Of a DNA stretch of 64,000 bases, positions 1 through 64,000 are shown piece by piece. The stretch comes from Celeribacter naphthalenivorans (GTDB lineage Bacteria; Pseudomonadota; Alphaproteobacteria; Rhodobacterales; Rhodobacteraceae), in assembly GCF_020524585.1 (NCBI RefSeq), contig NZ_JAIVLK010000004.1, positions 310,001 to 374,000 of the forward strand, written 5' to 3'. Position 1 is the first letter of the stretch, and each line of letters opens with the position of its first letter. Made by a program: the position numbers and the translations under genes. A model generated the notes under the pieces. That model was not told the DNA's origin and made no database searches. It saw nothing but the letters and a program-made list of their open reading frames with translations.

Positions 1-551
1 TGCGTGTCGCCATCGAGGGCGCGCGGGACGGGGCCGAGCGGGTGCGCGACATCGTCGAAGACCTGCGCCGACTGTCCGCCGAAGGATCGGGAGAGGTGGC
101 GCCCTTCGACTTGACGCAAACCGCCAAGATCGGTGCGCAATGGGTGCAGCGCGGCCTGAAGCGTCAGGTGAAAATCACGGTGACGGGCGAAAGCTCCTGC
201 ATGGCGCTGGGCCGTTCGGGCCATGTGCAGCAGGTGATCATGAATCTGGTCCAGAATGCCGCCGACGCGATGGAGGACATCGAGGCCCCGGAGATTCAGG
301 TTCGGCTGTCTTACGAAGGCGATATGGCCGTCATGCAGGTCTGCGACAACGGACCGGGCGTGCCCGAAGACCTGCGTGCCGCGATTTTCGACCCGTTCTT
401 CACCACGAAAGCGGTGGGGCGTGGCACGGGGCTCGGTCTTTCGATTTCTCAAAAGATCGTCGAAGAACATGGCGGGACGCTCAGCTATGTGCAGGGGGTC
501 GCCAAAGGCGCCTGTTTCCGCCTCGCACTCAAGAGAGGGGATCAGCGTTGA
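1..551 (+). CDS. hupT: HupT-type sensor histidine kinase, 3' part only
   Basis: The frame is open from base 3 and the 5' end lies outside the window; about 182 C-terminal residues remain. Visible are the end of the dimerisation helix ([16 protein letters not shown]), the N box ([17 protein letters not shown]), the G1 box (DNGPGVP), the F box (DPFFTTK) and the G2 box (GTGLGLS), which together make a complete HATPase_c domain. The phosphoacceptor histidine would lie upstream. The identity rests on context: it overlaps hupU by TTGA, and hupV, hypF and the hup structural genes follow as in Rhodobacter capsulatus hupTUV. In that system HupT phosphorylates HupR in response to HupUV; the hupR homologue lies at 14835-16325. 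The kinase class is certain and the HupT name is inferred from position. Confidence 0.9.
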
Positions 552-1543
552 ATATCCTCTGGCTGCAATCGGGGGGCTGTGGCGGCTGCACCATGTCGTT
601 GCTCTGTGCCGAAAGCCCCAATCTCATGGACCTCTTTGACGCTGCGGGACTTGAGTTCCTGTGGCACCCCTCGCTCTCAGAGGCGAGCGGGGCGGAGGTG
701 CGTGATCTGTTGCAGGCCATCGAAGACGGGGCCCAGACGCTCGACATTCTCTGCATCGAAGGCTCAATCATTCACGGGCCAAAAGGCACCGGGCGCTACC
801 ACATGCTCGGGGGCACCGGGCGTTCGATGCTCGATTGGGTGCAAAGCCTCGCGCCCAAAGCCGCTCATGTGGTGGCTGTCGGCACCTGTGCGACCTATGG
901 CGGCGTGACCTCTGCGGGGGACAATCCGTCCGATGCCACGGGCGTACAATACGACGGACGCCACAGCGGCGCGGCCTTGCCCGCGACGTTTCGGTCCCGC
1001 GCGGGTCTGCCCGTCATCAATATCTCCGGCTGTCCGACCCATCCCGATTGGGTGACCGAAACCTTGATGCTTTTGGCCAGCGACGCTTTGGGCGCAGAGG
1101 ATCTCGACAGCTACGCCAGACCGCGGTTTTTCGCGGACAATCTTGTGCACCATGCCTGCACCAAGAACGAATTCTACGAATATAAAGCCTCGGCTGAGGA
1201 GCTCAGCCAGATGGGCTGTATGATGGAGCATCTCGGCTGTATCGGCACACAGGCGGTGGGCGATTGCAACATCCGGCTCTGGAACGGCGAAGGCAGCTGC
1301 ACGCGGGCGGGCTACCCATGCATCAACTGCACAGCGCCGGAGTTCGAAGAGCCGGGGCATGGCTTTACCGAGACCCCGAAATTCGCGGGCATCCCTGTGG
1401 GACTGCCGACCGATATGCCGAAAGCCTGGTTCATGGCGCTGGCCTCTCTGTCGAAACGTGCGACCCCGGAACGTGTCGCGCGGAACGCGACCGCCGACCG
1501 TATTCTCGTTCCTCCCTCAGTGAAGAGCCGCAAGAATGACTGA
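548..1543 (+). CDS. hupU: H2-sensing regulatory hydrogenase, small subunit
   Basis: The likely start is TTG at 548, inside the hupT stop, because translation there gives [17 protein letters not shown], the typical HupU/HoxB N-terminus. The protein has 331 residues. Cluster-ligand cysteines are seen in CGGCTM, VGTCATYGG, SGCPTHPDW, the HHACTKNEF region, LGCIG, and the C-terminal CTRAGYPCINC block. There is no Tat signal peptide and no C-terminal membrane anchor, unlike HupS at 5477, so the protein should stay in the cytoplasm. It would form the H2 receptor with HupV and control HupT. The last bases overlap hupV (1536-1543). An in-frame upstream start would run through hupT and is unlikely. Confidence 0.92.
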   Translation: MNILWLQSGGCGGCTMSLLCAESPNLMDLFDAAGLEFLWHPSLSEASGAEVRDLLQAIEDGAQTLDILCIEGSIIHGPKGTGRYHMLGGTGRSMLDWVQSLAPKAAHVVAVGTCATYGGVTSAGDNPSDATGVQYDGRHSGAALPATFRSRAGLPVINISGCPTHPDWVTETLMLLASDALGAEDLDSYARPRFFADNLVHHACTKNEFYEYKASAEELSQMGCMMEHLGCIGTQAVGDCNIRLWNGEGSCTRAGYPCINCTAPEFEEPGHGFTETPKFAGIPVGLPTDMPKAWFMALASLSKRATPERVARNATADRILVPPSVKSRKND

Positions 1544-2969
1544 CAACACGACCCTTTTGGTTGGCCCTTTCAATCGTGTTGAGGGCGATCTTGAGCTTCG
1601 TCTCGATGTGCAGGACGGCCGGGTTGCGGCCGCCTATGCCAATTCGCCGCTGTTTCGCGGGTTTGAACGCATCATGGAGGGCAAAGCGCCGATGGATGCG
1701 CTCACCATCGTGCCGCGCATCTGTGGCATTTGTTCGATCAGCCAATCCATGGCGGCGGCGATGGCGCTCGCGGATTTTGCGGGCAAAACGCCCAGCCCGG
1801 ACGGCGCGAAGGTCGCCCAGCTTTTGCATATGGTCGAAAACGTGTCCGACCATCTCATGCATTTCAATCTCTTCTTCATGCCGGATTTCGCGCGCCCTGT
1901 GTATGCCGACCGGCCTTGGCACGGGCGCGCGGTGGACCGCTTTACGGCGGCCAAAGGATCGGCGCTGAAACGTGCGACCGAGGCCCGCGCCGGGCTGTTG
2001 CATATCGTCGGGCTTTTGGGTGGCAAGTGGCCACACACCTTGGCGATCCAGCCGGGTGGCGTGACGCGCGCGCCCTCTGCGCGTGACAAGGTCCGCCTGT
2101 CGGCCGATCTCGCCGCTTTTCGCAGCTATCTCGAAGAGGTGATGTTCGGCGCGCCTTTGGAACGGTTTCTGGAGCTGGAGACCCTCGATCAGGTGAGCGG
2201 ATGGGAGACTGGCGATGTCGCGCTTTTTCTGAGCATCGCGCAGGATTTGTCGCTCGAAGGCTCGGGGCTTGGGTCCGGGCGCTATCTCTCTTTTGGGGCC
2301 TATCCCTCGCCCAATGGCCCGGTGTTTGAACGTGGCACGCTTGTGGAGGGCGCCTCCGGCCCCTTGCATCCCGAGCAGATCGTCGAGGAGATTTCGCACA
2401 GCTGGATGCTGGGCGAGGCGGCACATCCGTCGAACGGCATGACCCGCCCGGATGAAGAGATGCGCGATGAGGCCTATAGCTGGTGCAAGGCGCCGCGTCT
2501 TGCCGGGCTGACTTATGAAACCGGAGCGCTCGCGCGGCAGGCGATCGATGGCCATCCTTTGGCAACGGCGCTGGCGCGGGAGGGCTCCGTGCGGGCGCGT
2601 GTTCTGGGCCGCGTTTTGGAACTGGCTCGGACACAAGTCGAAATGGAGCGCCTTCTGGCCTCCATCGATCCGCGCGCGCCGTTTATGCGGCATGTCAAAT
2701 TGCCGAGCGACGGCGAAGGCGTCGGTCTGGTCGAGGCGGCGCGTGGCGCCTTGGGGCATTGGATGCGTGTCGAGGGCGGGCGCGTGACCTCCTATCAGAT
2801 CATCGCGCCGACGACGTGGAATTTCTCGCCCCGAGACGAAAGAGGCGTGCCGGGACCCGTCGAGGCGGCTCTGGTCGGTGCGCCGGTTCGCGCGGGCGAG
2901 GACACGCCCATTTCGGTGCAGCATATTGTGCGCTCTTTCGATCCCTGCATGGTTTGCACGGTTCATTAG
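1536..2969 (+). CDS. hupV: H2-sensing regulatory hydrogenase, large subunit
   Basis: This 477-residue NiFe-hydrogenase large-subunit homologue has both active-site cysteine pairs: RICGICSISQS near residue 60 and FDPCMVCTVH at the very C-terminus. It ends on the histidine of DPCxxCxxH, so there is no C-terminal peptide to remove. In energy-conserving enzymes such as HupL (6614-8404) an endopeptidase cuts after that histidine. Lack of the extension is characteristic of the HupV/HoxC sensor subgroup, which fits a partner of HupU. It overlaps hupU by eight bases. hypF starts 11 bases downstream. Confidence 0.94.
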   Translation: MTDNTTLLVGPFNRVEGDLELRLDVQDGRVAAAYANSPLFRGFERIMEGKAPMDALTIVPRICGICSISQSMAAAMALADFAGKTPSPDGAKVAQLLHMVENVSDHLMHFNLFFMPDFARPVYADRPWHGRAVDRFTAAKGSALKRATEARAGLLHIVGLLGGKWPHTLAIQPGGVTRAPSARDKVRLSADLAAFRSYLEEVMFGAPLERFLELETLDQVSGWETGDVALFLSIAQDLSLEGSGLGSGRYLSFGAYPSPNGPVFERGTLVEGASGPLHPEQIVEEISHSWMLGEAAHPSNGMTRPDEEMRDEAYSWCKAPRLAGLTYETGALARQAIDGHPLATALAREGSVRARVLGRVLELARTQVEMERLLASIDPRAPFMRHVKLPSDGEGVGLVEAARGALGHWMRVEGGRVTSYQIIAPTTWNFSPRDERGVPGPVEAALVGAPVRAGEDTPISVQHIVRSFDPCMVCTVH

Positions 2970-2980
2970 GGACTGAGTAT

Positions 2981-5242
2981 TTGGACAGCAAAGGAAACCA
3001 GAGCGGATTGGAAATCCGGGTGCGCGGTCAGGTGCAGGGCGTGGGCTTTCGGCCCTTTGTCTGGCGGCTGGCGCGCGACATGGGGCTGACCGGAGATGTG
3101 CGCAACGATGCGGAAGGTGTGTTGATCCGCCTGTTCGGTGAGGTGAAAGGCTTTGAAGATCGGTTGCGCGCAGAGATGCCTGTGCTGGCGCGGATCGACG
3201 CGGTCGAGTGTCGTGACATTCAGGGCGCGGCGGAGGGCTTCGAGATTGTGGCCTCCCAAACCGGTGCGGCCCGCACCCGTGTGACGCCCGATGCGGCGAC
3301 CTGTGAGGCCTGTCGCCAAGAGGTCTTTGATCTCAAGGAACGCCGGGCCGGATATGCGTTCACCAACTGCACCCATTGCGGTCCGCGGTTCACCATTGTC
3401 GAACGCTTGCCCTATGATCGCGGCCACACGACCATGGCGCCTTTCGAGATGTGCGCGGCATGCCGTGCGGAATACGACACCCCCGAAGATCGCCGCTTTC
3501 ACGCCCAGCCGGTGGCATGCCCGGACTGCGGGCCTCAGCTGTGGCTTGAGCCAAAGCGGGAGGGAGACCCGCTTGCTCAGGCGGCCCGCTTGCTGCGTGA
3601 CGGGAACATCCTCGCGGTGAAGGGCTTGGGCGGGTTTCATCTGGCCTGTGACGCGCGGAACGCCGAGGCGGTTGCGCGGCTCAGGCTGCGCAAACATCGC
3701 CCGGCCAAGCCCTTTGCCCTCATGGGCACCATGGACATGATCCGCGAGGGGTGTGACATGAGCGCGTCTGAAGAGGCGCTTTTGCGCGATCCGGCGGCAC
3801 CCATCGTCTTGCTGACCGCGCGGCGGATGCCCGAAGGGATTGCGCCGGGGCAGAGCACATTGGGCTGGATGCTGCCCTACACGCCCCTGCATCACCTGTT
3901 GATCGGGGCGGTGGGCGGGCCTTTGGTGATGACCTCGGGCAACCTGTCCGGAGAGCCGCAGGTGATCGGCAATGCGGAAGCCTTGGACAAGCTCTCCGGC
4001 TTTGCCGATGCCTTTTTGATGCATGACCGTGACATCGCCCGGCGGATGGACGACTCGGTCGAGCGGATCACCCCGCACGGTCCAATGGTGCTGCGCCGTG
4101 CCCGTGGGCGGGTGCCGGGGACCTTGCCCTTGCCCACAGGGTTTGAGGCCGCGCCACAGATTGCCGCCTATGGGGGCCAGATGAAGGGCGCGATTTGCCT
4201 GATCAAGGACGGGCAGGCGCTTTTGGGGCACCACCTTGGCGATCTCGACGATGCGCTGTGTTATGAGGCGTTTCTCAAGGCGGACGCGGATTACGCCGAG
4301 CTGTTCGATCATCATCCGGAGGCCGTGGCCTGCGATCTCCACCCGGAGTTTCGCGCCTCGATCCATGCGCAATCGAAAAAACTGCCGGTCGAAGAGGTGC
4401 AGCACCACCACGCGCATCTGGCGGCCTGTTTGGGCGAAAATGGCTGGCCTCTGGACGGCGGCAAGGTGGTTGGCGTTATCTTAGATGGCACGGGGTTTGG
4501 CGCCGATGGCACGGTCTGGGGCGGCGAAATCCTACTTGGCGATTATCGCGGGTTTGAGCGCAAGGCCTGGCTCAAACCCGCGCCGCTCATTGGCGGCGAT
4601 ATGGCGGCGAAGGAACCTTGGCGCAATGCTTTGGCGCGGCTGGATCAGGCCGGGCTGTCGGAGTGGGCCGACGAGGCATTTTCCGACAAACCTCTGGCGA
4701 TGGCACGCATGGCGGTCGAAAAGGGCGTGAATTGCCCGATGTCGTCGAGCGTTGGGCGGCTCTTTGAGGCGGTCGCGGCCATTCTTGGGATGTGCGTCGA
4801 TCGTCAAAGCTATGAGGGCGAGGCGGCGATGCGGCTTGAGGCTTTGGCGCGGTCATCAAGCGGTTTGTCGCGATACAATCTGGCGATTGGGGTTCCGGTC
4901 GCGTCGATGGTGGGTGGAGCGCTCGATCCCTCTGAGATGATCCGGTATTTTGTCGCCAAGCGCGACGCGGGCGCTCGCGTTGCCGATTTGGCCTTCGCAT
5001 TTCACCTGTGGCTCGTGCGGTGCTTTGAGGGGGCTGTGCTCTCGGCCATGGCCGGGACGGAAGCGCAGGCTGTGGCCTTGTCAGGCGGGTGTTTCCAGAA
5101 CGCTTTGCTTTTGGACCTGACACTCAGTTCGTTGGGCGACGCTCTGCCGGATACCCCCGTTCTGATCCACAGCAAAACCCCCGCCAATGACGGTGGTCTG
5201 GCGCTTGGGCAGGCTCTTGTCGCTGCGGCGCGGCGCCTTTGA
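2981..5242 (+). CDS. hypF: Carbamoyltransferase HypF, for hydrogenase cyanide ligand synthesis
   Basis: HypF makes the carbamoyl group from carbamoyl phosphate and ATP that HypE turns into the CN ligands of the NiFe site. Domains in order: acylphosphatase (GQVQGVGFRPF, about residues 10-95); two zinc-finger repeats with CxxC pairs (CEAC, CTHC, CAAC, CPDC, about residues 108-190); a YrdC-like domain (KGLGGFHLACDA onward); and a Kae1-like domain with HHHAHLA near residue 475 and a C-terminal NDGGLALGQA. The chosen start is TTG 2981 with AGGGA eight bases upstream; TTG 3008 is an alternative. From 2981 the length is 753 residues, normal for the family. The frame stays open upstream into hupV, but that part is not HypF-like. 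Confidence 0.94.
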   Translation: MDSKGNQSGLEIRVRGQVQGVGFRPFVWRLARDMGLTGDVRNDAEGVLIRLFGEVKGFEDRLRAEMPVLARIDAVECRDIQGAAEGFEIVASQTGAARTRVTPDAATCEACRQEVFDLKERRAGYAFTNCTHCGPRFTIVERLPYDRGHTTMAPFEMCAACRAEYDTPEDRRFHAQPVACPDCGPQLWLEPKREGDPLAQAARLLRDGNILAVKGLGGFHLACDARNAEAVARLRLRKHRPAKPFALMGTMDMIREGCDMSASEEALLRDPAAPIVLLTARRMPEGIAPGQSTLGWMLPYTPLHHLLIGAVGGPLVMTSGNLSGEPQVIGNAEALDKLSGFADAFLMHDRDIARRMDDSVERITPHGPMVLRRARGRVPGTLPLPTGFEAAPQIAAYGGQMKGAICLIKDGQALLGHHLGDLDDALCYEAFLKADADYAELFDHHPEAVACDLHPEFRASIHAQSKKLPVEEVQHHHAHLAACLGENGWPLDGGKVVGVILDGTGFGADGTVWGGEILLGDYRGFERKAWLKPAPLIGGDMAAKEPWRNALARLDQAGLSEWADEAFSDKPLAMARMAVEKGVNCPMSSSVGRLFEAVAAILGMCVDRQSYEGEAAMRLEALARSSSGLSRYNLAIGVPVASMVGGALDPSEMIRYFVAKRDAGARVADLAFAFHLWLVRCFEGAVLSAMAGTEAQAVALSGGCFQNALLLDLTLSSLGDALPDTPVLIHSKTPANDGGLALGQALVAAARRL

Positions 5243-5476
5243 GCAAGCGGCAAGTACCTTTCCGCTTCGGCGGTCTGGCGGTTAGTCGCTTCCCGCCATT
5301 TGAGAACTCCATTTTGGTATCTTTTTGAAACTCATGAAAAAATAAGACACGACAGTTTGTCGCGCTCTGTTTGTTTTGCGCCCCTCTCCCGGCGAGACTG
5401 AGGATCGAGGCATTGTATGCCGTCGCATTCGCACGTGGCCACAAGGCCCGATCACTCGCCGAGGGAGGGACGCATT
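5243..5476 (+). promoter_or_regulatory. hypF-hupS intergenic region, presumed hupSL promoter
   Basis: About 234 bases without a gene. An AT-rich block lies at about 5310-5345 (TTTTGGTATCTTTTTGAAA and ATGAAAAAATAAG) and is the likely promoter area; no clear -35/-10 pair stands out. The R. capsulatus HupR target (TTG-N5-CAA) was looked for by eye and no perfect copy was seen. GAGGGAGGGA at 5461-5470 is a strong ribosome binding site six bases before TTG 5477. A weaker GAGG precedes ATG 5417. Confidence 0.5.
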
Positions 5477-6610
5477 TTGACCGATTTTTCGGAGACCAGT
5501 ACCGCAGGGCAGGCCACAGCTCAGATCGAGACGTTCTACGACGTCATGCGCCGACAAGGGATCACGCGCCGGTCTTTCATGAAATATTGTTCGCTGACAG
5601 CGGCCGCGCTGGGCCTGTCGCCGGCTTTCGTGCCGAAGATCGCGCATGCGATGGAAACCAAACCGCGCACGCCGGTGATCTGGGTCCACGGGCTGGAATG
5701 CACCTGTTGTTCTGAGAGCTTCATTCGCTCTGCGCACCCGCTCGCGAAAGACGTGGTGCTGTCGATGATCTCTCTCGACTACGACGACACGTTGATGGCC
5801 GCCGCCGGGCATCAGGCCGAAGCGGCGCTTGAAGAGACCATCGAGAAATACAAAGGCAACTACATCCTGGCCGTTGAGGGCAACCCGCCGCTCAATGAGG
5901 ACGGGATGTATTGCATCATCGGCGGCAAACCCTTTGTCGATCAACTCACCCATGCCGCCAAACATGCGAAAGCGATCATCAGCTGGGGGGCCTGTGCGTC
6001 CTATGGCTGTGTGCAGGCCGCGAAACCGAACCCGACGCGCGCCACGCCGGTCCATAAGGTCATCACCGACAAACCGATCATCAAGGTGCCCGGCTGTCCG
6101 CCGATTGCCGAGGTCATGACCGGCGTGATCACCTATATGCTGACGTTTGATCGACTTCCGACACTCGACCGCCAGGGGCGGCCGGCGATGTTTTATTCCC
6201 AGCGGATTCATGACAAGTGCTATCGCCGGCCACATTTCGATGCGGGCCAATTCGTCGAAACCTGGGACGACGAAAACGCGCGCAAAGGCTACTGCCTCTA
6301 CAAAATGGGCTGCAAGGGCCCGACCACCTACAACGCCTGTTCGACCGTGCGCTGGAACGAGGGCGTGTCCTTCCCGATCCAATCGGGCCACGGCTGCATC
6401 GGCTGTTCCGAGGACGGGTTCTGGGATCAGGGGTCTTTCTATGACCGGGTGACCGATCTCACGCAATTCGGCGTCGAAGCCAATGCCGACATGGTCGGTC
6501 TTGCCGCCGCCGGTGTGGTGGGCGCAGGTGTTGCCGCCCATGCCGCCGTCTCCGCGCTGAAAACCGCGCAACGCAAAGTCCAAGACTCGAAAAAGAAAGA
6601 GGAGGCGTAA
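5477..6610 (+). CDS. hupS: Uptake [NiFe]-hydrogenase small subunit (Tat precursor)
   Basis: The electron-transfer subunit carries three Fe-S clusters. A Tat signal is clear ([20 protein letters not shown], with cleavage near AHAM). The mature part begins [20 protein letters not shown] with the proximal-cluster CTCC, followed by [19 protein letters not shown], the distal H/C set ([27 protein letters not shown]) and [11 protein letters not shown] for the [3Fe-4S] cluster. A hydrophobic helix near the C-terminus ([19 protein letters not shown]) is the membrane anchor that docks on HupC. The chosen start is TTG 5477 because it has the best ribosome binding site and adds only a short lead before the conserved [15 protein letters not shown] 5417 is in frame and possible, but its extra residues look non-conserved. 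Confidence 0.93.
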
Positions 6611-6613
6611 ACC

Positions 6614-8404
6614 ATGGTCAGCACTCCCAACGGTTTCAACATCGACAATTCCGGCCAGCGGATCGTCGTCGACCCGGTGACCCGGATCGAAGGTCACATG
6701 CGCTGTGAGGTGAACGTCGATGAGAATGGCGTGATCCGCAACGCGGTCTCCACAGGCACCATGTGGCGTGGTCTCGAAGTGATCCTCAAAGGCCGCGATC
6801 CGCGCGACGCTTGGGCCTTCACCGAGCGCATTTGCGGTGTTTGCACTGGCACGCACGCACTGACCTCTGTGCGGGCGGTGGAGGATGCTCTGGGCATCAT
6901 GATCCCGGACAACGCCAACTCGATCCGCAACCTGATGCAGCTCGCGCTGCAAATCCACGATCACATCGTGCACTTTTACCATCTGCATGCTCTCGATTGG
7001 GTGAACCCGGTGAACGCCCTAAAGGCGGACCCGAAAGCCACCTCCGAGCTGCAGCAGGCGGTCTCTCCGTCGCACCCGCTTTCCTCCCCCGGGTACTTCC
7101 GCGACGTGCAGAACCGCCTGAAAAAAATCATTGAAAGCGGTCAGCTTGGCCTGTTCAAGAATGGCTATTGGGACAACCCGGCCTACAAACTGCCGCCCGA
7201 AGCGGACCTGATGGCGACGACCCACTATCTGGAGGCGCTCGACCTTCAGAAGGAAATCGTCAAGGTCCACACGATCTTTGGCGGCAAGAACCCGCATCCG
7301 AACTGGTTGGTGGGCGGCGTGCCGTGCCCGATCAATGTCGATGGGGTCGGCGGTGTCGGCGCGATCAATATGGAACGTCTGAACATGGTTCAGTCGATCA
7401 TCCAGCAAACGCTCGAGTTCAACCGCAACGTCTATATTCCGGACGTCATCGCGATCGGCGGATTTTATCGCAACTGGCTCTATGGCGGCGGTCTCGCGTC
7501 CAAAGCCTGTCTGGCTTACGGCGATATTCCCGAGCATCCGAACGACTTCTCCGCAGACCAGCTGCACATGCCGCGCGGTGCGATCATCAATGGCGATCTC
7601 TCGACCGTCTACGATGTCGATCCGCGCGATCCGGAGCAGGTTCAGGAATTCGTGGACCACAGCTGGTACACCTATGGCGAACCGGGCAAGGGGCTACATC
7701 CTTGGGACGGGATCACCGAGCCGAAATACGAGCTTGGGCCGAATGCCAAGGGCACGCGCACCAACATTCAGGAGCTGGACGAGGCCGCGAAATACAGCTG
7801 GATCAAGGCGCCGCGTTGGAAAGGCCATGCGATGGAGGTGGGGCCGCTCGCGCGCTACATCATCGGCTATGCCAAAGGTCATGAGGACATCAAAGGGCAG
7901 GTCGACGGCTTGCTCAAGACGATGGACTTGCCGTTCGATGCGCTGTTCTCGACGCTGGGCCGGACGGCGGCACGCGCGCTCGAATCTGAGTATTGTTCGC
8001 GTCTGCAACAGCACTTCTTCGACAAGCTGGTGATCAATATCAAGAACGGCGACAGCTCGACGGCGAATGTCGAGAAATGGGACCCGAGCACCTGGCCCGC
8101 AGAGGCCAAAGGCGTCGGCATGACCGAGGCGCCGCGCGGCGCGCTGGGCCATTGGATCAAGATCAAGGACGGCCGCATCGAGAACTATCAATGCGTCGTG
8201 CCGACCACGTGGAACGGCAGCCCGCGCGACACGGCGGGCAATATCGGCGCCTTTGAGGCCTCGCTTTTGGACACGCCGATGGAGCGTCCGGAAGAGCCGG
8301 TGGAAATTCTGCGCACATTGCACAGTTTCGATCCGTGTCTGGCCTGTTCGACCCACGTCATGTCGCCGGATGGTGATGAGCTGACCACGGTCAAAGTGCG
8401 TTAA
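6614..8404 (+). CDS. hupL: Uptake [NiFe]-hydrogenase large subunit
   Basis: The catalytic subunit has 596 residues and the usual length. The N-terminal ligand motif is [11 protein letters not shown] and the C-terminal one is DPCLACSTH. It is followed by a 15-residue extension ([15 protein letters not shown]), which HupD (9710-10318) should cut off after the histidine once nickel is inserted. It lacks its own signal and travels with the Tat signal of HupS. It begins three bases after hupS and shares its operon. H2 oxidation in the periplasm passes electrons through HupS to HupC. Confidence 0.96.
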
Positions 8405-8418
8405 GGGAGGAAAATATC

Positions 8419-8616
8419 ATGAAACTTGGTCGTGCAATCGCATCCATCATCGCGGCTCTGGCCGCCCCTGCGATGGCCCATGAGGGCCACGCCACCCTGC
8501 CGGGGCCTGAGGGTCACACCGAGGCGCATATTGTCATGGTCGGCGTGGCGGCTGTGGTCGTTTGGCTGATCGTCAACACGGTGAAAGCGCGGGCGTCCAA
8601 GCGCAAGGAGGAGTGA
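8419..8616 (+). CDS. Small single-helix membrane protein between hupL and hupC
   Basis: Not a family I recognise. It has 65 residues and a strong ribosome binding site (GGGAGG at 8405-8410, nine bases before ATG). A signal-peptide-like N-terminus (MKLGRAIASIIAALAAPAMA) is followed by a histidine-rich stretch (HEGHATLPGPEGHTEAH). Then comes one transmembrane helix (IVMVGVAAVVVWLIVNTV) and a basic tail (KARASKRKEE). The short gaps to hupL (14 bases) and hupC (2 bases) place it firmly in the hydrogenase operon. The classical R. capsulatus hupSLC order has no gene here. A helper for HupC or HupSL assembly, or a periplasmic metal-binding protein, is possible but is inference. Confidence 0.8.
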   Translation: MKLGRAIASIIAALAAPAMAHEGHATLPGPEGHTEAHIVMVGVAAVVVWLIVNTVKARASKRKEE

Positions 8617-8618
8617 CG

Positions 8619-9401
8619 ATGGCGGATCATGACTCCATTCACCATCCGAACCCCAACATGCCGCTGCCGATGGAGGCCTCGCGGCTGACCGGGGACGCGC
8701 GGGACGAGGATATCGAGAGCATCCGCAATCAGACCTCGGTTTTCGTCTATGAATGGCCGGTTCGGGTTTGGCATTGGGTCAATGCGCTGGCGATCACCAT
8801 TCTCTGTATCACCGGGTGGTTCATCGCCTCGCCTCTGCCGTCGATGCAGATCGCCGAAGCCACGCATCAGTTTGTCATGGGCTACATCCGTTTCGGGCAT
8901 TTCGCGGCGGGGATGATCGTGACCGTTGGTTTTTTCGGGCGCATCTATTGGGCGTTCGTGGGGAACCATCACGCCAAGCAGCTCTTCTATCTTCCGGTCT
9001 GGAAAAAACGCTGGTGGCAGGAGGTTGTGTTCGAACTGAAATGGTACGCTTTCCTTGAGAAAGAGCCGAAGAAATATGTGGGCCACAACCCGCTGGCGCA
9101 GACGGCCATGTTCTTTTTCATGACGCTCGGGCTGACCTTCATGATCCTGACCGGATGGGCGCTTTACTCCGAAGGCACGGGGCAGGGCAGTTTTGCGGAT
9201 CATGCCGCAGGCTGGGTTCTCACGCTCTTTGGCAACAGCCAGATCGTGCATTCGGTGCATCATCTCGGCATGTGGTTCATCGTGGTTTTCATGATCATCC
9301 ACATCTACGCCGCGATCCGCGAAGACATCCTGTCGCGCCAGTCCATGGTCTCGACGATGATTTCGGGCACGCGGACGTTCAAGGACACGCGCCCCGAATA
9401 A
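8619..9401 (+). CDS. hupC: Ni/Fe-hydrogenase b-type cytochrome subunit
   Basis: A diheme cytochrome b of 260 residues that takes electrons from HupS and reduces the quinone pool in the cytoplasmic membrane. Four hydrophobic segments are seen (about residues 50-70, 88-110, 165-185 and 210-235). Candidate heme histidines are in VRVWHWVNAL, RFGHFAAGM, VHSVHHLGMW and MIIHIYAAI. ATG 8619 follows GGAGG closely and gives a normal N-terminus. An in-frame ATG at 8562 lies inside the preceding small gene and is rejected. It is the last gene before the terminator at 9428-9455. Confidence 0.94.
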   Translation: MADHDSIHHPNPNMPLPMEASRLTGDARDEDIESIRNQTSVFVYEWPVRVWHWVNALAITILCITGWFIASPLPSMQIAEATHQFVMGYIRFGHFAAGMIVTVGFFGRIYWAFVGNHHAKQLFYLPVWKKRWWQEVVFELKWYAFLEKEPKKYVGHNPLAQTAMFFFMTLGLTFMILTGWALYSEGTGQGSFADHAAGWVLTLFGNSQIVHSVHHLGMWFIVVFMIIHIYAAIREDILSRQSMVSTMISGTRTFKDTRPE

Positions 9402-9427
9402 GGCGGCGAGTCAGGCGAGCACATAGG

Positions 9428-9455
9428 AAAGGCGGGGCCATGCTCCGCCTTTTGT
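9428..9455 (+). terminator. Rho-independent terminator after hupC
   Basis: AAAGGCGG (9428-9435) pairs with CCGCCTTT (9445-9452) around a short loop and is followed by TTTTGTGTATT. It ends the hupSL-hupC transcript and separates it from hupD. Confidence 0.75.
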
Positions 9456-9709
9456 GTATTATTTCTTTCCGTTTTTTGAAAAGAGTGGAAAGTTAGATTT
9501 CACTTCTTTTCGGAGGGGCGAGCCGCGGGGGTGAAATCTTCGAGTGTTTTTCAGGGCTTAACAGTATTCCACAGTATTCCGAAATTTCGATGAAGGCGAA
9601 AATCAGAAAGCCTATGATCGGTGAACGCAAATATCGGAAATAAACCATCCACTTTTGAAAGACGCAAAACGCGCGATGAAAGCGGTGGATGGGACGGGAG
9701 GAAGAGCAG
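9456..9709 (+). promoter_or_regulatory. hupD promoter region with inverted and tandem repeats
   Basis: About 250 AT-richer bases between the terminator and hupD. Two structures stand out. AGATTTCAC at 9495-9503 and GTGAAATCT at 9531-9539 form a perfect 9-base inverted pair 27 bases apart. The decamer ACAGTATTCC is repeated head to tail at 9561-9570 and 9571-9580, one helical turn apart. Either could be an operator for the maturation-gene operon. No canonical promoter could be fixed by eye. GGGAGGAAGAG just before ATG 9710 is the ribosome binding site. Confidence 0.5.
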
Positions 9710-10318
9710 ATGACTGCGAAGGTTCTTGTTCTTGGGATCGGAAATGTCCTGTGGGCGGACGAGGGGTTCGGCGTGCGCTGCGTCGAAACTTTGGCGGAAA
9801 GCTATGCGTTCGGGCCGGACGTGCGGCTGCTCGATGGCGGCACGCAGGGACTCTATCTTTTGCCGTTTCTCGAAGAGGTCGACACGCTTTTGGTGTTCGA
9901 CGCCGTGGATTACGGCCTGACGCCGGGCACGTTGAAAATCGTCGAAGACGACGAGGTTCCGGCCTTTATGGGCGCCAAGAAAATGTCCCTGCATCAGACG
10001 GGGTTCCAAGACGTCATCGCGACGGCCCAACTCATGGGCTATTGTCCGGAGAAACTCATTCTGATCGGCTGTCAGCCCGAAGAGCTTGAAGATTACGGTG
10101 GCGGGCTTCGCGATGTTGTCGCTGCCCAGATTGCCCCCGCGCTCGCCATCGCGGTCGAGAAACTGCGCGCGCTCGGCATCGAGGTGCGCGAAGGTCGGAC
10201 CGAAAGCAATGATCTCGCCGATCCGTCGATCCTGCGCGGGGCCTACGAAGAGGGGCGCCCCTCCGAGGACGAGGCCTGCCGCGTCGGAGACGACCGTTTC
10301 CTGCCACAAGGCGCCTGA
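9710..10318 (+). CDS. hupD: Hydrogenase maturation endopeptidase (HyaD/HybD family)
   Basis: The protease removes the C-terminal peptide of HupL after nickel insertion. The family signature GIGNVLWADEGFG has the nickel-sensing Glu at residue 18. The other two expected metal ligands are in FDAVDYG (Asp) and SLHQTGFQD (His). Length is 202 residues, normal for the family. ATG 9710 with GGGAGGAAGAG upstream is preferred over ATG 9689. It is the first gene of a compact run that ends at hypE. Confidence 0.94.
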   Translation: MTAKVLVLGIGNVLWADEGFGVRCVETLAESYAFGPDVRLLDGGTQGLYLLPFLEEVDTLLVFDAVDYGLTPGTLKIVEDDEVPAFMGAKKMSLHQTGFQDVIATAQLMGYCPEKLILIGCQPEELEDYGGGLRDVVAAQIAPALAIAVEKLRALGIEVREGRTESNDLADPSILRGAYEEGRPSEDEACRVGDDRFLPQGA

Positions 10319-10319
10319 C

Positions 10320-10640
10320 ATGTGCGTCGGTGTTCCCATGCAAATCCTCTTTCGCGAGGACCTCGCCGCGACCGCGTTTGACGGCACGCACAAACACCTG
10401 ATCGATCTCGCCCTCACGGGGCCGGTCGAACCGGGCACTTGGGTTCTGACCTTTCTTGGAACCGCCCGCGAGGTGATCTCGGAAGAGGAAGCCCTCAAAA
10501 TTCAAAAGGCTCTGGGCGGATTGGCCGCCCTGATGGAAGGGCGTGATCTGGGCGATGCCTTCGCCGATCTCGACAACCGTGAACCACAATTGCCGCCGCA
10601 TCTGCAGGCTGCACTCGCCAAAGGGGAGACCACCGCATGA
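10320..10640 (+). CDS. hupF: HypC/HupF-family hydrogenase chaperone
   Basis: The protein starts MCVGVPMQIL with the essential Cys2 that binds the Fe(CN)2CO group or the large-subunit precursor. It has 106 residues, somewhat longer than HypC. A separate HypC (16329-16619) is present, so this copy is the HupF type, thought in other bacteria to protect HupL under oxygen. It starts right after the hupD stop and overlaps hupG through ATGA. Confidence 0.92.
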   Translation: MCVGVPMQILFREDLAATAFDGTHKHLIDLALTGPVEPGTWVLTFLGTAREVISEEEALKIQKALGGLAALMEGRDLGDAFADLDNREPQLPPHLQAALAKGETTA

Positions 10641-11023
10641 GCCACCCGTTGATTGATCGCCTGACCGCTGAGATGGGCTGGCCGCTTTTGGAGACGGACC
10701 ACGATGTCGCGGACTTCATAACCCGTTCGGGCGTGCATGTCCTGTTCATTCCGGGAGACGCGAAACGCAATCTGGAAACGGCTGATGTGGCGGTGATCCT
10801 GCCGGAGCTTAAATTGACGTTTCAGGGCAGGTTCGACTGTGCCGTTGTGGCCGATCCGATTGAGACAAAGCTGCGCGAGGCGACCCGTGTGCTGAAAACC
10901 CCGTCTCTGTTGTTCTACCGCGAAGGCGTCTTTCTCGCGGGCATCCCCAAGGTGCGGGATTGGGACGATTACATGAGCCGTATCGCGCAAATCCTCGCGA
11001 TGCCGACACCAGAAACCGCCTGA
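10637..11023 (+). CDS. hupG: Hydrogenase expression protein HupG (HyaE family)
   Basis: A 128-residue protein of the HyaE/HupG family with a thioredoxin-like fold but no CxxC pair. The conserved core includes GVHVLFIPGD, ETADVAVILPEL and TPSLLFYREGVFL. Family members bind the Tat signal of the small subunit and act as a proofreading chaperone before export. Position between hupF and hupH matches the known order. Confidence 0.9.
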   Translation: MSHPLIDRLTAEMGWPLLETDHDVADFITRSGVHVLFIPGDAKRNLETADVAVILPELKLTFQGRFDCAVVADPIETKLREATRVLKTPSLLFYREGVFLAGIPKVRDWDDYMSRIAQILAMPTPETA

Positions 11024-11056
11024 GCCAGAGCGCCTGAGCACCTGAGAGAGACACAG

Positions 11057-11896
11057 ATGGTCAATAATTTCCAATTGCCGCCCATGGGATATGGTCCCGG
11101 ATCGCAGCCGTCCGAAGAGGATGGAACCGAGCTTGAATACATGCAGATGCCTCAGGACATGCGGACCTATACAACGCATTATCCGGAAGTGGAGCTCAGC
11201 GATGATCTGAAGCCGGCGCTTGATCTGCTTGCTCGTCTGTCGGAGGCCTGCGTTCAGGTGGCTGAGGGCGCCGATGTCGACCCTTTCGATCTCTCGAAGC
11301 TTGACGCGCCGAACCGCGCCCTGATCGCGGAAACGATGGGGGCGGGCGAAGTGGCGATGAAGGTGCGGGGCCTGCCGTCGATCAAGGTTCAGGAAAGCGT
11401 CTTCGCCGGTGTCTGGATGCTTCAGGCTGCGGGGCTTGATGCGATCGAAGTCGGGAGTGTGCCGCGCATTGCGCGCACCTCGGCTTTCAAACCGATGCGG
11501 GTCGGGCAGGGCGCAGACGCGCCGCGCAATCCGGCGGTGGTCAACGCGCCGCCGCTTCTGGTCGAGCTTGAGGACAAATCCAAAGCCTACGTGCCCGGCG
11601 CGGAGGCACATGTGATCAACCTGACGCTTTTGCCGCATACCGAAGAGGACCTTGTTTGGCTCGATGTTGCTCTGGGACAGGGCGCGACCGACATCCTGTC
11701 GCGGGGCTACGGCAATTGCCGGGTGACAGCGACAGCTTTGCCGCATGTGTGGCGGGTGCAGTTTTTCAATTCGATGGACACGCTCATTCTCGACACGTTC
11801 GAAGTCACCGAGATGCCCGAAGTGGCGCTGGCGGCCAATGAGGACTTGATCGACAGCGGCGAGCGTCTTCGCGAAGTTTTGGAGGCCATCCAATGA
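11057..11896 (+). CDS. hupH: Hydrogenase expression protein HupH (HyaF family)
   Basis: A 279-residue HyaF/HupH homologue. Conserved stretches include FQLPPMGYGPGSQ at the start, EVAMKVRGLPSIKVQESVFAG in the middle and VWRVQFFNSMDTLILDT near the end. Genetic work in other species places it in small-subunit/Fe-S maturation; the biochemical step is not settled. It overlaps the next gene by ATGA. Confidence 0.9.
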   Translation: MVNNFQLPPMGYGPGSQPSEEDGTELEYMQMPQDMRTYTTHYPEVELSDDLKPALDLLARLSEACVQVAEGADVDPFDLSKLDAPNRALIAETMGAGEVAMKVRGLPSIKVQESVFAGVWMLQAAGLDAIEVGSVPRIARTSAFKPMRVGQGADAPRNPAVVNAPPLLVELEDKSKAYVPGAEAHVINLTLLPHTEEDLVWLDVALGQGATDILSRGYGNCRVTATALPHVWRVQFFNSMDTLILDTFEVTEMPEVALAANEDLIDSGERLREVLEAIQ

Positions 11897-12756
11897 GCGG
11901 GGGAGGGACGACAATCGGGTTCGAGGGCTCCTTTCTCGGGGCCAATGACAAAATCTCCGATCAGGCGATCATGGAGTGCAAAATCTGCTGGACGCCCTAC
12001 GATCCGGTAGAGGGGGACGACACACGGCAAGTGCTTCCCGGCACCCCGTTTCTCGCCTTGCCAGACGATTGGAAATGCCCCAATTGCGATGCGCCCAAGG
12101 AACAATTTCTCGTCTCCGAAGACCCCGGTTCGGACGCAATGCAGGCGGCGGCCCGGCTGGCGCGGCGCACCGAGGCCTTGGTCCGCGATTTCACCGAGGT
12201 TTGGCACGCCAAGATGCGCGATGTTCCGATCGTCAACAAGGTGCTGCATGTGCAGGACGTGGGGTTCATGGAATATGAAGGCCGGCCTCTGGGCGTTCTG
12301 ATTTCGCCGTGGTTCATGAATTTGGTCCTCTTGCCCGCCGACGGCGAGGATTGGGAGGGCCTCAAGGCGGGCGAAAAAGAGGTCTTGTCTTTTCCCTCCG
12401 GGGACTATGAATTTATCCACAACACGCGCGAGCAAACGGGCGGGTATAAGGCCTGTTCCCTGTTCTCTCCCATGGGGGATTTCAAGACACAGGCGCAGGC
12501 CGTCGACGTTGGCAACGCGGTGATGGTCGCCCTGTTTCAGGAAGAACACCGGGCTGAGACGGATCGCAGCGCGGACATCCGGGCCGCGCGCGAAGAGGAG
12601 CTGGCCGCTGCCGAGGCGGCTGAACGCGAGGCCGCTGAGCGTGAAAACCGCGCAGAGGTGAGGTCCGAGGCGCCGACGCGCCGCCAGATTTTGACCGCCG
12701 GGCTGAGCAAAACACCTGAGCCCCAAGACGTGATTGCCACCGAGGAGACCGAATAA
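11893..12756 (+). CDS. hupJ: Rubredoxin HupI fused to HybE-family chaperone HupJ
   Basis: One reading frame of 287 residues joins two functions. Residues about 25-75 are rubredoxin (CKICWTPYDP and CPNCDAPKEQF, four Fe-binding cysteines). Residues about 80-220 are a HybE-type hydrogenase assembly chaperone (EVWHAKMRDVPIVNKVLHVQ, LGVLISPWFMNLVLLP, FPSGDYEF, YKACSLFSPM). A charged alanine/glutamate-rich coiled linker follows, then the tail TRRQILTAGL. In several rhizobia hupI and hupJ are separate genes; fused forms occur in Rhodobacter-type loci. It is needed for HupS Fe-S maturation in air. Confidence 0.9.
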   Translation: MSGGGTTIGFEGSFLGANDKISDQAIMECKICWTPYDPVEGDDTRQVLPGTPFLALPDDWKCPNCDAPKEQFLVSEDPGSDAMQAAARLARRTEALVRDFTEVWHAKMRDVPIVNKVLHVQDVGFMEYEGRPLGVLISPWFMNLVLLPADGEDWEGLKAGEKEVLSFPSGDYEFIHNTREQTGGYKACSLFSPMGDFKTQAQAVDVGNAVMVALFQEEHRAETDRSADIRAAREEELAAAEAAEREAAERENRAEVRSEAPTRRQILTAGLSKTPEPQDVIATEETE

Positions 12757-12759
12757 ACC

Positions 12760-13629
12760 ATGTCTGTCACCGCGTTCGACACAGGCGATTTGCGCGCGAC
12801 GCTGCCCCCGACCTTGCCGGTGGCCAAGCTCGTGATCGGCAAACCTGTCGAAGAGGTGGCGGCCTTGGTGCCTCGGGTGTTCAACCTGTGCCGGAGCGCT
12901 CAGGAGCTCGCCGTGAATATGGCGCTGGGCCTTCCGATCCGTGAGGATATGACGGCCCATTTGGCGCAGGATTTTGCGCGCGATCATCTGGTGCGTTTGG
13001 GGATCATCTTGCCTCGGCACCTCGGGCTGGACCCGCTGCCCATCGCTCAGGGGGCCGACGCCCTGTTGCCCGATCGCCTTCCTGAGACGGCTGCGGATTT
13101 CGACGCCTTTCTGCAAAGTGATAAGGGGCTTGGGACTGTTTTGCGCCGCCTCAAAGACCTTTTCGCTCCCGGAGAGGCCACGGCGCAGGTCGAGGCTGTG
13201 TCCGATCAGAACGTGACGCAGGCAGGCGCCTGCGAAAACTCCGTGGCGGCGAGGCAGTCCACGCATCCGCTGATGAAGGCCCTTGAGGCATCGCATGGTC
13301 GCGGCCCCTTGTGGCGGGCCGTGGCGCGGATGTTGGATCTGGCGGCATGTGTGCGCGGCGATGTGCCCACGCCCAGGAGACTCGCCGAGGGGTGGGTCGT
13401 CGTTCCGGCCTCGCGCGGCGCCTATGCGATGCGGGCGCAGGTCGAGGCGGGTGTCGTCACGCAGTTCGAACGCGTCACGCCGACCGATCACATGATGGCA
13501 CCGGGCGGGATTATGGCGCAGTCTTTGGCCAGCCTGCCCGAGACGAAACACGCGATGGCGCCGCTTTTGGTCGATGTGCTGGACCCCTGCAGCCCGGTGA
13601 GTTTGCGCGGAGGACGGAGGCATGCATGA
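12760..13629 (+). CDS. hupK: Hydrogenase assembly protein HupK, degenerate large-subunit homologue
   Basis: A 289-residue HupK. It keeps traces of the hydrogenase large subunit: [12 protein letters not shown] replaces the [10 protein letters not shown] motif, and LDPCSPVSL near the C-terminus replaces DPCxxCxxH, so it cannot hold the NiFe site. It is thought to act as a scaffold during HupL cofactor insertion. The last eight bases overlap hypA. Confidence 0.88.
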
Positions 13630-13963
13630 GATGTCGCTTTGCGAAGGCATCCGTTCGGTGATCGAGGATGCCGCCGTGAAAAACAAATTCAGCGGCGTGA
13701 AAACCGTGCGCGTCGAGATCGGCAAATTCGCGGGGGTGGAAAAGCCTGCGCTTGAGTTTGCCTTTGAGGTGGTGATGCGCGGTTCTGTCGCCGAAGGCGC
13801 GATCTTGGAGATGATCGACCTGCCGGGGGCTGCGATGTGCTACGACTGTATGAAGCAGGTTGAAATCGAGAGCCGGCTCGACCTCTGCCCGACTTGTGGC
13901 GGCGGCAAGCTGATGCCCATCGGGGGCGACGAAATGAGGATCAAGGACTTGGAGGTGCTCTGA
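13622..13963 (+). CDS. hypA: Nickel insertion protein HypA
   Basis: HypA carries nickel to the large subunit together with HypB. The N-terminal [10 protein letters not shown] includes the nickel-binding His2. The zinc site is CYDC near residue 73 and CPTC near residue 90. It has 113 residues, the normal length. It overlaps hupK upstream and hypB by one base downstream (TGATG). Confidence 0.95.
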
Positions 13964-14832
13964 TGTGTACAGTATGCGGATGCGGAACGGCGAGTGTGGA
14001 GGGCCACGGTCACCGTCATGATCACGGTCATCATCATGACCACCCCCATGATCACAACCACAGCCACGCTCATGACCACCATCATCACCATCACGGCGAT
14101 GACATGCATTTCGGACAGGGGCCTGCGGGCGTCGAAGTGCCGGGCATGTCGCAAGAGCGGCTGATCGAGATCGAGACGGATATTCTCGCAAAGAACGATC
14201 GCTACGCCGAAGTGAACCGCGCGGCTCTCTCCGCTCTGGGCAGCTTTGCGATCAACCTCGTCTCCTCGCCGGGCTCCGGCAAAACCACGCTGTTGTGCAA
14301 GACCATCGAGATGCTGGGTGACCAGCCTCTGGCCGTCATCGAGGGCGATCAGCAAACCGCCAACGATGCCGAACGCATCCGCGCGACAGGCGCCAAGGCG
14401 GTTCAGGTCAACACCGGCAAGGGCTGCCATCTCGACGGGCATATGGTCGGACATGCGATGGAGCATCTGGCGCTGGGTCAAAACGCCATGCTCTTTATCG
14501 AGAACGTCGGCAATCTCGTCTGCCCCGCCGGGTTCGATTTGGGCGAAGATTGCAAGGTGGCGGTGATTTCGGTCACCGAGGGCGAGGATAAGCCCCTGAA
14601 ATATCCCGATATGTTCACCGTTTCTGAGATCGCGCTGCTCAATAAAGTCGATCTGGCTCCCTATTGCGATGTCGATCTCGATCTCTACGAGGCCAACTTG
14701 CGGCGCGTTAATCCGGGCATCGAAATCCTGCGCATCTCGGCCAAGACCGGCGAAGGCATGGAGACTTGGGTCCAATGGCTGCGTGATCGTCTTGCGGCAA
14801 AACCGGCCGCAGCACCGGTCGCGCAGGGCTGA
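13963..14832 (+). CDS. hypB: Nickel-binding GTPase HypB
   Basis: The GTPase powers nickel insertion with HypA. It starts MCTVCGCG, which matches the high-affinity CxxCGC nickel site. A histidine-rich run between about residues 18 and 45 (many His with Asp between) can store nickel. The P-loop is [11 protein letters not shown] near residue 98, and the guanine-specificity motif is NKVD. The ATG at 13963 is chosen because it gives the cysteine motif at position 2. Length is 289 residues. Confidence 0.95.
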
Positions 14833-14834
14833 TC

Positions 14835-16325
14835 ATGTCGGACCCGTTGCCCACGATCCTTTTGGTTGACGACGAGGAACACAGCCTCGCCGCCATGCGC
14901 ATGGCGCTCGAAGACGACTTCGAGTGTCTGACCGCCATGAATGCCGAAGAGGCGCGTGGCCTGATGCAAGAGCATTTCGTGCAGGTGATCTTTTGCGATC
15001 ATCGCATGCCCGGCACGACCGGCGTCGAGTTCCTGACCGAAGTGCGGGAACACTGGCCCGAGACGGTGCGGATCATCATCACGGGCTACACGGAAACCGG
15101 CGACATGATTTCCGCGATCAACGATGCGGGGATCTATCAGTTCCTGACCAAACCTTGGCACCCGGATCATCTGATGATGGTGGCCAAAAACGCGACCGAT
15201 CTCTTTCGTTTGACGCGCGACCATGATCGCATGTCTCTGGAGATGCGGTATCTGTCGCGTTCTGTCGAAGCCAAGATTGAGGAACAGCGCAAGGCCCTGC
15301 GCGAGGGGCTTGGCTTCGAGGCGGTTTTGCGTGCGGTCAATTCGCCGATGAATGCTGTCATCGAACAGGCCCGCCAATTCGCGACCTTCGATGTGCCCGT
15401 GGTGATCACCGGCGAAAACGGCACGGGCAAAGGCCAGTTGGCCCGCGCGATGCATTATAGTTCCCTGCGCTCAGAGAAACCCTATTTCGAATTCGATTGC
15501 TCCTCCGTCGACGACGATATTCTGGAGATCGAACTTTTCGGTGCGCGGCGCGGCGCCTTGCCCGGGCTGACCAGCCACAAGACAGGCCTGTTCCAAAAGG
15601 TGGACAGGGGCACGCTCTATCTCTCCGGCGTCTCCAACCTGTCGCCACGCTTGCAGCTTTTGCTCTTGCGCGCCGTGCGCGACGGGGCGTTTCGTCCTGT
15701 GGGCGGCCATGAGTTGCGGCATACTCAAGTGCGGCTTTTGGCGGGAACGGAGCGCGATCTGCGGATCGAGGTTGCGGAAGGCCGTTTTAATTCCGAGCTT
15801 TACTATGCCCTGGCGAAGGCGGGATTGACCGTGCCGCCGCTGCGCGACCGTGTCGGGGATCTTGCGATTTTGGCGCAAACCCTTTTGTTCGAAATGGCCG
15901 AGAAACATGGCAAACCGGTCAGCGGTCTTTCGGACGATGCGCTGCAATTCCTGTCGGAATACGACTGGCCCGGCAATATGCGCGAGCTTGAAAACGAGAT
16001 CGTGCGCATGCTGATCTTTTCGCAAGATGCGCTTTTGGGGCCGGAACTGATCTCGCGTCATATCCTTCAGGCGAGCCCTGTGTCCGATGCGGAAACGGAA
16101 ACATCCGTCGACCGGGTCTTGATCGGAACCGGCTCGTTGAAAGATCGGGTCGAACAAATCGAAATGCGCATTCTGCGCGAGACGCTGACGCGTTTGAAAT
16201 GGAACAAAAGCCGCGCCGCCAATGAACTGGGCCTGTCGCGTGTGGGCCTTCGGGCCAAAATCGAACGCTACGGGTTGGTGGACCAGAAGCGTCATTCTGA
16301 GCCAACGTCGAGCGAGGAGGAGTAA
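14835..16325 (+). CDS. hupR: NtrC-family response regulator HupR
   Basis: Activator of hydrogenase genes, paired with HupT. Receiver domain at residues 5-125 with phosphoacceptor Asp55 (FCDHRMPG). The AAA+ domain at about residues 165-390 has Walker [11 protein letters not shown] Fis-type HTH lies at the C-terminus ([20 protein letters not shown]). The sigma-54 contact loop is altered: where GAFTGA is expected the sequence is GALPGL (after ELFGARR). R. capsulatus HupR likewise lacks this loop and works with sigma-70 RNA polymerase, so the same is inferred here. It is embedded between hypB and hypC, as in R. capsulatus. Confidence 0.93.
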
Positions 16326-16328
16326 GCC

Positions 16329-16619
16329 ATGTGTCTGGGAATTCCGGGACAGATCGTCAAGATCACCGATGAGACGCGCTTGATGGCCCTGGCCGATGTG
16401 TCCGGCGTCAAACGTGAGGTCAACATCGCGCCGGTTCTGACCGGGGCCATCGAGGCGTTGATCGGCAAATGGGCCCTGATTCACGTCGGTTTCGCCATGG
16501 CGATCATCGACGAAGAGGAGGCCGCAGCCACCTTGAAGGCGCTTCATGATCTGGGCGAGACCCAAGAGGCGCATGAGGCGATGGCCGCAGGGGATCGCGC
16601 GTTGGAGGTCGGGGCATGA
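16329..16619 (+). CDS. hypC: Hydrogenase assembly chaperone HypC
   Basis: A 96-residue HypC that begins MCLGIPGQI with the Fe-ligating Cys2. It works with HypD in assembling the Fe(CN)2CO unit and then escorts the large-subunit precursor. It overlaps hypD by ATGA, fitting a fixed stoichiometry with HypD. Confidence 0.95.
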   Translation: MCLGIPGQIVKITDETRLMALADVSGVKREVNIAPVLTGAIEALIGKWALIHVGFAMAIIDEEEAAATLKALHDLGETQEAHEAMAAGDRALEVGA

Positions 16620-17758
16620 AATACGCAGAGGAATTTCGCGATCCGAAAGCCGCGAAAGCGCTTTTGGCACGGATCGCCGAGCTGACGGATGAGATCGGTG
16701 CGACCAAGGAGAAGCCGGTCTACATCATGGAGATTTGCGGCGGGCACACCCATGCGATCTTTCGTTATGGCCTTGATAAACTGACACCCGAAGGCGTCGA
16801 GTTCATTCACGGTCCGGGCTGTCCCGTCTGTGTTCTGCCGATGGCGCGGGTCGATGAATGTGTCGAGATTGCCGAGCGCCCTGAGGTGATTTTCACCACC
16901 TTCGGGGACGCGATGCGTGTGCCCGGACAGAAGAAATCGCTGATGCAGGCCAAGGCCGCCGGCGCTGACATCCGCATGGTCTATTCGCCTTTGGACGCGC
17001 TGGAACTGGCGCGGCGCAACCCGGATCGCGAAGTGGTGTTCTTTGGGCTGGGGTTCGAGACCACGACGCCCTCGACGGCGCTCTCGATCCAGCAGGCGGC
17101 GCGCGAGGACCTCACCAATTTCTCGATCTTCTGCAATCACATCACCGTGCCGCCGCCGATCAAGGCGCTTTTGGACGATCCGCATATGATGCTCGACGGT
17201 TTTGTCGGGCCGGGCCATGTGTCCATGGTGATCGGCACGCATCCCTATGATTTCATCGCCGAAGATTACGGCAAACCCATCGTGGTCGCGGGTTTTGAGC
17301 CGCTTGATTTGTTGCAATCGGTGATGATGGTGCTGGAACAAATTCGTGATCGACGGGCGGAGGTCGAAAACCAATACGCGCGGGTTGTGCCGGAACACGG
17401 CAACCCGGTGTCGATCGCGGCAATCGCGGATGTCTATGAAATGCGGCCCACGTTTGAGTGGCGTGGTCTGGGGGAAATTGATCATTCCGGCCTTAAAATC
17501 CGTGAAAAATACCGTGCATTTGATGCCGAGGAGAAATTCGGCATCGGCTATGCAGCGGGCCAGCGCTCGGTGCAAGAACCCGAGGGATGCGCCTGTGGGG
17601 CGGTGATGACGGGGCGGCTCAAACCGACCGGATGCCCGCAATTTGGCAAAGGCTGCACGCCCGAAATGCCTTTGGGCGCCTTGATGGTCAGCTCCGAAGG
17701 GGCTTGCGCGGCTTATTATCAATATGGTGGAGCCCGCGCAGCGGAAGCCGCGCAATAA
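16616..17758 (+). CDS. hypD: Hydrogenase Fe-ligand assembly protein HypD
   Basis: HypD holds a [4Fe-4S] cluster and, with HypC, is the scaffold for Fe(CN)2CO. Signature motifs are EICGGHTHAIFRYG (near residue 38), GPGCPVCVLP, FCNHITVPPP and the C-terminal cysteine set from GCACGAVMTG to KGCTPEMPLG. It has 380 residues, the usual length. Its last codons and stop lie within the first of three 28-base hairpin repeats (17733-17816). Confidence 0.95.
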   Translation: MKYAEEFRDPKAAKALLARIAELTDEIGATKEKPVYIMEICGGHTHAIFRYGLDKLTPEGVEFIHGPGCPVCVLPMARVDECVEIAERPEVIFTTFGDAMRVPGQKKSLMQAKAAGADIRMVYSPLDALELARRNPDREVVFFGLGFETTTPSTALSIQQAAREDLTNFSIFCNHITVPPPIKALLDDPHMMLDGFVGPGHVSMVIGTHPYDFIAEDYGKPIVVAGFEPLDLLQSVMMVLEQIRDRRAEVENQYARVVPEHGNPVSIAAIADVYEMRPTFEWRGLGEIDHSGLKIREKYRAFDAEEKFGIGYAAGQRSVQEPEGCACGAVMTGRLKPTGCPQFGKGCTPEMPLGALMVSSEGACAAYYQYGGARAAEAAQ

Positions 17759-17816
17759 GGCATGTGCCGCGGAAGCGGCGGAATAAGACCTGTGCGGCGC
17801 AAGCCGCAGAATGACT
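17733..17816 (+). repeat. Three 28-base tandem hairpin repeats with GNRA loops
   Basis: Three units of exactly 28 bases begin at 17733, 17761 and 17789. Each has a GC stem closed by a GNRA tetraloop: GGAA at 17743, GGAA at 17771 and GCAA at 17799. The stems are 17736-17753 (one mismatch), 17766-17779 (GCCGC/GCGGC) and 17793-17808 (TGCGGC/GCCGCA). Stem bases differ between units but change on both sides, so pairing is kept. Each unit ends AATAAG or AATGA. The first covers the hypD stop; the other two lie in the hypD-hypE gap. Confidence 0.85.
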
Positions 17817-17842
17817 ATTTGAGCCAAGAAGAAAGACGAGAC

Positions 17843-18868
17843 ATGGCACTCAGAGATCAACACGTCACGCTCGCCCATGGGGGCGGCGGCAAAGCCATGC
17901 GCGATCTGATCGGCGAGGTGTTCACCTCCGTCTTCGAGCCCGAAAGCTCTGAGGATCAGGCGCGTCTCATGGCGGATGCTTTGCAACAGCCGGGCGCGCG
18001 GCTTGCCTTCACGACCGACAGCTTTGTGGTCGATCCGGTCGAATTTCCCGGCGGCAATATCGGCAAGATCGCGGTCTGTGGCACGGTGAACGATCTGGCT
18101 GTGGGGGGCGCGACGCCTCTGTGGTTGTCGGCGGCCTTCATCATCGAAGAGGGCACCGACATCGATCTGTTGCGCCGCATCGTCTCTGCGATGAAAGAGG
18201 AGGCCGACAAGGCCGGGGTCAAAATCGTCACGGGCGACACGAAAGTCGTCGGGCGCGGATCTGCGGATAAGGTCTTTGTCACGACCTCCGGCGTGGGGGT
18301 CATCCCGCCCGGTCTCGATCTGGGGGCGACGCATGTGCAGCCGGGCGATGTGGCGATTGTGAACCACGTGCTGGGCGATCATGGTGCTGCGATTTTGGCG
18401 GCGCGGGGGGACATGGCGCTCAGCGCCGACATTCAATCCGATTGTGCGAGCCTCGGTCACCTCATGGCGGCGGTCTCGGCGGCCTGCCCCTCTCTGCGCT
18501 GTGCGCGGGACGCGACCCGGGGTGGTCTCGCCTCCGCTCTGAACGAGATCGCGGGGGAGGCCGATGTCGCCATCGAAATCTCCGAAGAGACCCTGCCGAT
18601 CCGGGCGGAAGTCAAAGGCATGTGTGAAATCCTCGGGCTTGATCCGCTTTATCTTGCCAACGAAGGCACTCTGGTGGTGTTTGTCGCGCCAGAGGAGGTC
18701 GACGCCGCGCTGTCCGCCATGCGATCCGTCCCGGAGGGAGAAGGCGCCGTGGTGATCGGTCAGGCGAAGGTTGCCGGTGCTGGGCCGAGGGTGACGATGC
18801 GGACCCTGTTCGGCGGGGGGCGCATCGTCGATATGTTGGTCGGAGAGCAGCTGCCGCGCATTTGTTGA
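17843..18868 (+). CDS. hypE: Hydrogenase maturation protein HypE (carbamoyl dehydratase)
   Basis: HypE accepts the carbamoyl group from HypF on its C-terminal cysteine and dehydrates it with ATP to a thiocyanate, the source of the CN ligands. The N-terminal TLAHGGGGKAMRDLI is the PurM-like ATP site and the protein ends LPRIC with the carrier cysteine last. ATG 17843 gives 341 residues. An in-frame ATG at 17762 would add 27 residues translated from the hairpin repeats and is less likely. It closes the hydrogenase island. Confidence 0.95.
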   Translation: MALRDQHVTLAHGGGGKAMRDLIGEVFTSVFEPESSEDQARLMADALQQPGARLAFTTDSFVVDPVEFPGGNIGKIAVCGTVNDLAVGGATPLWLSAAFIIEEGTDIDLLRRIVSAMKEEADKAGVKIVTGDTKVVGRGSADKVFVTTSGVGVIPPGLDLGATHVQPGDVAIVNHVLGDHGAAILAARGDMALSADIQSDCASLGHLMAAVSAACPSLRCARDATRGGLASALNEIAGEADVAIEISEETLPIRAEVKGMCEILGLDPLYLANEGTLVVFVAPEEVDAALSAMRSVPEGEGAVVIGQAKVAGAGPRVTMRTLFGGGRIVDMLVGEQLPRIC

Positions 18869-18884
18869 TGGCGGCTGCGACGCC

Positions 18885-19901
18885 TCACGTAAATTGTAGG
18901 TAAGACGGGAAATCGGATGGCGGTGGCAGGATCGCGGTGATCTTGAGCTGGGCAATCGTGCGGTCGCGTGCCTTTTTCAAATGCATCGCCAACATGCTTT
19001 CCGCCGCCCTGATAGAACCCGCAAGCGCCAGTTCGATCACCTGAGCCAGCTCAAGGATGGATTGCGTGTCGGGCGGAAGACCCAGCGAGAAGAACGCAGC
19101 CTGACAGGCCTCCAATGCCAGCCGGTTGTTGGTGGCGTAATTCGCCAGATCTTCGTTCGGCGTGGTCAGCACCACCATTTCGAAAAACCGTCGATCCACC
19201 GAGAACCATTGCGCAGGCGTCGGGGCGCTCTGTGCGGAGAGGGCGCGAATTTCGTCGGCCAATTCCCGCAGTTGCTCGGTCGGAAGTTTCGCCGAAGACA
19301 GCGCCGCCACCTCCAAAATGCCGCGCAATTCGTATTTGTCTTTGATCTTCTTTGACGTCAGGGGCTCGACGATCCAGCGCGAGGTGCGGCTTTTGTGGAT
19401 CAGGCCGCGCTCCTGAAGGCGGCCCAGCACATCGCGGACAATGGTGCGGGATACGCCGTATTCCTCCGCCATTTGCCCCTCGAAGATACGGTAGCCGCCG
19501 AACACCGGACAGCGTGTGACGTAATAGGCCACATCATCGTAGACCCGCAGCCAGCTTGGCTTTCCGGCGCTGCCGTCGAGGGTGGTCAGGTCAAGCTCAA
19601 TCTGGCGCAGGTCCTCGCGCTTCGGGATATTTTGCTCCCCGGACAAAGGGTTAGAGACCACAAAGCCGCGTCCGGAAAACCGCGCGACGCCGCCTTCGTC
19701 CTCAATGATCTCCAAGGCGCGTTTGACCGTCGCGCGCGACATGTCGAGCCGTTCGGACAGTGCGCTCTCTTGCAGAACGAGGCCGGGATAGAGGTAGCCC
19801 TGGGCGATATTGTTGCGAATGAGTTCGGCCGCCAGTTCGAAAAGAGGCGCGCGCTTGTCACTGTCGTCGCTGCTGCGGGACGTGGCTTCGGTAACGGTCA
19901 T
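18885..19901 (-). CDS. GntR-type transcriptional regulator with two winged-helix domains
   Basis: The protein has about 338 residues from ATG 19901, preceded by AAGAGG; TTG 19934 and ATG 19904 are alternatives. The first wHTH (about residues 20-85) contains LSERLDMSRATVKRALEIIE and ends GRGFVV. A second wHTH-like segment (about residues 125-185) contains MAEEYGVSRTIVRDVLGRLQ. The rest (ELRGILEVAALSS onward) is helical like an FCD ligand-binding domain. Most GntR/FadR proteins have a single DNA-binding domain. It faces the importer operon beginning at 20198 and is probably its regulator; the ligand is unknown. Confidence 0.85.
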   Translation of the reverse strand: MTVTEATSRSSDDSDKRAPLFELAAELIRNNIAQGYLYPGLVLQESALSERLDMSRATVKRALEIIEDEGGVARFSGRGFVVSNPLSGEQNIPKREDLRQIELDLTTLDGSAGKPSWLRVYDDVAYYVTRCPVFGGYRIFEGQMAEEYGVSRTIVRDVLGRLQERGLIHKSRTSRWIVEPLTSKKIKDKYELRGILEVAALSSAKLPTEQLRELADEIRALSAQSAPTPAQWFSVDRRFFEMVVLTTPNEDLANYATNNRLALEACQAAFFSLGLPPDTQSILELAQVIELALAGSIRAAESMLAMHLKKARDRTIAQLKITAILPPPSDFPSYLQFT

Positions 19902-20197
19902 CATAGCCTCTTTCCGTGAATCTTCTCCTGACAATAGGTGGCTGCTGGAATGGTTGGAAGCAATTTGTTTTTGAATACAGAAAATCGATAAATTGAAAAG
20001 CTCGTCGTCTCAAATTTTCCTTCTGATCAAAAAAATAGCTAAATTGTCTAATTATAGGGCAAAAATCTGAAATCCTTATCGCGCGATGCGTGTAAAAAAT
20101 GATTTTTGGAATGCAAAAGTCATTTTTTACTTTGCCGACTCGAATGAATTGATGTTTGTATCAAGAAAATCGAAAAACTCGACGCGGGGAATATTCA
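19902..20197. promoter_or_regulatory. Divergent AT-rich promoter region with an 11-base inverted repeat
   Basis: The region is clearly AT-rich compared with the rest. GTAAAAAATGA at 20092-20102 and TCATTTTTTAC at 20120-20130 are perfect inverted arms with 17 bases between them, some 70 bases before the GTG start at 20198. This is a good operator candidate for the divergently encoded GntR regulator. CGGGGA at 20185-20190 precedes GTG 20198. Confidence 0.6.
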
Positions 20198-21220
20198 GTG
20201 CTGACTCTCAATCAGGTAAGTCGCCGATATGGCGGTGCGACGGCCTTGGATGGCGTGGACTTCGTCGTTCCGGAAAACACCTACATGGCCCTGTTGGGGG
20301 CGTCCGGGGCAGGCAAGACGACGTTGTTGCGTCTCATCGCGGGGTTCGAAGAGCCGGATCAGGGCACGATCTCTCTGAATGGCGCGCGCATCGACGGCCA
20401 GCCTTCGCATCTGCGTGACATCGGTTTCGTGTTTCAGAACTTCGCGCTGTTTCCGCATCTGAGCGTGGCGGAGAACGTCGCCTTCGGTCTGCGGCACCGC
20501 GCCCATGCGCCCCTGACCAATGAAACCGAGATAAAGGATCGCACCGAAGCGGCTCTCGAGTTGGTCGGTCTGACCGGCTTTGGCCATCGCGGCGTGAGCG
20601 CGATTTCCGGCGGTCAAAGACAACGCGTCGCGCTGGCCCGCACTTTGGTGTGTGAGCCGCGGATCGTACTGCTCGATGAGCCGCTCGGCGCGCTTGACGC
20701 CAACCTGCGTTCGCGGATGTGCGACGAGTTGAAGGCGATCCGCGAACGGCTTGGCGTCAGCTTCCTGCATGTCACCGGCTCCGAGACCGAAGCGCTCACC
20801 ATGGGCGATCAGGTTGCCGTGCTCGCCAATGGGCGGATCATGCAATCCGATGCGCCGGACATGTTGTTCAGCCACCCCGGCAATGCCGAGGCCGCGCGCC
20901 ACCTCAATGCCTGGAATATTTTTGATGCCGGTCTTTGTAGCCATGACTTGGGGCAGGGACCGATCGCCGTGCGGTTCGATCAGATCGATGTGAGCGACCC
21001 AGGGGCCGCCCCGACCGAGCGCCCATCGTTGCACGCCACCTATCTCACCGGCGAATTCAACGGGCCGACCGCCTTGTCGTTCTTCCGCGCTGCAGACGGC
21101 ACCCTCTTGCAGGTCGTCGATCACCTCAGCCAGCCACGCCTTCCCGATCTGGTCGAAGGCCAAGGCTATGACCTTCATTTCGCAGCCGATGCCCTGCGCC
21201 AATTCCACGGAGCCGCCTGA
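20198..21220 (+). CDS. Polyamine-type ABC importer ATPase lacking the switch histidine
   Basis: PotA-type ATPase of 340 residues with Walker A GASGAGKTT, Q-loop VFQNFALFPH, signature ISGGQRQRVA and Walker [12 protein letters not shown], then a TOBE-like C-terminal domain. The H-loop is unusual: the expected VTHD is VTGSETEAL here, so the catalytic switch histidine is replaced by glycine. A second, intact ATPase is encoded at 25861 in the same gene run. The start is taken as GTG 20198 because GGGGA lies seven bases upstream and the domain begins at once. It overlaps the permease gene by one base (TGATG). Confidence 0.9.
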   Translation: MLTLNQVSRRYGGATALDGVDFVVPENTYMALLGASGAGKTTLLRLIAGFEEPDQGTISLNGARIDGQPSHLRDIGFVFQNFALFPHLSVAENVAFGLRHRAHAPLTNETEIKDRTEAALELVGLTGFGHRGVSAISGGQRQRVALARTLVCEPRIVLLDEPLGALDANLRSRMCDELKAIRERLGVSFLHVTGSETEALTMGDQVAVLANGRIMQSDAPDMLFSHPGNAEAARHLNAWNIFDAGLCSHDLGQGPIAVRFDQIDVSDPGAAPTERPSLHATYLTGEFNGPTALSFFRAADGTLLQVVDHLSQPRLPDLVEGQGYDLHFAADALRQFHGAA

Positions 21221-22131
21221 TGACTGCCCTCACGACGGACACCCCGTCCACCACCCCCCATTCCCCCGCTGAGCTTCGCGAGAAAAAGGACCGTCGCCGC
21301 GCCATCGCGCTTTTGTCGCCGGGGCTTTTGTGGATGACTCTTTTCATGGTTCTGCCGATGGCCATGGTGATATATGTGTCCTTCTGGACCCAGACCACCT
21401 TCTCCGTGAACTCGACCCTGACCACGGCCAGCTGGGAGCGGTTCCTGAGTTCCGCGACCTATCTGGGCGCGATCTGGACCACGCTGCGGATTTGGCTCAT
21501 CGTTTTGATCGCGACCATCGTCGTTGGCTATCCGGTGGCCTTGTTCATCGGGCTTTTCGTGCGCAACAAGACGCTTCAGACCGCGCTCTTGGTCGCCTGT
21601 GTGATCCCGTTCTGGACCTCGTTCCTGATCCGCGTCATCGCATGGCGTCCGATGTTGGGCACCGAAGGCGCGATCAACATGATCCTGATGAAACTCGGGA
21701 TCATCTCTGAGCCGCTGACCTTTTTGCTGTTCTCCGAATTCTCCGTCCTGGTTGGCATGACCCAGATTTACTGCGTGTTCATGGTCGGGCCGATCACCTT
21801 CATGCTGGGTCGGATCGACATCTCTGTGATCGAAGCCGCGCGTGATCTCGGCGCCTCTTTCGGGACGATTTTCCGCCGCATCATCCTGCCGCTGTCGCTG
21901 CCGGGGGTCATGGTCGGGTCGATCTTTGTCTCCGTCATGGTGCTGGGCGAGTTTGCCACCGCCGCCTCGCTGTCGGGCCGCAAGACCAACCTCTTGGGCA
22001 ACATCATCGTGAGCCAGGTGGGCTCTCTCAAATGGGCCTTCGCCGCCGTCGCCGGTGTGGTTCTCACCATCATCATCACCGCCGTGATCGCGCTCGCGCT
22101 GCGTCTCGTCGATCTGCGAAAGGAAATGTGA
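21220..22131 (+). CDS. ABC importer permease (PotB type)
   Basis: Inner-membrane permease of the polyamine/opine group, 303 residues. After a polar N-terminus of about 27 residues there are about six hydrophobic helices. The EAA coupling loop is EAARDLGASFGTIFRRIILP near residue 210. It is paired with the second permease at 22135 and the binding protein at 24560. The substrate cannot be read from the sequence. Confidence 0.9.
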   Translation: MTALTTDTPSTTPHSPAELREKKDRRRAIALLSPGLLWMTLFMVLPMAMVIYVSFWTQTTFSVNSTLTTASWERFLSSATYLGAIWTTLRIWLIVLIATIVVGYPVALFIGLFVRNKTLQTALLVACVIPFWTSFLIRVIAWRPMLGTEGAINMILMKLGIISEPLTFLLFSEFSVLVGMTQIYCVFMVGPITFMLGRIDISVIEAARDLGASFGTIFRRIILPLSLPGVMVGSIFVSVMVLGEFATAASLSGRKTNLLGNIIVSQVGSLKWAFAAVAGVVLTIIITAVIALALRLVDLRKEM

Positions 22132-22134
22132 GCC

Positions 22135-22977
22135 ATGGAATCCCGTATCCTGCGCCCGACGCTCGCCCTTTATACCGTCCTCTTTCTGCTGTTTCTTTAT
22201 GGGCCGATGATCGTTCTCACGATCCTGTCGTTCCAAAGCGCCGATGGCGGCCCGCAATTCCCGATCCGCGAGTGGTCCGTCTACTGGTACGAGCACCTCT
22301 TGGGCTTTGCCGAAACCTCCCGCGTCTCGCAGCTTCCGGTGGGCGATAGCCTGCTGCGCTCGATCGTGCTGGCCTTCATGACCACCGTGGTCTCGACCGT
22401 TCTGGGCGTCATGAGCGCCGAAGCCTTCCGCACCCGGTTCAAGGGCTCAGGGCCCGCGTTCTACCTGATCATCCTCGGCATGATGGTGCCCGGCGTTTTG
22501 GTGGGGCTTGGCATGGCGCTTTTGTCCAACACTCTGGGCATCGCCCGGGCGTGGTGGGGCACCTCTTTCGTGCTGCATGTGGTCTACACCTATCCATTCG
22601 CCTTCCTCGTGATGCTGGCCATTTTCAACCGGTTCGACCGCACCGTCGAAGAAGCTTCGCTCTCCTTGGGGGTCAGCCCGGCGCAGACCTTCCGCCGCGT
22701 GACCTTCCCGATCATCTTCCCCGGCGTGCTCTCCGCCATGCTGTTCTCCTTCACGCTCAGCTATGACGAATTTGCCCGCACACTCTTTACGGCCGGTCGC
22801 GAACTGACGCTGCCGCTGGCGATCTACGGGACGTTCTCGGTGGAGATCTATCCCAACATCTTCGCCTTCGGGGTGCTGACCACGCTGTTCAGCTTCACGC
22901 TTCTGGTGATCTACGGCCTCTTGATGAAACGCTTCACCTCGAAGGCCTCCCGTTATTCCGGTCAGGAGGACGCATGA
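22135..22977 (+). CDS. ABC importer permease (PotC type)
   Basis: Second permease of the same importer, 280 residues, with about six transmembrane segments. The EAA loop is EEASLSLGVSPAQTFRRVTF. It begins four bases after the first permease and overlaps the following dehydrogenase (ATGA), so transporter and catabolic genes are translated as one unit. Confidence 0.9.
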   Translation: MESRILRPTLALYTVLFLLFLYGPMIVLTILSFQSADGGPQFPIREWSVYWYEHLLGFAETSRVSQLPVGDSLLRSIVLAFMTTVVSTVLGVMSAEAFRTRFKGSGPAFYLIILGMMVPGVLVGLGMALLSNTLGIARAWWGTSFVLHVVYTYPFAFLVMLAIFNRFDRTVEEASLSLGVSPAQTFRRVTFPIIFPGVLSAMLFSFTLSYDEFARTLFTAGRELTLPLAIYGTFSVEIYPNIFAFGVLTTLFSFTLLVIYGLLMKRFTSKASRYSGQEDA

Positions 22978-23705
22978 TGATTGCTCTCGTCACGGGCGCA
23001 GGCTCAGGCATCGGTGCGGCCATTGCGCTTCGCCTTGCCGCAGATGGTCACACGGTTGCCGTCAACGATCTCTCGCTTGAGGCCGCGAAGGCGACCGTCG
23101 AGAAAATCCACGCCGCCGGCGGTGTCGCAGGCGCCTATGCCGCCGATGTCAGCGATGAGGCCGCCGTCACCGAGATGGTCGATCTGATCACCGAAGATTT
23201 CGGCGCGCCGGAGATTTTGGTCAACAACGCGGGCTTTGGCCATCAGGCGCGGTTCACCGAGATCGAGCCTGCCATGTTCGACAAAATCTTCGCGGTGCAT
23301 GTGCGAGGCAACTACCTCTGCACCCGCGCGTGCCTGCCCGCGATGCTGGCAAAGGGGCAGGGGCATATCGTCAACATCGCCTCGCAGCTCGGCCAAATCG
23401 GCGGGGTGGAACTGGTCCATTACGCCGGTGCCAAGGCCGCCGTGATCGGCATGACGAAGTCTCTGGCCCGCGAGGTCTCGACCCAGGGCGTGCGCGTCAA
23501 TGCTGTGGCGCCCGGACCGATCAACACGCCGCTTGTCGAGGCGCTTTCCGAGGATTGGAAGACCGCGAAGCGCGCGGAACTTCCGCTCGGGCGCTTTGGC
23601 TCTCCGGCGGAGATTGGCGGTGTCGTCTCCTTCCTCGTCTCTGACGATGCCGCTCTGTTCGTCGGGCAAACGCTCGGGCCGAACTCCGGCGACGTCATGT
23701 TGTGA
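22974..23705 (+). CDS. Short-chain dehydrogenase/reductase
   Basis: Classical SDR of 243 residues. The NAD(P)-binding TGAGSGIGAA is at the N-terminus, NNAG follows near residue 82, and the catalytic residues are seen as Ser in NIASQLGQIGG and YAGAK (Tyr and Lys near residues 150-154). The FabG-like C-terminus PGPINTPLVE is present. It probably oxidises a hydroxyl group of the imported compound or its product; the substrate is unknown. A second SDR follows directly. Confidence 0.9.
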   Translation: MMIALVTGAGSGIGAAIALRLAADGHTVAVNDLSLEAAKATVEKIHAAGGVAGAYAADVSDEAAVTEMVDLITEDFGAPEILVNNAGFGHQARFTEIEPAMFDKIFAVHVRGNYLCTRACLPAMLAKGQGHIVNIASQLGQIGGVELVHYAGAKAAVIGMTKSLAREVSTQGVRVNAVAPGPINTPLVEALSEDWKTAKRAELPLGRFGSPAEIGGVVSFLVSDDAALFVGQTLGPNSGDVML

Positions 23706-23729
23706 CCCCAGAAAATGGAAAGCTCTCAA

Positions 23730-24482
23730 ATGGATAAACGTATTGTTCTCGTCACCGGTGCGGGCATCGGCATCGGTCGTGCAGCTGCTCTCGCGTTCGC
23801 GGCCAAGGGCGATCATGTGATCGTCACCGATGTGCTCGAAGACAAAGGCCAAGCGGTCGTAGCTGAGATCGAAGCCGCGGGTGGTAGCGCCGAGTTTCAC
23901 GCGCTGAACGTGCGCTCGACCGAGGCGGCGGATGCGCTGGTTGGTGGGCTCAACGAACGCTTCGGCGGCATCGATGTGATCGTCGCCAACGCCGGGATCG
24001 CCCTGCGCGTGCCGATGGCGGAAATGACCGACGAGACCTGGCACGAAACGCTCGACGTCGATCTCTACGGGATGATGCGGGTGATCCGCCCGGCGCTTCC
24101 AGAGATGAAAGAAGGCGCGTCGATCATTTGCCTCTCCTCGATCATGGGGACCAACTACGGTTGGGATGAGCATGTGCATTACTCCACCGCCAAATCCGGT
24201 GTGATCGGTCTCATTCGCGGCCTCGCCGTCGAATTTGCCGCCAAGGGCATTCGCGTCAACGGTGTCGCCCCCGGCTATATCCGCACCGCGCAATTGCTCA
24301 ATCCCGGCCACAGCCTTGGCCCGGACGCGGCAGAGATCGCCTCGCCCTACATTCCGATGAAGCGTCTGGGCGAGCCTGCCGAGATCGCCAACGTCATCAC
24401 CTTTCTCGCCTCCTCCGATGCCTCTTACCTCACCGGTCAGGTCATCACTGTGGACGGGGGGCTGACCCCCGGCCGCTACTGA
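23730..24482 (+). CDS. Short-chain dehydrogenase/reductase
   Basis: Second SDR of the operon, about 250 residues from ATG 23730 (GGAAAG seven bases upstream; ATG 23715 is an in-frame alternative). Motifs: TGAGIGIGRAAA, ANAGIA, catalytic Ser in CLSSIMG, and YSTAKSG. The two SDRs differ from each other, so two oxidation steps or two isomers are plausible. Confidence 0.9.
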   Translation: MDKRIVLVTGAGIGIGRAAALAFAAKGDHVIVTDVLEDKGQAVVAEIEAAGGSAEFHALNVRSTEAADALVGGLNERFGGIDVIVANAGIALRVPMAEMTDETWHETLDVDLYGMMRVIRPALPEMKEGASIICLSSIMGTNYGWDEHVHYSTAKSGVIGLIRGLAVEFAAKGIRVNGVAPGYIRTAQLLNPGHSLGPDAAEIASPYIPMKRLGEPAEIANVITFLASSDASYLTGQVITVDGGLTPGRY

Positions 24483-24494
24483 GGTCGCCAACGA

Positions 24495-24511
24495 GGGGCG
24501 ACGAACGCCCC
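24495..24511 (+). other. Short intergenic hairpin before the binding-protein gene
   Basis: GGGGCG and CGCCCC pair around ACGAA. No U tract follows, so it is more likely an mRNA-stability or processing element than a terminator. Confidence 0.4.
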
Positions 24512-24559
24512 CGCACTTCACTCAATGTCACCACGTCATCATCAACAGGGAAAGACACC

Positions 24560-25780
24560 ATGACTTTGACACCCAATCGCCGTAGCTTTTTGAAATACGG
24601 GGCCGCCGCGGGCGCTGCTGCTCTCGGCTCGGGCCTGCACCCGTGGTCGCGTATGGCCTATGCCGCCAATCTCTCGGAGCAGGAACTGCGCACCACAGGT
24701 CTCTCGACCACCGTGCAAGACCGGATTCTCGAGATGTTCAAGGCCGCGTCCGGCGTCGGCACCACCTCCGGCACGCCCTCCACCTACCCGGATGCGCAGA
24801 CCAAAATCCTCTCCGGCTCGTCTGATTACGACTGCTGGGAAATCATCGGCGAACGTCTTCCGGCGCTGATCGCGACCGACAATGTCGACCCCATCCCGGC
24901 GGCTGATCTGCCGAACTGGGCCTCGATCCGCGACACCTTCACCACCACCAATCCGAAATGGGATGCGCGCGCGCAAATCTCCGGTCAGATCTGGGCGGAT
25001 GACGCCAAAACCCAGCTCTACATGGTGCCGGCTGTCTACAACTTTGACTCCATCGGCTATAACCCCGAAGTCCTCACCGACGAGGAAGCCAACACTTGGA
25101 CCGCGCTGTTCGATGAGAAGTGGAAGGGCAAATCCGGCCTGAACGTCGACCCGCTCATCGCCATCGGTCAGGCCATCCTCGCCATGAACTCGCTCGGTCT
25201 GCTGGATGCCAAGAACCCCGGCAACCCGACGATGGACGAGATCGACGAAGCCGCGAAGTTCCTGATCTCCAAAAAGAAAGACGGTCAGTTCCGTGCGCTT
25301 TGGGGCGACTTCGGCGAGCTCGTCAACCTGATGGCCTCCGGCGAAATGGTCGTCTGCGACGCATGGCAGCCCGCCGTCATGGCCGTCAAAGCCCAAGGTA
25401 AACCCGCCAAATACGCGACGCCGAAAGAAGGTACACGCGGTTGGGCGATCGGGCCGTCGATGCTCAAAGGCACGCCGAACCGCGAAGCCGTCATCGCCTA
25501 TGCCAACTTCTGGCTGTCGGGCGAGCCGGGTATCGCGGTCACCGAACAGGGTTACTACTCGCCCTCGACCAACATCAAAGAGGCGATGGACCCCGACGCC
25601 TATGCCTTCTGGTACGAAGGTGCGCCGTGGAAAGGCGAAGCCGAGCGCGGCATCAACCCGGGCGATCTGCGCGATGGCGGCTCTCTCGAAGAGCGCGCGT
25701 CCAACGTCGCTTACTGGCACCAGTGGCCGGATGAATACGACCATCTGATCATGCGTTGGGACGAGTTCCTGAACGCCTGA
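24560..25780 (+). CDS. ABC importer periplasmic binding protein (Tat-exported)
   Basis: PotD-like solute-binding protein of 406 residues. A Tat signal is seen (PNRRSFLKYGAAAGAAALGS, with processing near AYAA). The mature part has SBP features such as YMVPAVYNFDSIGYNPEVL and EGTRGWAIGPSMLKG. It serves the permeases at 21220-22977. A strong hairpin (25789-25826) follows the gene. The ligand is unknown. The protein at 29286-30479 looks like a relative without a signal. Confidence 0.9.
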   Translation: MTLTPNRRSFLKYGAAAGAAALGSGLHPWSRMAYAANLSEQELRTTGLSTTVQDRILEMFKAASGVGTTSGTPSTYPDAQTKILSGSSDYDCWEIIGERLPALIATDNVDPIPAADLPNWASIRDTFTTTNPKWDARAQISGQIWADDAKTQLYMVPAVYNFDSIGYNPEVLTDEEANTWTALFDEKWKGKSGLNVDPLIAIGQAILAMNSLGLLDAKNPGNPTMDEIDEAAKFLISKKKDGQFRALWGDFGELVNLMASGEMVVCDAWQPAVMAVKAQGKPAKYATPKEGTRGWAIGPSMLKGTPNREAVIAYANFWLSGEPGIAVTEQGYYSPSTNIKEAMDPDAYAFWYEGAPWKGEAERGINPGDLRDGGSLEERASNVAYWHQWPDEYDHLIMRWDEFLNA

Positions 25781-25788
25781 TCCGAGCA

Positions 25789-25826
25789 GGCGGGCGGCCC
25801 TCTTCCCCTCTTCAGGGCCGCCCGCC
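25789..25826 (+). other. 13-bp GC-rich hairpin after the binding-protein gene
   Basis: GGCGGGCGGCCCT (25789-25801) pairs perfectly with AGGGCCGCCCGCC (25814-25826) across a 12-base loop. No run of T follows, so it is a weak or partial terminator at most. A 3' mRNA stabiliser that raises binding-protein expression over the downstream ATPase is a reasonable reading. Confidence 0.6.
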
Positions 25827-25860
25827 CATGTCCTGCACTTCAAACACGAAAGCTGATCGC

Positions 25861-26928
25861 ATGATCTACGATCTCGAGCTGATTTCCGTCGGCAAAACCT
25901 ATTCCGATGGCACCGTTGCTGTTTCCGACTTCGATCTGAAGGTGGAAAAGGGCGAATTCGTGGCCTTTCTCGGCCCGTCTGGCTGCGGCAAATCCACCAC
26001 GCTGCGGATGATCGCCGGGTTCGAGGACATCACCAATGGCGAGGTCATGATGATGGGTCAGAACGTGACCCACATCCCGCCGGAAAAGCGTCCGACCTCG
26101 ATGATTTTCCAAAACTACGCGCTTTTTCCGCATATGACGGTGCGCGAGAATGTCGCCTTTGGCCTCGACGTCAAAGGCACGCCCAAGGCCGAACGCAACC
26201 GCAAGGTGGATCGCATCCTCGACATGTTCGATCTGGAGCAATTCGCGGATCGCAAGGCCGACAAACTGTCGGGCGGTCAGCGTCAACGTATCGCTCTGGC
26301 GCGGGGGCTGGTGGTCGAACCCGAAATCCTGTTGCTCGACGAACCTCTGGGCGCGCTCGACGCCAACCTGCGCCGGATCATCCAGAACGAATTGAAACTG
26401 TTGCAGCGCGAGCTGGGCATCACCTTTATCTTCGTGACCCACGCGCAATCCGAGGCTTTGGGCCTGTCGGACCGTGTCGTCGTCATGTCGAACGGTGTGG
26501 TCGAACAAATCTCCGCTCCGCGCGAACTGTATCGCCGCCCGCAAACGCCCTTTGTCGCGGATTTCATCGGTTCGAACACGGTGTTCGAAGGCACGGCCAA
26601 AGGCGCGGCGGGCACCGGTTTCGGGATGGTCGAGACCCCCTACGGCATGATGAAAGGCGTGGGCCAGGGCGATGAGACTCTCGCGGTCGTTCCCGCCGAA
26701 GCCTTCCGCATCGCGCCGCTGCACACGCCGGACGAGATTCGCATCGAAGGCGTTTTGGCCGAACGGCATCTCGTCGGTGCGGTCGGGCATCTTAAGGTGC
26801 GCCTGCCGGGCGAACGCGACGTCGCCGTCGAAGTCAGCGCCGATCGCCCCGAAGTGCGCGCCCTGACGCTTGGGGCGCCGGTCACCCTCGGGATCGACCC
26901 GGCCTCCATCACCCTCATTCACGCTTAA
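25861..26928 (+). CDS. Polyamine-type ABC importer ATPase, intact
   Basis: ATPase of 355 residues from ATG 25861. Walker [11 protein letters not shown]-loop [10 protein letters not shown], signature [10 protein letters not shown], Walker [12 protein letters not shown] and an intact H-loop (VTHAQSEAL) are all present, followed by a TOBE-type C-terminal domain. It is the second ATPase of the operon; the first (20198) lacks the H-loop histidine. They may form a heterodimer, or one may have lost its role. Confidence 0.9.
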
Positions 26929-26951
26929 TTATCCAACAGGAGACTTATCCA

Positions 26952-27830
26952 ATGGCAAAAGAAATTCTCGTCGGTTTCGGGATTGATGTGGACGCCGTGG
27001 CCGGCTGGCTCGGCTCCTACGGCGGCGAAGACAGCCCGGACGATATTTCCCGCGGCATGTTCGCGGGCGAGGTCGGTTCGATCCGTCTGCTCGATCTCTT
27101 CGACAAGCTCGGCATCAAAACCACCTGGTTCATCCCCGGTCACTCCGCCGAGACCTTCCCGGAGCAAATGAAAGAGGTCGCCAAACGCGGCCACGAGATC
27201 GGCATCCACGGCTACAGCCACGAAAACCCGATCGCCATGACCCCGGAACAGGAAGAGGCCGTTCTGGACAAATGTATCGATCTGATCACTGAGCTGTCCG
27301 GCAAACGCCCGACTGGTTATGTGGCACCGTGGTGGGAATTCTCGCCGGTGTCCAACGAGCTGCTTTTGAAAAAAGGCATCAAGTATGACCACTCGCTGAT
27401 GCACAAGGATTTCGAACCCTACCGCGTGCGTGTGGGCGACAGCTGGACCAAGATCGACTACGCAGGCAAGCCGGAAGACTGGATGAAGCCCTTGGAACGT
27501 GGCGAGGAAACCGATCTGATCGAGATCCCGGCCAACTGGTATCTCGACGATCTGCCGCCGATGATGTTCATCAAGAAATCGCCGAACTCGCATGGCTTTG
27601 TGAACCCGCGCGACATCGAGCAGATGTGGCAGGACCAGTTCGACTGGGTCTATGAAAACATGGATTACGCGGTCTTCCCGATCACCATCCACCCTGACGT
27701 CTCCGGCCGTCCGCAGGTGCTTTTGATGCTCGAACGTCTGTTCAAGCACATGGCCTCGCATGAGGGCGTCAAATTTGTCACCATGAACGAGATGGCGGAC
27801 AATTACGACGCGAAATTCCCACGCGGCTGA
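26952..27830 (+). CDS. Polysaccharide deacetylase-family hydrolase, cyclic-imidase-like
   Basis: Metal-dependent NodB-fold hydrolase of 292 residues. The metal-site Asp is in [14 protein letters not shown] near the N-terminus, and the His pair is in HGYSHENP near residue 90. The N-terminus is of the HpPgdA/cyclic imide hydrolase group rather than of extracellular chitin deacetylases. There is no signal peptide, so a soluble small-molecule substrate is more likely than peptidoglycan. The importer genes upstream and the asparaginase-type amidase downstream fit ring opening of a cyclic imide or related lactam. That is inference; an allantoinase-like role is an alternative. AGGAG precedes the ATG. 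Confidence 0.8.
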
Positions 27831-27850
27831 CTCCTCGTGGGGTCACTGGG

Positions 27851-27883
27851 CGGACGGCCTTCCCCTGTGCCGTCCGTCTTTTT
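27851..27883 (+). terminator. Rho-independent terminator after the deacetylase-like gene
   Basis: CGGACGGC (27851-27858) pairs with GCCGTCCG (27869-27876) and is followed by TCTTTTT. It probably ends the importer operon, with the CobW genes expressed by readthrough or from a weak promoter. Confidence 0.75.
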
Positions 27884-27907
27884 CGACGGTTTTGAGAGGA
27901 GCGGACC

Positions 27908-28240
27908 ATGTGTTCCCTGTGCGGTATTCTCGGGTGTGACGATCACTGGACCAACGCGATTGCGCGGCCGGGCGTCTACACACGCAACCACGATATGCCC
28001 GCCCGTCGGGCCGAGGCCGCGCGCCGCATGAAAGCCGCGAATGACATTCTCTCTTACCGTCGTGTCAAACTCGATGTCTGGCAGGGGCGGTCCTATGTCG
28101 TGACCTCTCCGACCGGGGCGTCGAGTGTGTTCGAGGCCCTGTCGCATCTCTGGCCCGAGGCCGAAGCCCTCGCAGGCCGCGACTTTGATCCGCTCGACGA
28201 TGCGTTGATTTCCTGGATGGAAGCGCGAGGTGACGCATGA
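27908..28240 (+). CDS. Small CxxCG protein upstream of the CobW GTPase
   Basis: Not recognised. It has 110 residues. It starts MCSLCGILGCDDHW, three cysteines and a histidine within the first 13 residues, a likely metal site that recalls the N-terminal CxxCG of HypB. The remainder is helical (RRAEAARRMKAANDILSYRR) with a short beta part (VWQGRSYVVTSPTG). AGAGGAG lies before the ATG, and the gene overlaps the CobW GTPase by ATGA, so the two probably act together in metal handling. Confidence 0.75.
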   Translation: MCSLCGILGCDDHWTNAIARPGVYTRNHDMPARRAEAARRMKAANDILSYRRVKLDVWQGRSYVVTSPTGASSVFEALSHLWPEAEALAGRDFDPLDDALISWMEARGDA

Positions 28241-29286
28241 CGCCTGTTGTTCTGCTCACCGGGTTTCTGGGCTCCGGCAAAACCACGCTGTTGCAACGCC
28301 TGTTGCAAGACCCCTCGATGGCGGGGGCGGCGGTGTTGATCAACGAATTCGGTGAGGTGGGGCTGGATCACCACCTGCTCGACCGGATCGATGACAACGT
28401 CGTCTTGCTCAAATCCGGCTGTATCTGTTGCACCGTGCGTGGCGAGGTGGCCGACGCCCTGTCCAATCTCGACAGCCTGCGCGCGCGCGGCGAGATTGCC
28501 TTTGACCGCGTGGTGATCGAGACCACCGGGCTGGCCGATCCTTATCCGGTGTTGCAGACCTTGACCGCGCATCCGGTGCTGCGCTCGCATTTCACCAATG
28601 GCGGCGTGCTGACCACGGTCGATGCCGTCAATGCGCGGCTTCAGGTCGAGCATCGCGCCGAAGCCGTCCGCCAGATTGCTGCGGCGGATCGCATTGTGTT
28701 GACCAAAACCGATCTGGCTGAGCCGGGCGAGGATCAGGCCCTGCGCGACCGTTTGGCCCGGATCAACCCGGCAGCGCGGATCATGACCACGCAGGAGCCG
28801 GTCGAGACCATCCTCGGTGGCTTTGGCCCTGCCGCCTTTGCCGCGGCTTTGGTGACGCAGGAAGCGCATTCGTGCGGGCCTGCCTGTGATCATGAGGGGC
28901 ACGACCATCCTCACCATCATCACCATGCGCACAGCCATCACAACGCGGCACATCACGACGAAGCCTTGGGCGTGACAAGCTTTTCCCTCGTCATTGAGGG
29001 TGAGATCGATTGGACTATGTTCGGAACCTGGCTTACACTCTTGCTGCATAAGCATGGTGATAGGATTTTCAGGGTGAAGGGTATTTTGGCGCTCAAAGGC
29101 GAAGACAAACCGATCGCGATTCACGGCGTGCAGCATCTCGTGCACGCGCCCACGCATATGACGCATTGGCCGGATGGCCCGCGCCAGTCGCGCATCGTCT
29201 TTATTCTCGAAGGGCTCTCGCCCGAACAAATCCGCCGCAGCTTTGCCGCGTTCACGGGGCTCTCCGGGGTCCGGGCCGCCGCCTGA
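28237..29286 (+). CDS. CobW/COG0523-family metal-chaperone GTPase
   Basis: Zn-regulated-GTPase/CobW family, 349 residues. P-loop GFLGSGKTT near residue 9, the metal-binding GCICCTV near residue 64, and TKTD as the guanine-specificity motif. A histidine-rich insert (DHPHHHHHAHSHH) separates the GTPase from the C-terminal CobW_C domain. Such proteins deliver a metal, often Zn or Co, to a client enzyme. The likely client here is the metal-dependent hydrolase at 26952, by neighbourhood only. It overlaps its neighbours at both ends. Confidence 0.88.
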   Translation: MTPVVLLTGFLGSGKTTLLQRLLQDPSMAGAAVLINEFGEVGLDHHLLDRIDDNVVLLKSGCICCTVRGEVADALSNLDSLRARGEIAFDRVVIETTGLADPYPVLQTLTAHPVLRSHFTNGGVLTTVDAVNARLQVEHRAEAVRQIAAADRIVLTKTDLAEPGEDQALRDRLARINPAARIMTTQEPVETILGGFGPAAFAAALVTQEAHSCGPACDHEGHDHPHHHHHAHSHHNAAHHDEALGVTSFSLVIEGEIDWTMFGTWLTLLLHKHGDRIFRVKGILALKGEDKPIAIHGVQHLVHAPTHMTHWPDGPRQSRIVFILEGLSPEQIRRSFAAFTGLSGVRAAA

Positions 29287-30479
29287 TGACGGAGCCGCTT
29301 CGTATTCTCACCACGGAAATTCAACCGTGGCGCTTTCTCAAGGATCGCGCCGAGGCGGATCTGGGTTTTTCGCTCGAATTCATCGAGATGGATTTCAACA
29401 GCGCGCAACGCACCGCCGCGCTCGATCCGTCCAGCTATGACATCTACGACCAGTGTTTCCACAACCTCGATATCGTCTGGTATTGGCGGGCCGTGCAGGC
29501 CATCGATACCCGCCGGATCACCCATTGGGACGATCTCGACGAGCTGTCGCGGATTATGGGGACAAGTGGGCGTCAGGCCCTGGGCGATGTGCCCGCTTCG
29601 CGGCTTTTCGTGCAGCATGACATGACGCTCTCGGACAGTCCGAGCGGTCAGATTTCCATGCTGCCAACCTTTTACAACTTCGACAGTTTCGGGGTGGAGA
29701 CCGAAGGTTTGGATGTGGATCGCGACATCCGAAGCTGGGCGGCGCTTTTGGACCCGCAATGGGCCGGACGGGTGTCTTTGGTCGATGAACCTGCCATTGG
29801 TCTCTTCGATCTGGCGCTGGCGCTGTCGGCATCGGGGCAGATCGAATTCGAGAATATGGGCAATATGTCCGTGGCGGAAATCGACGCCCTCATCGAACAC
29901 GGCAAGAGCCTCATTCATGCCGGCCACCTGAGCCCCTTCTGGCTGCGTGCAGATGAACCGGTCGAGCGCTTTATGAGCGGCGAGTTGAAACTCGCCTCGA
30001 TCTGGTCGCCGACGATTGTGGAAATGAAACGCCGCGGCATTCATGTCCGCCAAGCCCGCCCGCTCGAAGGCTATCGTGCCTGGCATGGCGGCATGTGCCT
30101 GTCGCGTCTGTTGAAAGACGACAAACTCGACCGGGCCTATGAATGGCTGAACTGGTATCTCGATGGTTACGCGGGGTCCGTCGTGGCGCGTCAGGGCTAT
30201 TACATGTCCGTGCCGGACCGCGTAAAAGCGCATATGTCAGAGGCCGAATGGGACTATTGGTACGAGGGCCTTCCTGCGCCGCAGGAGCTCGTTGACGTGG
30301 CCGGGCGTCCGGCGATCCGTCCGGGCGAAACCCGCTCCGGTGGGTCGCGCAGGGACCGTGCGCATCACATCGCGATCTGGAACTCGACCATGGACGAACA
30401 CAATTACGCCGTGCGCCGTTGGAGCGAGCTGGTCGATCTTGCCGCCGCGAAAGGCCGCGCACAACGGCGCGCCAGTTAG
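29286..30479 (+). CDS. Binding-protein-like protein without a signal peptide
   Basis: A 397-residue PotD-like fold related to the binding protein at 24560: both contain YNFDS and both end in a WxxWxSE/WDE-type tail (here VRRWSELVDLAA). From the ATG that overlaps the CobW stop (TGATG) the protein begins TEPLRILTTEIQPWRFLKDR, so there is no Sec or Tat signal. The upstream in-frame extension lies inside cobW and shows no signal either. It should therefore be cytoplasmic. It could be an enzyme or sensor that re-uses the fold, or a start lost through rearrangement. The ligand is unknown. Confidence 0.8.
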   Translation: MTEPLRILTTEIQPWRFLKDRAEADLGFSLEFIEMDFNSAQRTAALDPSSYDIYDQCFHNLDIVWYWRAVQAIDTRRITHWDDLDELSRIMGTSGRQALGDVPASRLFVQHDMTLSDSPSGQISMLPTFYNFDSFGVETEGLDVDRDIRSWAALLDPQWAGRVSLVDEPAIGLFDLALALSASGQIEFENMGNMSVAEIDALIEHGKSLIHAGHLSPFWLRADEPVERFMSGELKLASIWSPTIVEMKRRGIHVRQARPLEGYRAWHGGMCLSRLLKDDKLDRAYEWLNWYLDGYAGSVVARQGYYMSVPDRVKAHMSEAEWDYWYEGLPAPQELVDVAGRPAIRPGETRSGGSRRDRAHHIAIWNSTMDEHNYAVRRWSELVDLAAAKGRAQRRAS

Positions 30480-30518
30480 GGCCGCTCTCTTGAAATTGCT
30501 GAACACGGAAAGACACCG

Positions 30519-31502
30519 ATGAAACATGTCGTCTTGATCGCCACGGGCGGAACCATCGCCTCCGCCGCCGATAAAACCGCCGGTGCCGTCAATGCCGGGC
30601 TGAGCGGTGAAACCCTGCTCGCGAGCCTGCATGAGCCGTTGGATGGCATCACGGTCACCGTCGAGAATTTCGAGGCGGCGGGCAGCTATGCACTTGATCT
30701 TGCGACCATTCACCGGCTCTGCGCCCGGATCGACGAGGTCTTGGCGGAGCCGAATGTGGACGGCGTTGTCGTCACCCATGGCACCGACACGATGGAGGAA
30801 AGCGCGTTTCTCGCCTGGCTTTTGGTCAAAAGCGACAAGCCCGTGGTCTTCACCGGCGCGCAGCGTCATGCCGGTCAGCCCGACACCGATGGACCGCGCA
30901 ATATTCATGATGCGATCTGTGCCGCAGCCAGTGCCGATCTGACGGGCGTTGGCGCCGTGATCCTCTTTGAGGGCGACATCCATGGCGCACGCTATGTGAC
31001 CAAGGCGCATACCTCGCGGGTCGACACCTTCCGCTCTGTGGGGCTCGGTAAATTCGGCGAGGTCGATCACGGCACCGTTCATCTCTACACCCGCCCGGCC
31101 AAGGCCCGCGTGGCGCTGGACACCCCTGCGCTCGACCCGAATGTTGAGTTGATCGGCGTGTGCCTCGGCTCGACGCCGCGTCTGATGGAACTGGCGGGGC
31201 AGGCGGGGGCGACGGGGATTGTTTTGTCGGCTTTTGGCCGTGGCAATGCGCCCAAAGGTTTCGCTGACGCCACCGCGCGCCTTATCGCTTCGGGGTGCCC
31301 GGTCGTGGTGGCGTCTCGCTGTCACGAAGGCCGCACCCAAGCGATCTATGGCAAGGACAGCGGCGGTGTGACGCTTGTGGAAAACGGCGCGCTCCTGGCC
31401 GGGGATCTCTCGGCGGTCAAAGCGCGGCTGCTGCTTTCGGCCCTTTTGGGCAAGGGGCTGAGCGGGAATGATCTGGCCAAGGCCTTGGCCGCCTACGCCT
31501 AA
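30519..31502 (+). CDS. L-asparaginase/amidohydrolase family protein
   Basis: Type II-like asparaginase fold of 327 residues. The first catalytic Thr is in ATGGTIAS near residue 12 and the second in HGTDTMEES near residue 90. No signal peptide is visible, so it is cytoplasmic. In this setting it may cleave a dicarboxylic half-amide produced by the imidase-like enzyme; plain asparagine hydrolysis is the default. Confidence 0.88.
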   Translation: MKHVVLIATGGTIASAADKTAGAVNAGLSGETLLASLHEPLDGITVTVENFEAAGSYALDLATIHRLCARIDEVLAEPNVDGVVVTHGTDTMEESAFLAWLLVKSDKPVVFTGAQRHAGQPDTDGPRNIHDAICAAASADLTGVGAVILFEGDIHGARYVTKAHTSRVDTFRSVGLGKFGEVDHGTVHLYTRPAKARVALDTPALDPNVELIGVCLGSTPRLMELAGQAGATGIVLSAFGRGNAPKGFADATARLIASGCPVVVASRCHEGRTQAIYGKDSGGVTLVENGALLAGDLSAVKARLLLSALLGKGLSGNDLAKALAAYA

Positions 31503-31536
31503 GGGCTATCGCCTCTCCAAATGACCTCTTCTGGCG

Positions 31537-31557
31537 GGATTTCACCCTGTGAAATCC
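31537..31557 (+). promoter_or_regulatory. Perfect palindrome, probable IclR operator before the Liv-type importer
   Basis: Arms GGATTTCAC and GTGAAATCC are separated by CCT (positions 31537-31545 and 31549-31557), with core TTTCACCCTGTGAAA at 31540-31554. The identical core occurs on the opposite strand at 37370-37384, with a near copy at 37339-37353, before the carboxylase genes. It lies 126 bases before ATG 31683. The IclR regulator encoded at 36450 is the obvious candidate to bind it. Confidence 0.7.
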
Positions 31558-31682
31558 TCCGGGAATCTTCCTATGTGACCTCCGGCAAACCCCGCATAGT
31601 GGGCGCACCGGGTGACGTGACTAAATCGCGTCAGGGAGGCCCGGAACAATCAAGGCGCGCCAAGCGCCTCAGGGAGGAACTC

Positions 31683-32984
31683 ATGACACATTCGAAACGC
31701 CCCCGCTCCGGCGGGGTCTCCAGACGTGCCTTCACCGCAGGGCTTGCGAGCTTGCCTTTGCTGACGGCTGCGCGCGGGCTTATGGCCGCCGATGGCGCAC
31801 CGATCCGCATCGGTTTCATCTCGCCGCGCTCCGGGCCGCTGGCGGCCTTTGGCGAGGCCGATCCCTTTATCCTCGATCTGGTGCGCAAGGCCGTGGCAGA
31901 CGGCGTGTCCATCGGCGGTGAAACCCGCGAGATCGAAATTCTCGACCGCGACACGCAATCCGACCCGGCCCGCGCCGCCCAGCTTGCAAGCGATCTGATC
32001 AATGGCGAAGGCGTCCAGATCATCCTCGCCTCCTGCACGCCTGAGACCATCAACCCGGTGGCCGACGCCTGCGAGGCGGCGGGTGTGCCCTGTGTTTCGA
32101 CCGTCATGCCGTGGCAGGCGTTCTATTTTGGCCGTGGGGCGAAGCCCGGCGAGCCCAGCCCGTTCAAATATTCCTACCATTTCGGCTTTGGCGTCGATGA
32201 ATTTGCGCAGGCCTATATCTCGCAGTGGAACGCGCTCGACACCAACAAGAAGGTTGGCGTGCTCTATCCGAACGATGCCGATGGCAATGCCGTGCGCGCC
32301 ATGCTCGCGCCGCAACTTCAGGCCGCGGGGTTCGAGGTGTTCGATCCGGGCGCGTTTGAGAGCTTTACCTCCGATTACACCACGCAAATCCGCTATTTCC
32401 GCGAGAACGGCGTGGAGATCATCAATTCCTTCGCCCTGCCGCCGGATTTCGCCACTTTCTGGCGCCAGTCCGCGCAACAGGGGCTGAGCCGTCAGGTCAA
32501 GATCGTGCAGGTCGCCAAGACCGGCCTCTTCCAATCCGACATCGAGGCCATGGGCTCGCTCGGACCGAAACTCGCCTCCGCCGTTTATTGGCACCGCGAC
32601 ATGCCCTATAGCTCGCCCACCACGGGCCACAGCGCAGAAGCCCTCGCCGCCGCCTATGAGGCCGAAACCGGGCGGCAATGGATGCTGCAACTCGGGGCCT
32701 CTTTGGCGCTGTTTGACGTCGCCTTGGTCGCGCTCGATCAAAGCGGCGCGCCGATGGAGCGGGACGCCATCGCGACCGCGATCTCGCAGCTCAACGTCGA
32801 GACGGTGAACGGCAAGGTCGATTTCACCTCCGGCCCGGTGCCCAACGTGGCGCATGGTCCGATTCTCGGCTCGCAGTGGCAGCCGGTGGAGGGCAGTGGC
32901 TTTCCGCTCAGTCAGGTGCTGACCGAAAACGCCACCGATCCGAACGTGCCGGTGGCTGGCACGTTGATGCCCTATAACGGGTGA
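31683..32984 (+). CDS. Liv-type ABC importer binding protein (Tat-exported)
   Basis: Branched-chain-amino-acid-type SBP of 433 residues. A Tat signal is seen (SGGVSRRAFTAGLASLPLL, with processing near GLMAADG). Ligand-domain motifs are IRIGFISPRSGPLAAFGEA and VPCVSTVMPW. GGGAGGAA precedes ATG 31683; the frame is open upstream to 31521 but has no signal there. This class also binds short amides, urea and aromatics, so the ligand is open. It is the first gene of the operon that runs to the IclR gene. Confidence 0.9.
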   Translation: MTHSKRPRSGGVSRRAFTAGLASLPLLTAARGLMAADGAPIRIGFISPRSGPLAAFGEADPFILDLVRKAVADGVSIGGETREIEILDRDTQSDPARAAQLASDLINGEGVQIILASCTPETINPVADACEAAGVPCVSTVMPWQAFYFGRGAKPGEPSPFKYSYHFGFGVDEFAQAYISQWNALDTNKKVGVLYPNDADGNAVRAMLAPQLQAAGFEVFDPGAFESFTSDYTTQIRYFRENGVEIINSFALPPDFATFWRQSAQQGLSRQVKIVQVAKTGLFQSDIEAMGSLGPKLASAVYWHRDMPYSSPTTGHSAEALAAAYEAETGRQWMLQLGASLALFDVALVALDQSGAPMERDAIATAISQLNVETVNGKVDFTSGPVPNVAHGPILGSQWQPVEGSGFPLSQVLTENATDPNVPVAGTLMPYNG

Positions 32985-32988
32985 TGCC

Positions 32989-33747
32989 ATGGCACAGGTT
33001 AAAATGACGGAGGGGGCGCAGGCTGCGCCTCCCATTCTCTCCGTGTCGGGTCTCGGCAAATCCTTTGGCGCGGTGCATGCGCTCTCTGAGGTGAGTTTCG
33101 ATCTCAGGGCGGGCGAGGCGGTGGGCATCGTCGGTCCCAATGGGGCGGGCAAATCGACCTTTCTCGCCGCCCTCACCGGGGCTTTCGCGCCCTCGACGGG
33201 CACGATCTGGCTCGATGGGGCCGACGTGACCGGCACCCCCGCCGAGATCATGTGTCGACGCGGCGTGGTGCGCACGCATCAAATCCCGCGGCCCTTCGGG
33301 GGGCTGACGGTGTTCGAAAACGCCCGTCTCGCGGCGAGTTTTGGAGGGCCTGAAAATGGCGATGCCGATGCGCTGGCTTACGGTGCGCTCAAACTTTGCC
33401 GCATGTTGCCGCTGGCCAACACGCAGGCGGATCGGCTCGGGCTTTTGGATCGCAAACGTCTGGAAATGGCACGCGCTTTGGCGACCTCGCCGCGCGTGAT
33501 CCTGTTGGACGAAGTGGGCGGCGGGCTGACGGATGCCGAGGCCGAGGTGTTGGTCGAGATCATCCGCGAAATTCGCGCCTCGGGCTGTGCCATCGTCTGG
33601 ATCGAGCACATCGTGCATGTGTTGTTGCAGGTCTCCGAGCGGCTGATCTGCATGGATATGGGCCGGATTATCGCCGATGGCGATCCACAAGCGGTGATGC
33701 GCGATCCGGCTGTGATGGAAGCCTATCTGGGGCAGGGGGTGACATGA
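32989..33747 (+). CDS. Liv-type ABC importer ATPase (LivG type)
   Basis: ATPase of 252 residues. Walker A GPNGAGKST near residue 45, the signature region DRKRLEMARAL (no canonical LSGGQ is visible, although the segment is in place), Walker B VILLDEVGGGL and a C-terminal YLGQGVT. The expected LSGGQ is LGLLDRK here, a common LivG variation. The H-loop region is VWIEHIVHV. It starts five bases after the SBP gene and overlaps livF by ATGA. Confidence 0.9.
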   Translation: MAQVKMTEGAQAAPPILSVSGLGKSFGAVHALSEVSFDLRAGEAVGIVGPNGAGKSTFLAALTGAFAPSTGTIWLDGADVTGTPAEIMCRRGVVRTHQIPRPFGGLTVFENARLAASFGGPENGDADALAYGALKLCRMLPLANTQADRLGLLDRKRLEMARALATSPRVILLDEVGGGLTDAEAEVLVEIIREIRASGCAIVWIEHIVHVLLQVSERLICMDMGRIIADGDPQAVMRDPAVMEAYLGQGVT

Positions 33748-34499
33748 GCGTTCTCGAAATTTCCGATTTGACGGCCCGACACGGGCTTTTGAGCGCCGTC
33801 AAAGGCGTCTCCTTTTCCGTCGCGCCCGGCGAAGTGGTGGCTTTGGTCGGCGCCAATGGCGCGGGCAAATCCACGCTCTTGCGCTCCATCGCTGGCGCCC
33901 ATCAGGACCAAGGCGGCACGGTCACGCTCAAAGGCGAGGATCTCACCGGCTGCGACGCCCACAAACGGGTGCAGCGCGGTCTGGCGCTCGTGCCCGAGGG
34001 GCGCAAGCTCTTCAGCCAGATGAACGTCTGGGAAAACCTCTGTCTCGGGGCGCAGGTCGGGCGGTCCGGCGACTGGACGCCGGAGCGGGTTTTCGACGTG
34101 TTCGACAATCTGAACAAGCGCCGCTACTCGGCCTGTACGCACCTCTCCGGCGGCGAACAACAGGCGGTGGCCATCGGTCGCGCGCTGGTGAGCAACCCCG
34201 ATGTCATCATGCTCGATGAGGTCTCTCTGGGCCTGTCTCCCGCGATCGTCGACCGCGTCTATGCCGTTCTGCCGGAGCTGCGCGCTTCGGGCACCGGTGT
34301 CATCGTCGTCGAACAGGATCTTGGCCGTGCCATGTCGGTGGCGGATCGGGTGATTTGTATGCTGGAGGGCGAGATCGTCCTTCAGGGCCGCGCCGACAGC
34401 CTCTCCCGCGAGGAGATCATCGGCGCTTATTTCGGTCTTCCGCCCGGAGCACAGGGGTCTGAAGACCATGCCAATCCTGCCATGGGAGCCATGACATGA
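33744..34499 (+). CDS. Liv-type ABC importer ATPase (LivF type)
   Basis: ATPase of 251 residues from ATG 33744. Walker A GANGAGKST, signature LSGGEQQAVA, Walker B VIMLDEVSLGL, and VEQDL at the H-loop position as is typical of LivF. It is adjacent to the LivG-type gene, with which it should form a heterodimer. It overlaps the permease gene by ATGA. Confidence 0.92.
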   Translation: MSVLEISDLTARHGLLSAVKGVSFSVAPGEVVALVGANGAGKSTLLRSIAGAHQDQGGTVTLKGEDLTGCDAHKRVQRGLALVPEGRKLFSQMNVWENLCLGAQVGRSGDWTPERVFDVFDNLNKRRYSACTHLSGGEQQAVAIGRALVSNPDVIMLDEVSLGLSPAIVDRVYAVLPELRASGTGVIVVEQDLGRAMSVADRVICMLEGEIVLQGRADSLSREEIIGAYFGLPPGAQGSEDHANPAMGAMT

Positions 34500-35377
34500 T
34501 CGATATTCTGCTGCAGGGCGTCCTCTTGGGCGGCTACTACGCGCTTTTGGCCGTGGGCCTCGCGTTTCTCTATTCCATCATGGGGATCATCAACCTCGCG
34601 CATGGCTCTTTTGCCGTGCTCGCAGCCTATCTCGTCTTGGCGATGACCGACAGTCTGGGGATCAATGTCTGGCTTGCGGTGCTGGCCGTCTTGCCGATCA
34701 TGGCGGTGATCGGCGCGCTGGTGGATCGGTTGATTTTCGAGCCGGTGCAAAAGGGTGGACAGCTTTTGTCGGTGCTGGCGACCTTTGGGCTTTCGGTGGT
34801 GATCGACAATCTGATCTTTCAAATCTGGGGCGCCAACACGCGCACCCTGGCCAATGCTCTGGGCGATCTCGCCTGGGCGTCCTGGGAGATCGGCGGGCTT
34901 TGGGTTGGCAAGGTCTCGGTCTATATCCTCTTGGCCGCTGTCGGGCTTTTGACCGGGCTGACGCTCTTGATTGCGCGCACGCCTTTGGGCCGGGCGATCC
35001 GGGCCACCGCGACCGATCCGGACACGGCGGGGCTTGTCGGCGTCGATGCCCGGCGCGCCCGCACCATCGCCTCGGCTCTGGCCTTTGTCGCCATCGGCGT
35101 GGCGGGGGCGGCGCTTGGCATGCGCACCACATTCACGCCCTACGCCGGTGTGACCCAGCTTTTGTTTGCCTTTCAGGCGGCCGTCATAGGTGGGTCGACC
35201 TCCGTGCGCGGCACGCTCTTTGGCGGCATCACCTTGGGCCTTGCCCAGACCTTGGGCGCGACCATTCACACCCAGGGCTTTCTCATCGGCGGGCATCTCG
35301 TGTTCTTCGCGGCGCTGTTCCTGCGTCTGCAGTTCGGCACGCTGCGCCTGCCCAAGTTGCGGAGGGCTGCGGCATGA
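34496..35377 (+). CDS. Liv-type ABC importer permease (LivH type)
   Basis: Permease of 293 residues with eight or so hydrophobic helices. LivH hallmarks are seen: YYALLAVGLAFLYSIMGIIN at the start, NLAHGSF, RATATDPDTAGLVGVD (the cytoplasmic coupling loop) and GGSTSVRGTLFGG near the C-terminus. It overlaps the LivM-type gene by ATGA. Confidence 0.92.
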   Translation: MIDILLQGVLLGGYYALLAVGLAFLYSIMGIINLAHGSFAVLAAYLVLAMTDSLGINVWLAVLAVLPIMAVIGALVDRLIFEPVQKGGQLLSVLATFGLSVVIDNLIFQIWGANTRTLANALGDLAWASWEIGGLWVGKVSVYILLAAVGLLTGLTLLIARTPLGRAIRATATDPDTAGLVGVDARRARTIASALAFVAIGVAGAALGMRTTFTPYAGVTQLLFAFQAAVIGGSTSVRGTLFGGITLGLAQTLGATIHTQGFLIGGHLVFFAALFLRLQFGTLRLPKLRRAAA

Positions 35378-36468
35378 GCCTCTCGTCTTCTCTGTCCAAC
35401 CTTTCCACGGAGACTTCTCCCATGGCCCAAGCAACCACTGCCCCTTACCGCGTCCGTCGCTGGACCCCGCGGGCCAAGATCACTGTGCTGCTTTTCGCCG
35501 TCGCCGTCGCCGCTCTGGCACTGGCCCCGGCGGTCACCGGCGCGGCCTTTATGGACCGGGCGGTGGCGCTGTTTGTCTACATCCTTCTGGCCGTAACTTG
35601 GAACGCGCTGGCGGGGTACGCCGGGCAGGTCTCTGTCGGGCAACAGGGGTTCTTTGGCCTCGGCGCCTATGTCACCATCCGGCTCTCGGATGCAGGGCTG
35701 CCGGTCTTTCCCTCGCTCGTCGTTGCGGCTCTTGTCGTGGGGGCCATCGCGCTTCCGGTGAGTTTCGTCATGCTGCGGCTCAGGGAGGGCGAATTTGCCA
35801 TCGGCATGTGGGTGCTCGCGACGCTGTTTCATCTCCTCGTCAATCTCGATCCGCTCATTCAGGGCGAGACCGGCGTGTCGCTCATCGCGCTCAATGCGGT
35901 GCCTGCCGAGACCCGCAATCTGGTGATCTATCTCATGGCGCTGGTCTCCGCCGTCGCTGTGATCTCCGCCATGTTCCTCTTGCTGCGCTCGCGCATCGGG
36001 GCGGCGCTTCAGGCGATCCGCGATGACGAGGCGGCGGCGCATTCCGTAGGCGTCAATGTGGTCCGCACCAAACAGGTGATCTTTGTCTTCGCGGCCTTCG
36101 GCGCGGCGCTTGCCGGTGCGCTTTGGCTCGCGGGCAACGTAAGCTTTCAACCGAAAGCCTATTTCTCCGTGCAATGGATGGCCTATACGATTTTCATGGT
36201 CATCGTCGGCGGCATCGGCACCTTCGAAGGCGCGATTTTGGGCGCCGTGGTTTTTTTCCTCCTCGAAACCTTTCTGGGCGGCTACGGTGTCTGGTATCTT
36301 CTGGTGCTCGGGGCTTCGGCCATTGTCATGGCGCTTGGATTTCCGCAGGGCATCTGGGGTTATCTCTCATCGCGGCACGGCCTGTCTTTGGTGATGGTCG
36401 GGCGGCATCTTGAGGCGCCTGAGACCGAGAAGAGCGGGAAAGGATCGGGATGGAGCGCGGACGGGTGA
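35374..36468 (+). CDS. Liv-type ABC importer permease (LivM type)
   Basis: Permease of 364 residues from ATG 35374; ATG 35422 (MAQATTAPYRV) is another possible start. LivM motifs: GYAGQVSVGQQGFFGLGAY and the coupling loop QAIRDDEAAAHSVGVNV, then GGIGTFEGAILG. The stop lies 19 bases inside the IclR reading frame (overlap 36450-36468), so importer and regulator are one transcription unit. Confidence 0.92.
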   Translation: MSLSSSLSNLSTETSPMAQATTAPYRVRRWTPRAKITVLLFAVAVAALALAPAVTGAAFMDRAVALFVYILLAVTWNALAGYAGQVSVGQQGFFGLGAYVTIRLSDAGLPVFPSLVVAALVVGAIALPVSFVMLRLREGEFAIGMWVLATLFHLLVNLDPLIQGETGVSLIALNAVPAETRNLVIYLMALVSAVAVISAMFLLLRSRIGAALQAIRDDEAAAHSVGVNVVRTKQVIFVFAAFGAALAGALWLAGNVSFQPKAYFSVQWMAYTIFMVIVGGIGTFEGAILGAVVFFLLETFLGGYGVWYLLVLGASAIVMALGFPQGIWGYLSSRHGLSLVMVGRHLEAPETEKSGKGSGWSADG

Positions 36469-37322
36469 AACAGGTTCAGGTGAAATCCATTGAATCGCTT
36501 GCGCGCGGGCTGGAGGTGTTGCAACTCATCCAGGCCGCGGGCGCCGTCAGCCTGCACGATCTGCACCGCATGTCGGGCATTCCGAAGGCCTCGCTTTTGC
36601 GGATTCTGAAAACCTTGGCCGAGCGTGGCATGATCTGGCAACGCATCTTGGACGACCATTACATCCCGTCCTATTCCCTGTCCGAGCTGGCCAATCGGGT
36701 CGACCGCGAAACCCGTCTGGTCGAGGTCGCCTCGCCGGTTCTGGAGGCGCTGACGGGCGAGGTGAAATGGCCCTCTGTTTTGGCAGCGCCGCGTCTCACC
36801 TGTATGGAGGTGATCGAGGCCAACACGCCGCGCAGCTATTTTCACCACATCCCTCTCGGACCTTTGGGGTTTAAGATCAATATGTTGCGCTCCGCCACGG
36901 GGCGCGCCTACATCGCCTATTGCGAGGACGCCAAACGCGAGGCGATTTTGGATGCGCTGCGCCGCACGGGCCGCAAGGGCGATCTTATGGCTGCCGTGCC
37001 GGAGATGGTCGCCGAGGCCATCGCCATCACCCGTGAACAGGGGTTCGGTCTGCGCGATGCCGATTTTGGCGGCTCTTATGACGAGGGCCGCGCCAGCCAT
37101 GATGACGGCCGCGATTCCGTCGGTGTGCCGATTGTCGTCGGCTATTCCACCGTCGGCGCGATCAACATCACATGGGCCAAAAAAGTGCTGCCGCGTGCGC
37201 AGGCCATCGAACGCTTCGTCGGTCCGTTGCAAGAGGCGGCGCGTGAGATTTCCGAAGGCCTGATGGAGGCCCAGAACAGCTTTACCCAGCAAAGCGCGGG
37301 TCAGAAGAAAATCGCGCCATAA
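36450..37322 (+). CDS. IclR-family transcriptional regulator
   Basis: 290 residues. The N-terminal winged HTH has SIESLARGLEVLQLIQ followed by HDLHRMSGIPKASLLRILKT. The C-terminal effector domain has the usual EVIEANTPRSYFHHIPLG and RSATGRAYIAY motifs. It is the last gene of the importer operon and stands directly before the carboxylase genes. Three copies of TTTCAC-CCT-GTGAAA-like sites before the two gene blocks are likely its operators. Repressor or activator cannot be told from the sequence. Confidence 0.9.
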   Translation: MERGRVKQVQVKSIESLARGLEVLQLIQAAGAVSLHDLHRMSGIPKASLLRILKTLAERGMIWQRILDDHYIPSYSLSELANRVDRETRLVEVASPVLEALTGEVKWPSVLAAPRLTCMEVIEANTPRSYFHHIPLGPLGFKINMLRSATGRAYIAYCEDAKREAILDALRRTGRKGDLMAAVPEMVAEAIAITREQGFGLRDADFGGSYDEGRASHDDGRDSVGVPIVVGYSTVGAINITWAKKVLPRAQAIERFVGPLQEAAREISEGLMEAQNSFTQQSAGQKKIAP

Positions 37323-37498
37323 GATTTCAGTGCGAAGATTTCACCCTGAGAAACGTTGCGCCATAAAAATTTCACAGGGTGAAACTTTGGCCGCACGCGA
37401 TTGATGGGGCGGGGCACAGCGCCTAGCCTCAAACTGTAAGAAGACCCGCAGTGAAACGCACATCTCACAACGCGGGTCTCGAATGGGAGGATTACCGA
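37323..37498 (+). promoter_or_regulatory. Carboxylase operon promoter: two IclR-type sites and a leader hairpin
   Basis: Site A (TTTCACCCTGAGAAA, 37339-37353) has one mismatch to the core at 31540. Site B (37370-37384) reads TTTCACCCTGTGAAA on the minus strand. Their centres are 31 bases apart, about three helical turns, so both face the same side of the DNA. Downstream, AGACCCGC (37442-37449) and GCGGGTCT (37472-37479) form a perfect 8-bp stem with a 22-base loop, in the probable 5' untranslated region. GGGAGG at 37485-37490 is a ribosome binding site for the small frame at 37499. Confidence 0.65.
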
Positions 37499-37579
37499 AT
37501 GACCGCATTGAACACGCAATTTGCGTGCATGGCGACGCTGTGCCTGAACGTCCGTTTTGTGACGGAGGCCGGGGCATGA
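37499..37579 (+). CDS. 26-codon leader reading frame, translationally coupled to accB
   Basis: ATG 37499 has GGGAGG eight bases upstream and reads 26 codons (MTALNTQFAC...). Its stop TGA lies in the ATGA that starts accB (37576). The SD is much better than anything just before accB, where only GGAGGCCGGGGC is found. A leader peptide or coupling cistron is likely. A 7-bp palindrome, CACGCAA-T-TTGCGTG (37513-37527), lies inside it. No run of one amino acid suggests classical attenuation. Confidence 0.5.
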   Translation: MTALNTQFACMATLCLNVRFVTEAGA

Positions 37580-38049
37580 GCGCGCTGACACGACAAGACA
37601 TCAACGACATTCTCGCGCTGGTCGATCAATCCGATTTCGACGAACTGCGCCTTGAGATCGGCGACACCAAGATTGAGCTGCGCCGTCGCGGGGCGGGTCA
37701 ATCCGGGGTTGCTGCGCCTGTTGCCGAAGCGCCTGCGCCGCAAGTCGCGCCCACTCCGAAGCCGAGTGAGGCCACCCCGGTCGCGGCCCCTGTTGTCGCC
37801 TCCGGTGGCGGCTCCGAAGTGCCCGCGCCGCTTTTGGGCACCTATTATTCTGCGCCGAAACCGGGCGCTGCGCCATTCGTCAAAGTCGGCGATCGCGTCG
37901 AGCCGGACACGGTGATCGGCATCATCGAGGTGATGAAGCTGATGAACTCCGTCACCGCCGATGTGGCGGGCATCGTCACCGCGATCCATGCCGAAGACGG
38001 CGTGCTGGTCGAACATGGTCAGGCGCTGATCTCCGTTCAGCCGGAGTGA
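37576..38049 (+). CDS. Biotin carboxyl carrier protein (AccB-like)
   Basis: 157 residues. An AccB-type N-terminal helix (LTRQDINDILALVDQSDFDE) is followed by a Pro/Ala-rich linker (about residues 45-80) and a biotinyl domain. The biotinylated lysine is in EVMKLMN near residue 122. It carries the carboxyl group between the biotin carboxylase (38054) and the carboxyltransferase (39415). Whether it also serves the housekeeping acetyl-CoA carboxylase is unknown; its position suggests a dedicated carrier. Confidence 0.92.
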   Translation: MSALTRQDINDILALVDQSDFDELRLEIGDTKIELRRRGAGQSGVAAPVAEAPAPQVAPTPKPSEATPVAAPVVASGGGSEVPAPLLGTYYSAPKPGAAPFVKVGDRVEPDTVIGIIEVMKLMNSVTADVAGIVTAIHAEDGVLVEHGQALISVQPE

Positions 38050-38053
38050 ACCG

Positions 38054-39418
38054 ATGACCCCTATCAAACGAATTTTCATCGCCAATCGCGGCGAGATCGC
38101 CGTGCGTGTGATCAAGACCTGCCGCGCCTTGGGCATCGAAACCGTGCTGGGCGTCTCCGAGGCGGATCGCGACACTTTGGGCGCCAAATTGGCCACCCGC
38201 GCCGTCTGTCTGGGGCCCGCTCGGGCGACTGAAAGCTATCTCTCTGTCGGCACCGTCGTGGAGGCCGCGAAGGGCACCGGCTGTGACGCCATTCATCCGG
38301 GCTACGGCTTTCTCTCCGAGAACCGTGCGCTGGCCGAAGCCTGTGCCGAGGAGGGGATCGTCTTCATCGGCCCTGACCTGCCGCATCTCGACGCCGTGGG
38401 TGACAAGCTCACCGCGCGCAGCCATGCCGAAGCCGCCAAGGTGCCGCTGGTGCCGGGGGGCTCTGCCGAGACCGTGGAAGACGCCCGTAAGATCGCCGAA
38501 GAAATCGGATTTCCCTTGTTGATCAAGGCCGTATCCGGCGGCGGCGGACGCGGGATGAAACGTGTGGATCGGATGGAAGATCTGGAAAGTCAGCTTGATT
38601 TGGCGACCTCCGAGGCCGCCGCGGCCTTTGGCGACGGGCGGGTCTATCTCGAACGTTTCGTCACAGTCGGACGCCATGTCGAGGTGCAAATCCTCTCCGA
38701 TGGCGAAACGGTCCTGCACGTGGGCGAGCGCGATTGTTCGGTGCAGCGCCGCTATCAAAAGGTGATCGAGGAAGCCCCCGCGCCGGAACTGCCGAAAGCG
38801 CTCAGAGACGGGCTTTTGGCGGCGGCGGTGAAATTCGCCCGCCACCTTGGCTATCGCTCGCTGGGCACCGTTGAATTCCTCGTCGATATGGAGCGACAGA
38901 GCTTTTATTTTCTCGAAATGAACGCCCGGATTCAGGTCGAACATCCGGTGACGGAAATGATCTCCGGCCTCGATCTTGTGGCTGAACAAATCGCGGTGGC
39001 CGAGGGCAAGCCCATGACGCTCACGCAAGATGACATCCGCCTTACCGGTCATGCCATCGAATGTCGCCTCAACGCCGAAGACCTCGCCCATGAGTTCCGC
39101 CCCGCGCCGGGACGCGTCACTATGGCTTGGTTCCCGCCGATGGAGGGCCTTCGGGTCGACACCCATATGGTGCCCGGCGCGATGATCTCGCCCTATTACG
39201 ATTCCATGATCGCCAAGCTGATCGTCCATGCCGCCACCCGCGAAGAGGCGATGGACCGGATGCTCAAGGCGCTCGATGTCTGTGTGCTTGAAGGCGTGAA
39301 AACCAACGCGCCGCTGCATCATGCGATCCTCTCCGAGGGTGAATTTCGCGCCGGCGGAGTCGATACGACCTACCTGCCGCGTTTCCTTGAACTTCATGGC
39401 GCGGAGGTTTGCCAATGA
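38054..39418 (+). CDS. Biotin carboxylase subunit (AccC-like)
   Basis: ATP-dependent carboxylation of biotin on BCCP. It has 454 residues. Motifs: KRIFIANRGEIAVRVI at the N-terminus, the glycine-rich loop SGGGGRGMKRV (ATP lid), RDCSVQRRYQKVIEEAPAP, and EMNARIQVEHPVTEMI with catalytic Glu and Arg. It is a stand-alone subunit of the acetyl-/pyruvate-carboxylase type. It overlaps the carboxyltransferase gene by ATGA. Confidence 0.93.
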   Translation: MTPIKRIFIANRGEIAVRVIKTCRALGIETVLGVSEADRDTLGAKLATRAVCLGPARATESYLSVGTVVEAAKGTGCDAIHPGYGFLSENRALAEACAEEGIVFIGPDLPHLDAVGDKLTARSHAEAAKVPLVPGGSAETVEDARKIAEEIGFPLLIKAVSGGGGRGMKRVDRMEDLESQLDLATSEAAAAFGDGRVYLERFVTVGRHVEVQILSDGETVLHVGERDCSVQRRYQKVIEEAPAPELPKALRDGLLAAAVKFARHLGYRSLGTVEFLVDMERQSFYFLEMNARIQVEHPVTEMISGLDLVAEQIAVAEGKPMTLTQDDIRLTGHAIECRLNAEDLAHEFRPAPGRVTMAWFPPMEGLRVDTHMVPGAMISPYYDSMIAKLIVHAATREEAMDRMLKALDVCVLEGVKTNAPLHHAILSEGEFRAGGVDTTYLPRFLELHGAEVCQ

Positions 39419-40878
39419 GCCTGTCCCTGATCGACACCACGCTGCGCGACGGCAACCAGAGCCTCTGGGGCGCCACGGGCCTCGACACCGCGCAGATGCT
39501 GCAAATCGCGCCGGTCATGGACCGCGTTGGCTATGAGGCGATTGATTTCTCGACCTCGACCCACATGGCCGTCGCTGTGCGGTTCACCAAGGAAGACCCT
39601 TGGGAGCGTCTGTCCCTGATGCGCGAGGCCATGCCGGAGACGCCGTTGTCGTTTTTGACGACGGGGATGCGGTTCATCTCTTGGGAGGTGGCCAGTCATG
39701 AGTTGATGGAATTTGCCTTCCGTCTTTTGGTCAATCGCGGCATCCGGCGGTTTGCCGTCATGGACCCGATGAACAACATCTCTGCCATGACCACCATGGC
39801 CGATCTGACGCGCAAGGCCGGGGGGGAAAGCATCGTCGCGGCGCTGACCTTTACGCTCTCGCCGTTGCATGACGATGCGCATTTCGCCAAAGCTGCCGAG
39901 GCGCTGGCGAACTCCGGAAAGTTCGACCGGCTTTACCTCAAAGACCCCGGCGGGCTTGTCTCCGCCGAGCGTGCCGCGACGCTGTTTCCGGCGCTGCGCA
40001 AGGCGGTCGGTCAGATGCCTTTGGAGTTCCATTCGCATTCCACCATCGCGCTCGCGCAGTTTTCCTATCTGGAGGCCGCGGGGCAGGGCGTCGATTGCCT
40101 TCACACGGCCTCGGCGGCGGCCGCCAACGGGACGTCGCAACCCGCCGTCGCCTCGACGTTGCGCAACCTGCGCGACATGGGGGTGCGCGTCGATGTGGAT
40201 GATGAGGCCATCGCCGAGATCGACACTTATTTCAGCGCGCTGGCGCAGGCCGAGGGGCTGAGCCACGGTCAGCCGCAGGAATTCGACCGCAGCTATTTCC
40301 GCCACCAGATGCCCGGCGGCATGATGGGGACGCTGAAACGGCAATTGTCAGAAACCAAACGCCTGCATCTTTTGCCGCAGGTGCTCGAAGAGGTCGAACG
40401 CGTCCGCGCCGATCTCGGCTATCCGATCATGGTCACGCCGTTTTCGCAGGTGGTCGGCACGCAGGCGCTTTTGAACGTCATTGGCGGCGAGCGCTATTCG
40501 ACCATCCCCGACGAGGTGGTGCGCTATGCTTTGGGGCGTTTTGGGCAACCGGCGATGCCGATGGACAGCGCGCTTGAGGACCGGATCAAAAGCTCGAAAC
40601 GCGCGAAAGAACTGACCGAAGAGCCGCATATGGCCTCGCTCGACGAGCTGCGCGCCAAGATCGGCAAGGACCTGTCGGACGAGGAATTCCTGCTCCGCGC
40701 CGTGATGCCCGCCGAACAGGTCGACGCCATGAAGGCCGCCGGTCCCGCGCGCCGGGGCTATGACCCGAGCACCCGGCCCACGGTCGATCTGATCCGCGAG
40801 CTGACGTCGCGGCGCGATTTGGGGGAGGTGAAATTGTCCAAACCCGGTCTCACTCTTGAACTGAAAGGAGGCCGCTGA
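39415..40878 (+). CDS. Biotin-dependent carboxyltransferase (PycB/OadA-like), acceptor unknown
   Basis: 487 residues from ATG 39415 with GGAGG seven bases upstream. HMGL-type TIM barrel: metal Asp in IDTTLRDGNQSLW, the metal HxH in FHSHST near residue 205, and a Lys in RLYLKDPGG near residue 180, the position of the carbamylated metal-bridging lysine in pyruvate carboxylase. The C-terminal domain (MPGGMMGTLKRQL, IMVTPFSQVVGTQA) is the PycB/OadA type. Differences from pyruvate carboxylase include RDGNQSLWGAT for RDAHQSLLAT, FLTTGMRF in place of the LLRGAN segment, and HSHST for HTHDT. These lie around the acceptor site, so the acceptor may not be pyruvate or oxaloacetate. Confidence 0.85.
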   Translation: MSLSLIDTTLRDGNQSLWGATGLDTAQMLQIAPVMDRVGYEAIDFSTSTHMAVAVRFTKEDPWERLSLMREAMPETPLSFLTTGMRFISWEVASHELMEFAFRLLVNRGIRRFAVMDPMNNISAMTTMADLTRKAGGESIVAALTFTLSPLHDDAHFAKAAEALANSGKFDRLYLKDPGGLVSAERAATLFPALRKAVGQMPLEFHSHSTIALAQFSYLEAAGQGVDCLHTASAAAANGTSQPAVASTLRNLRDMGVRVDVDDEAIAEIDTYFSALAQAEGLSHGQPQEFDRSYFRHQMPGGMMGTLKRQLSETKRLHLLPQVLEEVERVRADLGYPIMVTPFSQVVGTQALLNVIGGERYSTIPDEVVRYALGRFGQPAMPMDSALEDRIKSSKRAKELTEEPHMASLDELRAKIGKDLSDEEFLLRAVMPAEQVDAMKAAGPARRGYDPSTRPTVDLIRELTSRRDLGEVKLSKPGLTLELKGGR

Positions 40879-41735
40879 TGGACGGTCGTTCTCTGAATGT
40901 CGCGGTCTTCGACATCGACGGCACGCTGGCGATGATGGACAAGGCGAAAGGCACCTATGAGGCGCTTCCGGGCGCGATCCGCGCGATGGAGATTTGTCGC
41001 GAAGCGGGTATGGATGTCTGGGCCTACACCAACGGGACGTTCTTCACGCCGGAGCATTACTACCCGCGTCTGGCCGATGCCGGAATCGTTTTGGACGAAG
41101 GCCGCGTGATGACGCCCGCCAGCGTGGCGGCGCATCACCTGCACCAGACCGGGCACAAACGTGTGATGGTTCTGGGGGCTGAAGGCACGGTGGAGCCGAT
41201 GCGGGCTGCGGGGTTTGATGTTGTTGTCGCCGGAGAAGAGACCGGAGATGAGGCGCGCGACGTGGACGCCGTTCTGGTCGGCTGGGCACGGGATTTCAAC
41301 CTCGCGCAACTCACCTCCATGGTCGAAGCGGTCTGGGAGGGCGCGATGCCCTATTCCGTCTCGGATGCCCCCTATTTCGCGGGCGCAAAGGGCCGCGTGT
41401 TGGGGGTCTCTGGCTCGGTCGGAGCAATGATCGCTCACACCAGCGGCGTCGAGCCGACGGTGATCGGCAAGCCCGCGCCCTGGGGGCTTGAGATGATCGC
41501 CGAGCAAACCGGTGTGGCCGCGCGCAACATGGTGGTGATCGGCGACGATCCGAAACTCGAAATTCGCATGGGCCGGGTCGGGGGCGCCATCACCGTGGGC
41601 GTCACCACCGGGATCGCACAGCGTCACGATTTTCTTGCTGCCCCGCCCGACTGGCGCGCCGACATCGTATTGAAAAGCCTTGAAGAATTCGAAGCGCAAG
41701 ACTGGCTCTTTGCGCAGGAGGAGAGCCTGACATGA
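40878..41735 (+). CDS. HAD-superfamily (NagD-like, subfamily IIA) hydrolase
   Basis: 285 residues. HAD motif I VFDIDGTLA, motif II TNGTFF, motif III lysine in IGKPAPWGLE, and motif IV GDDPKLEIRMG. The cap between motifs II and III is the class C2a type. It is probably a phosphatase, but the substrate is not evident; in this operon it might act on a phosphorylated side product or intermediate. It overlaps the carboxyltransferase and the CoA-ligase genes at both ends. Confidence 0.88.
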   Translation: MDGRSLNVAVFDIDGTLAMMDKAKGTYEALPGAIRAMEICREAGMDVWAYTNGTFFTPEHYYPRLADAGIVLDEGRVMTPASVAAHHLHQTGHKRVMVLGAEGTVEPMRAAGFDVVVAGEETGDEARDVDAVLVGWARDFNLAQLTSMVEAVWEGAMPYSVSDAPYFAGAKGRVLGVSGSVGAMIAHTSGVEPTVIGKPAPWGLEMIAEQTGVAARNMVVIGDDPKLEIRMGRVGGAITVGVTTGIAQRHDFLAAPPDWRADIVLKSLEEFEAQDWLFAQEESLT

Positions 41736-43750
41736 CCACGCAGACCGATATTCTCTGGACCGCGCCGGCGGCCCGTCATGCCGCAGCCAATGCCACGAAA
41801 CTTTTGGACTGGCTGGCCGGACAGGGTCTGGCCTTCGACGATTACGATGCCATGCTTGCATGGTCGATTGACGAACCGGAGGTTTTTTGGCGTCAGCTTT
41901 GGGCCTATTTTGATGTGATCCATGATGGCGAGATCAAAGAGGTGATGAGCGCCGACCCGATGCCCGACACGCGCTGGTTCACCGGCACCAAGCTCAACTA
42001 CGCCGAACATGTGCTGCGGCTCGAAGAGGCGGGCGATCCGGCCCGCGTGATGCTACATCACTCGTCCGAGTTGCGGCCCCATGCGACGATGAGCTGGGGG
42101 GAGGTTGGGTCCGCCGTACGGAAACTGGCGACCAAGCTGCGCGCCATGGGCCTCGGCGAGGGCGATTGCGTTGCCGCCTATATGCCCAACATCCCGGAGG
42201 CGGTGATCGCCATGCTCGCGACCACGGCCATTGGCGCCACATGGTCCTCTGCTGCGCCCGAGTTCGGTGCGCAGACGGTGATCGACCGCTTCGGTCAGAT
42301 CGCGCCGAAACTGGTGTTTGCGGCCAATGGCTATCGCTACGGCGGCAAGGATTTCGACCGCACCGAAGACCTCGCGATGATCCTCGCGGCGCTGCCCGAG
42401 GCGCGCGATTTGGTGATGCTCGACTACCAACCGACGGCGGCCAAGGCCCCGGCGTTCGATGGCACGATCCACACCTGGGACGACATGCTCTCCGGTGCGG
42501 AAGTGACCCGCGAGGCCTTCACCTACACCCGTGTGGCGTCCGATCATCCGCTTTGGGTGTTGTTCTCCTCGGGCACGACCGGCCTGCCGAAACCCATCGT
42601 GCATGGGCATCATGGCATCGTGGTCGAGCACCTGAAATCCGCGGCAGTGCATTTCGATCTGAAGCCCTCCGACACGCTGTTTTTCTATTCCACCACAGGC
42701 TGGATGATGTGGAACACGCTGATGTGGGGGCCGCTCATGGGCGCCTCCGCCGTGCTTTACGATGGACACCCGGCTTTTCCCGAAATCACCTCGCTCTTTG
42801 AGCTGGCCGAGACCACCGGTGCGACCGTCTTCGGTACAAACCCGACGTTTTTGCAGATCGTCAAACAGCAAGGCATCGTGCCGAAAGAGCGCTTTGATCT
42901 CTCAGCCCTGCAATCCGTCATGCTGGTCGGTTCGCCCGCCACGCCGGAGGTGTTTGAGTGGGTCTACGCCAACGTCAAATCCGATCTCTGGGTCACCTCG
43001 CAATCGGGCGGGACGGAGTTCTGTTCGGGCATTCTCGCCGGTGCGCCGATCCAGCCGGTGCGCGCGGGCGTGATCCAGTCGCGCGGCCTCGCCACCGATG
43101 CGCAGGCCTTTTCCGAGGCGGGTGAGCCGCTGACCGATGAGGTGGGCGAATTGGTGATCCGCAAGCCGATGCCCTCGATGCCGCTGTTCTTTTGGGGCGA
43201 CGACGGGAATGCGCGCTACCGGTCGAGCTATTTCGAACGCTTCCCGGGTGTTTGGACCCATGGCGACCGGGTGGTGTTCCACGAGGACGGAACGTGTTTG
43301 GTGCTCGGGCGCTCGGACGCGACGCTCAACCGCTTTGGCGTGCGCATCGGCTCGGCGGAGATTTACCGCACGGTCGACAGTTTCGAGGGCGTTAAGGACA
43401 GCCTCATCGTCTGTGTCGAGGACGGGCAGGGCGGCTATTTCATGCCGCTGTTTTTGGAGTTGGCCGAGGGCGTGGCGCTGACCGACGAGCTGATCGGCGC
43501 GATCCGCACGACGCTGCGCAAGGATCGCAGTCCGCGCCATGTGCCGGATGTGATTTTGCAGGCGCCGGAAATTCCGCTGACGCTGACGGGCAAGAAAATG
43601 GAAGTGCCTGTGCGCAAACTCCTTTTGGGCGCGGCCATGGCGGATGTGGCGAGCGAAGGCGCAACCCGCAATCCCCACGCCCTGCGCTGGTTCGCGGACT
43701 ATGCCGCCGACTGGCGCGAAACCCAATCACGCGAGGAGGAACGCGCATGA
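41732..43750 (+). CDS. Acetoacetyl-CoA synthetase (acetoacetate-CoA ligase)
   Basis: 672 residues, the usual length of AacS. It activates acetoacetate or another beta-keto acid to its CoA thioester with ATP. Motifs of the adenylate-forming family: LFSSGTTGLPKPIVH near residue 270, TTGWMMWN, QSGGTEFCS, the hinge GRSDATLNRFGVRIG and a C-terminal LTGKKMEVPVRKLLLG with the catalytic lysine. The long N-terminal part (WFTGTKLNYAEH) is diagnostic. In this operon the substrate may be the carboxylation product. Confidence 0.93.
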   Translation: MTTQTDILWTAPAARHAAANATKLLDWLAGQGLAFDDYDAMLAWSIDEPEVFWRQLWAYFDVIHDGEIKEVMSADPMPDTRWFTGTKLNYAEHVLRLEEAGDPARVMLHHSSELRPHATMSWGEVGSAVRKLATKLRAMGLGEGDCVAAYMPNIPEAVIAMLATTAIGATWSSAAPEFGAQTVIDRFGQIAPKLVFAANGYRYGGKDFDRTEDLAMILAALPEARDLVMLDYQPTAAKAPAFDGTIHTWDDMLSGAEVTREAFTYTRVASDHPLWVLFSSGTTGLPKPIVHGHHGIVVEHLKSAAVHFDLKPSDTLFFYSTTGWMMWNTLMWGPLMGASAVLYDGHPAFPEITSLFELAETTGATVFGTNPTFLQIVKQQGIVPKERFDLSALQSVMLVGSPATPEVFEWVYANVKSDLWVTSQSGGTEFCSGILAGAPIQPVRAGVIQSRGLATDAQAFSEAGEPLTDEVGELVIRKPMPSMPLFFWGDDGNARYRSSYFERFPGVWTHGDRVVFHEDGTCLVLGRSDATLNRFGVRIGSAEIYRTVDSFEGVKDSLIVCVEDGQGGYFMPLFLELAEGVALTDELIGAIRTTLRKDRSPRHVPDVILQAPEIPLTLTGKKMEVPVRKLLLGAAMADVASEGATRNPHALRWFADYAADWRETQSREEERA

Positions 43751-44520
43751 CAACCGCTCAAAAGATTTTCGATGTCACCGGAAAGGTGGCCTTTATCACC
43801 GGCGCGGGTTCCGGACTTGGTCGCGCGATGGCCGAGGTGCTGGCCGCCAATGGGGCGAAGCTCGTGCTTTTCGATGTGAGCGCCAAGGGGCTTGAGGCCA
43901 CCGCCTCCGCGCTGGGCGCGACCGAGGTGGAAACCGTGGTCGGCGATGTCTCGGACGAGGCCGCCGTCGAGGGTGTCATCGCCACCTGTATCACGCGGTT
44001 CGGTCGGCTCGACATCGCCTGCGCCAACGCGGGCATCGCCGATCCGGAGCCCGCGCGGTTGGACGGTTACAAGAGCGAGAACTGGCATAAGACGGTCGGG
44101 ATCAACCTCGACGGCGTGTTCTATGTGAACCGCGCCGCGATCCGCGAGATGCTCAAAACGGGTGGCGGTAAGGTGATCAACACCGCCTCCATGTGGGGGC
44201 TTGCGGGCGCGGCCGCTGTTGCGCCGCTTCCGGCCTATACCGCGACCAAGGGCGCGGTAGTGAACCTGACGCGCGAGCTGGGTCTGGAGTATGCGAAAGA
44301 CAACGTGCAGGTGAACGCGATCTGTCCGGGCTTTTTCGACACCGCCATTGGCGATCCGAACGATCCGGAGTTTGCCAAGGCGACCGTCGCGTTCACCCCC
44401 ATGGGCCGCACCGCCAAGGCGGAGGAGATCATGGGATCTGTGCTCTATCTCGCCTCCTCTGCGTCGGATTTCGTCACGGGCACCAGTCTCGTGATCGACG
44501 GCGGCTGCGCGGCACGCTGA
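43747..44520 (+). CDS. Short-chain dehydrogenase/reductase
   Basis: SDR of 257 residues. NAD(P)-binding TGAGSGLGRAM, CANAGIAD, catalytic YTATKGA near residue 160, and PGFFDTAIGD after it. It overlaps the CoA-ligase gene by ATGA. A beta-hydroxyacid or beta-hydroxyacyl-CoA substrate would fit the neighbouring ligase; that is inference. Confidence 0.9.
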   Translation: MTTAQKIFDVTGKVAFITGAGSGLGRAMAEVLAANGAKLVLFDVSAKGLEATASALGATEVETVVGDVSDEAAVEGVIATCITRFGRLDIACANAGIADPEPARLDGYKSENWHKTVGINLDGVFYVNRAAIREMLKTGGGKVINTASMWGLAGAAAVAPLPAYTATKGAVVNLTRELGLEYAKDNVQVNAICPGFFDTAIGDPNDPEFAKATVAFTPMGRTAKAEEIMGSVLYLASSASDFVTGTSLVIDGGCAAR

Positions 44521-44531
44521 GGGAGGATGAG

Positions 44532-45281
<750 letters not shown>

Positions 45282-45314
45282 TCCGCTAATATGAACATGT
45301 TCAGGGAGGAAAAC

Positions 45315-46571
45315 ATGGCTGAACATCACGCACAAACGACGGGCGCCTCGCGTCCGAAGGTTCTGATGATTGTCACTCAGGACACCAAACAGGAGGAGGC
45401 AAAATACCTCCGCGAGATCCTCGAAGGGGCGGGCGTGGATGTCATCCATCTCGACCCCTCCGTGCGCAAGGTGGTGGGCGGCGCCGAGATCGGCCCCGAA
45501 GATATCGCCGCCGCGACCGGCAAAACGCTGGCCGATGTCCGCGCCATTCACCACGAGGGCAAAATTCTCGACAAGATGATCGAGGGCGCCGTGGCCTGCG
45601 CGTTGGCCGTGCATGAGAAAACGCCGATCTCCGGTATTCTCTCCATCGGCGGCTCCATGGGCACCACCATGGGCACCACCGTGATGCGCGCCTTTCCCTA
45701 CGGGATGCCAAAGATGATGATCTCGACGCTGGCCTCCGGCATGACCGCAGGCTTCGTGGGCGTCAAAGACATCTGCATGCTCAATTCGGTCTGCGACATT
45801 TCCGGCCTGAACTCGATCTCCCACGATGTGTACCGCAACGGCGCGCTGGCTGTCGCGGGCATGGCGAAGGGCTATGAACCGATCCATTCGGGCGAGAAAC
45901 CTTTGGTTCTGGTCTCGACATTGGGCACGACCGAGGCCTGTTCGCGCCGGGTGCGCGAGGGGCTTGAGGCCGATGGCTTTGAGGTCATGGTGTTCCACAC
46001 CACCGGCAATGGCGGGCGGACGCTTGAGACCATCTGTGCCGAGCGCGATGTGGCCGCCGTCGTCGATATGTCTCTGGTCGAGATCAATGATTTCCTGCGC
46101 GGTGGGATGTGCGCCGTGGGGCCGGACCGCGCCGCGACCGCCGTGCAAAAGGGCATCCCCGTGGTCTTTGCCCCCGGCAATGTGGATTTCTACATCATGC
46201 CCTCGCAGCTTGCGGTCGGCGCCGCGCCGTTCGAGGGCCGGGGCTATCACGTCCACAACAGCGCGCTCACGGCCGTGCGCACCACGGAAGAGGATCTGAT
46301 GCATCTGGCCGATCACATGGCCGAGATCATCAAGGGGGCGACCGGTCCGGTGCGGTTCTTTGTGCCGCGCAAAGGCTTTTCGCATCACGACAGCCCGGAT
46401 GGCCCGCTGCCGCGTCCGAACCTGCCGCCGGTGTTTGAGGCGCAATGCAAAGAGGCCTTCGGCGATTATGCCCCGGTCGAAGGCATTGATGGCCACATCA
46501 ACGATCCGGTCTTTGCCGATGCGCTTTTGGCGGCCGTGCGCGAGGTGACGCGCGTGCCGGCGATGGCGTAA
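45315..46571 (+). CDS. Tm-1-like ATP-binding protein (UPF0261)
   Basis: 418 residues from ATG 45315 with GGGAGGA just before it. The N-terminal half matches the Tm-1/UPF0261 family (VLMIVTQDTKQEEAKYLREI, LSIGGSMGTTMGTTVMRAFP, PKMMISTLASGM, DICMLNSVCDISGLN). The C-terminal half continues the same family (TTGNGGRTLETI, FAPGNVDFYIMP). The family is present in many bacteria and in the tomato Tm-1 resistance protein. Its chemical role is unknown. In many genomes it precedes a TIM-barrel protein; here it precedes an amidohydrolase. Confidence 0.9.
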   Translation: MAEHHAQTTGASRPKVLMIVTQDTKQEEAKYLREILEGAGVDVIHLDPSVRKVVGGAEIGPEDIAAATGKTLADVRAIHHEGKILDKMIEGAVACALAVHEKTPISGILSIGGSMGTTMGTTVMRAFPYGMPKMMISTLASGMTAGFVGVKDICMLNSVCDISGLNSISHDVYRNGALAVAGMAKGYEPIHSGEKPLVLVSTLGTTEACSRRVREGLEADGFEVMVFHTTGNGGRTLETICAERDVAAVVDMSLVEINDFLRGGMCAVGPDRAATAVQKGIPVVFAPGNVDFYIMPSQLAVGAAPFEGRGYHVHNSALTAVRTTEEDLMHLADHMAEIIKGATGPVRFFVPRKGFSHHDSPDGPLPRPNLPPVFEAQCKEAFGDYAPVEGIDGHINDPVFADALLAAVREVTRVPAMA

Positions 46572-46610
46572 CGCCTTCCTCCTTGCAAAGATCACACCTG
46601 CAAAAACCAC

Positions 46611-46636
46611 ACCGGGCGCGGTGCGCTGCGCCCGGT
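46611..46636 (+). other. GC-rich hairpin between Tm-1-like and amidohydrolase genes
   Basis: ACCGGGCGC (46611-46619) pairs with GCGCCCGGT (46628-46636) around eight bases. There is no T tract, so partial termination or mRNA processing is more likely than a full stop. Confidence 0.5.
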
Positions 46637-46667
46637 CCTATTCCTCACACGACAGACTGAAAGACCG

Positions 46668-47543
46668 ATGGTAGATTTTTCCAGCGTCCGCGCGATTGAT
46701 TTTCACACCCATGCCGAGGAGGCCTGCGGCTGTCACCACGATGACGGCTATGACGATCTGCAATCCGCGATGGCGAAATATTTCAACGCGCCCTGGGCCC
46801 ATCCGCCGACCATCGACCAAACCGCCGCGCATTACCGCGAGAAAAACATCGCCGCGGTGATTTTCCCGGTCGATGCCGAGCGCGAGACGGGCTATCGCCG
46901 CTACGACAATTACGAGGTCGCCGACGCCGCCGCGAAACACTCCGACATCCTCATTCCCTTCGCCTCGATCGATCCCGCGAAAGGCAAATTGGGCGCCCGC
47001 GAGGCGCGCGATCTGGTGGAGAACCACGGCATTCAGGGCTTTAAATTCCACCCGACGATGCAGGGGTTTTATCCGAACGACCGGAGCGCCTATGTGCTCT
47101 ATGAGGCCATCGCCGAGGCGGGAAAACCGGCGCTGTTTCACACCGGCCAGACGGGCGTCGGATCGGGGATGAAGGGCGGCAACGGCATGCGGCTGAAATA
47201 CTCGAATCCGATGTATATGGACGACCTGGCGGTGGATTTTCCCGACATGCCGATCATCCTCGCGCACCCGTCTTTTCCGTGGCAGGAGGAGGCCCTGTCG
47301 GTCGCGACCCACAAGCCGAATGTCTACATCGACCTCTCCGGCTGGTCGCCGAAATACTTCCCGCCGATTCTGGTGCGTTACGCGAATACTTTGTTGAAAA
47401 ACAAGATGTTGTTCGGCTCCGACTGGCCAATGATCGCGCCGGAGAAATGGCTTGATGCTTTTGACAAAGCGGAGTTCCGCGACGAGGTGCGGCCTTTGAT
47501 TTTGAAGGGAAATGCGATGCGGTTGTTGGGGGTTACGACGTAA
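46668..47543 (+). CDS. Amidohydrolase (amidohydrolase_2/ACMSD-like family)
   Basis: Metal-dependent TIM-barrel hydrolase or decarboxylase of 291 residues. The first metal site HxH is in DFHTHAEE near residue 13. FKFHPTMQGF, LFHTGQTG, ILAHPSFPW and FGSDWPMIAP supply further ligands. The family includes decarboxylases (ACMSD, gamma-resorcylate) and lactonases. It is the last gene of the carboxylase block. Its stop overlaps the stop of the convergent molybdoenzyme gene in TTACGACGTAA. Confidence 0.88.
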   Translation: MVDFSSVRAIDFHTHAEEACGCHHDDGYDDLQSAMAKYFNAPWAHPPTIDQTAAHYREKNIAAVIFPVDAERETGYRRYDNYEVADAAAKHSDILIPFASIDPAKGKLGAREARDLVENHGIQGFKFHPTMQGFYPNDRSAYVLYEAIAEAGKPALFHTGQTGVGSGMKGGNGMRLKYSNPMYMDDLAVDFPDMPIILAHPSFPWQEEALSVATHKPNVYIDLSGWSPKYFPPILVRYANTLLKNKMLFGSDWPMIAPEKWLDAFDKAEFRDEVRPLILKGNAMRLLGVTT

Positions 47544-49818
47544 GAGGCGGCGGTCCCTCATAGCGCCGCAGGGACACCAACGTCGTCTGCGGGATTGGCG
47601 CCTGTGTGAGTTTCGAACTGCCGCGATCTTCGGTCAATGTGTTCGGATTTCCGGACAGGTCGCGGCCTTCGGGTGCCTCGGGGCGATACCATGCTCCGGT
47701 CGGCAGGACGATCACCCCGGGCATGACCCGTTCCGACAGGCGCGCGCCCGCCAAGCAGGACCCACGTGCATTGAACAGCTCGACCAGATCGCCGTCCTGA
47801 ATGCCGCGCTGCAGGGCGTCTTCGGGGTGGATCAAACACGGTTCTGCGCCGTGGATCTTTGTCGCTTGACCGACGGGGCCGGGGTCCATCTGGGAATGCA
47901 GGCGGGTTGCCGGTTGCAGCGACAACATATGCAGCGGGCGCAGGGCCTCCGGGCCGTATTGCGCCGCCTCCGCCCCAAGCCATTCGCGCGGCGGCAACCA
48001 AGTCACATGGCCCGGGCAATCGTCATAGCCCATGGCGGCGATGGCCTCGCTATAAAGCTCGATCTTGCCACTGGGCGTCTTGAGCGGCGCGCTTTTGGGA
48101 TCGGCGCGGAAGGCGGAAAATTGCACATAAGGCTCTTGAGGGGCGGGCAGTTCGACTTGGCCGTCACGCCAGAAGCTGTCGAAATCGGGCAAGTCCAGAT
48201 CGCGTTTCGCGCCCGTTTCACGCGCTGCCTCATAGATCGACCGCAGCCAGGCCATCTCATCGCGCCCTTCGGTGAAGGCGTCGGCAAAGCCCAGACGTTC
48301 CGCCAGATCGGCAAAGATCGCATGATCGTCTCGTGCCTCGCCAACGGGCGGCAGCACGCGGTACATGGCGGTGATAAAGCGGTCGCGGGCGCTGGAGGCA
48401 ATGTCGTTGCGCTCCAAAGTGGTGGTCGCGGGCAGGACGATGTCGGCATGGCGCGCGGTGGCGGTCATGGCGATTTCCTGCACGATCACCACCTCGGGGC
48501 GTCGAAACGCGCGGGTCAACTTGGCGAGGTCCTGATGGTGATGAAACGGATTGCCGCCGCACCAATAGACCAGACGAATGTCGGGATAGGTCCGGGTCTC
48601 GCCGTTGAACGGATAGGCTGCGCCGGGGTTCAAAAGCATGTCGGAAATCCGCGCCACGGGGATGCAAGCTTTGACCGGGTTCGGACCGGGGCGCAGCGCC
48701 GGAGACGGCAGCGCCGGGCGCGGGTTGCCCATGCCGCTGAGGGACCAGAGACCAATCGCCAAGCCCCCGCCGGGCAGGCCGATCTGGCCCAGAAACGCGG
48801 CAAAGGTGATCAGCGCCCACATCGGTTGCTCGCCATGATCTGCGCGCTGCACCGACCAAGACATGGTGAGAAAACACCGCGTTTTGGCGCATTTTCTGGC
48901 AAGATCGGCGATGCGCTCCGCCGGAATGCCACAGATCGCGCTGGCCCAGTCGGGCGTCTTTGCGATGCCATCGCTCTCGCCTCGAATATAGGCCGTGACC
49001 TCTGCGCCACCCACGCAATAGCGCGCGACGAAATCGAGATCGGCGAGGCCCTCGTCCAGAAGCGTGTAACACATCGCCAGCAAGAGCGCCGTGTCCGTGC
49101 CGGGGCGGATCGGCAACCACGGGATCGGGGTGCCCGCACCGGGAAGCGCCTGATCCGTCGGCGAAATATTGAGCATTTCCATGCCGCTTTGACGGCAGGC
49201 CGCGAGCCATTCAAGCCCGCTGTGTTGCCCCATGCCGCCGGCTTCGACCTGCATATTGCCCGGAGAAATGCCACCGAAATTCAGCAAAAGCCCGGTGTGT
49301 TTGGCAATGCCGTCGAGCGAACTGACCGGACCCTGCACCGTGTCGATGTCGCCCAAAACATGTGGCAAAAAGGTGATCGCGGTGGCGTAGCTGTAATTCT
49401 GTTCCTGCGCGGTATAGCCGCCGAATTGGCCGAGGAAGCGTTGCAACTGGGTCCGTGCATGGTGGAACCTTCCGGCGCTGGCCCAGCCGTAGGAGCCACC
49501 GAAAATCGCCTCATTGCCATGGGTGTCTCGGACGCGGGCCAGCTCCCGCGCGGTGATTTCCAGCGCCGTCTCCCAAGAGACTGGCACGAAATCATCGCCG
49601 CCGCGTGCGGCCTGTGCGGCCTCAGAATCGCCATCTAAAAAGGCGCGCCGGATCAAAGGCCTGCGGAGGCGCTGCGGCCCATGCACCATGGCGTCGATAT
49701 TCTCGAGCATCGGCGAGGGATGTGGGTCATTGGGCGCGGGGCGCACGTCAAGATGGCCCTCGGTGTGGCGCGCTTCGAAGGTGCCCCAATGGCTGGCGTT
49801 TTGAATATATCCTGTCAT
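47533..49818 (-). CDS. bisC: Cytoplasmic DMSO-reductase-family molybdoenzyme, biotin/methionine sulfoxide reductase type
   Basis: 761 residues from ATG 49818 (MTGYIQNASHWGTFEA). The protein lacks both a Tat signal and the N-terminal [4Fe-4S] cysteines, as in BisC/TorZ-type enzymes. The likely Mo ligand is Ser near residue 114 in GGSYGWASAGRFHH. Bis-MGD binding motifs are seen, for example GGNPFHHHQDL, EIAMTATARHADIVLPATTT and NARGSCLAGARLSE. It should reduce an S-oxide or N-oxide in the cytoplasm. BisC reactivates oxidised biotin; the gene stands next to a biotin enzyme cluster, which may or may not be chance. The gene name is a best guess. Confidence 0.85.
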   Translation of the reverse strand: MTGYIQNASHWGTFEARHTEGHLDVRPAPNDPHPSPMLENIDAMVHGPQRLRRPLIRRAFLDGDSEAAQAARGGDDFVPVSWETALEITARELARVRDTHGNEAIFGGSYGWASAGRFHHARTQLQRFLGQFGGYTAQEQNYSYATAITFLPHVLGDIDTVQGPVSSLDGIAKHTGLLLNFGGISPGNMQVEAGGMGQHSGLEWLAACRQSGMEMLNISPTDQALPGAGTPIPWLPIRPGTDTALLLAMCYTLLDEGLADLDFVARYCVGGAEVTAYIRGESDGIAKTPDWASAICGIPAERIADLARKCAKTRCFLTMSWSVQRADHGEQPMWALITFAAFLGQIGLPGGGLAIGLWSLSGMGNPRPALPSPALRPGPNPVKACIPVARISDMLLNPGAAYPFNGETRTYPDIRLVYWCGGNPFHHHQDLAKLTRAFRRPEVVIVQEIAMTATARHADIVLPATTTLERNDIASSARDRFITAMYRVLPPVGEARDDHAIFADLAERLGFADAFTEGRDEMAWLRSIYEAARETGAKRDLDLPDFDSFWRDGQVELPAPQEPYVQFSAFRADPKSAPLKTPSGKIELYSEAIAAMGYDDCPGHVTWLPPREWLGAEAAQYGPEALRPLHMLSLQPATRLHSQMDPGPVGQATKIHGAEPCLIHPEDALQRGIQDGDLVELFNARGSCLAGARLSERVMPGVIVLPTGAWYRPEAPEGRDLSGNPNTLTEDRGSSKLTQAPIPQTTLVSLRRYEGPPPLTS

Positions 49819-49923
49819 GGTGTCCCTGTTATCACGGCTTGAAACCCTCGCGCTATGCGTTGTGCGAGATGCGGCGTTGATTTTCCGGCCTCTGTGCAGG
49901 ATCGTCAGGGCGACAGACCCGAC
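49819..49923. promoter_or_regulatory. Divergent promoter between the molybdoenzyme and YeiH-like genes
   Basis: About 105 bases between two divergent genes. No operator or clear promoter hexamers could be picked out. The sequence is GC-rich, and the start of the plus-strand gene is uncertain. Confidence 0.35.
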
Positions 49924-50958
49924 ATGTTCGAGAAAGACACGACAGATGCGCAGACAAATCGCGACGGTGACATGGGGTCTGACATGATGCGGGACTATAG
50001 CAAAGGGGTTCTTGTTGCCGTGCTGGTCGCTGTGGCGGCCAAGTTCCTGTCGGAACATTACGGCGCGCCCGCGATGTTGATGGCACTGCTGTTGGGCATC
50101 GCGATGAATTTCCTGTCCGACGACCCGCGCACCCATGCCGGGATTGATTTCACGGCGAAGAGCGTGTTGCGCATTGGCGTTGCGTTACTGGGCGTGCGGA
50201 TCAGTTGGGAGATGCTGCGCGATCTGGGGCCGGGGATTGTGATCTGTGTCATCGCGGGTGTGGTCCTGACCATCGGCTTCGGCGTCCTTTTGGCGCGGCT
50301 TTTGGGCAAGGACACGGAGTTCGGCCTGTTGACCGGCGGTTCCGTTGCGATCTGTGGTGCTTCGGCGGCGATGGCGATTGCCGCCGTCTTGCCCGCGCGG
50401 GAGACGAGCGAGCGCGACCTGAGTTTCACGGTGCTGGGCGTGACGATCCTGTCGACACTGGCGATGATCCTCTACCCGATGCTGGTTGGTCTTTTGGGGC
50501 TTGATACTGAGCTCTCAGGTGTCTTCCTCGGCGCCACGATCCATGATGTGGCGCAGGTGGTGGGCGCGGGGTTTTCCGTCTCTGACGAGGCGGGCGAGAT
50601 CGCCGTGCTGGTCAAGCTCATTCGTGTCTCGATGCTCGCCCCCGTGGTGCTTTTACTGGCGCTGCGCGGGCGTCGACATGTGACGGGCGGTGAGCAGGGT
50701 AAGGTGCAGCTTCTGCCGGGGTTCCTCATCGCTTTCGTGATCTTTGCCGTGCTCAATTCGTTCGGGGTCATTCCGCCTGCTCTGCAATCTGCCCTGACGC
50801 AACTCTCAAACTGGGCGCTTTTGATCGCGATTGCCGCCGTGGGGATCAAGACCTCGCCGGGCAAGAGCCTTGCCGTCGGTGGACCGGCGATTGCCATGGT
50901 CGTGGGGGAGACGGTGTTTCTGGCGCTCTTCACAATTGCGGTGGTGTCTTTGGTCTGA
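49924..50958 (+). CDS. YeiH/UPF0324-family inner membrane protein
   Basis: About 344 residues with nine or ten hydrophobic helices. Motifs: RIGVALLGVRISW, GGSVAICGASAAMAIAAVLP, GATIHDVAQVVGAGF and GIKTSPGKSLAVGG. Members are called putative sulfate exporters, on limited evidence. ATG 49924 is a compromise; ATG 49984 has a GGGG six bases upstream and ATG 49855 gives a longer form with a CxxC that is probably spurious. It may relate to sulfur compounds near the sulfoxide reductase. Confidence 0.85.
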   Translation: MFEKDTTDAQTNRDGDMGSDMMRDYSKGVLVAVLVAVAAKFLSEHYGAPAMLMALLLGIAMNFLSDDPRTHAGIDFTAKSVLRIGVALLGVRISWEMLRDLGPGIVICVIAGVVLTIGFGVLLARLLGKDTEFGLLTGGSVAICGASAAMAIAAVLPARETSERDLSFTVLGVTILSTLAMILYPMLVGLLGLDTELSGVFLGATIHDVAQVVGAGFSVSDEAGEIAVLVKLIRVSMLAPVVLLLALRGRRHVTGGEQGKVQLLPGFLIAFVIFAVLNSFGVIPPALQSALTQLSNWALLIAIAAVGIKTSPGKSLAVGGPAIAMVVGETVFLALFTIAVVSLV

Positions 50959-51067
50959 GCGCAAAACTGATGCTGCAAACCGCGTGGATGTCATTGCACA
51001 GACATGAGGCTGTCCTATCTAGCGAAGGGTGCGACGCGATCTGTCGCGCATTGCTTCGGGCCCAAAC

Positions 51068-51742
51068 ATGACAGAGACACTCGAAAATAACCGCGCCACA
51101 GCGCCGAGCCGGGTCTTGCTTTGGCTGGAATTCCTCGTGCTTTTCATCGCCGTGCCGGTGGCCGTGGCGGTGGTTCTGCCGTCCAATGCGATGTTCCCGG
51201 CGCTTTTCGCCTCGACGGTTCTCGGCGTTGTGCTTTTGCATCTGACGCCTGGGTTTCACTGGCGTGATCTGTTGGCGGGGCGGGGGAGTTTCAAGGCTCT
51301 CACGCTTGTCACCTTCGCCGTGATCACCGCCGCGATTTCCTATGCGGTTCTGGCCACCACCGCGCCCAATGCGATTTTTGCGCTGTTCCGTGCGAACCCC
51401 TCGCTATGGCTGATGATCATGCTTCTCTACCCGCTGATGTCGGCCCTGCCGCAGGAGGTGGTGTTTCGCCCGCTGTTTTTTCGCCGCTACGGGACGATCC
51501 TGCCGGAGGGGCGGCTGGCGTTGACGCTCAATGCGGCGCTCTTTTCGCTGGCGCATCTTTTGTATTGGAACTGGATCGTCGCGGTGATGACCTTTGCGGG
51601 CGGGATCGTCTTTGCCTGGGCCTATGAGGTGCGCAAATCCTTTCCTCTGGCGGTGGTGCTACATGCCATTGCCGGGAATGTGCTTTTCACCTTCGGGATG
51701 GGGGTGTTTTTCTATTCGGGCAATGTCGTCCGGCCCTTCTGA
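51068..51742 (+). CDS. CPBP-family (Abi/CAAX-type) intramembrane protein
   Basis: About 224 residues from ATG 51068, with six to eight hydrophobic segments. The three CPBP motifs are present but motif 1 is slightly degenerate: QEVVFRPLFFRR instead of EExxFR, followed by FSLAHLLYWNW (motif 2) and HAIAGN (motif 3). Family members include CAAX proteases and proteins of bacteriocin immunity. The role here is unknown. A shared terminator at 51783-51809 lies downstream. Confidence 0.85.
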   Translation: MTETLENNRATAPSRVLLWLEFLVLFIAVPVAVAVVLPSNAMFPALFASTVLGVVLLHLTPGFHWRDLLAGRGSFKALTLVTFAVITAAISYAVLATTAPNAIFALFRANPSLWLMIMLLYPLMSALPQEVVFRPLFFRRYGTILPEGRLALTLNAALFSLAHLLYWNWIVAVMTFAGGIVFAWAYEVRKSFPLAVVLHAIAGNVLFTFGMGVFFYSGNVVRPF

Positions 51743-51782
51743 GGTTCGGACAATCAGGCATAGAAAAAGGGGCGCGCACGAA

Positions 51783-51809
51783 AAAAGGGGCGCACGAAGC
51801 GCCCCTTTT
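51783..51809. terminator. Bidirectional terminator between convergent genes
   Basis: AAAAGGGGCGC (51783-51793) pairs with GCGCCCCTTTT (51799-51809) around ACGAA. Runs of A and T flank both sides, so it can work on both strands. A partial direct repeat of the left arm lies at 51764-51775. Confidence 0.8.
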
Positions 51810-51831
51810 ATGTGACCGGAAAGAACGCGCC

Positions 51832-54393
51832 TTAGCTGCGCGGTTTGGAGTTTTCCGGGTCATAGAGCGGCGCGTAGCCGACGCCAGCCACCTCGACCGG
51901 GTAGGTCTCGTCGAGATAGGTGACGTGGAGCGTGCGGCCCACTTCACAATACTCTTTCGGCAGGTAAGCCAGAGCGATGTTTTTACCCACAGTCGGACCG
52001 TAAGCCACCGAAGAGGTGAACGAACGACGGCCAAGCTCGTCGATCAGAACCTCACCCGTTTCCGGGTCCATCACCGGCATGGTGGTGTTCGGGTAGCGTT
52101 TCACACCGTTTTTGTCCGTGTGCTCGAGCATCACCAGCGTGCAGAGCATCGCCGGTTGTTTGTCGCGGGCACGGTATTCGAGGTGCTTCTCTTTGCCCAC
52201 GAAGTCCGCCTCTTTCACTTTCGGACGCGACAGATCGGCCTCATAGAGGTTGTACATCGTGTTCAGATCGGCGTTCTGCAGACGCAGGGATTTCTCCAGA
52301 CGACGGGAGTTGGCGTAGGTTTCGACACCCACGGCCATCACGCCGGTCGAGCGCAGCGCGTCCCAAACGGCCAGACCGTCCTCGTAGCGCATGTGAAGTT
52401 CCCAACCTTGCTCACCCACGTAGGAGATGCGGAAGGCGGAGACTTTCTTGCCTGCGATTTCGATCGTTTTGATCGCTGCAAACGGGAAGTTCTCGATGTC
52501 CAGCATGTCCGGATCGGCGACAACCTTTTTCAGGTTCTCACGCGCGTTCGGACCCCAGATGCCGATGGTGGTGAAGTCCTCGGTCGTCTCGGTGATGGTC
52601 ACGTCGAGACCGCGGTCTTCGGCCATACGCTTCATATACATGAGATCGCGCGGACCGGCGTCAGCACCGTTCACGAGACGGCAGCGGTCTTCCATGCGGA
52701 ACACCGTGAAGTCGGCGCGGACCATGCCCTCAGCATCGAGCATGTGGGTGTAGATACCCTTGCCGATGTTGTTGTCGCCACCGATTTTCGCCGCACAGAG
52801 GTATTCCATCAGCTCGACGTGGTCGGGACCCGAGATGTCGGTCATGTGGAAGTGCGACAGGTTGATGATGCCGCAATCGGCGGACATCTCAAGTTGCTCG
52901 GCGTTGGAGACGCGCCAGAAGTGACGGTTGTCCCACTCGGCCTCACGCACCGGAACCTGATCGGCGTATTTCTCAAGGAGATGCTCGTTGGCTGCGTAGC
53001 CGTGAGCACGTTCCCAGCCACCAAGCTCCATGAAGTAACCACCAAGCTCAACCTCGCGCTCGTAGAAGGGCGAGCGACGCACGCCGCGACCGTTGGCGAA
53101 GGGCTCGCGCGGGTGGACTGGCGGGTTGTAGATTTTCGCAGCGGTTTCTTCGCAACGGCCCCAGATCCACTCTTCGGTCAGCTGGTAGTCGCTGAAACGC
53201 GCGTAATCGATGCCGTTGTGATCCACATCGGTGCGGCCTTTGGTCATCCAGTCGGCGATGAGCTTGCCCATGCCGGGGCCGTCTTTGACCCAGATCGCGA
53301 CCGCATACCACAGGCCACGCAACTTGCGGCTTTCGCCCATGGACGGGCCGCCATCGGTGGTGGTTTGCAAGAGACCGTTGAAGGAATGGCTTTCGTTGAA
53401 ACCAAGTTCGGCCAAGATCGGCGTCAGTTCCATGGCTTTTTCAAGCGGCTCGATCACGTCTTCGAGGCTCAGATCGCGCATGGACGGCCCAAGGCGGGCT
53501 TGCTCTTTCTCGAGAATGTCGCGCGGGTGAACCATGCGCACGTCTTTCTCGTAGTAGTAGCCCCATTCCATCTGGCCACCCTCGGTGGTCGCAGGGTCGC
53601 CGGTGTCGCGCATGTAGGCGGAGTTGCCTTGGTCGCGCAGAAGCGGACGACCGATTTCGAGGCCGGTGCCAGCAAATTCATCATAGGGCCCGAAGAAGGT
53701 CAGCGGGTGATCGACCGGCATCACCGGGAGGTCTTCGCCCGCCATTTCGGCAATCAAGCGGCCCCAGAGACCGGCACAGACCACAACGTAATCGGCCATG
53801 ATGGTGCCGCGGTGGGTTTTCACGCCGGTGACGCGACCGTTCTCGGTCAGAAGTTCAAGCGCCGGGGTGTTGGCGAAGACTTTGAGCTTGCCGGATTTCT
53901 CGGCAGCGTCGATCAGCTCGCCTGCGACGGCTTGCGAGCGCGGCACAACGAGACCGGCATCCGGGTCCCACATGGCGCATTCGATCTCGTCTTCTTCGAG
54001 AAGCGGGAATTTCTCTTTGGCTTCGGCCGCCGTGATCATTTTCACGTTGGAGCCGAAGGCACGACCGGAGTCACAGCGGCGCTTGAGTTCGGTCAGACGG
54101 TCCTCGTCACCCTTGCGGCACACTTCGATGCCGCCGATGCGGGAGTAGCGGCCCATCTTCTCGTAGAAATCCATGGAGTACATGGTGCTCCACGTGCTCA
54201 ACAGATCGTGGCTGGTGGCAAAGCAGAAGTCCGACGCGTGTCCGGTGGAGCCGATGTCGGTGGGGACGGCGGATTTGTCGATGCCGACAATATCATCCCA
54301 GCCGTTTTCGATGAGGTGATGCGCAACGGAGGCGCCGACGATGCCGCCGAGACCGACGATGACGACTTTGGCCCTGTTGGGGAACGAAGACAT
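51832..54393 (-). CDS. Dimethylglycine dehydrogenase-like flavoprotein (FAD + GcvT domains)
   Basis: About 853 residues from ATG 54393. The N-terminal FAD-dependent oxidase domain has VVIVGLGGIVGASVA and a His at about 52 in GSTGHAS, the site of covalent FAD in the DMGDH/sarcosine dehydrogenase family. The C-terminal half is GcvT-like (about residues 430-850; ISGPDHVELMEYLCAAKIG, FRISYVGEQGWELHM, RLEKSLR), which binds tetrahydrofolate and takes up the formaldehyde unit. Electrons should go to the EtfAB encoded upstream. Folate enzymes FolD and PurU in the same run fit demethylation and oxidation of the C1 unit. Dimethylglycine or sarcosine is the likely substrate; a related methylated amine is possible. 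Confidence 0.88.
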   Translation of the reverse strand: MSSFPNRAKVVIVGLGGIVGASVAHHLIENGWDDIVGIDKSAVPTDIGSTGHASDFCFATSHDLLSTWSTMYSMDFYEKMGRYSRIGGIEVCRKGDEDRLTELKRRCDSGRAFGSNVKMITAAEAKEKFPLLEEDEIECAMWDPDAGLVVPRSQAVAGELIDAAEKSGKLKVFANTPALELLTENGRVTGVKTHRGTIMADYVVVCAGLWGRLIAEMAGEDLPVMPVDHPLTFFGPYDEFAGTGLEIGRPLLRDQGNSAYMRDTGDPATTEGGQMEWGYYYEKDVRMVHPRDILEKEQARLGPSMRDLSLEDVIEPLEKAMELTPILAELGFNESHSFNGLLQTTTDGGPSMGESRKLRGLWYAVAIWVKDGPGMGKLIADWMTKGRTDVDHNGIDYARFSDYQLTEEWIWGRCEETAAKIYNPPVHPREPFANGRGVRRSPFYEREVELGGYFMELGGWERAHGYAANEHLLEKYADQVPVREAEWDNRHFWRVSNAEQLEMSADCGIINLSHFHMTDISGPDHVELMEYLCAAKIGGDNNIGKGIYTHMLDAEGMVRADFTVFRMEDRCRLVNGADAGPRDLMYMKRMAEDRGLDVTITETTEDFTTIGIWGPNARENLKKVVADPDMLDIENFPFAAIKTIEIAGKKVSAFRISYVGEQGWELHMRYEDGLAVWDALRSTGVMAVGVETYANSRRLEKSLRLQNADLNTMYNLYEADLSRPKVKEADFVGKEKHLEYRARDKQPAMLCTLVMLEHTDKNGVKRYPNTTMPVMDPETGEVLIDELGRRSFTSSVAYGPTVGKNIALAYLPKEYCEVGRTLHVTYLDETYPVEVAGVGYAPLYDPENSKPRS

Positions 54394-54492
54394 ATCTCTC
54401 AATCCTTCTTTTCGAGGTGCTTGTCTGTGAATGGCGCGGGGAGGGCGCGCCGGGATTTACGGGGGAAAGGGTCGGCCCCGAAACCGACGACA

Positions 54493-54523
54493 GCCGCGCG
54501 GAGGAAATCTCCCCCCGCGCGGC
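54493..54523 (-). other. Hairpin between folD and the DMGDH-like gene
   Basis: GCCGCGCGG (54493-54501) and CCGCGCGGC (54515-54523) form a 9-bp stem with a 13-base loop. No T tract is seen on either side, so it probably affects mRNA stability rather than ending transcription. The 54394-54559 gap holds nothing else I could identify. Confidence 0.5.
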
Positions 54524-54559
54524 CAGAATCTGTGCCGTAAACTATATCACGGCTTGGCG

Positions 54560-55447
54560 TCATGCACCCAGCTCCGGCACATCGTAGCCTTTTCGGCGAT
54601 AGGCCGCGATCAGCGTGTTGTGCATGAGCGTCATGATGGTCATCGGACCAACCCCGCCCGGCACCGGTGTGATGGCACGGGCGCGGGGGGCGGCGGAGGC
54701 AAAGTCGACATCGCCGACGAGGTGCTTTTCTCCGTCGCGGATGACGCGGCTGGTGCCCACGTCGATCACGGTGGCGCCCTCTTTGATCCATTCGCCCTTG
54801 ATCATTTCGGCCTGACCGACAGCGGCGACCACGATGTCCGCCTTGCCGACTTTCTCCGGCAGGTCTGCGGTGCGCGAATGCGCCATGGTGACGGTGCAGT
54901 TCTCAGCCAAGAGCAATTGCGCCATCGGCTTGCCGACCAAGATGGACCGCCCCACGACAATGGCGTCGAGACCCGACAGAGAGCCAAGCTGATCTTTCAA
55001 AAGCATCAGGCAGCCAAGCGGCGTGCAGGACACCAGACCCGGCAGACCGGAGGCCAGATAACCGGCGCTCAGCGGGTGCAGACCGTCGACATCTTTCGCG
55101 GGATCGATGGCTTCGATCACCTGGAGGCTGTCGAGGTGACGGGGCAGGGGCAATTGGACGAGGATGCCGTCCACGGTCTCGTCGGCATTCAACTGTGCCA
55201 CGAGCTCCATGAGGGTGTCCTGTGTCGTGTCTTCGGGCAGCGTGTGCTCAAAGCTCTCCATGCCCAGCTTTCGGGCCATGCGGCCTTTCGAGCGGACGTA
55301 GATTTCGCTGGCCGGGTCAGAGCCCACCAGCACCACGGCCAGACCGGGCGCGCGGCCGGATTTTTCGGTGAAGACGGTGGCTTTCTCGGCGATCCGATCC
55401 CCAAGCCCGGCTGCAAAGGCCTTTCCGTCGATGATTTGTGCGGTCAT
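54560..55447 (-). CDS. folD: Methylenetetrahydrofolate dehydrogenase/cyclohydrolase FolD
   Basis: 295 residues from ATG 55447, with AAGGAGG before it. The bifunctional FolD oxidises 5,10-methylene-THF and hydrolyses methenyl-THF to 10-formyl-THF. Motifs: the catalytic Lys in YVRSKGRMA near residue 55, [18 protein letters not shown], and the NADP-binding [13 protein letters not shown]. Position between purU and the DMGDH-like gene indicates a role in oxidising methyl groups. Confidence 0.94.
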
Positions 55448-55473
55448 GAACGCACCTCCTTGAAGAAGCAAAA

Positions 55474-55499
55474 AAGGGGACCGGATGACCGGCCCCCTT
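55474..55499 (-). terminator. Terminator or attenuator between purU and folD
   Basis: On the minus strand GGGG-CCGG pairs with CCGG-CCCC around TCAT with a single mismatch (plus-strand 55476-55497), followed by six T. It stands just before the folD ribosome binding site, so transcription from purU can stop here and folD expression is then reduced or depends on its own start. Confidence 0.7.
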
Positions 55500-55512
55500 C
55501 CGGACAGGGAAA

Positions 55513-56370
55513 TTACGGCGTGAAGACGACGGTGCGGTGGTCGTTCAACATGACGCGGCCTTCGAGGTGGTATTTCACCGCACGGGCCAGAACGCGGGAC
55601 TCGATGTCGCGACCGGTGGCCACGAAGTCCTCGGCGGACATGGTGTGGGTGACGCGCTCGGTTTCCTGCTCGATGATCGGGCCTTCGTCGAGATCCGGCG
55701 TCACGTAGTGCGCGGTCGCCCCGATGAGTTTCACGCCACGATCATAAGCCTGGTGATAGGGCTTCGCGCCTTTGAAAGACGGCAGGAAGGAGTGGTGGAT
55801 GTTGATGATCATGCCGAACAGCTGGGTCGACAGCTCGTTGGAAATCACCTGCATGTAGCGGGCGAGGATCACCAGCTCGGCACCGGTGTCCTGCACGAGC
55901 GCGGCAAGTTTCTCTTCCTGCTCGGCTTTGTTTTCCTTGTTCACCGGCCAGCAGTGGAACGGGATGCCTTCCTGATCGGCGACTTTGCGGGCGTCTTCGT
56001 GGTTGGACACGATGGCCACCACTTCGGCGTCGAGCCAGCCGGTTTTGATCTGGTAGAGAAGGTGCAGCATGGCGTGGTCGAATTTCGACACCATGATGAT
56101 GATCTTCGGCTTGCGGGTCTCGTCCGAGATCTTGAGGTTCAGATTGAACCGATCGACGGAGGGTTTCAGCGCCAGTTCGATCGCATCGCGCTCGATGGTC
56201 TCGGGGAAGAGGCAGGACATGCGCAGGAAGAATTTGTTCGTCTTGCGGTCCCAGAACTGGTTGGATTCGGCGATGTTCGCACCACGGGACGCCATGGCGG
56301 TGGTGACGGCGGAAACGATGCCCGGCTGGTCGTCACAGGCGATGCGCAGAGTGTAGGAATTGGAGCTCAT
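55513..56370 (-). CDS. purU: Formyltetrahydrofolate deformylase PurU
   Basis: 285 residues from ATG 56370, with CGGAACC upstream; an in-frame ATG at 56388 lacks a ribosome binding site. An N-terminal ACT domain ([22 protein letters not shown]) is followed by a formyltransferase-type catalytic domain with [13 protein letters not shown] and [13 protein letters not shown]. It releases formate and THF from 10-formyl-THF, removing excess C1 units from demethylation. Confidence 0.94.
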
Positions 56371-56408
56371 TGGATTGGTTCCGTTCATAAATGTCTGATG
56401 GGTGAGCG

Positions 56409-57341
56409 TCAGAGTTGACGCTCAAGCTCAGGCACGATCTCGAAGAGATCGCCAACGATGCCGTAATCGGCGACCTGGAAGATCGGCGCATCTGCATCGG
56501 TGTTGATGGCCACGATGATTTTGCTGTCCTTCATCCCGGCAAGGTGCTGGATCGCCCCGGAGATGCCGCAGGCGATGTAGAGATCCGGCGCCACGACTTT
56601 GCCGGTCTGACCGACCTGAAGATCGTTGGCGGCATAGCCCGCATCCACAGCCGCACGCGACGCGCCGATGGCGGCGCCAAGTTTGTCGGCCAAGGGGGTG
56701 ATGACCTCTTGGAACTTCTCTTCGGAGCCGAGCGCGCGGCCCCCGGAGACGATGATCTTCGCGGAGTTCAGTTCCGGACGGTCGCTCTCGGAGAGGATGT
56801 TCTGCACAAAGCTGGACAGATCGCTGCCCTCAGCGGGCGCGTCCACGGACGACACAGCGGCGGAGCCACCCTCAGCGGCGGCGGCGAAGCCGGCGGTGCG
56901 GACGGTCAGAACCTTGGTCGCGTCGGTGGCTTGCACCACCTCAATCGCGTTGCCGGCGTAGATCGGACGTTTGAAGGTGTCGGCGGACACGACTTCGATC
57001 ACCTCGGAGACCTGCATCACGTCCAAAAGCGCAGCAACGCGCGGCAGCACGTTTTTGCCGGTCGTGGTGGCGGGCGCGAGGATGGTGTCGTAGTCGCCCG
57101 CGAGCGAGACGATCAGCGCGGCGGACGCTTCGGCGAGACGCTCGGCCAGCGCATCGCTTTCGGCCAAAAGCACCTTGCGCACGCCGGCCAGTTTGGCGGC
57201 GGCGTCAGCGGCGGCAGAGGCGTCTTTGCCCGCGATCAGGATGTCGACGTCGCCGCCGATTTGAGACGCTGCGGTCAGAGCCTTGGCGGTCTGATCGGAC
57301 AGGGTCGCGTTGTCATGTTCTGCAAAAAGAAGAATAGCCAT
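56409..57341 (-). CDS. etfA: Electron transfer flavoprotein alpha subunit
   Basis: 310 residues. The FAD-binding C-terminal domain has [13 protein letters not shown] and [24 protein letters not shown]. It begins 18 bases after etfB. The ETF takes electrons from acyl-CoA and dimethylglycine/sarcosine dehydrogenases to ETF-ubiquinone oxidoreductase, which is not encoded in this window. Confidence 0.95.
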
Positions 57342-57359
57342 ATGTTCAGATCCCTGCGC

Positions 57360-58109
57360 TTAGATGACGCCAGCTTCGTTTTTGAGCTTTTCGATCAGCT
57401 CGGCGGGGGAGGCGACTTTGATCCCGGCCTCACGCTGTGCGGGCTCTTCGACACGCAGCACGTTGAGGCGGTTTTCGACCGTCACGCCGTAATCGGCGGG
57501 GGTCTTTTGATCGAGCGGCTTTTTCTTCGCCTTCATGATGTTCGGCAAGGAGGCATAGCGCGGCTCGTTGAGACGCAGGTCGGCGGTGACCACGGCGGGG
57601 AGCTTGATCTCGATGGCCTGAAGACCGCCGTCGACCTCACGGGTGACTTTCGCGGAGCCATCGCCAAGCTCAACTTCGGAGGCAAAGGTGCCTTGCGACC
57701 AGCCCAGCAGAGCAGAAAGCATCTGACCGGTCTGGTTGGCGTCGTCGTCGATGGCCTGTTTGCCGAGGATCACGAGACCGGCCTCTTCCTCGGTGGCAAC
57801 GCCTTTGAGGAGTTTGGCCACGGTCAGCGGCTCGGTGGTGCCGTCAACGGTGATGAGAATGGCGCGGTCGGCGCCCATGGCGAGCGCGGTGCGCAGAACG
57901 TCTTGCGCCTGAGCCGGACCCACGGAAACGGCGATGACTTCATCGGCCTTGCCCGCTTCTTTCAGACGCACGGCTTCTTCGACGGCGATCTCGTCGAAGG
58001 GGTTCATGGACATTTTGACGTTGGCAAGTTCGACACCGGAATTGTCCGCTTTGACACGGATTTTCACGTTGTAATCGACCACCCGCTTTACAGGAACGAG
58101 TACTTTCAT
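57360..58109 (-). CDS. etfB: Electron transfer flavoprotein beta subunit
   Basis: 249 residues from ATG 58109 ([20 protein letters not shown]), preceded on its strand by AGAGGGAAAA. AMP/FAD-contact motif is DRAILI and [13 protein letters not shown]; the recognition loop region ends in [21 protein letters not shown]. An upstream in-frame extension to 58184 is not conserved and is rejected. It is the first gene of the minus-strand operon. Confidence 0.95.
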
Positions 58110-58516
58110 TTTTCCCTCTCTGTCGGCCCGAATGGTGAGGTTCCGGGCACGGGCCCCGGTGTGAGGCCTTTGCATTATTTCCAAGATAAGGGAGCAAGGT
58201 GCCGTAGCGATGCTCCCGGTGGCGTTCCCGGTCCAGCCAGGTTTACCTTCACAAATCCGATGCCCGACGAGGGATGAAACAGAGCGGCTAAACGGGTGTC
58301 GCGAACTTTCGACGGGCCATGTAATATGGCGGTTCGTGATCCCTGACCTCTCGGAGTTGTCGTCGGTCTCCCGACTCGCGTCCTCGTCATGACGACCGGA
58401 TTTCTGATCGTGCCGCCTAATATGACGACTATTGCGTCGAAAAATAGAATGATTGCGTCAATCGAAGATTATCGCTACGACAGGATATCTGGGGTTTCCT
58501 GTTTGGAGGGACAAAG
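58110..58516. promoter_or_regulatory. Divergent promoter region between etfB and the AraC-type regulator gene
   Basis: About 407 bases with no gene. ATTGCGTCGA (58431-58440) and ATTGCGTCAA (58452-58461) form a direct repeat 21 bases apart, about 55-85 bases before the AraC start. Similar half-sites stand before the ABC operon at 59822. GTTTGGAGGGACAAAG before ATG 58517 is a good ribosome binding site. The half near etfB is GC-rich with no clear signal beyond the etfB ribosome binding site. Confidence 0.55.
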
Positions 58517-59578
58517 ATGACGACTCCGTCTTCCCGAGAGCCATCCGGTCGCGACTCATCTGCCTTGCCGCGCAGCACCACGCTGCGCGCCCAAAAACCG
58601 CGCAGTGAAGGCCCGCGCCTGTCCGTGGGCTTTATCCTTGCGCGCCGGTTTACGCTTTGTGCCTTCGCCAATTTCGTCGATGTGCTGCGGCTCGCGGCCG
58701 ACGATGGCGACCGCAGTCGTCCGATTTTATGCGACTGGACGGTGCTGTCGGACACGATGGACCCGGTCGCCTCGAGCAGTGGCATCACGGTGCAGCCTAA
58801 GGAACGTTTGGGCGATCCGCGCCGCTTTGACTATATTGTCGTGGTCGGCGGTTTGATGGATGAAACGCCTTCTCTGGGGCAGGCCTATCACCGCTTTCTG
58901 CAACAGGCGGCGGAGGCGAATATCCCGCTGATCGGGGTCTGCACCGGCGCGTTCTTTTTGCACCAGGCGGGGCTTTTGGATGGCTATCGCTGCTGTGTGA
59001 GTTGGTTCCATCACTCTGATTTTCTTGAGCAATTCGAGGGGCTCAATCCGGTCGCGGATCAAATTTTCGTGGTGGACAGAGATCGTCTGACCTGTTCGGG
59101 CGGGGCCAGTTCCGCGCATCTCGCGGCCTATCTTGTGGACAAACATGTGGGGCGCGCGCAGGCCAGCAAGAGCCTACACATCATGATCATCGACGACGCG
59201 TTGCAAGAGGACAAACCACAGCCCGGTCTGCCGCTCGATCTTAAGACCCAGGACCCGATTGTGCAGCGCGCGCTCTTGTTGATGCAGCAGAATATCGACA
59301 CGCCGATCACGGTGCAGGACATCGCGCAGCGCATGGGCAACAGCAAACGTCAGGTCGAGCGCCATTTCCGTCTGGCGCTGAACACCTCGCCGCAGGCGGC
59401 CTTTCTCGACATGCGCCTGAATTTTGCCAAGCACCTCATCGAGAAGTCGCAAAAGTCCATCGCACGGATCGCCGTGGACGCCGGATTCTGTGATTCTTCG
59501 CATTTGAGCCGCATGTTCCGGCGCCGTTATGGCGACACACCGCAGTCTTTTCGGGCATCTCCCGGTCAGGAAGATTAA
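58517..59578 (+). CDS. GlxA/GbdR-type AraC-family transcriptional regulator
   Basis: 353 residues. The N-terminal DJ-1/PfpI-like domain (about residues 35-210) has DYIVVVGGLMD and IGVCTGAFFLHQAG, with the Cys at the nucleophile position. The C-terminal AraC HTH pair (about residues 245-345) has ITVQDIAQRMGNSKRQVERHF and SIARIAVDAGFCDSSHLSRMFRRRYG. Pseudomonas GbdR, which senses glycine betaine and dimethylglycine, has this layout. It stands between an ETF/DMGDH operon and a polyamine-type importer, so GbdR-like control of both is likely. Confidence 0.9.
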   Translation: MTTPSSREPSGRDSSALPRSTTLRAQKPRSEGPRLSVGFILARRFTLCAFANFVDVLRLAADDGDRSRPILCDWTVLSDTMDPVASSSGITVQPKERLGDPRRFDYIVVVGGLMDETPSLGQAYHRFLQQAAEANIPLIGVCTGAFFLHQAGLLDGYRCCVSWFHHSDFLEQFEGLNPVADQIFVVDRDRLTCSGGASSAHLAAYLVDKHVGRAQASKSLHIMIIDDALQEDKPQPGLPLDLKTQDPIVQRALLLMQQNIDTPITVQDIAQRMGNSKRQVERHFRLALNTSPQAAFLDMRLNFAKHLIEKSQKSIARIAVDAGFCDSSHLSRMFRRRYGDTPQSFRASPGQED

Positions 59579-59821
59579 TTTCCTGCCTGTAAACTGGTCG
59601 CAAAAGTTCTTTTTTCGGGCGATTCTGCTCGCAAAACAGACGAAGATAAAATTCTGCGTCAAATCGCCCAGAGCTTTGGCGCAATAATACAGGGTGATTG
59701 ACGCAGCTATACTCCCTGCGCTTCGGCCTTCTCTCAATATTCCCTGAAATTCCTGGCCACGGTGCCGCTCTTGGGCGGCGTTCGTAGGCTCAACAACAAG
59801 AACTCAGGGAGAGTTTGGGTC
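59579..59821 (+). promoter_or_regulatory. Promoter region of the second polyamine-type importer
   Basis: Half-sites related to TTGACGCAAT occur at 59653-59662 (minus strand), 59676-59685 (TTGGCGCAAT) and 59698-59707 (TTGACGCAGC), the last two 22 bases apart. CTGGTCGCAAAA (59594-59605) and CTGCTCGCAAAA (59625-59636) are near-identical direct repeats 31 bases apart. They may be AraC-regulator and accessory sites. CAGGGAGAG lies upstream of ATG 59822. Confidence 0.55.
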
Positions 59822-60922
59822 ATGGTGGCATCCCGCGACGACGCGTTCGTGTCTTTCGAACATGTACAGAAAAGCTACGACGGTGAGACCCTCGTGGTGA
59901 AAGACCTCAATCTGCAATTGGCCAAGGGCGAATTCCTGACCATGCTCGGGCCGTCCGGCTCCGGCAAGACCACCTGCCTCATGATGCTCGCAGGCTTTGA
60001 GACCGCCACCCACGGCGAGATTCGCCTCGACGGCAAGCCAATCAACCAAGTGCCGCCGCACAAACGTGGCATCGGCATGGTGTTCCAGAACTACGCGCTC
60101 TTCCCGCATATGACCGTGGGCGAAAACCTGTCCTTCCCGCTCGAAGTGCGCGGCATGGGCAAGTCCGAGCGCGAAGAGAAAATCAAACGTGCGCTCGATA
60201 TGGTGCAGATGGGCGCCTTCGCGAACCGTCGCCCGGCGCAGATGTCCGGCGGCCAGCAACAGCGGATCGCATTGGCCCGCGCATTGGTGTTCGACCCGAA
60301 GCTCGTGCTGATGGACGAACCTCTGGGCGCGCTCGACAAACAGCTGCGCGAACACATGCAGTTCGAGATCAAACACCTGCACGAAAGCCTCGGCATCACC
60401 GTGGTCTATGTGACCCACGATCAGGGCGAAGCGCTCACTATGTCCGACCGCGTGGCGGTGTTCAACGATGGCCGTATCCAGCAACTCGCACCCCCCGCCG
60501 AGCTTTATGAACGTCCCGACAACAGCTTTGTCGCGGGCTTCATCGGCGAGAACAACAAGCTTCCGGGGGTGATCGAAGAGCTCAATGGCGACCGTGCCGT
60601 GGTGCGTCTTGAGAATGGCGAGTTGATCGACGCCACCGCCGTGAACGTGCAGGCCAAAGGCGACAAGACCCTCGTGTCGATCCGCCCAGAGCGCGTTGAA
60701 TTTAAACCGGAATTGATCCCCGCAGGCGCGCATACGATCGATGCCGAGGTGCTCGAAGTTATCTACATGGGGGACATTCTGCGCACCCGGATGCGTGTCG
60801 CCGGTCATGACGAATTCGTCGTGAAATGCCGCAACACCATCGACCAGATGCCCCTGACCCCGGGCCAGCGCATTCGTATCGGTTGGAACCCGCTCGATGC
60901 ACGCGCGCTCGACATGATCTGA
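59822..60922 (+). CDS. Polyamine-type ABC importer ATPase (PotA type)
   Basis: 366 residues from ATG 59822. Walker A GPSGSGKTT, Q-loop [10 protein letters not shown], signature MSGGQQQRIA, Walker [13 protein letters not shown] and an intact H-loop VTHDQGEAL, then a TOBE domain (VSIRPERVEF and RIRIGWNPLDARAL). It heads the operon of binding protein and two permeases downstream. With the AraC regulator beside it a quaternary amine or related compound is a plausible substrate. Confidence 0.92.
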   Translation: MVASRDDAFVSFEHVQKSYDGETLVVKDLNLQLAKGEFLTMLGPSGSGKTTCLMMLAGFETATHGEIRLDGKPINQVPPHKRGIGMVFQNYALFPHMTVGENLSFPLEVRGMGKSEREEKIKRALDMVQMGAFANRRPAQMSGGQQQRIALARALVFDPKLVLMDEPLGALDKQLREHMQFEIKHLHESLGITVVYVTHDQGEALTMSDRVAVFNDGRIQQLAPPAELYERPDNSFVAGFIGENNKLPGVIEELNGDRAVVRLENGELIDATAVNVQAKGDKTLVSIRPERVEFKPELIPAGAHTIDAEVLEVIYMGDILRTRMRVAGHDEFVVKCRNTIDQMPLTPGQRIRIGWNPLDARALDMI

Positions 60923-61018
60923 GTTTCTTCGTCCCGGCGTTCAGGACCGGGGCGAGGCCATACATGCGGGAGTCATTCAGGCCCGTGTGTTTCATCCTGA
61001 TCCAACATGGAGACAAAC

Positions 61019-62104
61019 ATGAACAAAAAGACTCTTTTGGCCCTGACCACCGCTTTTGGCGGACTGGCACTTCCGGCTCTGGCCGAGGACATCACCATCA
61101 TGAGCTGGGGCGGGTCCTATGCCGCCGCTGAAACCGAATCTTACTACAAACCCTTCACCGCAGAGACCGGCATCGGTGTCGTCTCCGTGGACGCCGACAA
61201 CCCGGCGACCCCGGTGAAAGCTCAGGTGGATGCTGGCAACGTCACCACCGACGTCGCCCTGTTCCTGATCTCCGATGCGATGCGTCTTTGTGACGAAGGT
61301 CAGCTGATGCCGATCGACGCGTCCCTGCTGCCCGATGGCGCCGATGGCACGCCTGCGGAAGAGGACTTCCTCGAAGGTACGCTGAGCGAATGCATGGTGC
61401 CGAACGACATTTACGCCACCGCCGTGGCCTATGACGCGTCGAAATTCGCCGAAGGTGCGGCACCGTCCTCCATCGCCGACTTCTTTGACACCGAGAAATT
61501 CCCGGGCAAACGCGGCGTTCTGAAGAGCCCGAAAGTGGTTCTGGAGATGGCGTTGATGGCCGATGGCGTGCCGGCAGATGAGGTCTATGACGTGCTCGAC
61601 ACCGACGAGGGCGTGGACCGTGCCTTCGCGAAACTCGACACCATCAAAGGCGACGCGATCTACTGGGAAGCCGGTGCACAGCCGCCGCAGCTTCTGGCCG
61701 ATGGCGAAGTCGTCATGACCATGTCCTACAACGGCCGGATTTTTAACGCCGCCGTCAACGAAGGCAAACCCTTCGAAGTGCTCTGGGACGGTCAGGTCTA
61801 TGAGTGGGAAGGCTATGTGATCCCGGAAGGCGCGCCGAACGCCGAGGCCGCGATGGAATACATCAAATACGCCACCTCGTCCGAGCAATCCGCAAGCTTC
61901 TCCGAGCGCATCTCCTACGGCACCCCGCGTAAATCCGCAGCACCTCTCGTGGGCAACGTCTTCGGCACCGACATCCCGATGGCGCCGAACCTGCCGACCT
62001 ACCCGGAGAACATGACCAACGCGCTGGCGTCCTCCGCCGAGTTCTGGGTCGACCGCGAAACCGAGCTGGGTGAGCGTTTCAACGCTTGGCTCCTCGCCAA
62101 CTGA
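61019..62104 (+). CDS. Polyamine-type ABC importer periplasmic binding protein
   Basis: 361 residues from ATG 61019, with GGAGA ten bases upstream. A Sec signal is clear (MNKKTLLALTTAFGGLALPALA, cut before EDITIMSW). PotD/PhnS-like features are ITIMSWGGSYAAAETESYYKPF at the mature N-terminus and VVMTMSYNGRIFNAAVNEGK. The 60923-61018 gap has only a weak hairpin (CCCGG/CCGGG). Confidence 0.92.
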   Translation: MNKKTLLALTTAFGGLALPALAEDITIMSWGGSYAAAETESYYKPFTAETGIGVVSVDADNPATPVKAQVDAGNVTTDVALFLISDAMRLCDEGQLMPIDASLLPDGADGTPAEEDFLEGTLSECMVPNDIYATAVAYDASKFAEGAAPSSIADFFDTEKFPGKRGVLKSPKVVLEMALMADGVPADEVYDVLDTDEGVDRAFAKLDTIKGDAIYWEAGAQPPQLLADGEVVMTMSYNGRIFNAAVNEGKPFEVLWDGQVYEWEGYVIPEGAPNAEAAMEYIKYATSSEQSASFSERISYGTPRKSAAPLVGNVFGTDIPMAPNLPTYPENMTNALASSAEFWVDRETELGERFNAWLLAN

Positions 62105-62129
62105 TCCTGTCTCAGGATCTGAAAAGTTT

Positions 62130-62191
62130 GCCGGGGGCTCCCCTTGTCCCCGGCAGATCGGCGAAAGAGCTTTACCTCTGCTCTTTCGCCG
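62130..62191 (+). other. Two consecutive hairpins after the binding-protein gene
   Basis: GCCGGGG/CCCCGGC at 62130-62136 and 62148-62154, then a perfect 12-bp stem CGGCGAAAGAGC/GCTCTTTCGCCG at 62159-62170 and 62180-62191. There is no T tract. They probably protect the upstream binding-protein mRNA or cut transcription partly, so that it exceeds permease mRNA. Confidence 0.65.
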
Positions 62192-62285
62192 GTCCCCTAA
62201 GACCCGAATTTTGACGCGTGTTCTGACACGGCCGTGAGCGCGTGACCCGCGCTGCTCCGGCGCCAAAATAAAGATAGGAAACAGG

Positions 62286-63533
62286 ATGTCTGACGTCGCC
62301 TCTCAGTTGACCACCGCGGACGGGCGCCCGCTCAAGGCCGCGCTGGCCTCGGCACAGGCCCGGGCCAAACGCCGCGCGTTTTTCCTTGTGCTGCCTTTGC
62401 TGCTGTTCATTTTGATCAGCTTTGCCGTGCCGATTGGCCAGATGCTGCAACGCTCGGTCTACAACGATCAGTTTTCCAAATCCGTTCCGGCACTCAGCCA
62501 GTGGTTCGCCGAGAACCCGAAAGGCACAGCGCCCGATGAGGCCGCCTTTGCCGCGCTGGCCTCCGATCTCGTGCTGATGAAAGAGACGCGGGCGGCGGGC
62601 GATGCGGGCACGCGGATCAACTATGTTGTCTCCGGCACGCGCTCGATGTTCACCAAGGCGGCCCGTGGTGCTGACAAACTTGAGCCGCCCTTTATGGAAG
62701 CCATGCTGGAGTTGGACGAGGACTGGGACAACCCGCTGGTCTGGAATGCGATGCGCTCTGCTGCCAGCCCCTGGACGTTCGATTTCTACACCATCGCTTT
62801 CGATCTTGAACGCGATGCAGACGGCAAACTTACCAAGGTCGACGAGACCCAGCGCATTTATTTCCGCCTGTTTATCAAGACCTTCCTGATCGCGGGCGTG
62901 ATCACCGCAATCTGTCTGGTGCTGGCTTTCCCGATTGCGCATCTTTTGGCGACCCTGCCGATGGCCAAGGCCAACCTTCTGATGATCCTCGTGCTTTTGC
63001 CGTTCTGGACCTCGCTTTTGGTGCGGACCACGAGCTGGATCGTGCTGTTGCAGGGCCAAGGCGTGGTCAATGACATTCTCGTTGCACTTGGCATCATCGG
63101 CGACGATGGCCGCCTGCAGATGATCTACAACCAAACGGGCACGATCATTGCCATGGTGCACATCCTTCTGCCCTTCATGGTGCTGCCGCTCTATTCCGTA
63201 ATGCGCGTCATTCCGGTGAGCTACACCCGGGCTGCGCGCTCTCTGGGGGCCACCAGCTGGACGACCTTCCGCCGCATCTACCTGCCGCAGACCATCCCCG
63301 GCATCGGCGCGGGCGTGCTCTTGGTCTTCATCCTCGCGGTCGGCTATTACATCACCCCCGCGCTTGTCGGGGGTGCGGATGGCCAGCTGTTCTCCAACAT
63401 GGTGCAGTTCCACATGACCAAGGCCAACTGGTCCATGGCGGCGGCTCTGGCGACCATGCTTCTGGTGGGCGTCTTGGTGCTTTACTGGCTCTACGATCGC
63501 CTGATCGGCATCGACAAACTGAAACTCGGTTAA
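62286..63533 (+). CDS. Polyamine-type ABC importer permease (PotB type)
   Basis: 415 residues, longer than usual PotB because of a periplasmic domain of about 150 residues (roughly 60-200) between the first and second helices, rich in charged and polar residues. The EAA loop is YTRAARSLGATSWTTFRRIYLP near residue 320. AGGAAACAGG is before the ATG. It acts with the permease at 63546. Confidence 0.92.
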   Translation: MSDVASQLTTADGRPLKAALASAQARAKRRAFFLVLPLLLFILISFAVPIGQMLQRSVYNDQFSKSVPALSQWFAENPKGTAPDEAAFAALASDLVLMKETRAAGDAGTRINYVVSGTRSMFTKAARGADKLEPPFMEAMLELDEDWDNPLVWNAMRSAASPWTFDFYTIAFDLERDADGKLTKVDETQRIYFRLFIKTFLIAGVITAICLVLAFPIAHLLATLPMAKANLLMILVLLPFWTSLLVRTTSWIVLLQGQGVVNDILVALGIIGDDGRLQMIYNQTGTIIAMVHILLPFMVLPLYSVMRVIPVSYTRAARSLGATSWTTFRRIYLPQTIPGIGAGVLLVFILAVGYYITPALVGGADGQLFSNMVQFHMTKANWSMAAALATMLLVGVLVLYWLYDRLIGIDKLKLG

Positions 63534-63545
63534 GGAGAGAGACTG

Positions 63546-64000
63546 ATGGCCCTGCCAACCTACGCCTCCCCGCTCGAACGCGCCTGGCACTACGCCTATC
63601 TGGCGATCTGTGTCCTCGTGTTCGTCTTCCTGATCGCGCCGATCCTTGTGATCGTGCCGCTGTCCTTCAACGCGGAACCCTATTTTACCTATACCGAGAA
63701 GATGCTCAGCTTCGATCCCGAGGGCTACAGCCTGCGCTGGTATGACTCTCTGCTGACCTCCGGGATGCAGGCGGCCGAGGCCCTGCGCGATGGCGCATGG
63801 TGGTCCGATCTGTGGCACAATGCGGATTGGGTGAAAGCGGCGAAGAACTCCGTGATCATCGGCTTCTGGGCGACGATCCTCTCGACCGTGCTGGGCACGC
63901 TTGCGGCGCTGGGTTTGGCGCGTCCCGAAATGCCGTGGCGCCGGACGATCATGGCGATCCTGATCAGCCCGATGATCGTTCCGATCATCATCGTCGCGAC
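63546..64000 (+). CDS. Polyamine-type ABC importer permease (PotC type), 5' part
   Basis: Open to the right edge; the first 151 residues are visible. AGGAGAGAG precedes ATG. After a short polar lead, a hydrophobic helix (AICVLVFVFLIAPILVIVPL), SFNAEPYFTYTEKM and further helices (VIIGFWATILSTVLGTLAAL) match PotC. The EAA loop would lie beyond the window. Confidence 0.9.
   Translation, partial: MALPTYASPLERAWHYAYLAICVLVFVFLIAPILVIVPLSFNAEPYFTYTEKMLSFDPEGYSLRWYDSLLTSGMQAAEALRDGAWWSDLWHNADWVKAAKNSVIIGFWATILSTVLGTLAALGLARPEMPWRRTIMAILISPMIVPIIIVA

Follow-up and report, generated by a model that had tools for sequence, protein, structure and literature searches.

In Rhodococcus rhodochrous GD02, the hpeHICBADEF genes encode a two-component dikinase (HpeHI); a three-part biotin carboxylase (HpeCBA) that acts on 4-phospho-acetophenone and 4-phospho-acetovanillone but does not carboxylate the free phenols; a NagD-like phosphatase (HpeD); a ligase, HpeE, nearest to a Sinorhizobium AcsA2; and HpeF, nearest to CouO (PMC9618137). 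CouO is placed in the amidohydrolase superfamily (PMC4737184). The Acv system of Sphingobium SYK-6 (acvABCDEF, vceAB) shares the kinase, carboxylase and phosphatase set; its kinase is two-component and it has VceA and VceB, without HpeE or HpeF homologues (PMC9618137). XccABC, a three-subunit carboxylase of Aromatoleum aromaticum EbN1, is a homologue whose genes lie with counterparts of hpeHI, the kinases being of the two-component type; it belongs to an anaerobic pathway for ethylphenol and 4-hydroxyacetophenone use (PMC9618137). PMC13101465 describes MarK as a single-component kinase serving a closely similar pathway and mentions that another order of reactions had been put forward by the SYK-6 authors.

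Organization of the gene cluster

We analyzed a 64-kb stretch of the Celeribacter naphthalenivorans genome (the window; all coordinates refer to it). A preliminary description had reported a biotin carboxyl carrier protein (BCCP), a biotin carboxylase, a PycB-like carboxyltransferase and an acetoacetyl-CoA-synthetase-type ligase encoded together, and the ORF list and profile searches indeed gave intact ORFs with strong family matches for all four, in one operon (Table 1). The SDRs, Tm-1 protein and amidohydrolase that it named are also present, just outside the interval it delimited. It had omitted the HAD/NagD phosphatase, the IclR regulator and the Liv-type importer, and had given no role to the Tm-1 protein. 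Its statement that no such pathway had been described does not hold, since the Hpe, Acv, Xcc and MarK pathways are published.

From the BCCP gene through the Tm-1 gene, neighbors either share 4 or 1 bases or are separated by 4–11 bases, and the gap between the Tm-1 and amidohydrolase genes is 96 bases. The cluster has in common with that of GD02 a three-subunit biotin carboxylase, a NagD-like phosphatase, an AcsA-like ligase and a CouO-like amidohydrolase within one operon. In contrast to GD02, whose eight listed cluster genes include neither an importer nor an SDR, it has both, and it encodes a single UPF0261 protein instead of HpeHI. The ATPases and permeases of the importer were assigned by reading their sequences.

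Table 1 Features of the gene cluster in the window.
Feature	Coordinates	Strand	Evidence
Liv/HAAT-type ABC importer, whole	31782..36468	+	
Importer substrate-binding protein	31782-32984	+	Peripla_BP_6 match, scored on longer frame from 31521
Importer ATPases, two (presumed)	32989-33747 and 33744-34499	+	ORFs
Importer permeases, two (presumed)	34496-35377 and 35374/35422-36468	+	ORFs
IclR-family regulator	36450..37322	+	Profile match
BCCP, HpeC-like	37576..38049	+	TIGR00531, 122.7 bits (cut-off 115.2)
Biotin carboxylase subunit	38054..39418	+	Biotin_carb_N / CPSase_L_D2 / Biotin_carb_C
Carboxyltransferase, Hpe-type clade	39415..40878	+	PYC_OADA match; tree; motif
HAD-IIA/NagD-type phosphatase, HpeD-like	40878..41735	+	Hydrolase_6 and Hydrolase_like above cut-off
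Acetoacetyl-CoA-synthetase-family acyl-CoA ligase, HpeE-like	41732..43750	+	TIGR01217, 723.5 bits (cut-off 520.9)
SDR oxidoreductase 1, likely secondary-alcohol dehydrogenase	43747..44520	+	Profile matches
SDR oxidoreductase 2	44532..45281	+	Profile matches
UPF0261/Tm-1-like protein, putative MarK-type aromatic kinase	45291..46571	+	53% to 9mpy_A
Amidohydrolase_2, putative HpeF/CouO-like beta-ketoacyl-CoA hydrolase	46668..47543	+	PF04909

The carboxyltransferase falls in an Hpe-type clade

The BCCP carries its biotin site at Lys121, in EVMKLMN, and passes the AccB model, and the NCBIfam model on which the carboxyltransferase scores highest, at 336 bits against a cut-off of 402, is that of 'pyruvate carboxylase subunit B'. 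Such matches would fit an ordinary pyruvate carboxylase (PC) or oxaloacetate decarboxylase (OadA), or misread parts of a housekeeping acetyl-CoA carboxylase. We consider this highly improbable: in the phylogeny, a check that the preliminary description had proposed, the three PC/OadA rows split from the carboxyltransferase clade with a support of 100/100; a PC-type gene (L002) is separate; and four further biotin carboxylase homologues (43–51% identity) are encoded in the genome, so that a separate housekeeping one is available. The acceptor site also differs, and the altered motifs noted earlier are real. The window enzyme reads F-L-T-T-G-M-R-F-I-S-W in the alignment where PC, PycB and OadA rows read M-L-[LF]-R-[GA]-[QS]-N, a T replacing the Arg of L-R-G-Q-N, which presumably takes part in pyruvate binding. 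The motif TG[MFL]RF[IM][SA]W was found in 37 of the 37 members of the clade and in 0 of the 11 other rows.

The carboxyltransferase of the window and that of a Rhodococcus plasmid locus (L044) fall in one 36-row clade (support 100/99) in a tree built without L025, whose gene is cut by a contig end. L044 serves as a proxy for the Hpe and Xcc proteins, and the grouping with the HpeCBA type is by that proxy; its gene order is kinase-kinase-BCCP-biotin carboxylase-carboxyltransferase-HAD-ligase-amidohydrolase, and its protein masses are near the published hpe values, with a caveat on labelling. Matches to the window carboxyltransferase were found in 6 of 149 sampled genomes of the family at E ≤ 1e-60 (at least 73% identical in 3, the window's own included) and in 11 of 385 sampled genomes of the class at E ≤ 1e-75, where G391 and G472 were examined beyond the window's own. 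A Celeribacter relative (L008) has a carboxyltransferase 98% identical to it. Among plasmid records, 23 had a match and 11 were examined (H1, H2, H5, H6, H8, H9, H11, H12, H15, H19 and H21).

A NagD-type phosphatase accompanies the carboxyltransferase

The HAD gene lies between the carboxyltransferase gene, which it overlaps by one base, and the ligase gene. Its product scores 93.6 bits against TIGR01460, the nearest NCBIfam model (below the cut-off of 100.15), and carries DIDGT at residue 12, GKP at 197 and GDDP at 222; D-x-D-G is present in all 34 aligned homologues. The gene follows that of the carboxyltransferase in 35/35 testable clusters of the clade; the count includes L011, where a contig end leaves the match incomplete, and leaves aside two stretches that stop 2 and 90 bases past the carboxyltransferase. 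No homologue of the window HAD was detected next to the carboxyltransferase in the eight more distant non-PC/OadA loci (0/8), which were checked solely for such homologues. At one of them, L045, the annotation lists another phosphatase along with PEP-utilizing/dikinase genes, and weak HpeH matches occur at L038, L045 and L055; from these, phosphorylation may reach beyond the clade. Carboxylation of acetone or another aliphatic ketone was rejected as a reading of the cluster, as a phosphatase and a kinase would make no sense there.

A putative single-component aromatic kinase

Within the window no HpeHI kinase was found, and the whole genome (99.96% complete) gave neither an HpeI-type kinase at E ≤ 1e-30 nor a PPDK_N match. 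The UPF0261/Tm-1 protein, in turn, is 53% identical (212/400) to Novosphingobium Saro_1862, whose structure was solved with acetovanillone bound (PDB 9mpy_A); the other UPF0261 protein of the genome is 32% identical to it. A Foldseek search also returned 9mpy as best match (E 1.1e-38) with an AlphaFold model built from four sequences, whose mean pLDDT of 65.4 is poor and which served solely to reach PDB titles. A MarK pathway of Novosphingobium aromaticivorans, with a single-component kinase, was reportedly described by Hall et al. in 2025 (J Biol Chem 301:110606). Saro_1862 is almost certainly MarK, judging from the 9mpy title and the title and authors of the MarK paper.

In the plasmid clusters L042, L043 and L054, a MarK-type gene stands immediately 5′ of the BCCP gene, the position that HpeHI holds elsewhere. 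In view of this placement and of 9mpy, we rejected the reading of the Tm-1 protein as an unrelated bystander, and the idea of an undescribed kinase is superseded by the MarK literature. Among the publications since 2017 that a search on UPF0261, Tm-1-like proteins or 9MPY listed, none concerned aromatic catabolism, as judged by titles and the beginnings of abstracts, and a five-term search on a biotin-dependent ketone carboxylase listed no paper. The family and overall fold are shared with tomato Tm-1 (about 26–29% identity), known as an inhibitor of ToMV replication (PMC5028733).

In the tree, MarK-carrying carboxyltransferases do not form a single clade; hence the kinase appears to have been swapped more than once in such clusters. 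P. aggregans (G542) and G548 carry a MarK-type gene alongside HpeHI, that of G542 adjoining a P450 gene at a distance from the carboxylase. The kinase count covers 32 related, non-randomly chosen genomes selected for carrying the carboxyltransferase, so that the Fisher p = 0.0056 is indicative only; G538 and G543 were scored HpeI-positive on partial or broken matches, and the stretches searched were unequal (5–25 kb, against 64 kb for the window).

Ligase, amidohydrolase and the 4-hydroxybenzoate outlet

Judged by family, the operon would contain HpeE- and HpeF-type genes, unlike the Acv system. The ligase is 42% and the amidohydrolase 55% identical to the L044 counterparts. At E ≤ 1e-30, the genome's next-best relative of the ligase shares 27% identity with it, and the amidohydrolase has no NCBIfam match. 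The genome also encodes a 4-hydroxybenzoate 3-monooxygenase (PobA; TIGR02360, 632.5 bits, cut-off 538.7) together with PcaG (219.3 bits, cut-off 126.25) and PcaH (338.1 bits, cut-off 296.4), with pobA and pcaGH on one 8 kb stretch.

Proposed pathway and substrate

Gene content, gene order, family membership and phylogeny, with an HpeI-type kinase not found in the genome, lead us to read the cluster, with a probability of roughly 0.86, as the Hpe/Acv (hydroxyphenylethanone) pathway in a MarK-type form, acting on 4-hydroxyaryl methyl ketones. Each catalytic step is modeled on characterized homologues. A ketone such as 4-hydroxyacetophenone would be imported, or would arise through the action of an SDR on the secondary alcohol, and its phenol oxygen would be phosphorylated by the UPF0261/Tm-1-like kinase. 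Spending one ATP, BCCP, biotin carboxylase and carboxyltransferase would then carboxylate this phosphorylated ketone at its acetyl methyl group with bicarbonate-derived CO2. The phosphate would be taken off the resulting beta-keto acid by the HAD phosphatase, the ligase would form the beta-ketoacyl-CoA, and the amidohydrolase would split it into acetyl-CoA and 4-hydroxybenzoate, to be finished by PobA and the pca gene products. Which ketone is the actual substrate, what the SDRs do and what the importer carries are guesses. Against this reading stand the joint presence of MarK-type and HpeHI genes in G542 and G548, the sub-threshold TIGR01460 score of the HAD, the hydrolase named for strain YC-AE1 (PMC9733184) and the other reaction order put forward for SYK-6 (PMC13101465).

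Carboxylation that yields a beta-keto acid, with CoA activation as the next stage, is retained in this scheme as first suggested; the most probable acceptor, on the other hand, is a hydroxyaryl ketone in phosphorylated form. The earlier proposal of a new route through a free ketone or keto acid that bears no phosphate would agree with the missing Arg of the LRGQN motif and with a ligase family that works on beta-keto acids, but seems very unlikely given the constantly linked phosphatase, the MarK-type kinase, the place of the carboxyltransferase in the HpeCBA-type clade and the failure of HpeCBA to carboxylate free phenolic ketones (PMC9618137).

The same chemistry might instead serve another natural hydroxyaryl ketone, such as a polar phenolic of marine or plant origin that the Liv-type importer takes up, with 4-hydroxyacetophenone a mere analogue. 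SDR2 lies immediately 5′ of the MarK-type gene in the window, L008, L009, L013 and L049, with an importer near each: the set is close to the cluster in L008, L009 and L013, and in L049 it adjoins the IclR, SDR2 and kinase genes. Between window-type and other Rhodobacterales clusters, moreover, the HAD is less conserved (~55% identity) than the carboxyltransferase (75%); the HADs of the window-type set, however, resemble one another (55%, 3 pairs) no more closely than they do those of the other set (55%, 30 pairs). The 4-hydroxybenzoate route of the genome also speaks against another substrate, as does the amidohydrolase, expected to act on an aromatic beta-ketoacyl-CoA, at 82% identity to the L010 copy beside a 4-hydroxybenzoate hydroxylase gene. 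On balance we regard this alternative as possible but on the unlikely side.

A homologue of SDR1 directly follows the ligase or phosphatase gene in L008–L010, L017, L019, L022, L024, L036 and L037, and an IclR homologue (at least 40% identity) occurs in 21 of the 37 stretches of the carboxyltransferase clade. It is a speculative and rather doubtful idea that the kinase was exchanged repeatedly between two unrelated types, the HpeHI dikinase and UPF0261/MarK, and that the cluster form seen in the window, with its own Liv-type importer, SDR pair and IclR regulator, is a specialized Rhodobacterales island for uptake and degradation of a hydroxyaryl ketone beyond the lignin monomers studied.

Significance

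A possible new carboxylation route is thus corrected to a known but rare one. The chemistry is already known; new is this complete cluster with an ABC importer, in which a single stretch spans the predicted route, importer through CouO-type hydrolase, together with a putative single-component kinase. Database names such as 'acetyl-CoA carboxylase', 'biotin carboxyl carrier protein' (for the carboxyltransferase), 'acetoacetate--CoA ligase' and 'hypothetical protein' hide the pathway.

The gene set is also linked with plasmids from two strains whose names refer to bisphenol A degradation or which have been studied for it. P. putida YC-AE1 carries L043; PMC9733184 names a '4-hydroxyacetophenone hydrolase' for it and states, from data not shown by its authors, that p-hydroxyacetophenone was fully removed as sole carbon source. 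The Tm-1/UPF0261 gene of such clusters would gain a concrete role, that of an aromatic kinase. Very probably, the complete gene set degrades aromatic ketones of the lignin type: a phosphate is put on, a biotin enzyme adds CO2, the phosphate is taken off and the product is split.

Gene content of the carboxylase cluster

By analogy with published systems, the carboxylase cluster of the window very probably (probability about 0.86) encodes the Hpe pathway, the 4-hydroxyacetophenone route (hpeHICBADEF) of Rhodococcus rhodochrous GD02, in a MarK-type form. The preliminary description had proposed a possible new carboxylation route; the chemistry of the pathway is already known. The cluster encodes, in order, an IclR regulator, the biotin carboxyl carrier protein (BCCP), biotin carboxylase (BC), the PycB-like carboxyltransferase (CT), a NagD-type HAD phosphatase, an acetoacetyl-CoA synthetase (AACS)-type ligase, SDR1, SDR2, a UPF0261/Tm-1 protein and an amidohydrolase. 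The genes listed at the outset had been named correctly, but the HAD phosphatase, an ORF between CT and ligase, was omitted. From BCCP to Tm-1, adjacent genes either share 1 or 4 bases or are separated by 4–11, the amidohydrolase gene starts 96 bases after the Tm-1 gene, and a Liv-type ABC importer lies directly upstream of the cluster. The region is shared with a relative, Celeribacter sp. PS-C1 (L008), at 95–99% protein identity. A molybdopterin oxidoreductase gene is convergent with the amidohydrolase gene, with an 11-base overlap at its end, and a large hydrogenase gene cluster occupies another part of the window.

Coordinates of the features discussed; the window is C4:310001-374000 of the C. 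naphthalenivorans genome G000 (4.36 Mb, 99.96% complete)
Feature	Location	Position	Strand
IclR to amidohydrolase cluster	window	36450-47543	+
UPF0261/Tm-1 (MarK-type) gene	window	45291-46571	+
Molybdopterin oxidoreductase gene	window	47533-49818	-
[NiFe] hydrogenase and maturation genes (names outside the next row presumed from ORF starts)	window	1-18868	
NiFeSe_Hases match	window	6614-8404	
4-Hydroxybenzoate 3-monooxygenase	G000:C1	215133	
Second UPF0261 protein (L050)	G000:C3	198970-200166	
Tm-1-BCCP-BC-CT-HAD operon	S. bisphenolicum pBAR1 (L042)	5579-12348	
Tm-1-BCCP-BC-CT-HAD operon	P. putida YC-AE1 plasmid (L043)	4626-13216	
MarK-type gene, adjoining a P450 gene	Pararhodobacter aggregans G542 (L048)	7805-10299	

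Comparison with the Hpe system

A plasmid locus of Rhodococcus sp. JS3073 (L044), ordered kinase-kinase-BCCP-BC-CT-HAD-ligase-amidohydrolase, served as proxy for the published hpe cluster, and comparisons were made with its sequences. Its HpeH, HpeI, BC, CT and HAD proteins have masses of 70.5, 39.6, 49.5, 57.5 and 31.3 kDa, the published values in corresponding order being 71.2, 40.6, 49.3, 57.4 and 30.2 kDa (Dexter et al. 2022, PMC9618137). That paper labels HpeA (third carboxylase gene, 57.4 kDa) as biotin carboxylase and HpeB (second, 49.3 kDa) as carboxyltransferase; from the sizes and the L044 gene order, we read these labels as interchanged. The SYK-6 Acv and EbN1 Xcc systems are homologous to Hpe (PMC9618137), and CouO belongs to the amidohydrolase superfamily (PMC4737184).

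Carboxyltransferase and phosphatase

CT homologues were drawn from 28 GTDB contigs, further genomes and plasmids. In the 47-row tree, the window CT lies inside a 36-row clade (support 100/99), outside which fall three PC/OadA rows (100/100) and other CT lineages of 36–40% identity. L025, whose CT is cut, brings the clade to 37 members. The altered acceptor-site motif noted in the preliminary description was borne out: TG[MFL]RF[IM][SA]W occurs in all 37 clade CTs and in 0 of 11 other rows, and replaces the R-[GA]-[QS]-N of the PC and OadA rows. RDG, K-D and H-x-H are all retained (37/37); from PC/5S structures, we take K-D to belong to the metal/biotin site and H-x-H to be metal ligands. L056 and L057 contain more distant CT/BCCP/BC sets (36–39% identity). 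Near the Caballeronia set are genes for acetoacetate decarboxylase and carbonic anhydrase as well as biotin genes, and near the Sulfitobacter set is a TRAP transporter.

Of the 37 clade clusters, 35 have a homologue of the window HAD after CT; the remaining two, L025 and L035, lie on contigs that stop 2 and 90 bases past CT. None was found by the eight more distant non-PC/OadA CTs searched (L034, L038, L039, L040, L045, L055, L056 and L057), L045 being annotated with a different phosphatase. D-x-D-G is intact in all 34 aligned HADs; the L021 HAD is truncated and that of L023 is split in the second half. The HAD phosphatase is thus predicted from sequence to be part of the carboxylase machinery. 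In L045 (Rhodococcus oxybenzonivorans pRB98), a 38% identical CT is accompanied by PEP-utilizing/dikinase genes, by genes for a thiolase and an AMP-binding protein, and by one of tyrosine-phosphatase type; this locus perhaps performs an analogous carboxylation of a phosphorylated substrate with another phosphatase.

Exchange of kinase types

The best sequence match of the window Tm-1 protein (53% identity), and also of its predicted fold, is PDB 9mpy, titled as Saro_1862, a UPF0261 domain protein of Novosphingobium aromaticivorans with acetovanillone bound, which we infer to be MarK, the single-component kinase of that organism's pathway (PMC13101465). The corresponding two-component dikinase, HpeHI, is described in PMC12167813. 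PMC13101465, citing Hall et al., reports that the kinase and carboxylase genes are clustered together in just 52 of 836 cases, so such clustering is uncommon but not unknown.

Within stretches of 5–25 kb (64 kb for the window), HpeH and/or HpeI homologues occur in 21 of 37 clade clusters, a MarK-type gene in seven (window, L008, L009, L013, L042, L043 and L054), both in none and neither in nine. Among 32 whole genomes, 26 hold an HpeI-type gene (two by partial hits; full-length PEP synthases, with frames of ~800 codons, excluded), six a MarK-type gene, two both and two neither (Fisher p = 0.0056, only indicative, as the genomes were chosen for CT and the rows are related). The Tm-1 gene lies directly upstream of BCCP in S. 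bisphenolicum AO1, P. putida YC-AE1 and N. humi, a place taken by HpeHI genes in L026-L033, L035, L041, L044, L051 and L052. On the CT tree, the kinase label requires a minimum of three changes, of which well-supported branches force at least two, and a single clade of the seven MarK rows is rejected (p-AU 7e-58, with long branches for L044 and some other rows). These results argue that the two kinase types replaced each other more than once.

The second UPF0261 protein of the genome is 32% identical to the window Tm-1 and lies next to what are presumably aminotransferase genes; its function may differ from that of MarK. In P. aggregans, a 70% identical MarK-type gene lies away from the carboxylase cluster, and HpeI is also present in the genome.

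4-Hydroxybenzoate genes and related plasmids

The genome also has genes for a predicted outlet of the pathway: the 4-hydroxybenzoate 3-monooxygenase of G000 scores above cut-off, as do PcaG and PcaH, both encoded within 4 kb of it. A 4-hydroxybenzoate-hydroxylase-type gene adjoins the amidohydrolase gene in L010, where it passes TIGR02360, and in L012 (90% identical to that of L010). Six related Rhodobacterales clusters (L010, L014, L015, L018, L020 and L022) carry accessory genes on the strand opposite the carboxylase genes. HpeHI homologues are encoded there in all six, together with a 2Fe-2S ferredoxin, an HD-like protein (c5) and an SDR; on that opposite strand, genes for an aldehyde dehydrogenase (c6) and an HD-domain protein (c7) occur in five clusters, and a P450 gene (c9) in three.

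Of the pBAR1 and YC-AE1 operons, one is accompanied by 3-keto-5-aminohexanoate-cleavage-type and thioesterase genes, the other by AACS and amidohydrolase genes. S. bisphenolicum AO1 is, as its name suggests, linked to bisphenol A degradation. PMC9733184 links YC-AE1 to it as well, and reports that this strain fully removed p-hydroxyacetophenone as sole carbon source ('data not shown'), although its authors named another enzyme. The two operons may explain 4-hydroxyacetophenone use by bisphenol-A-associated strains, and the window cluster is useful as a complete, well-bounded example of the putative MarK-type Hpe pathway.
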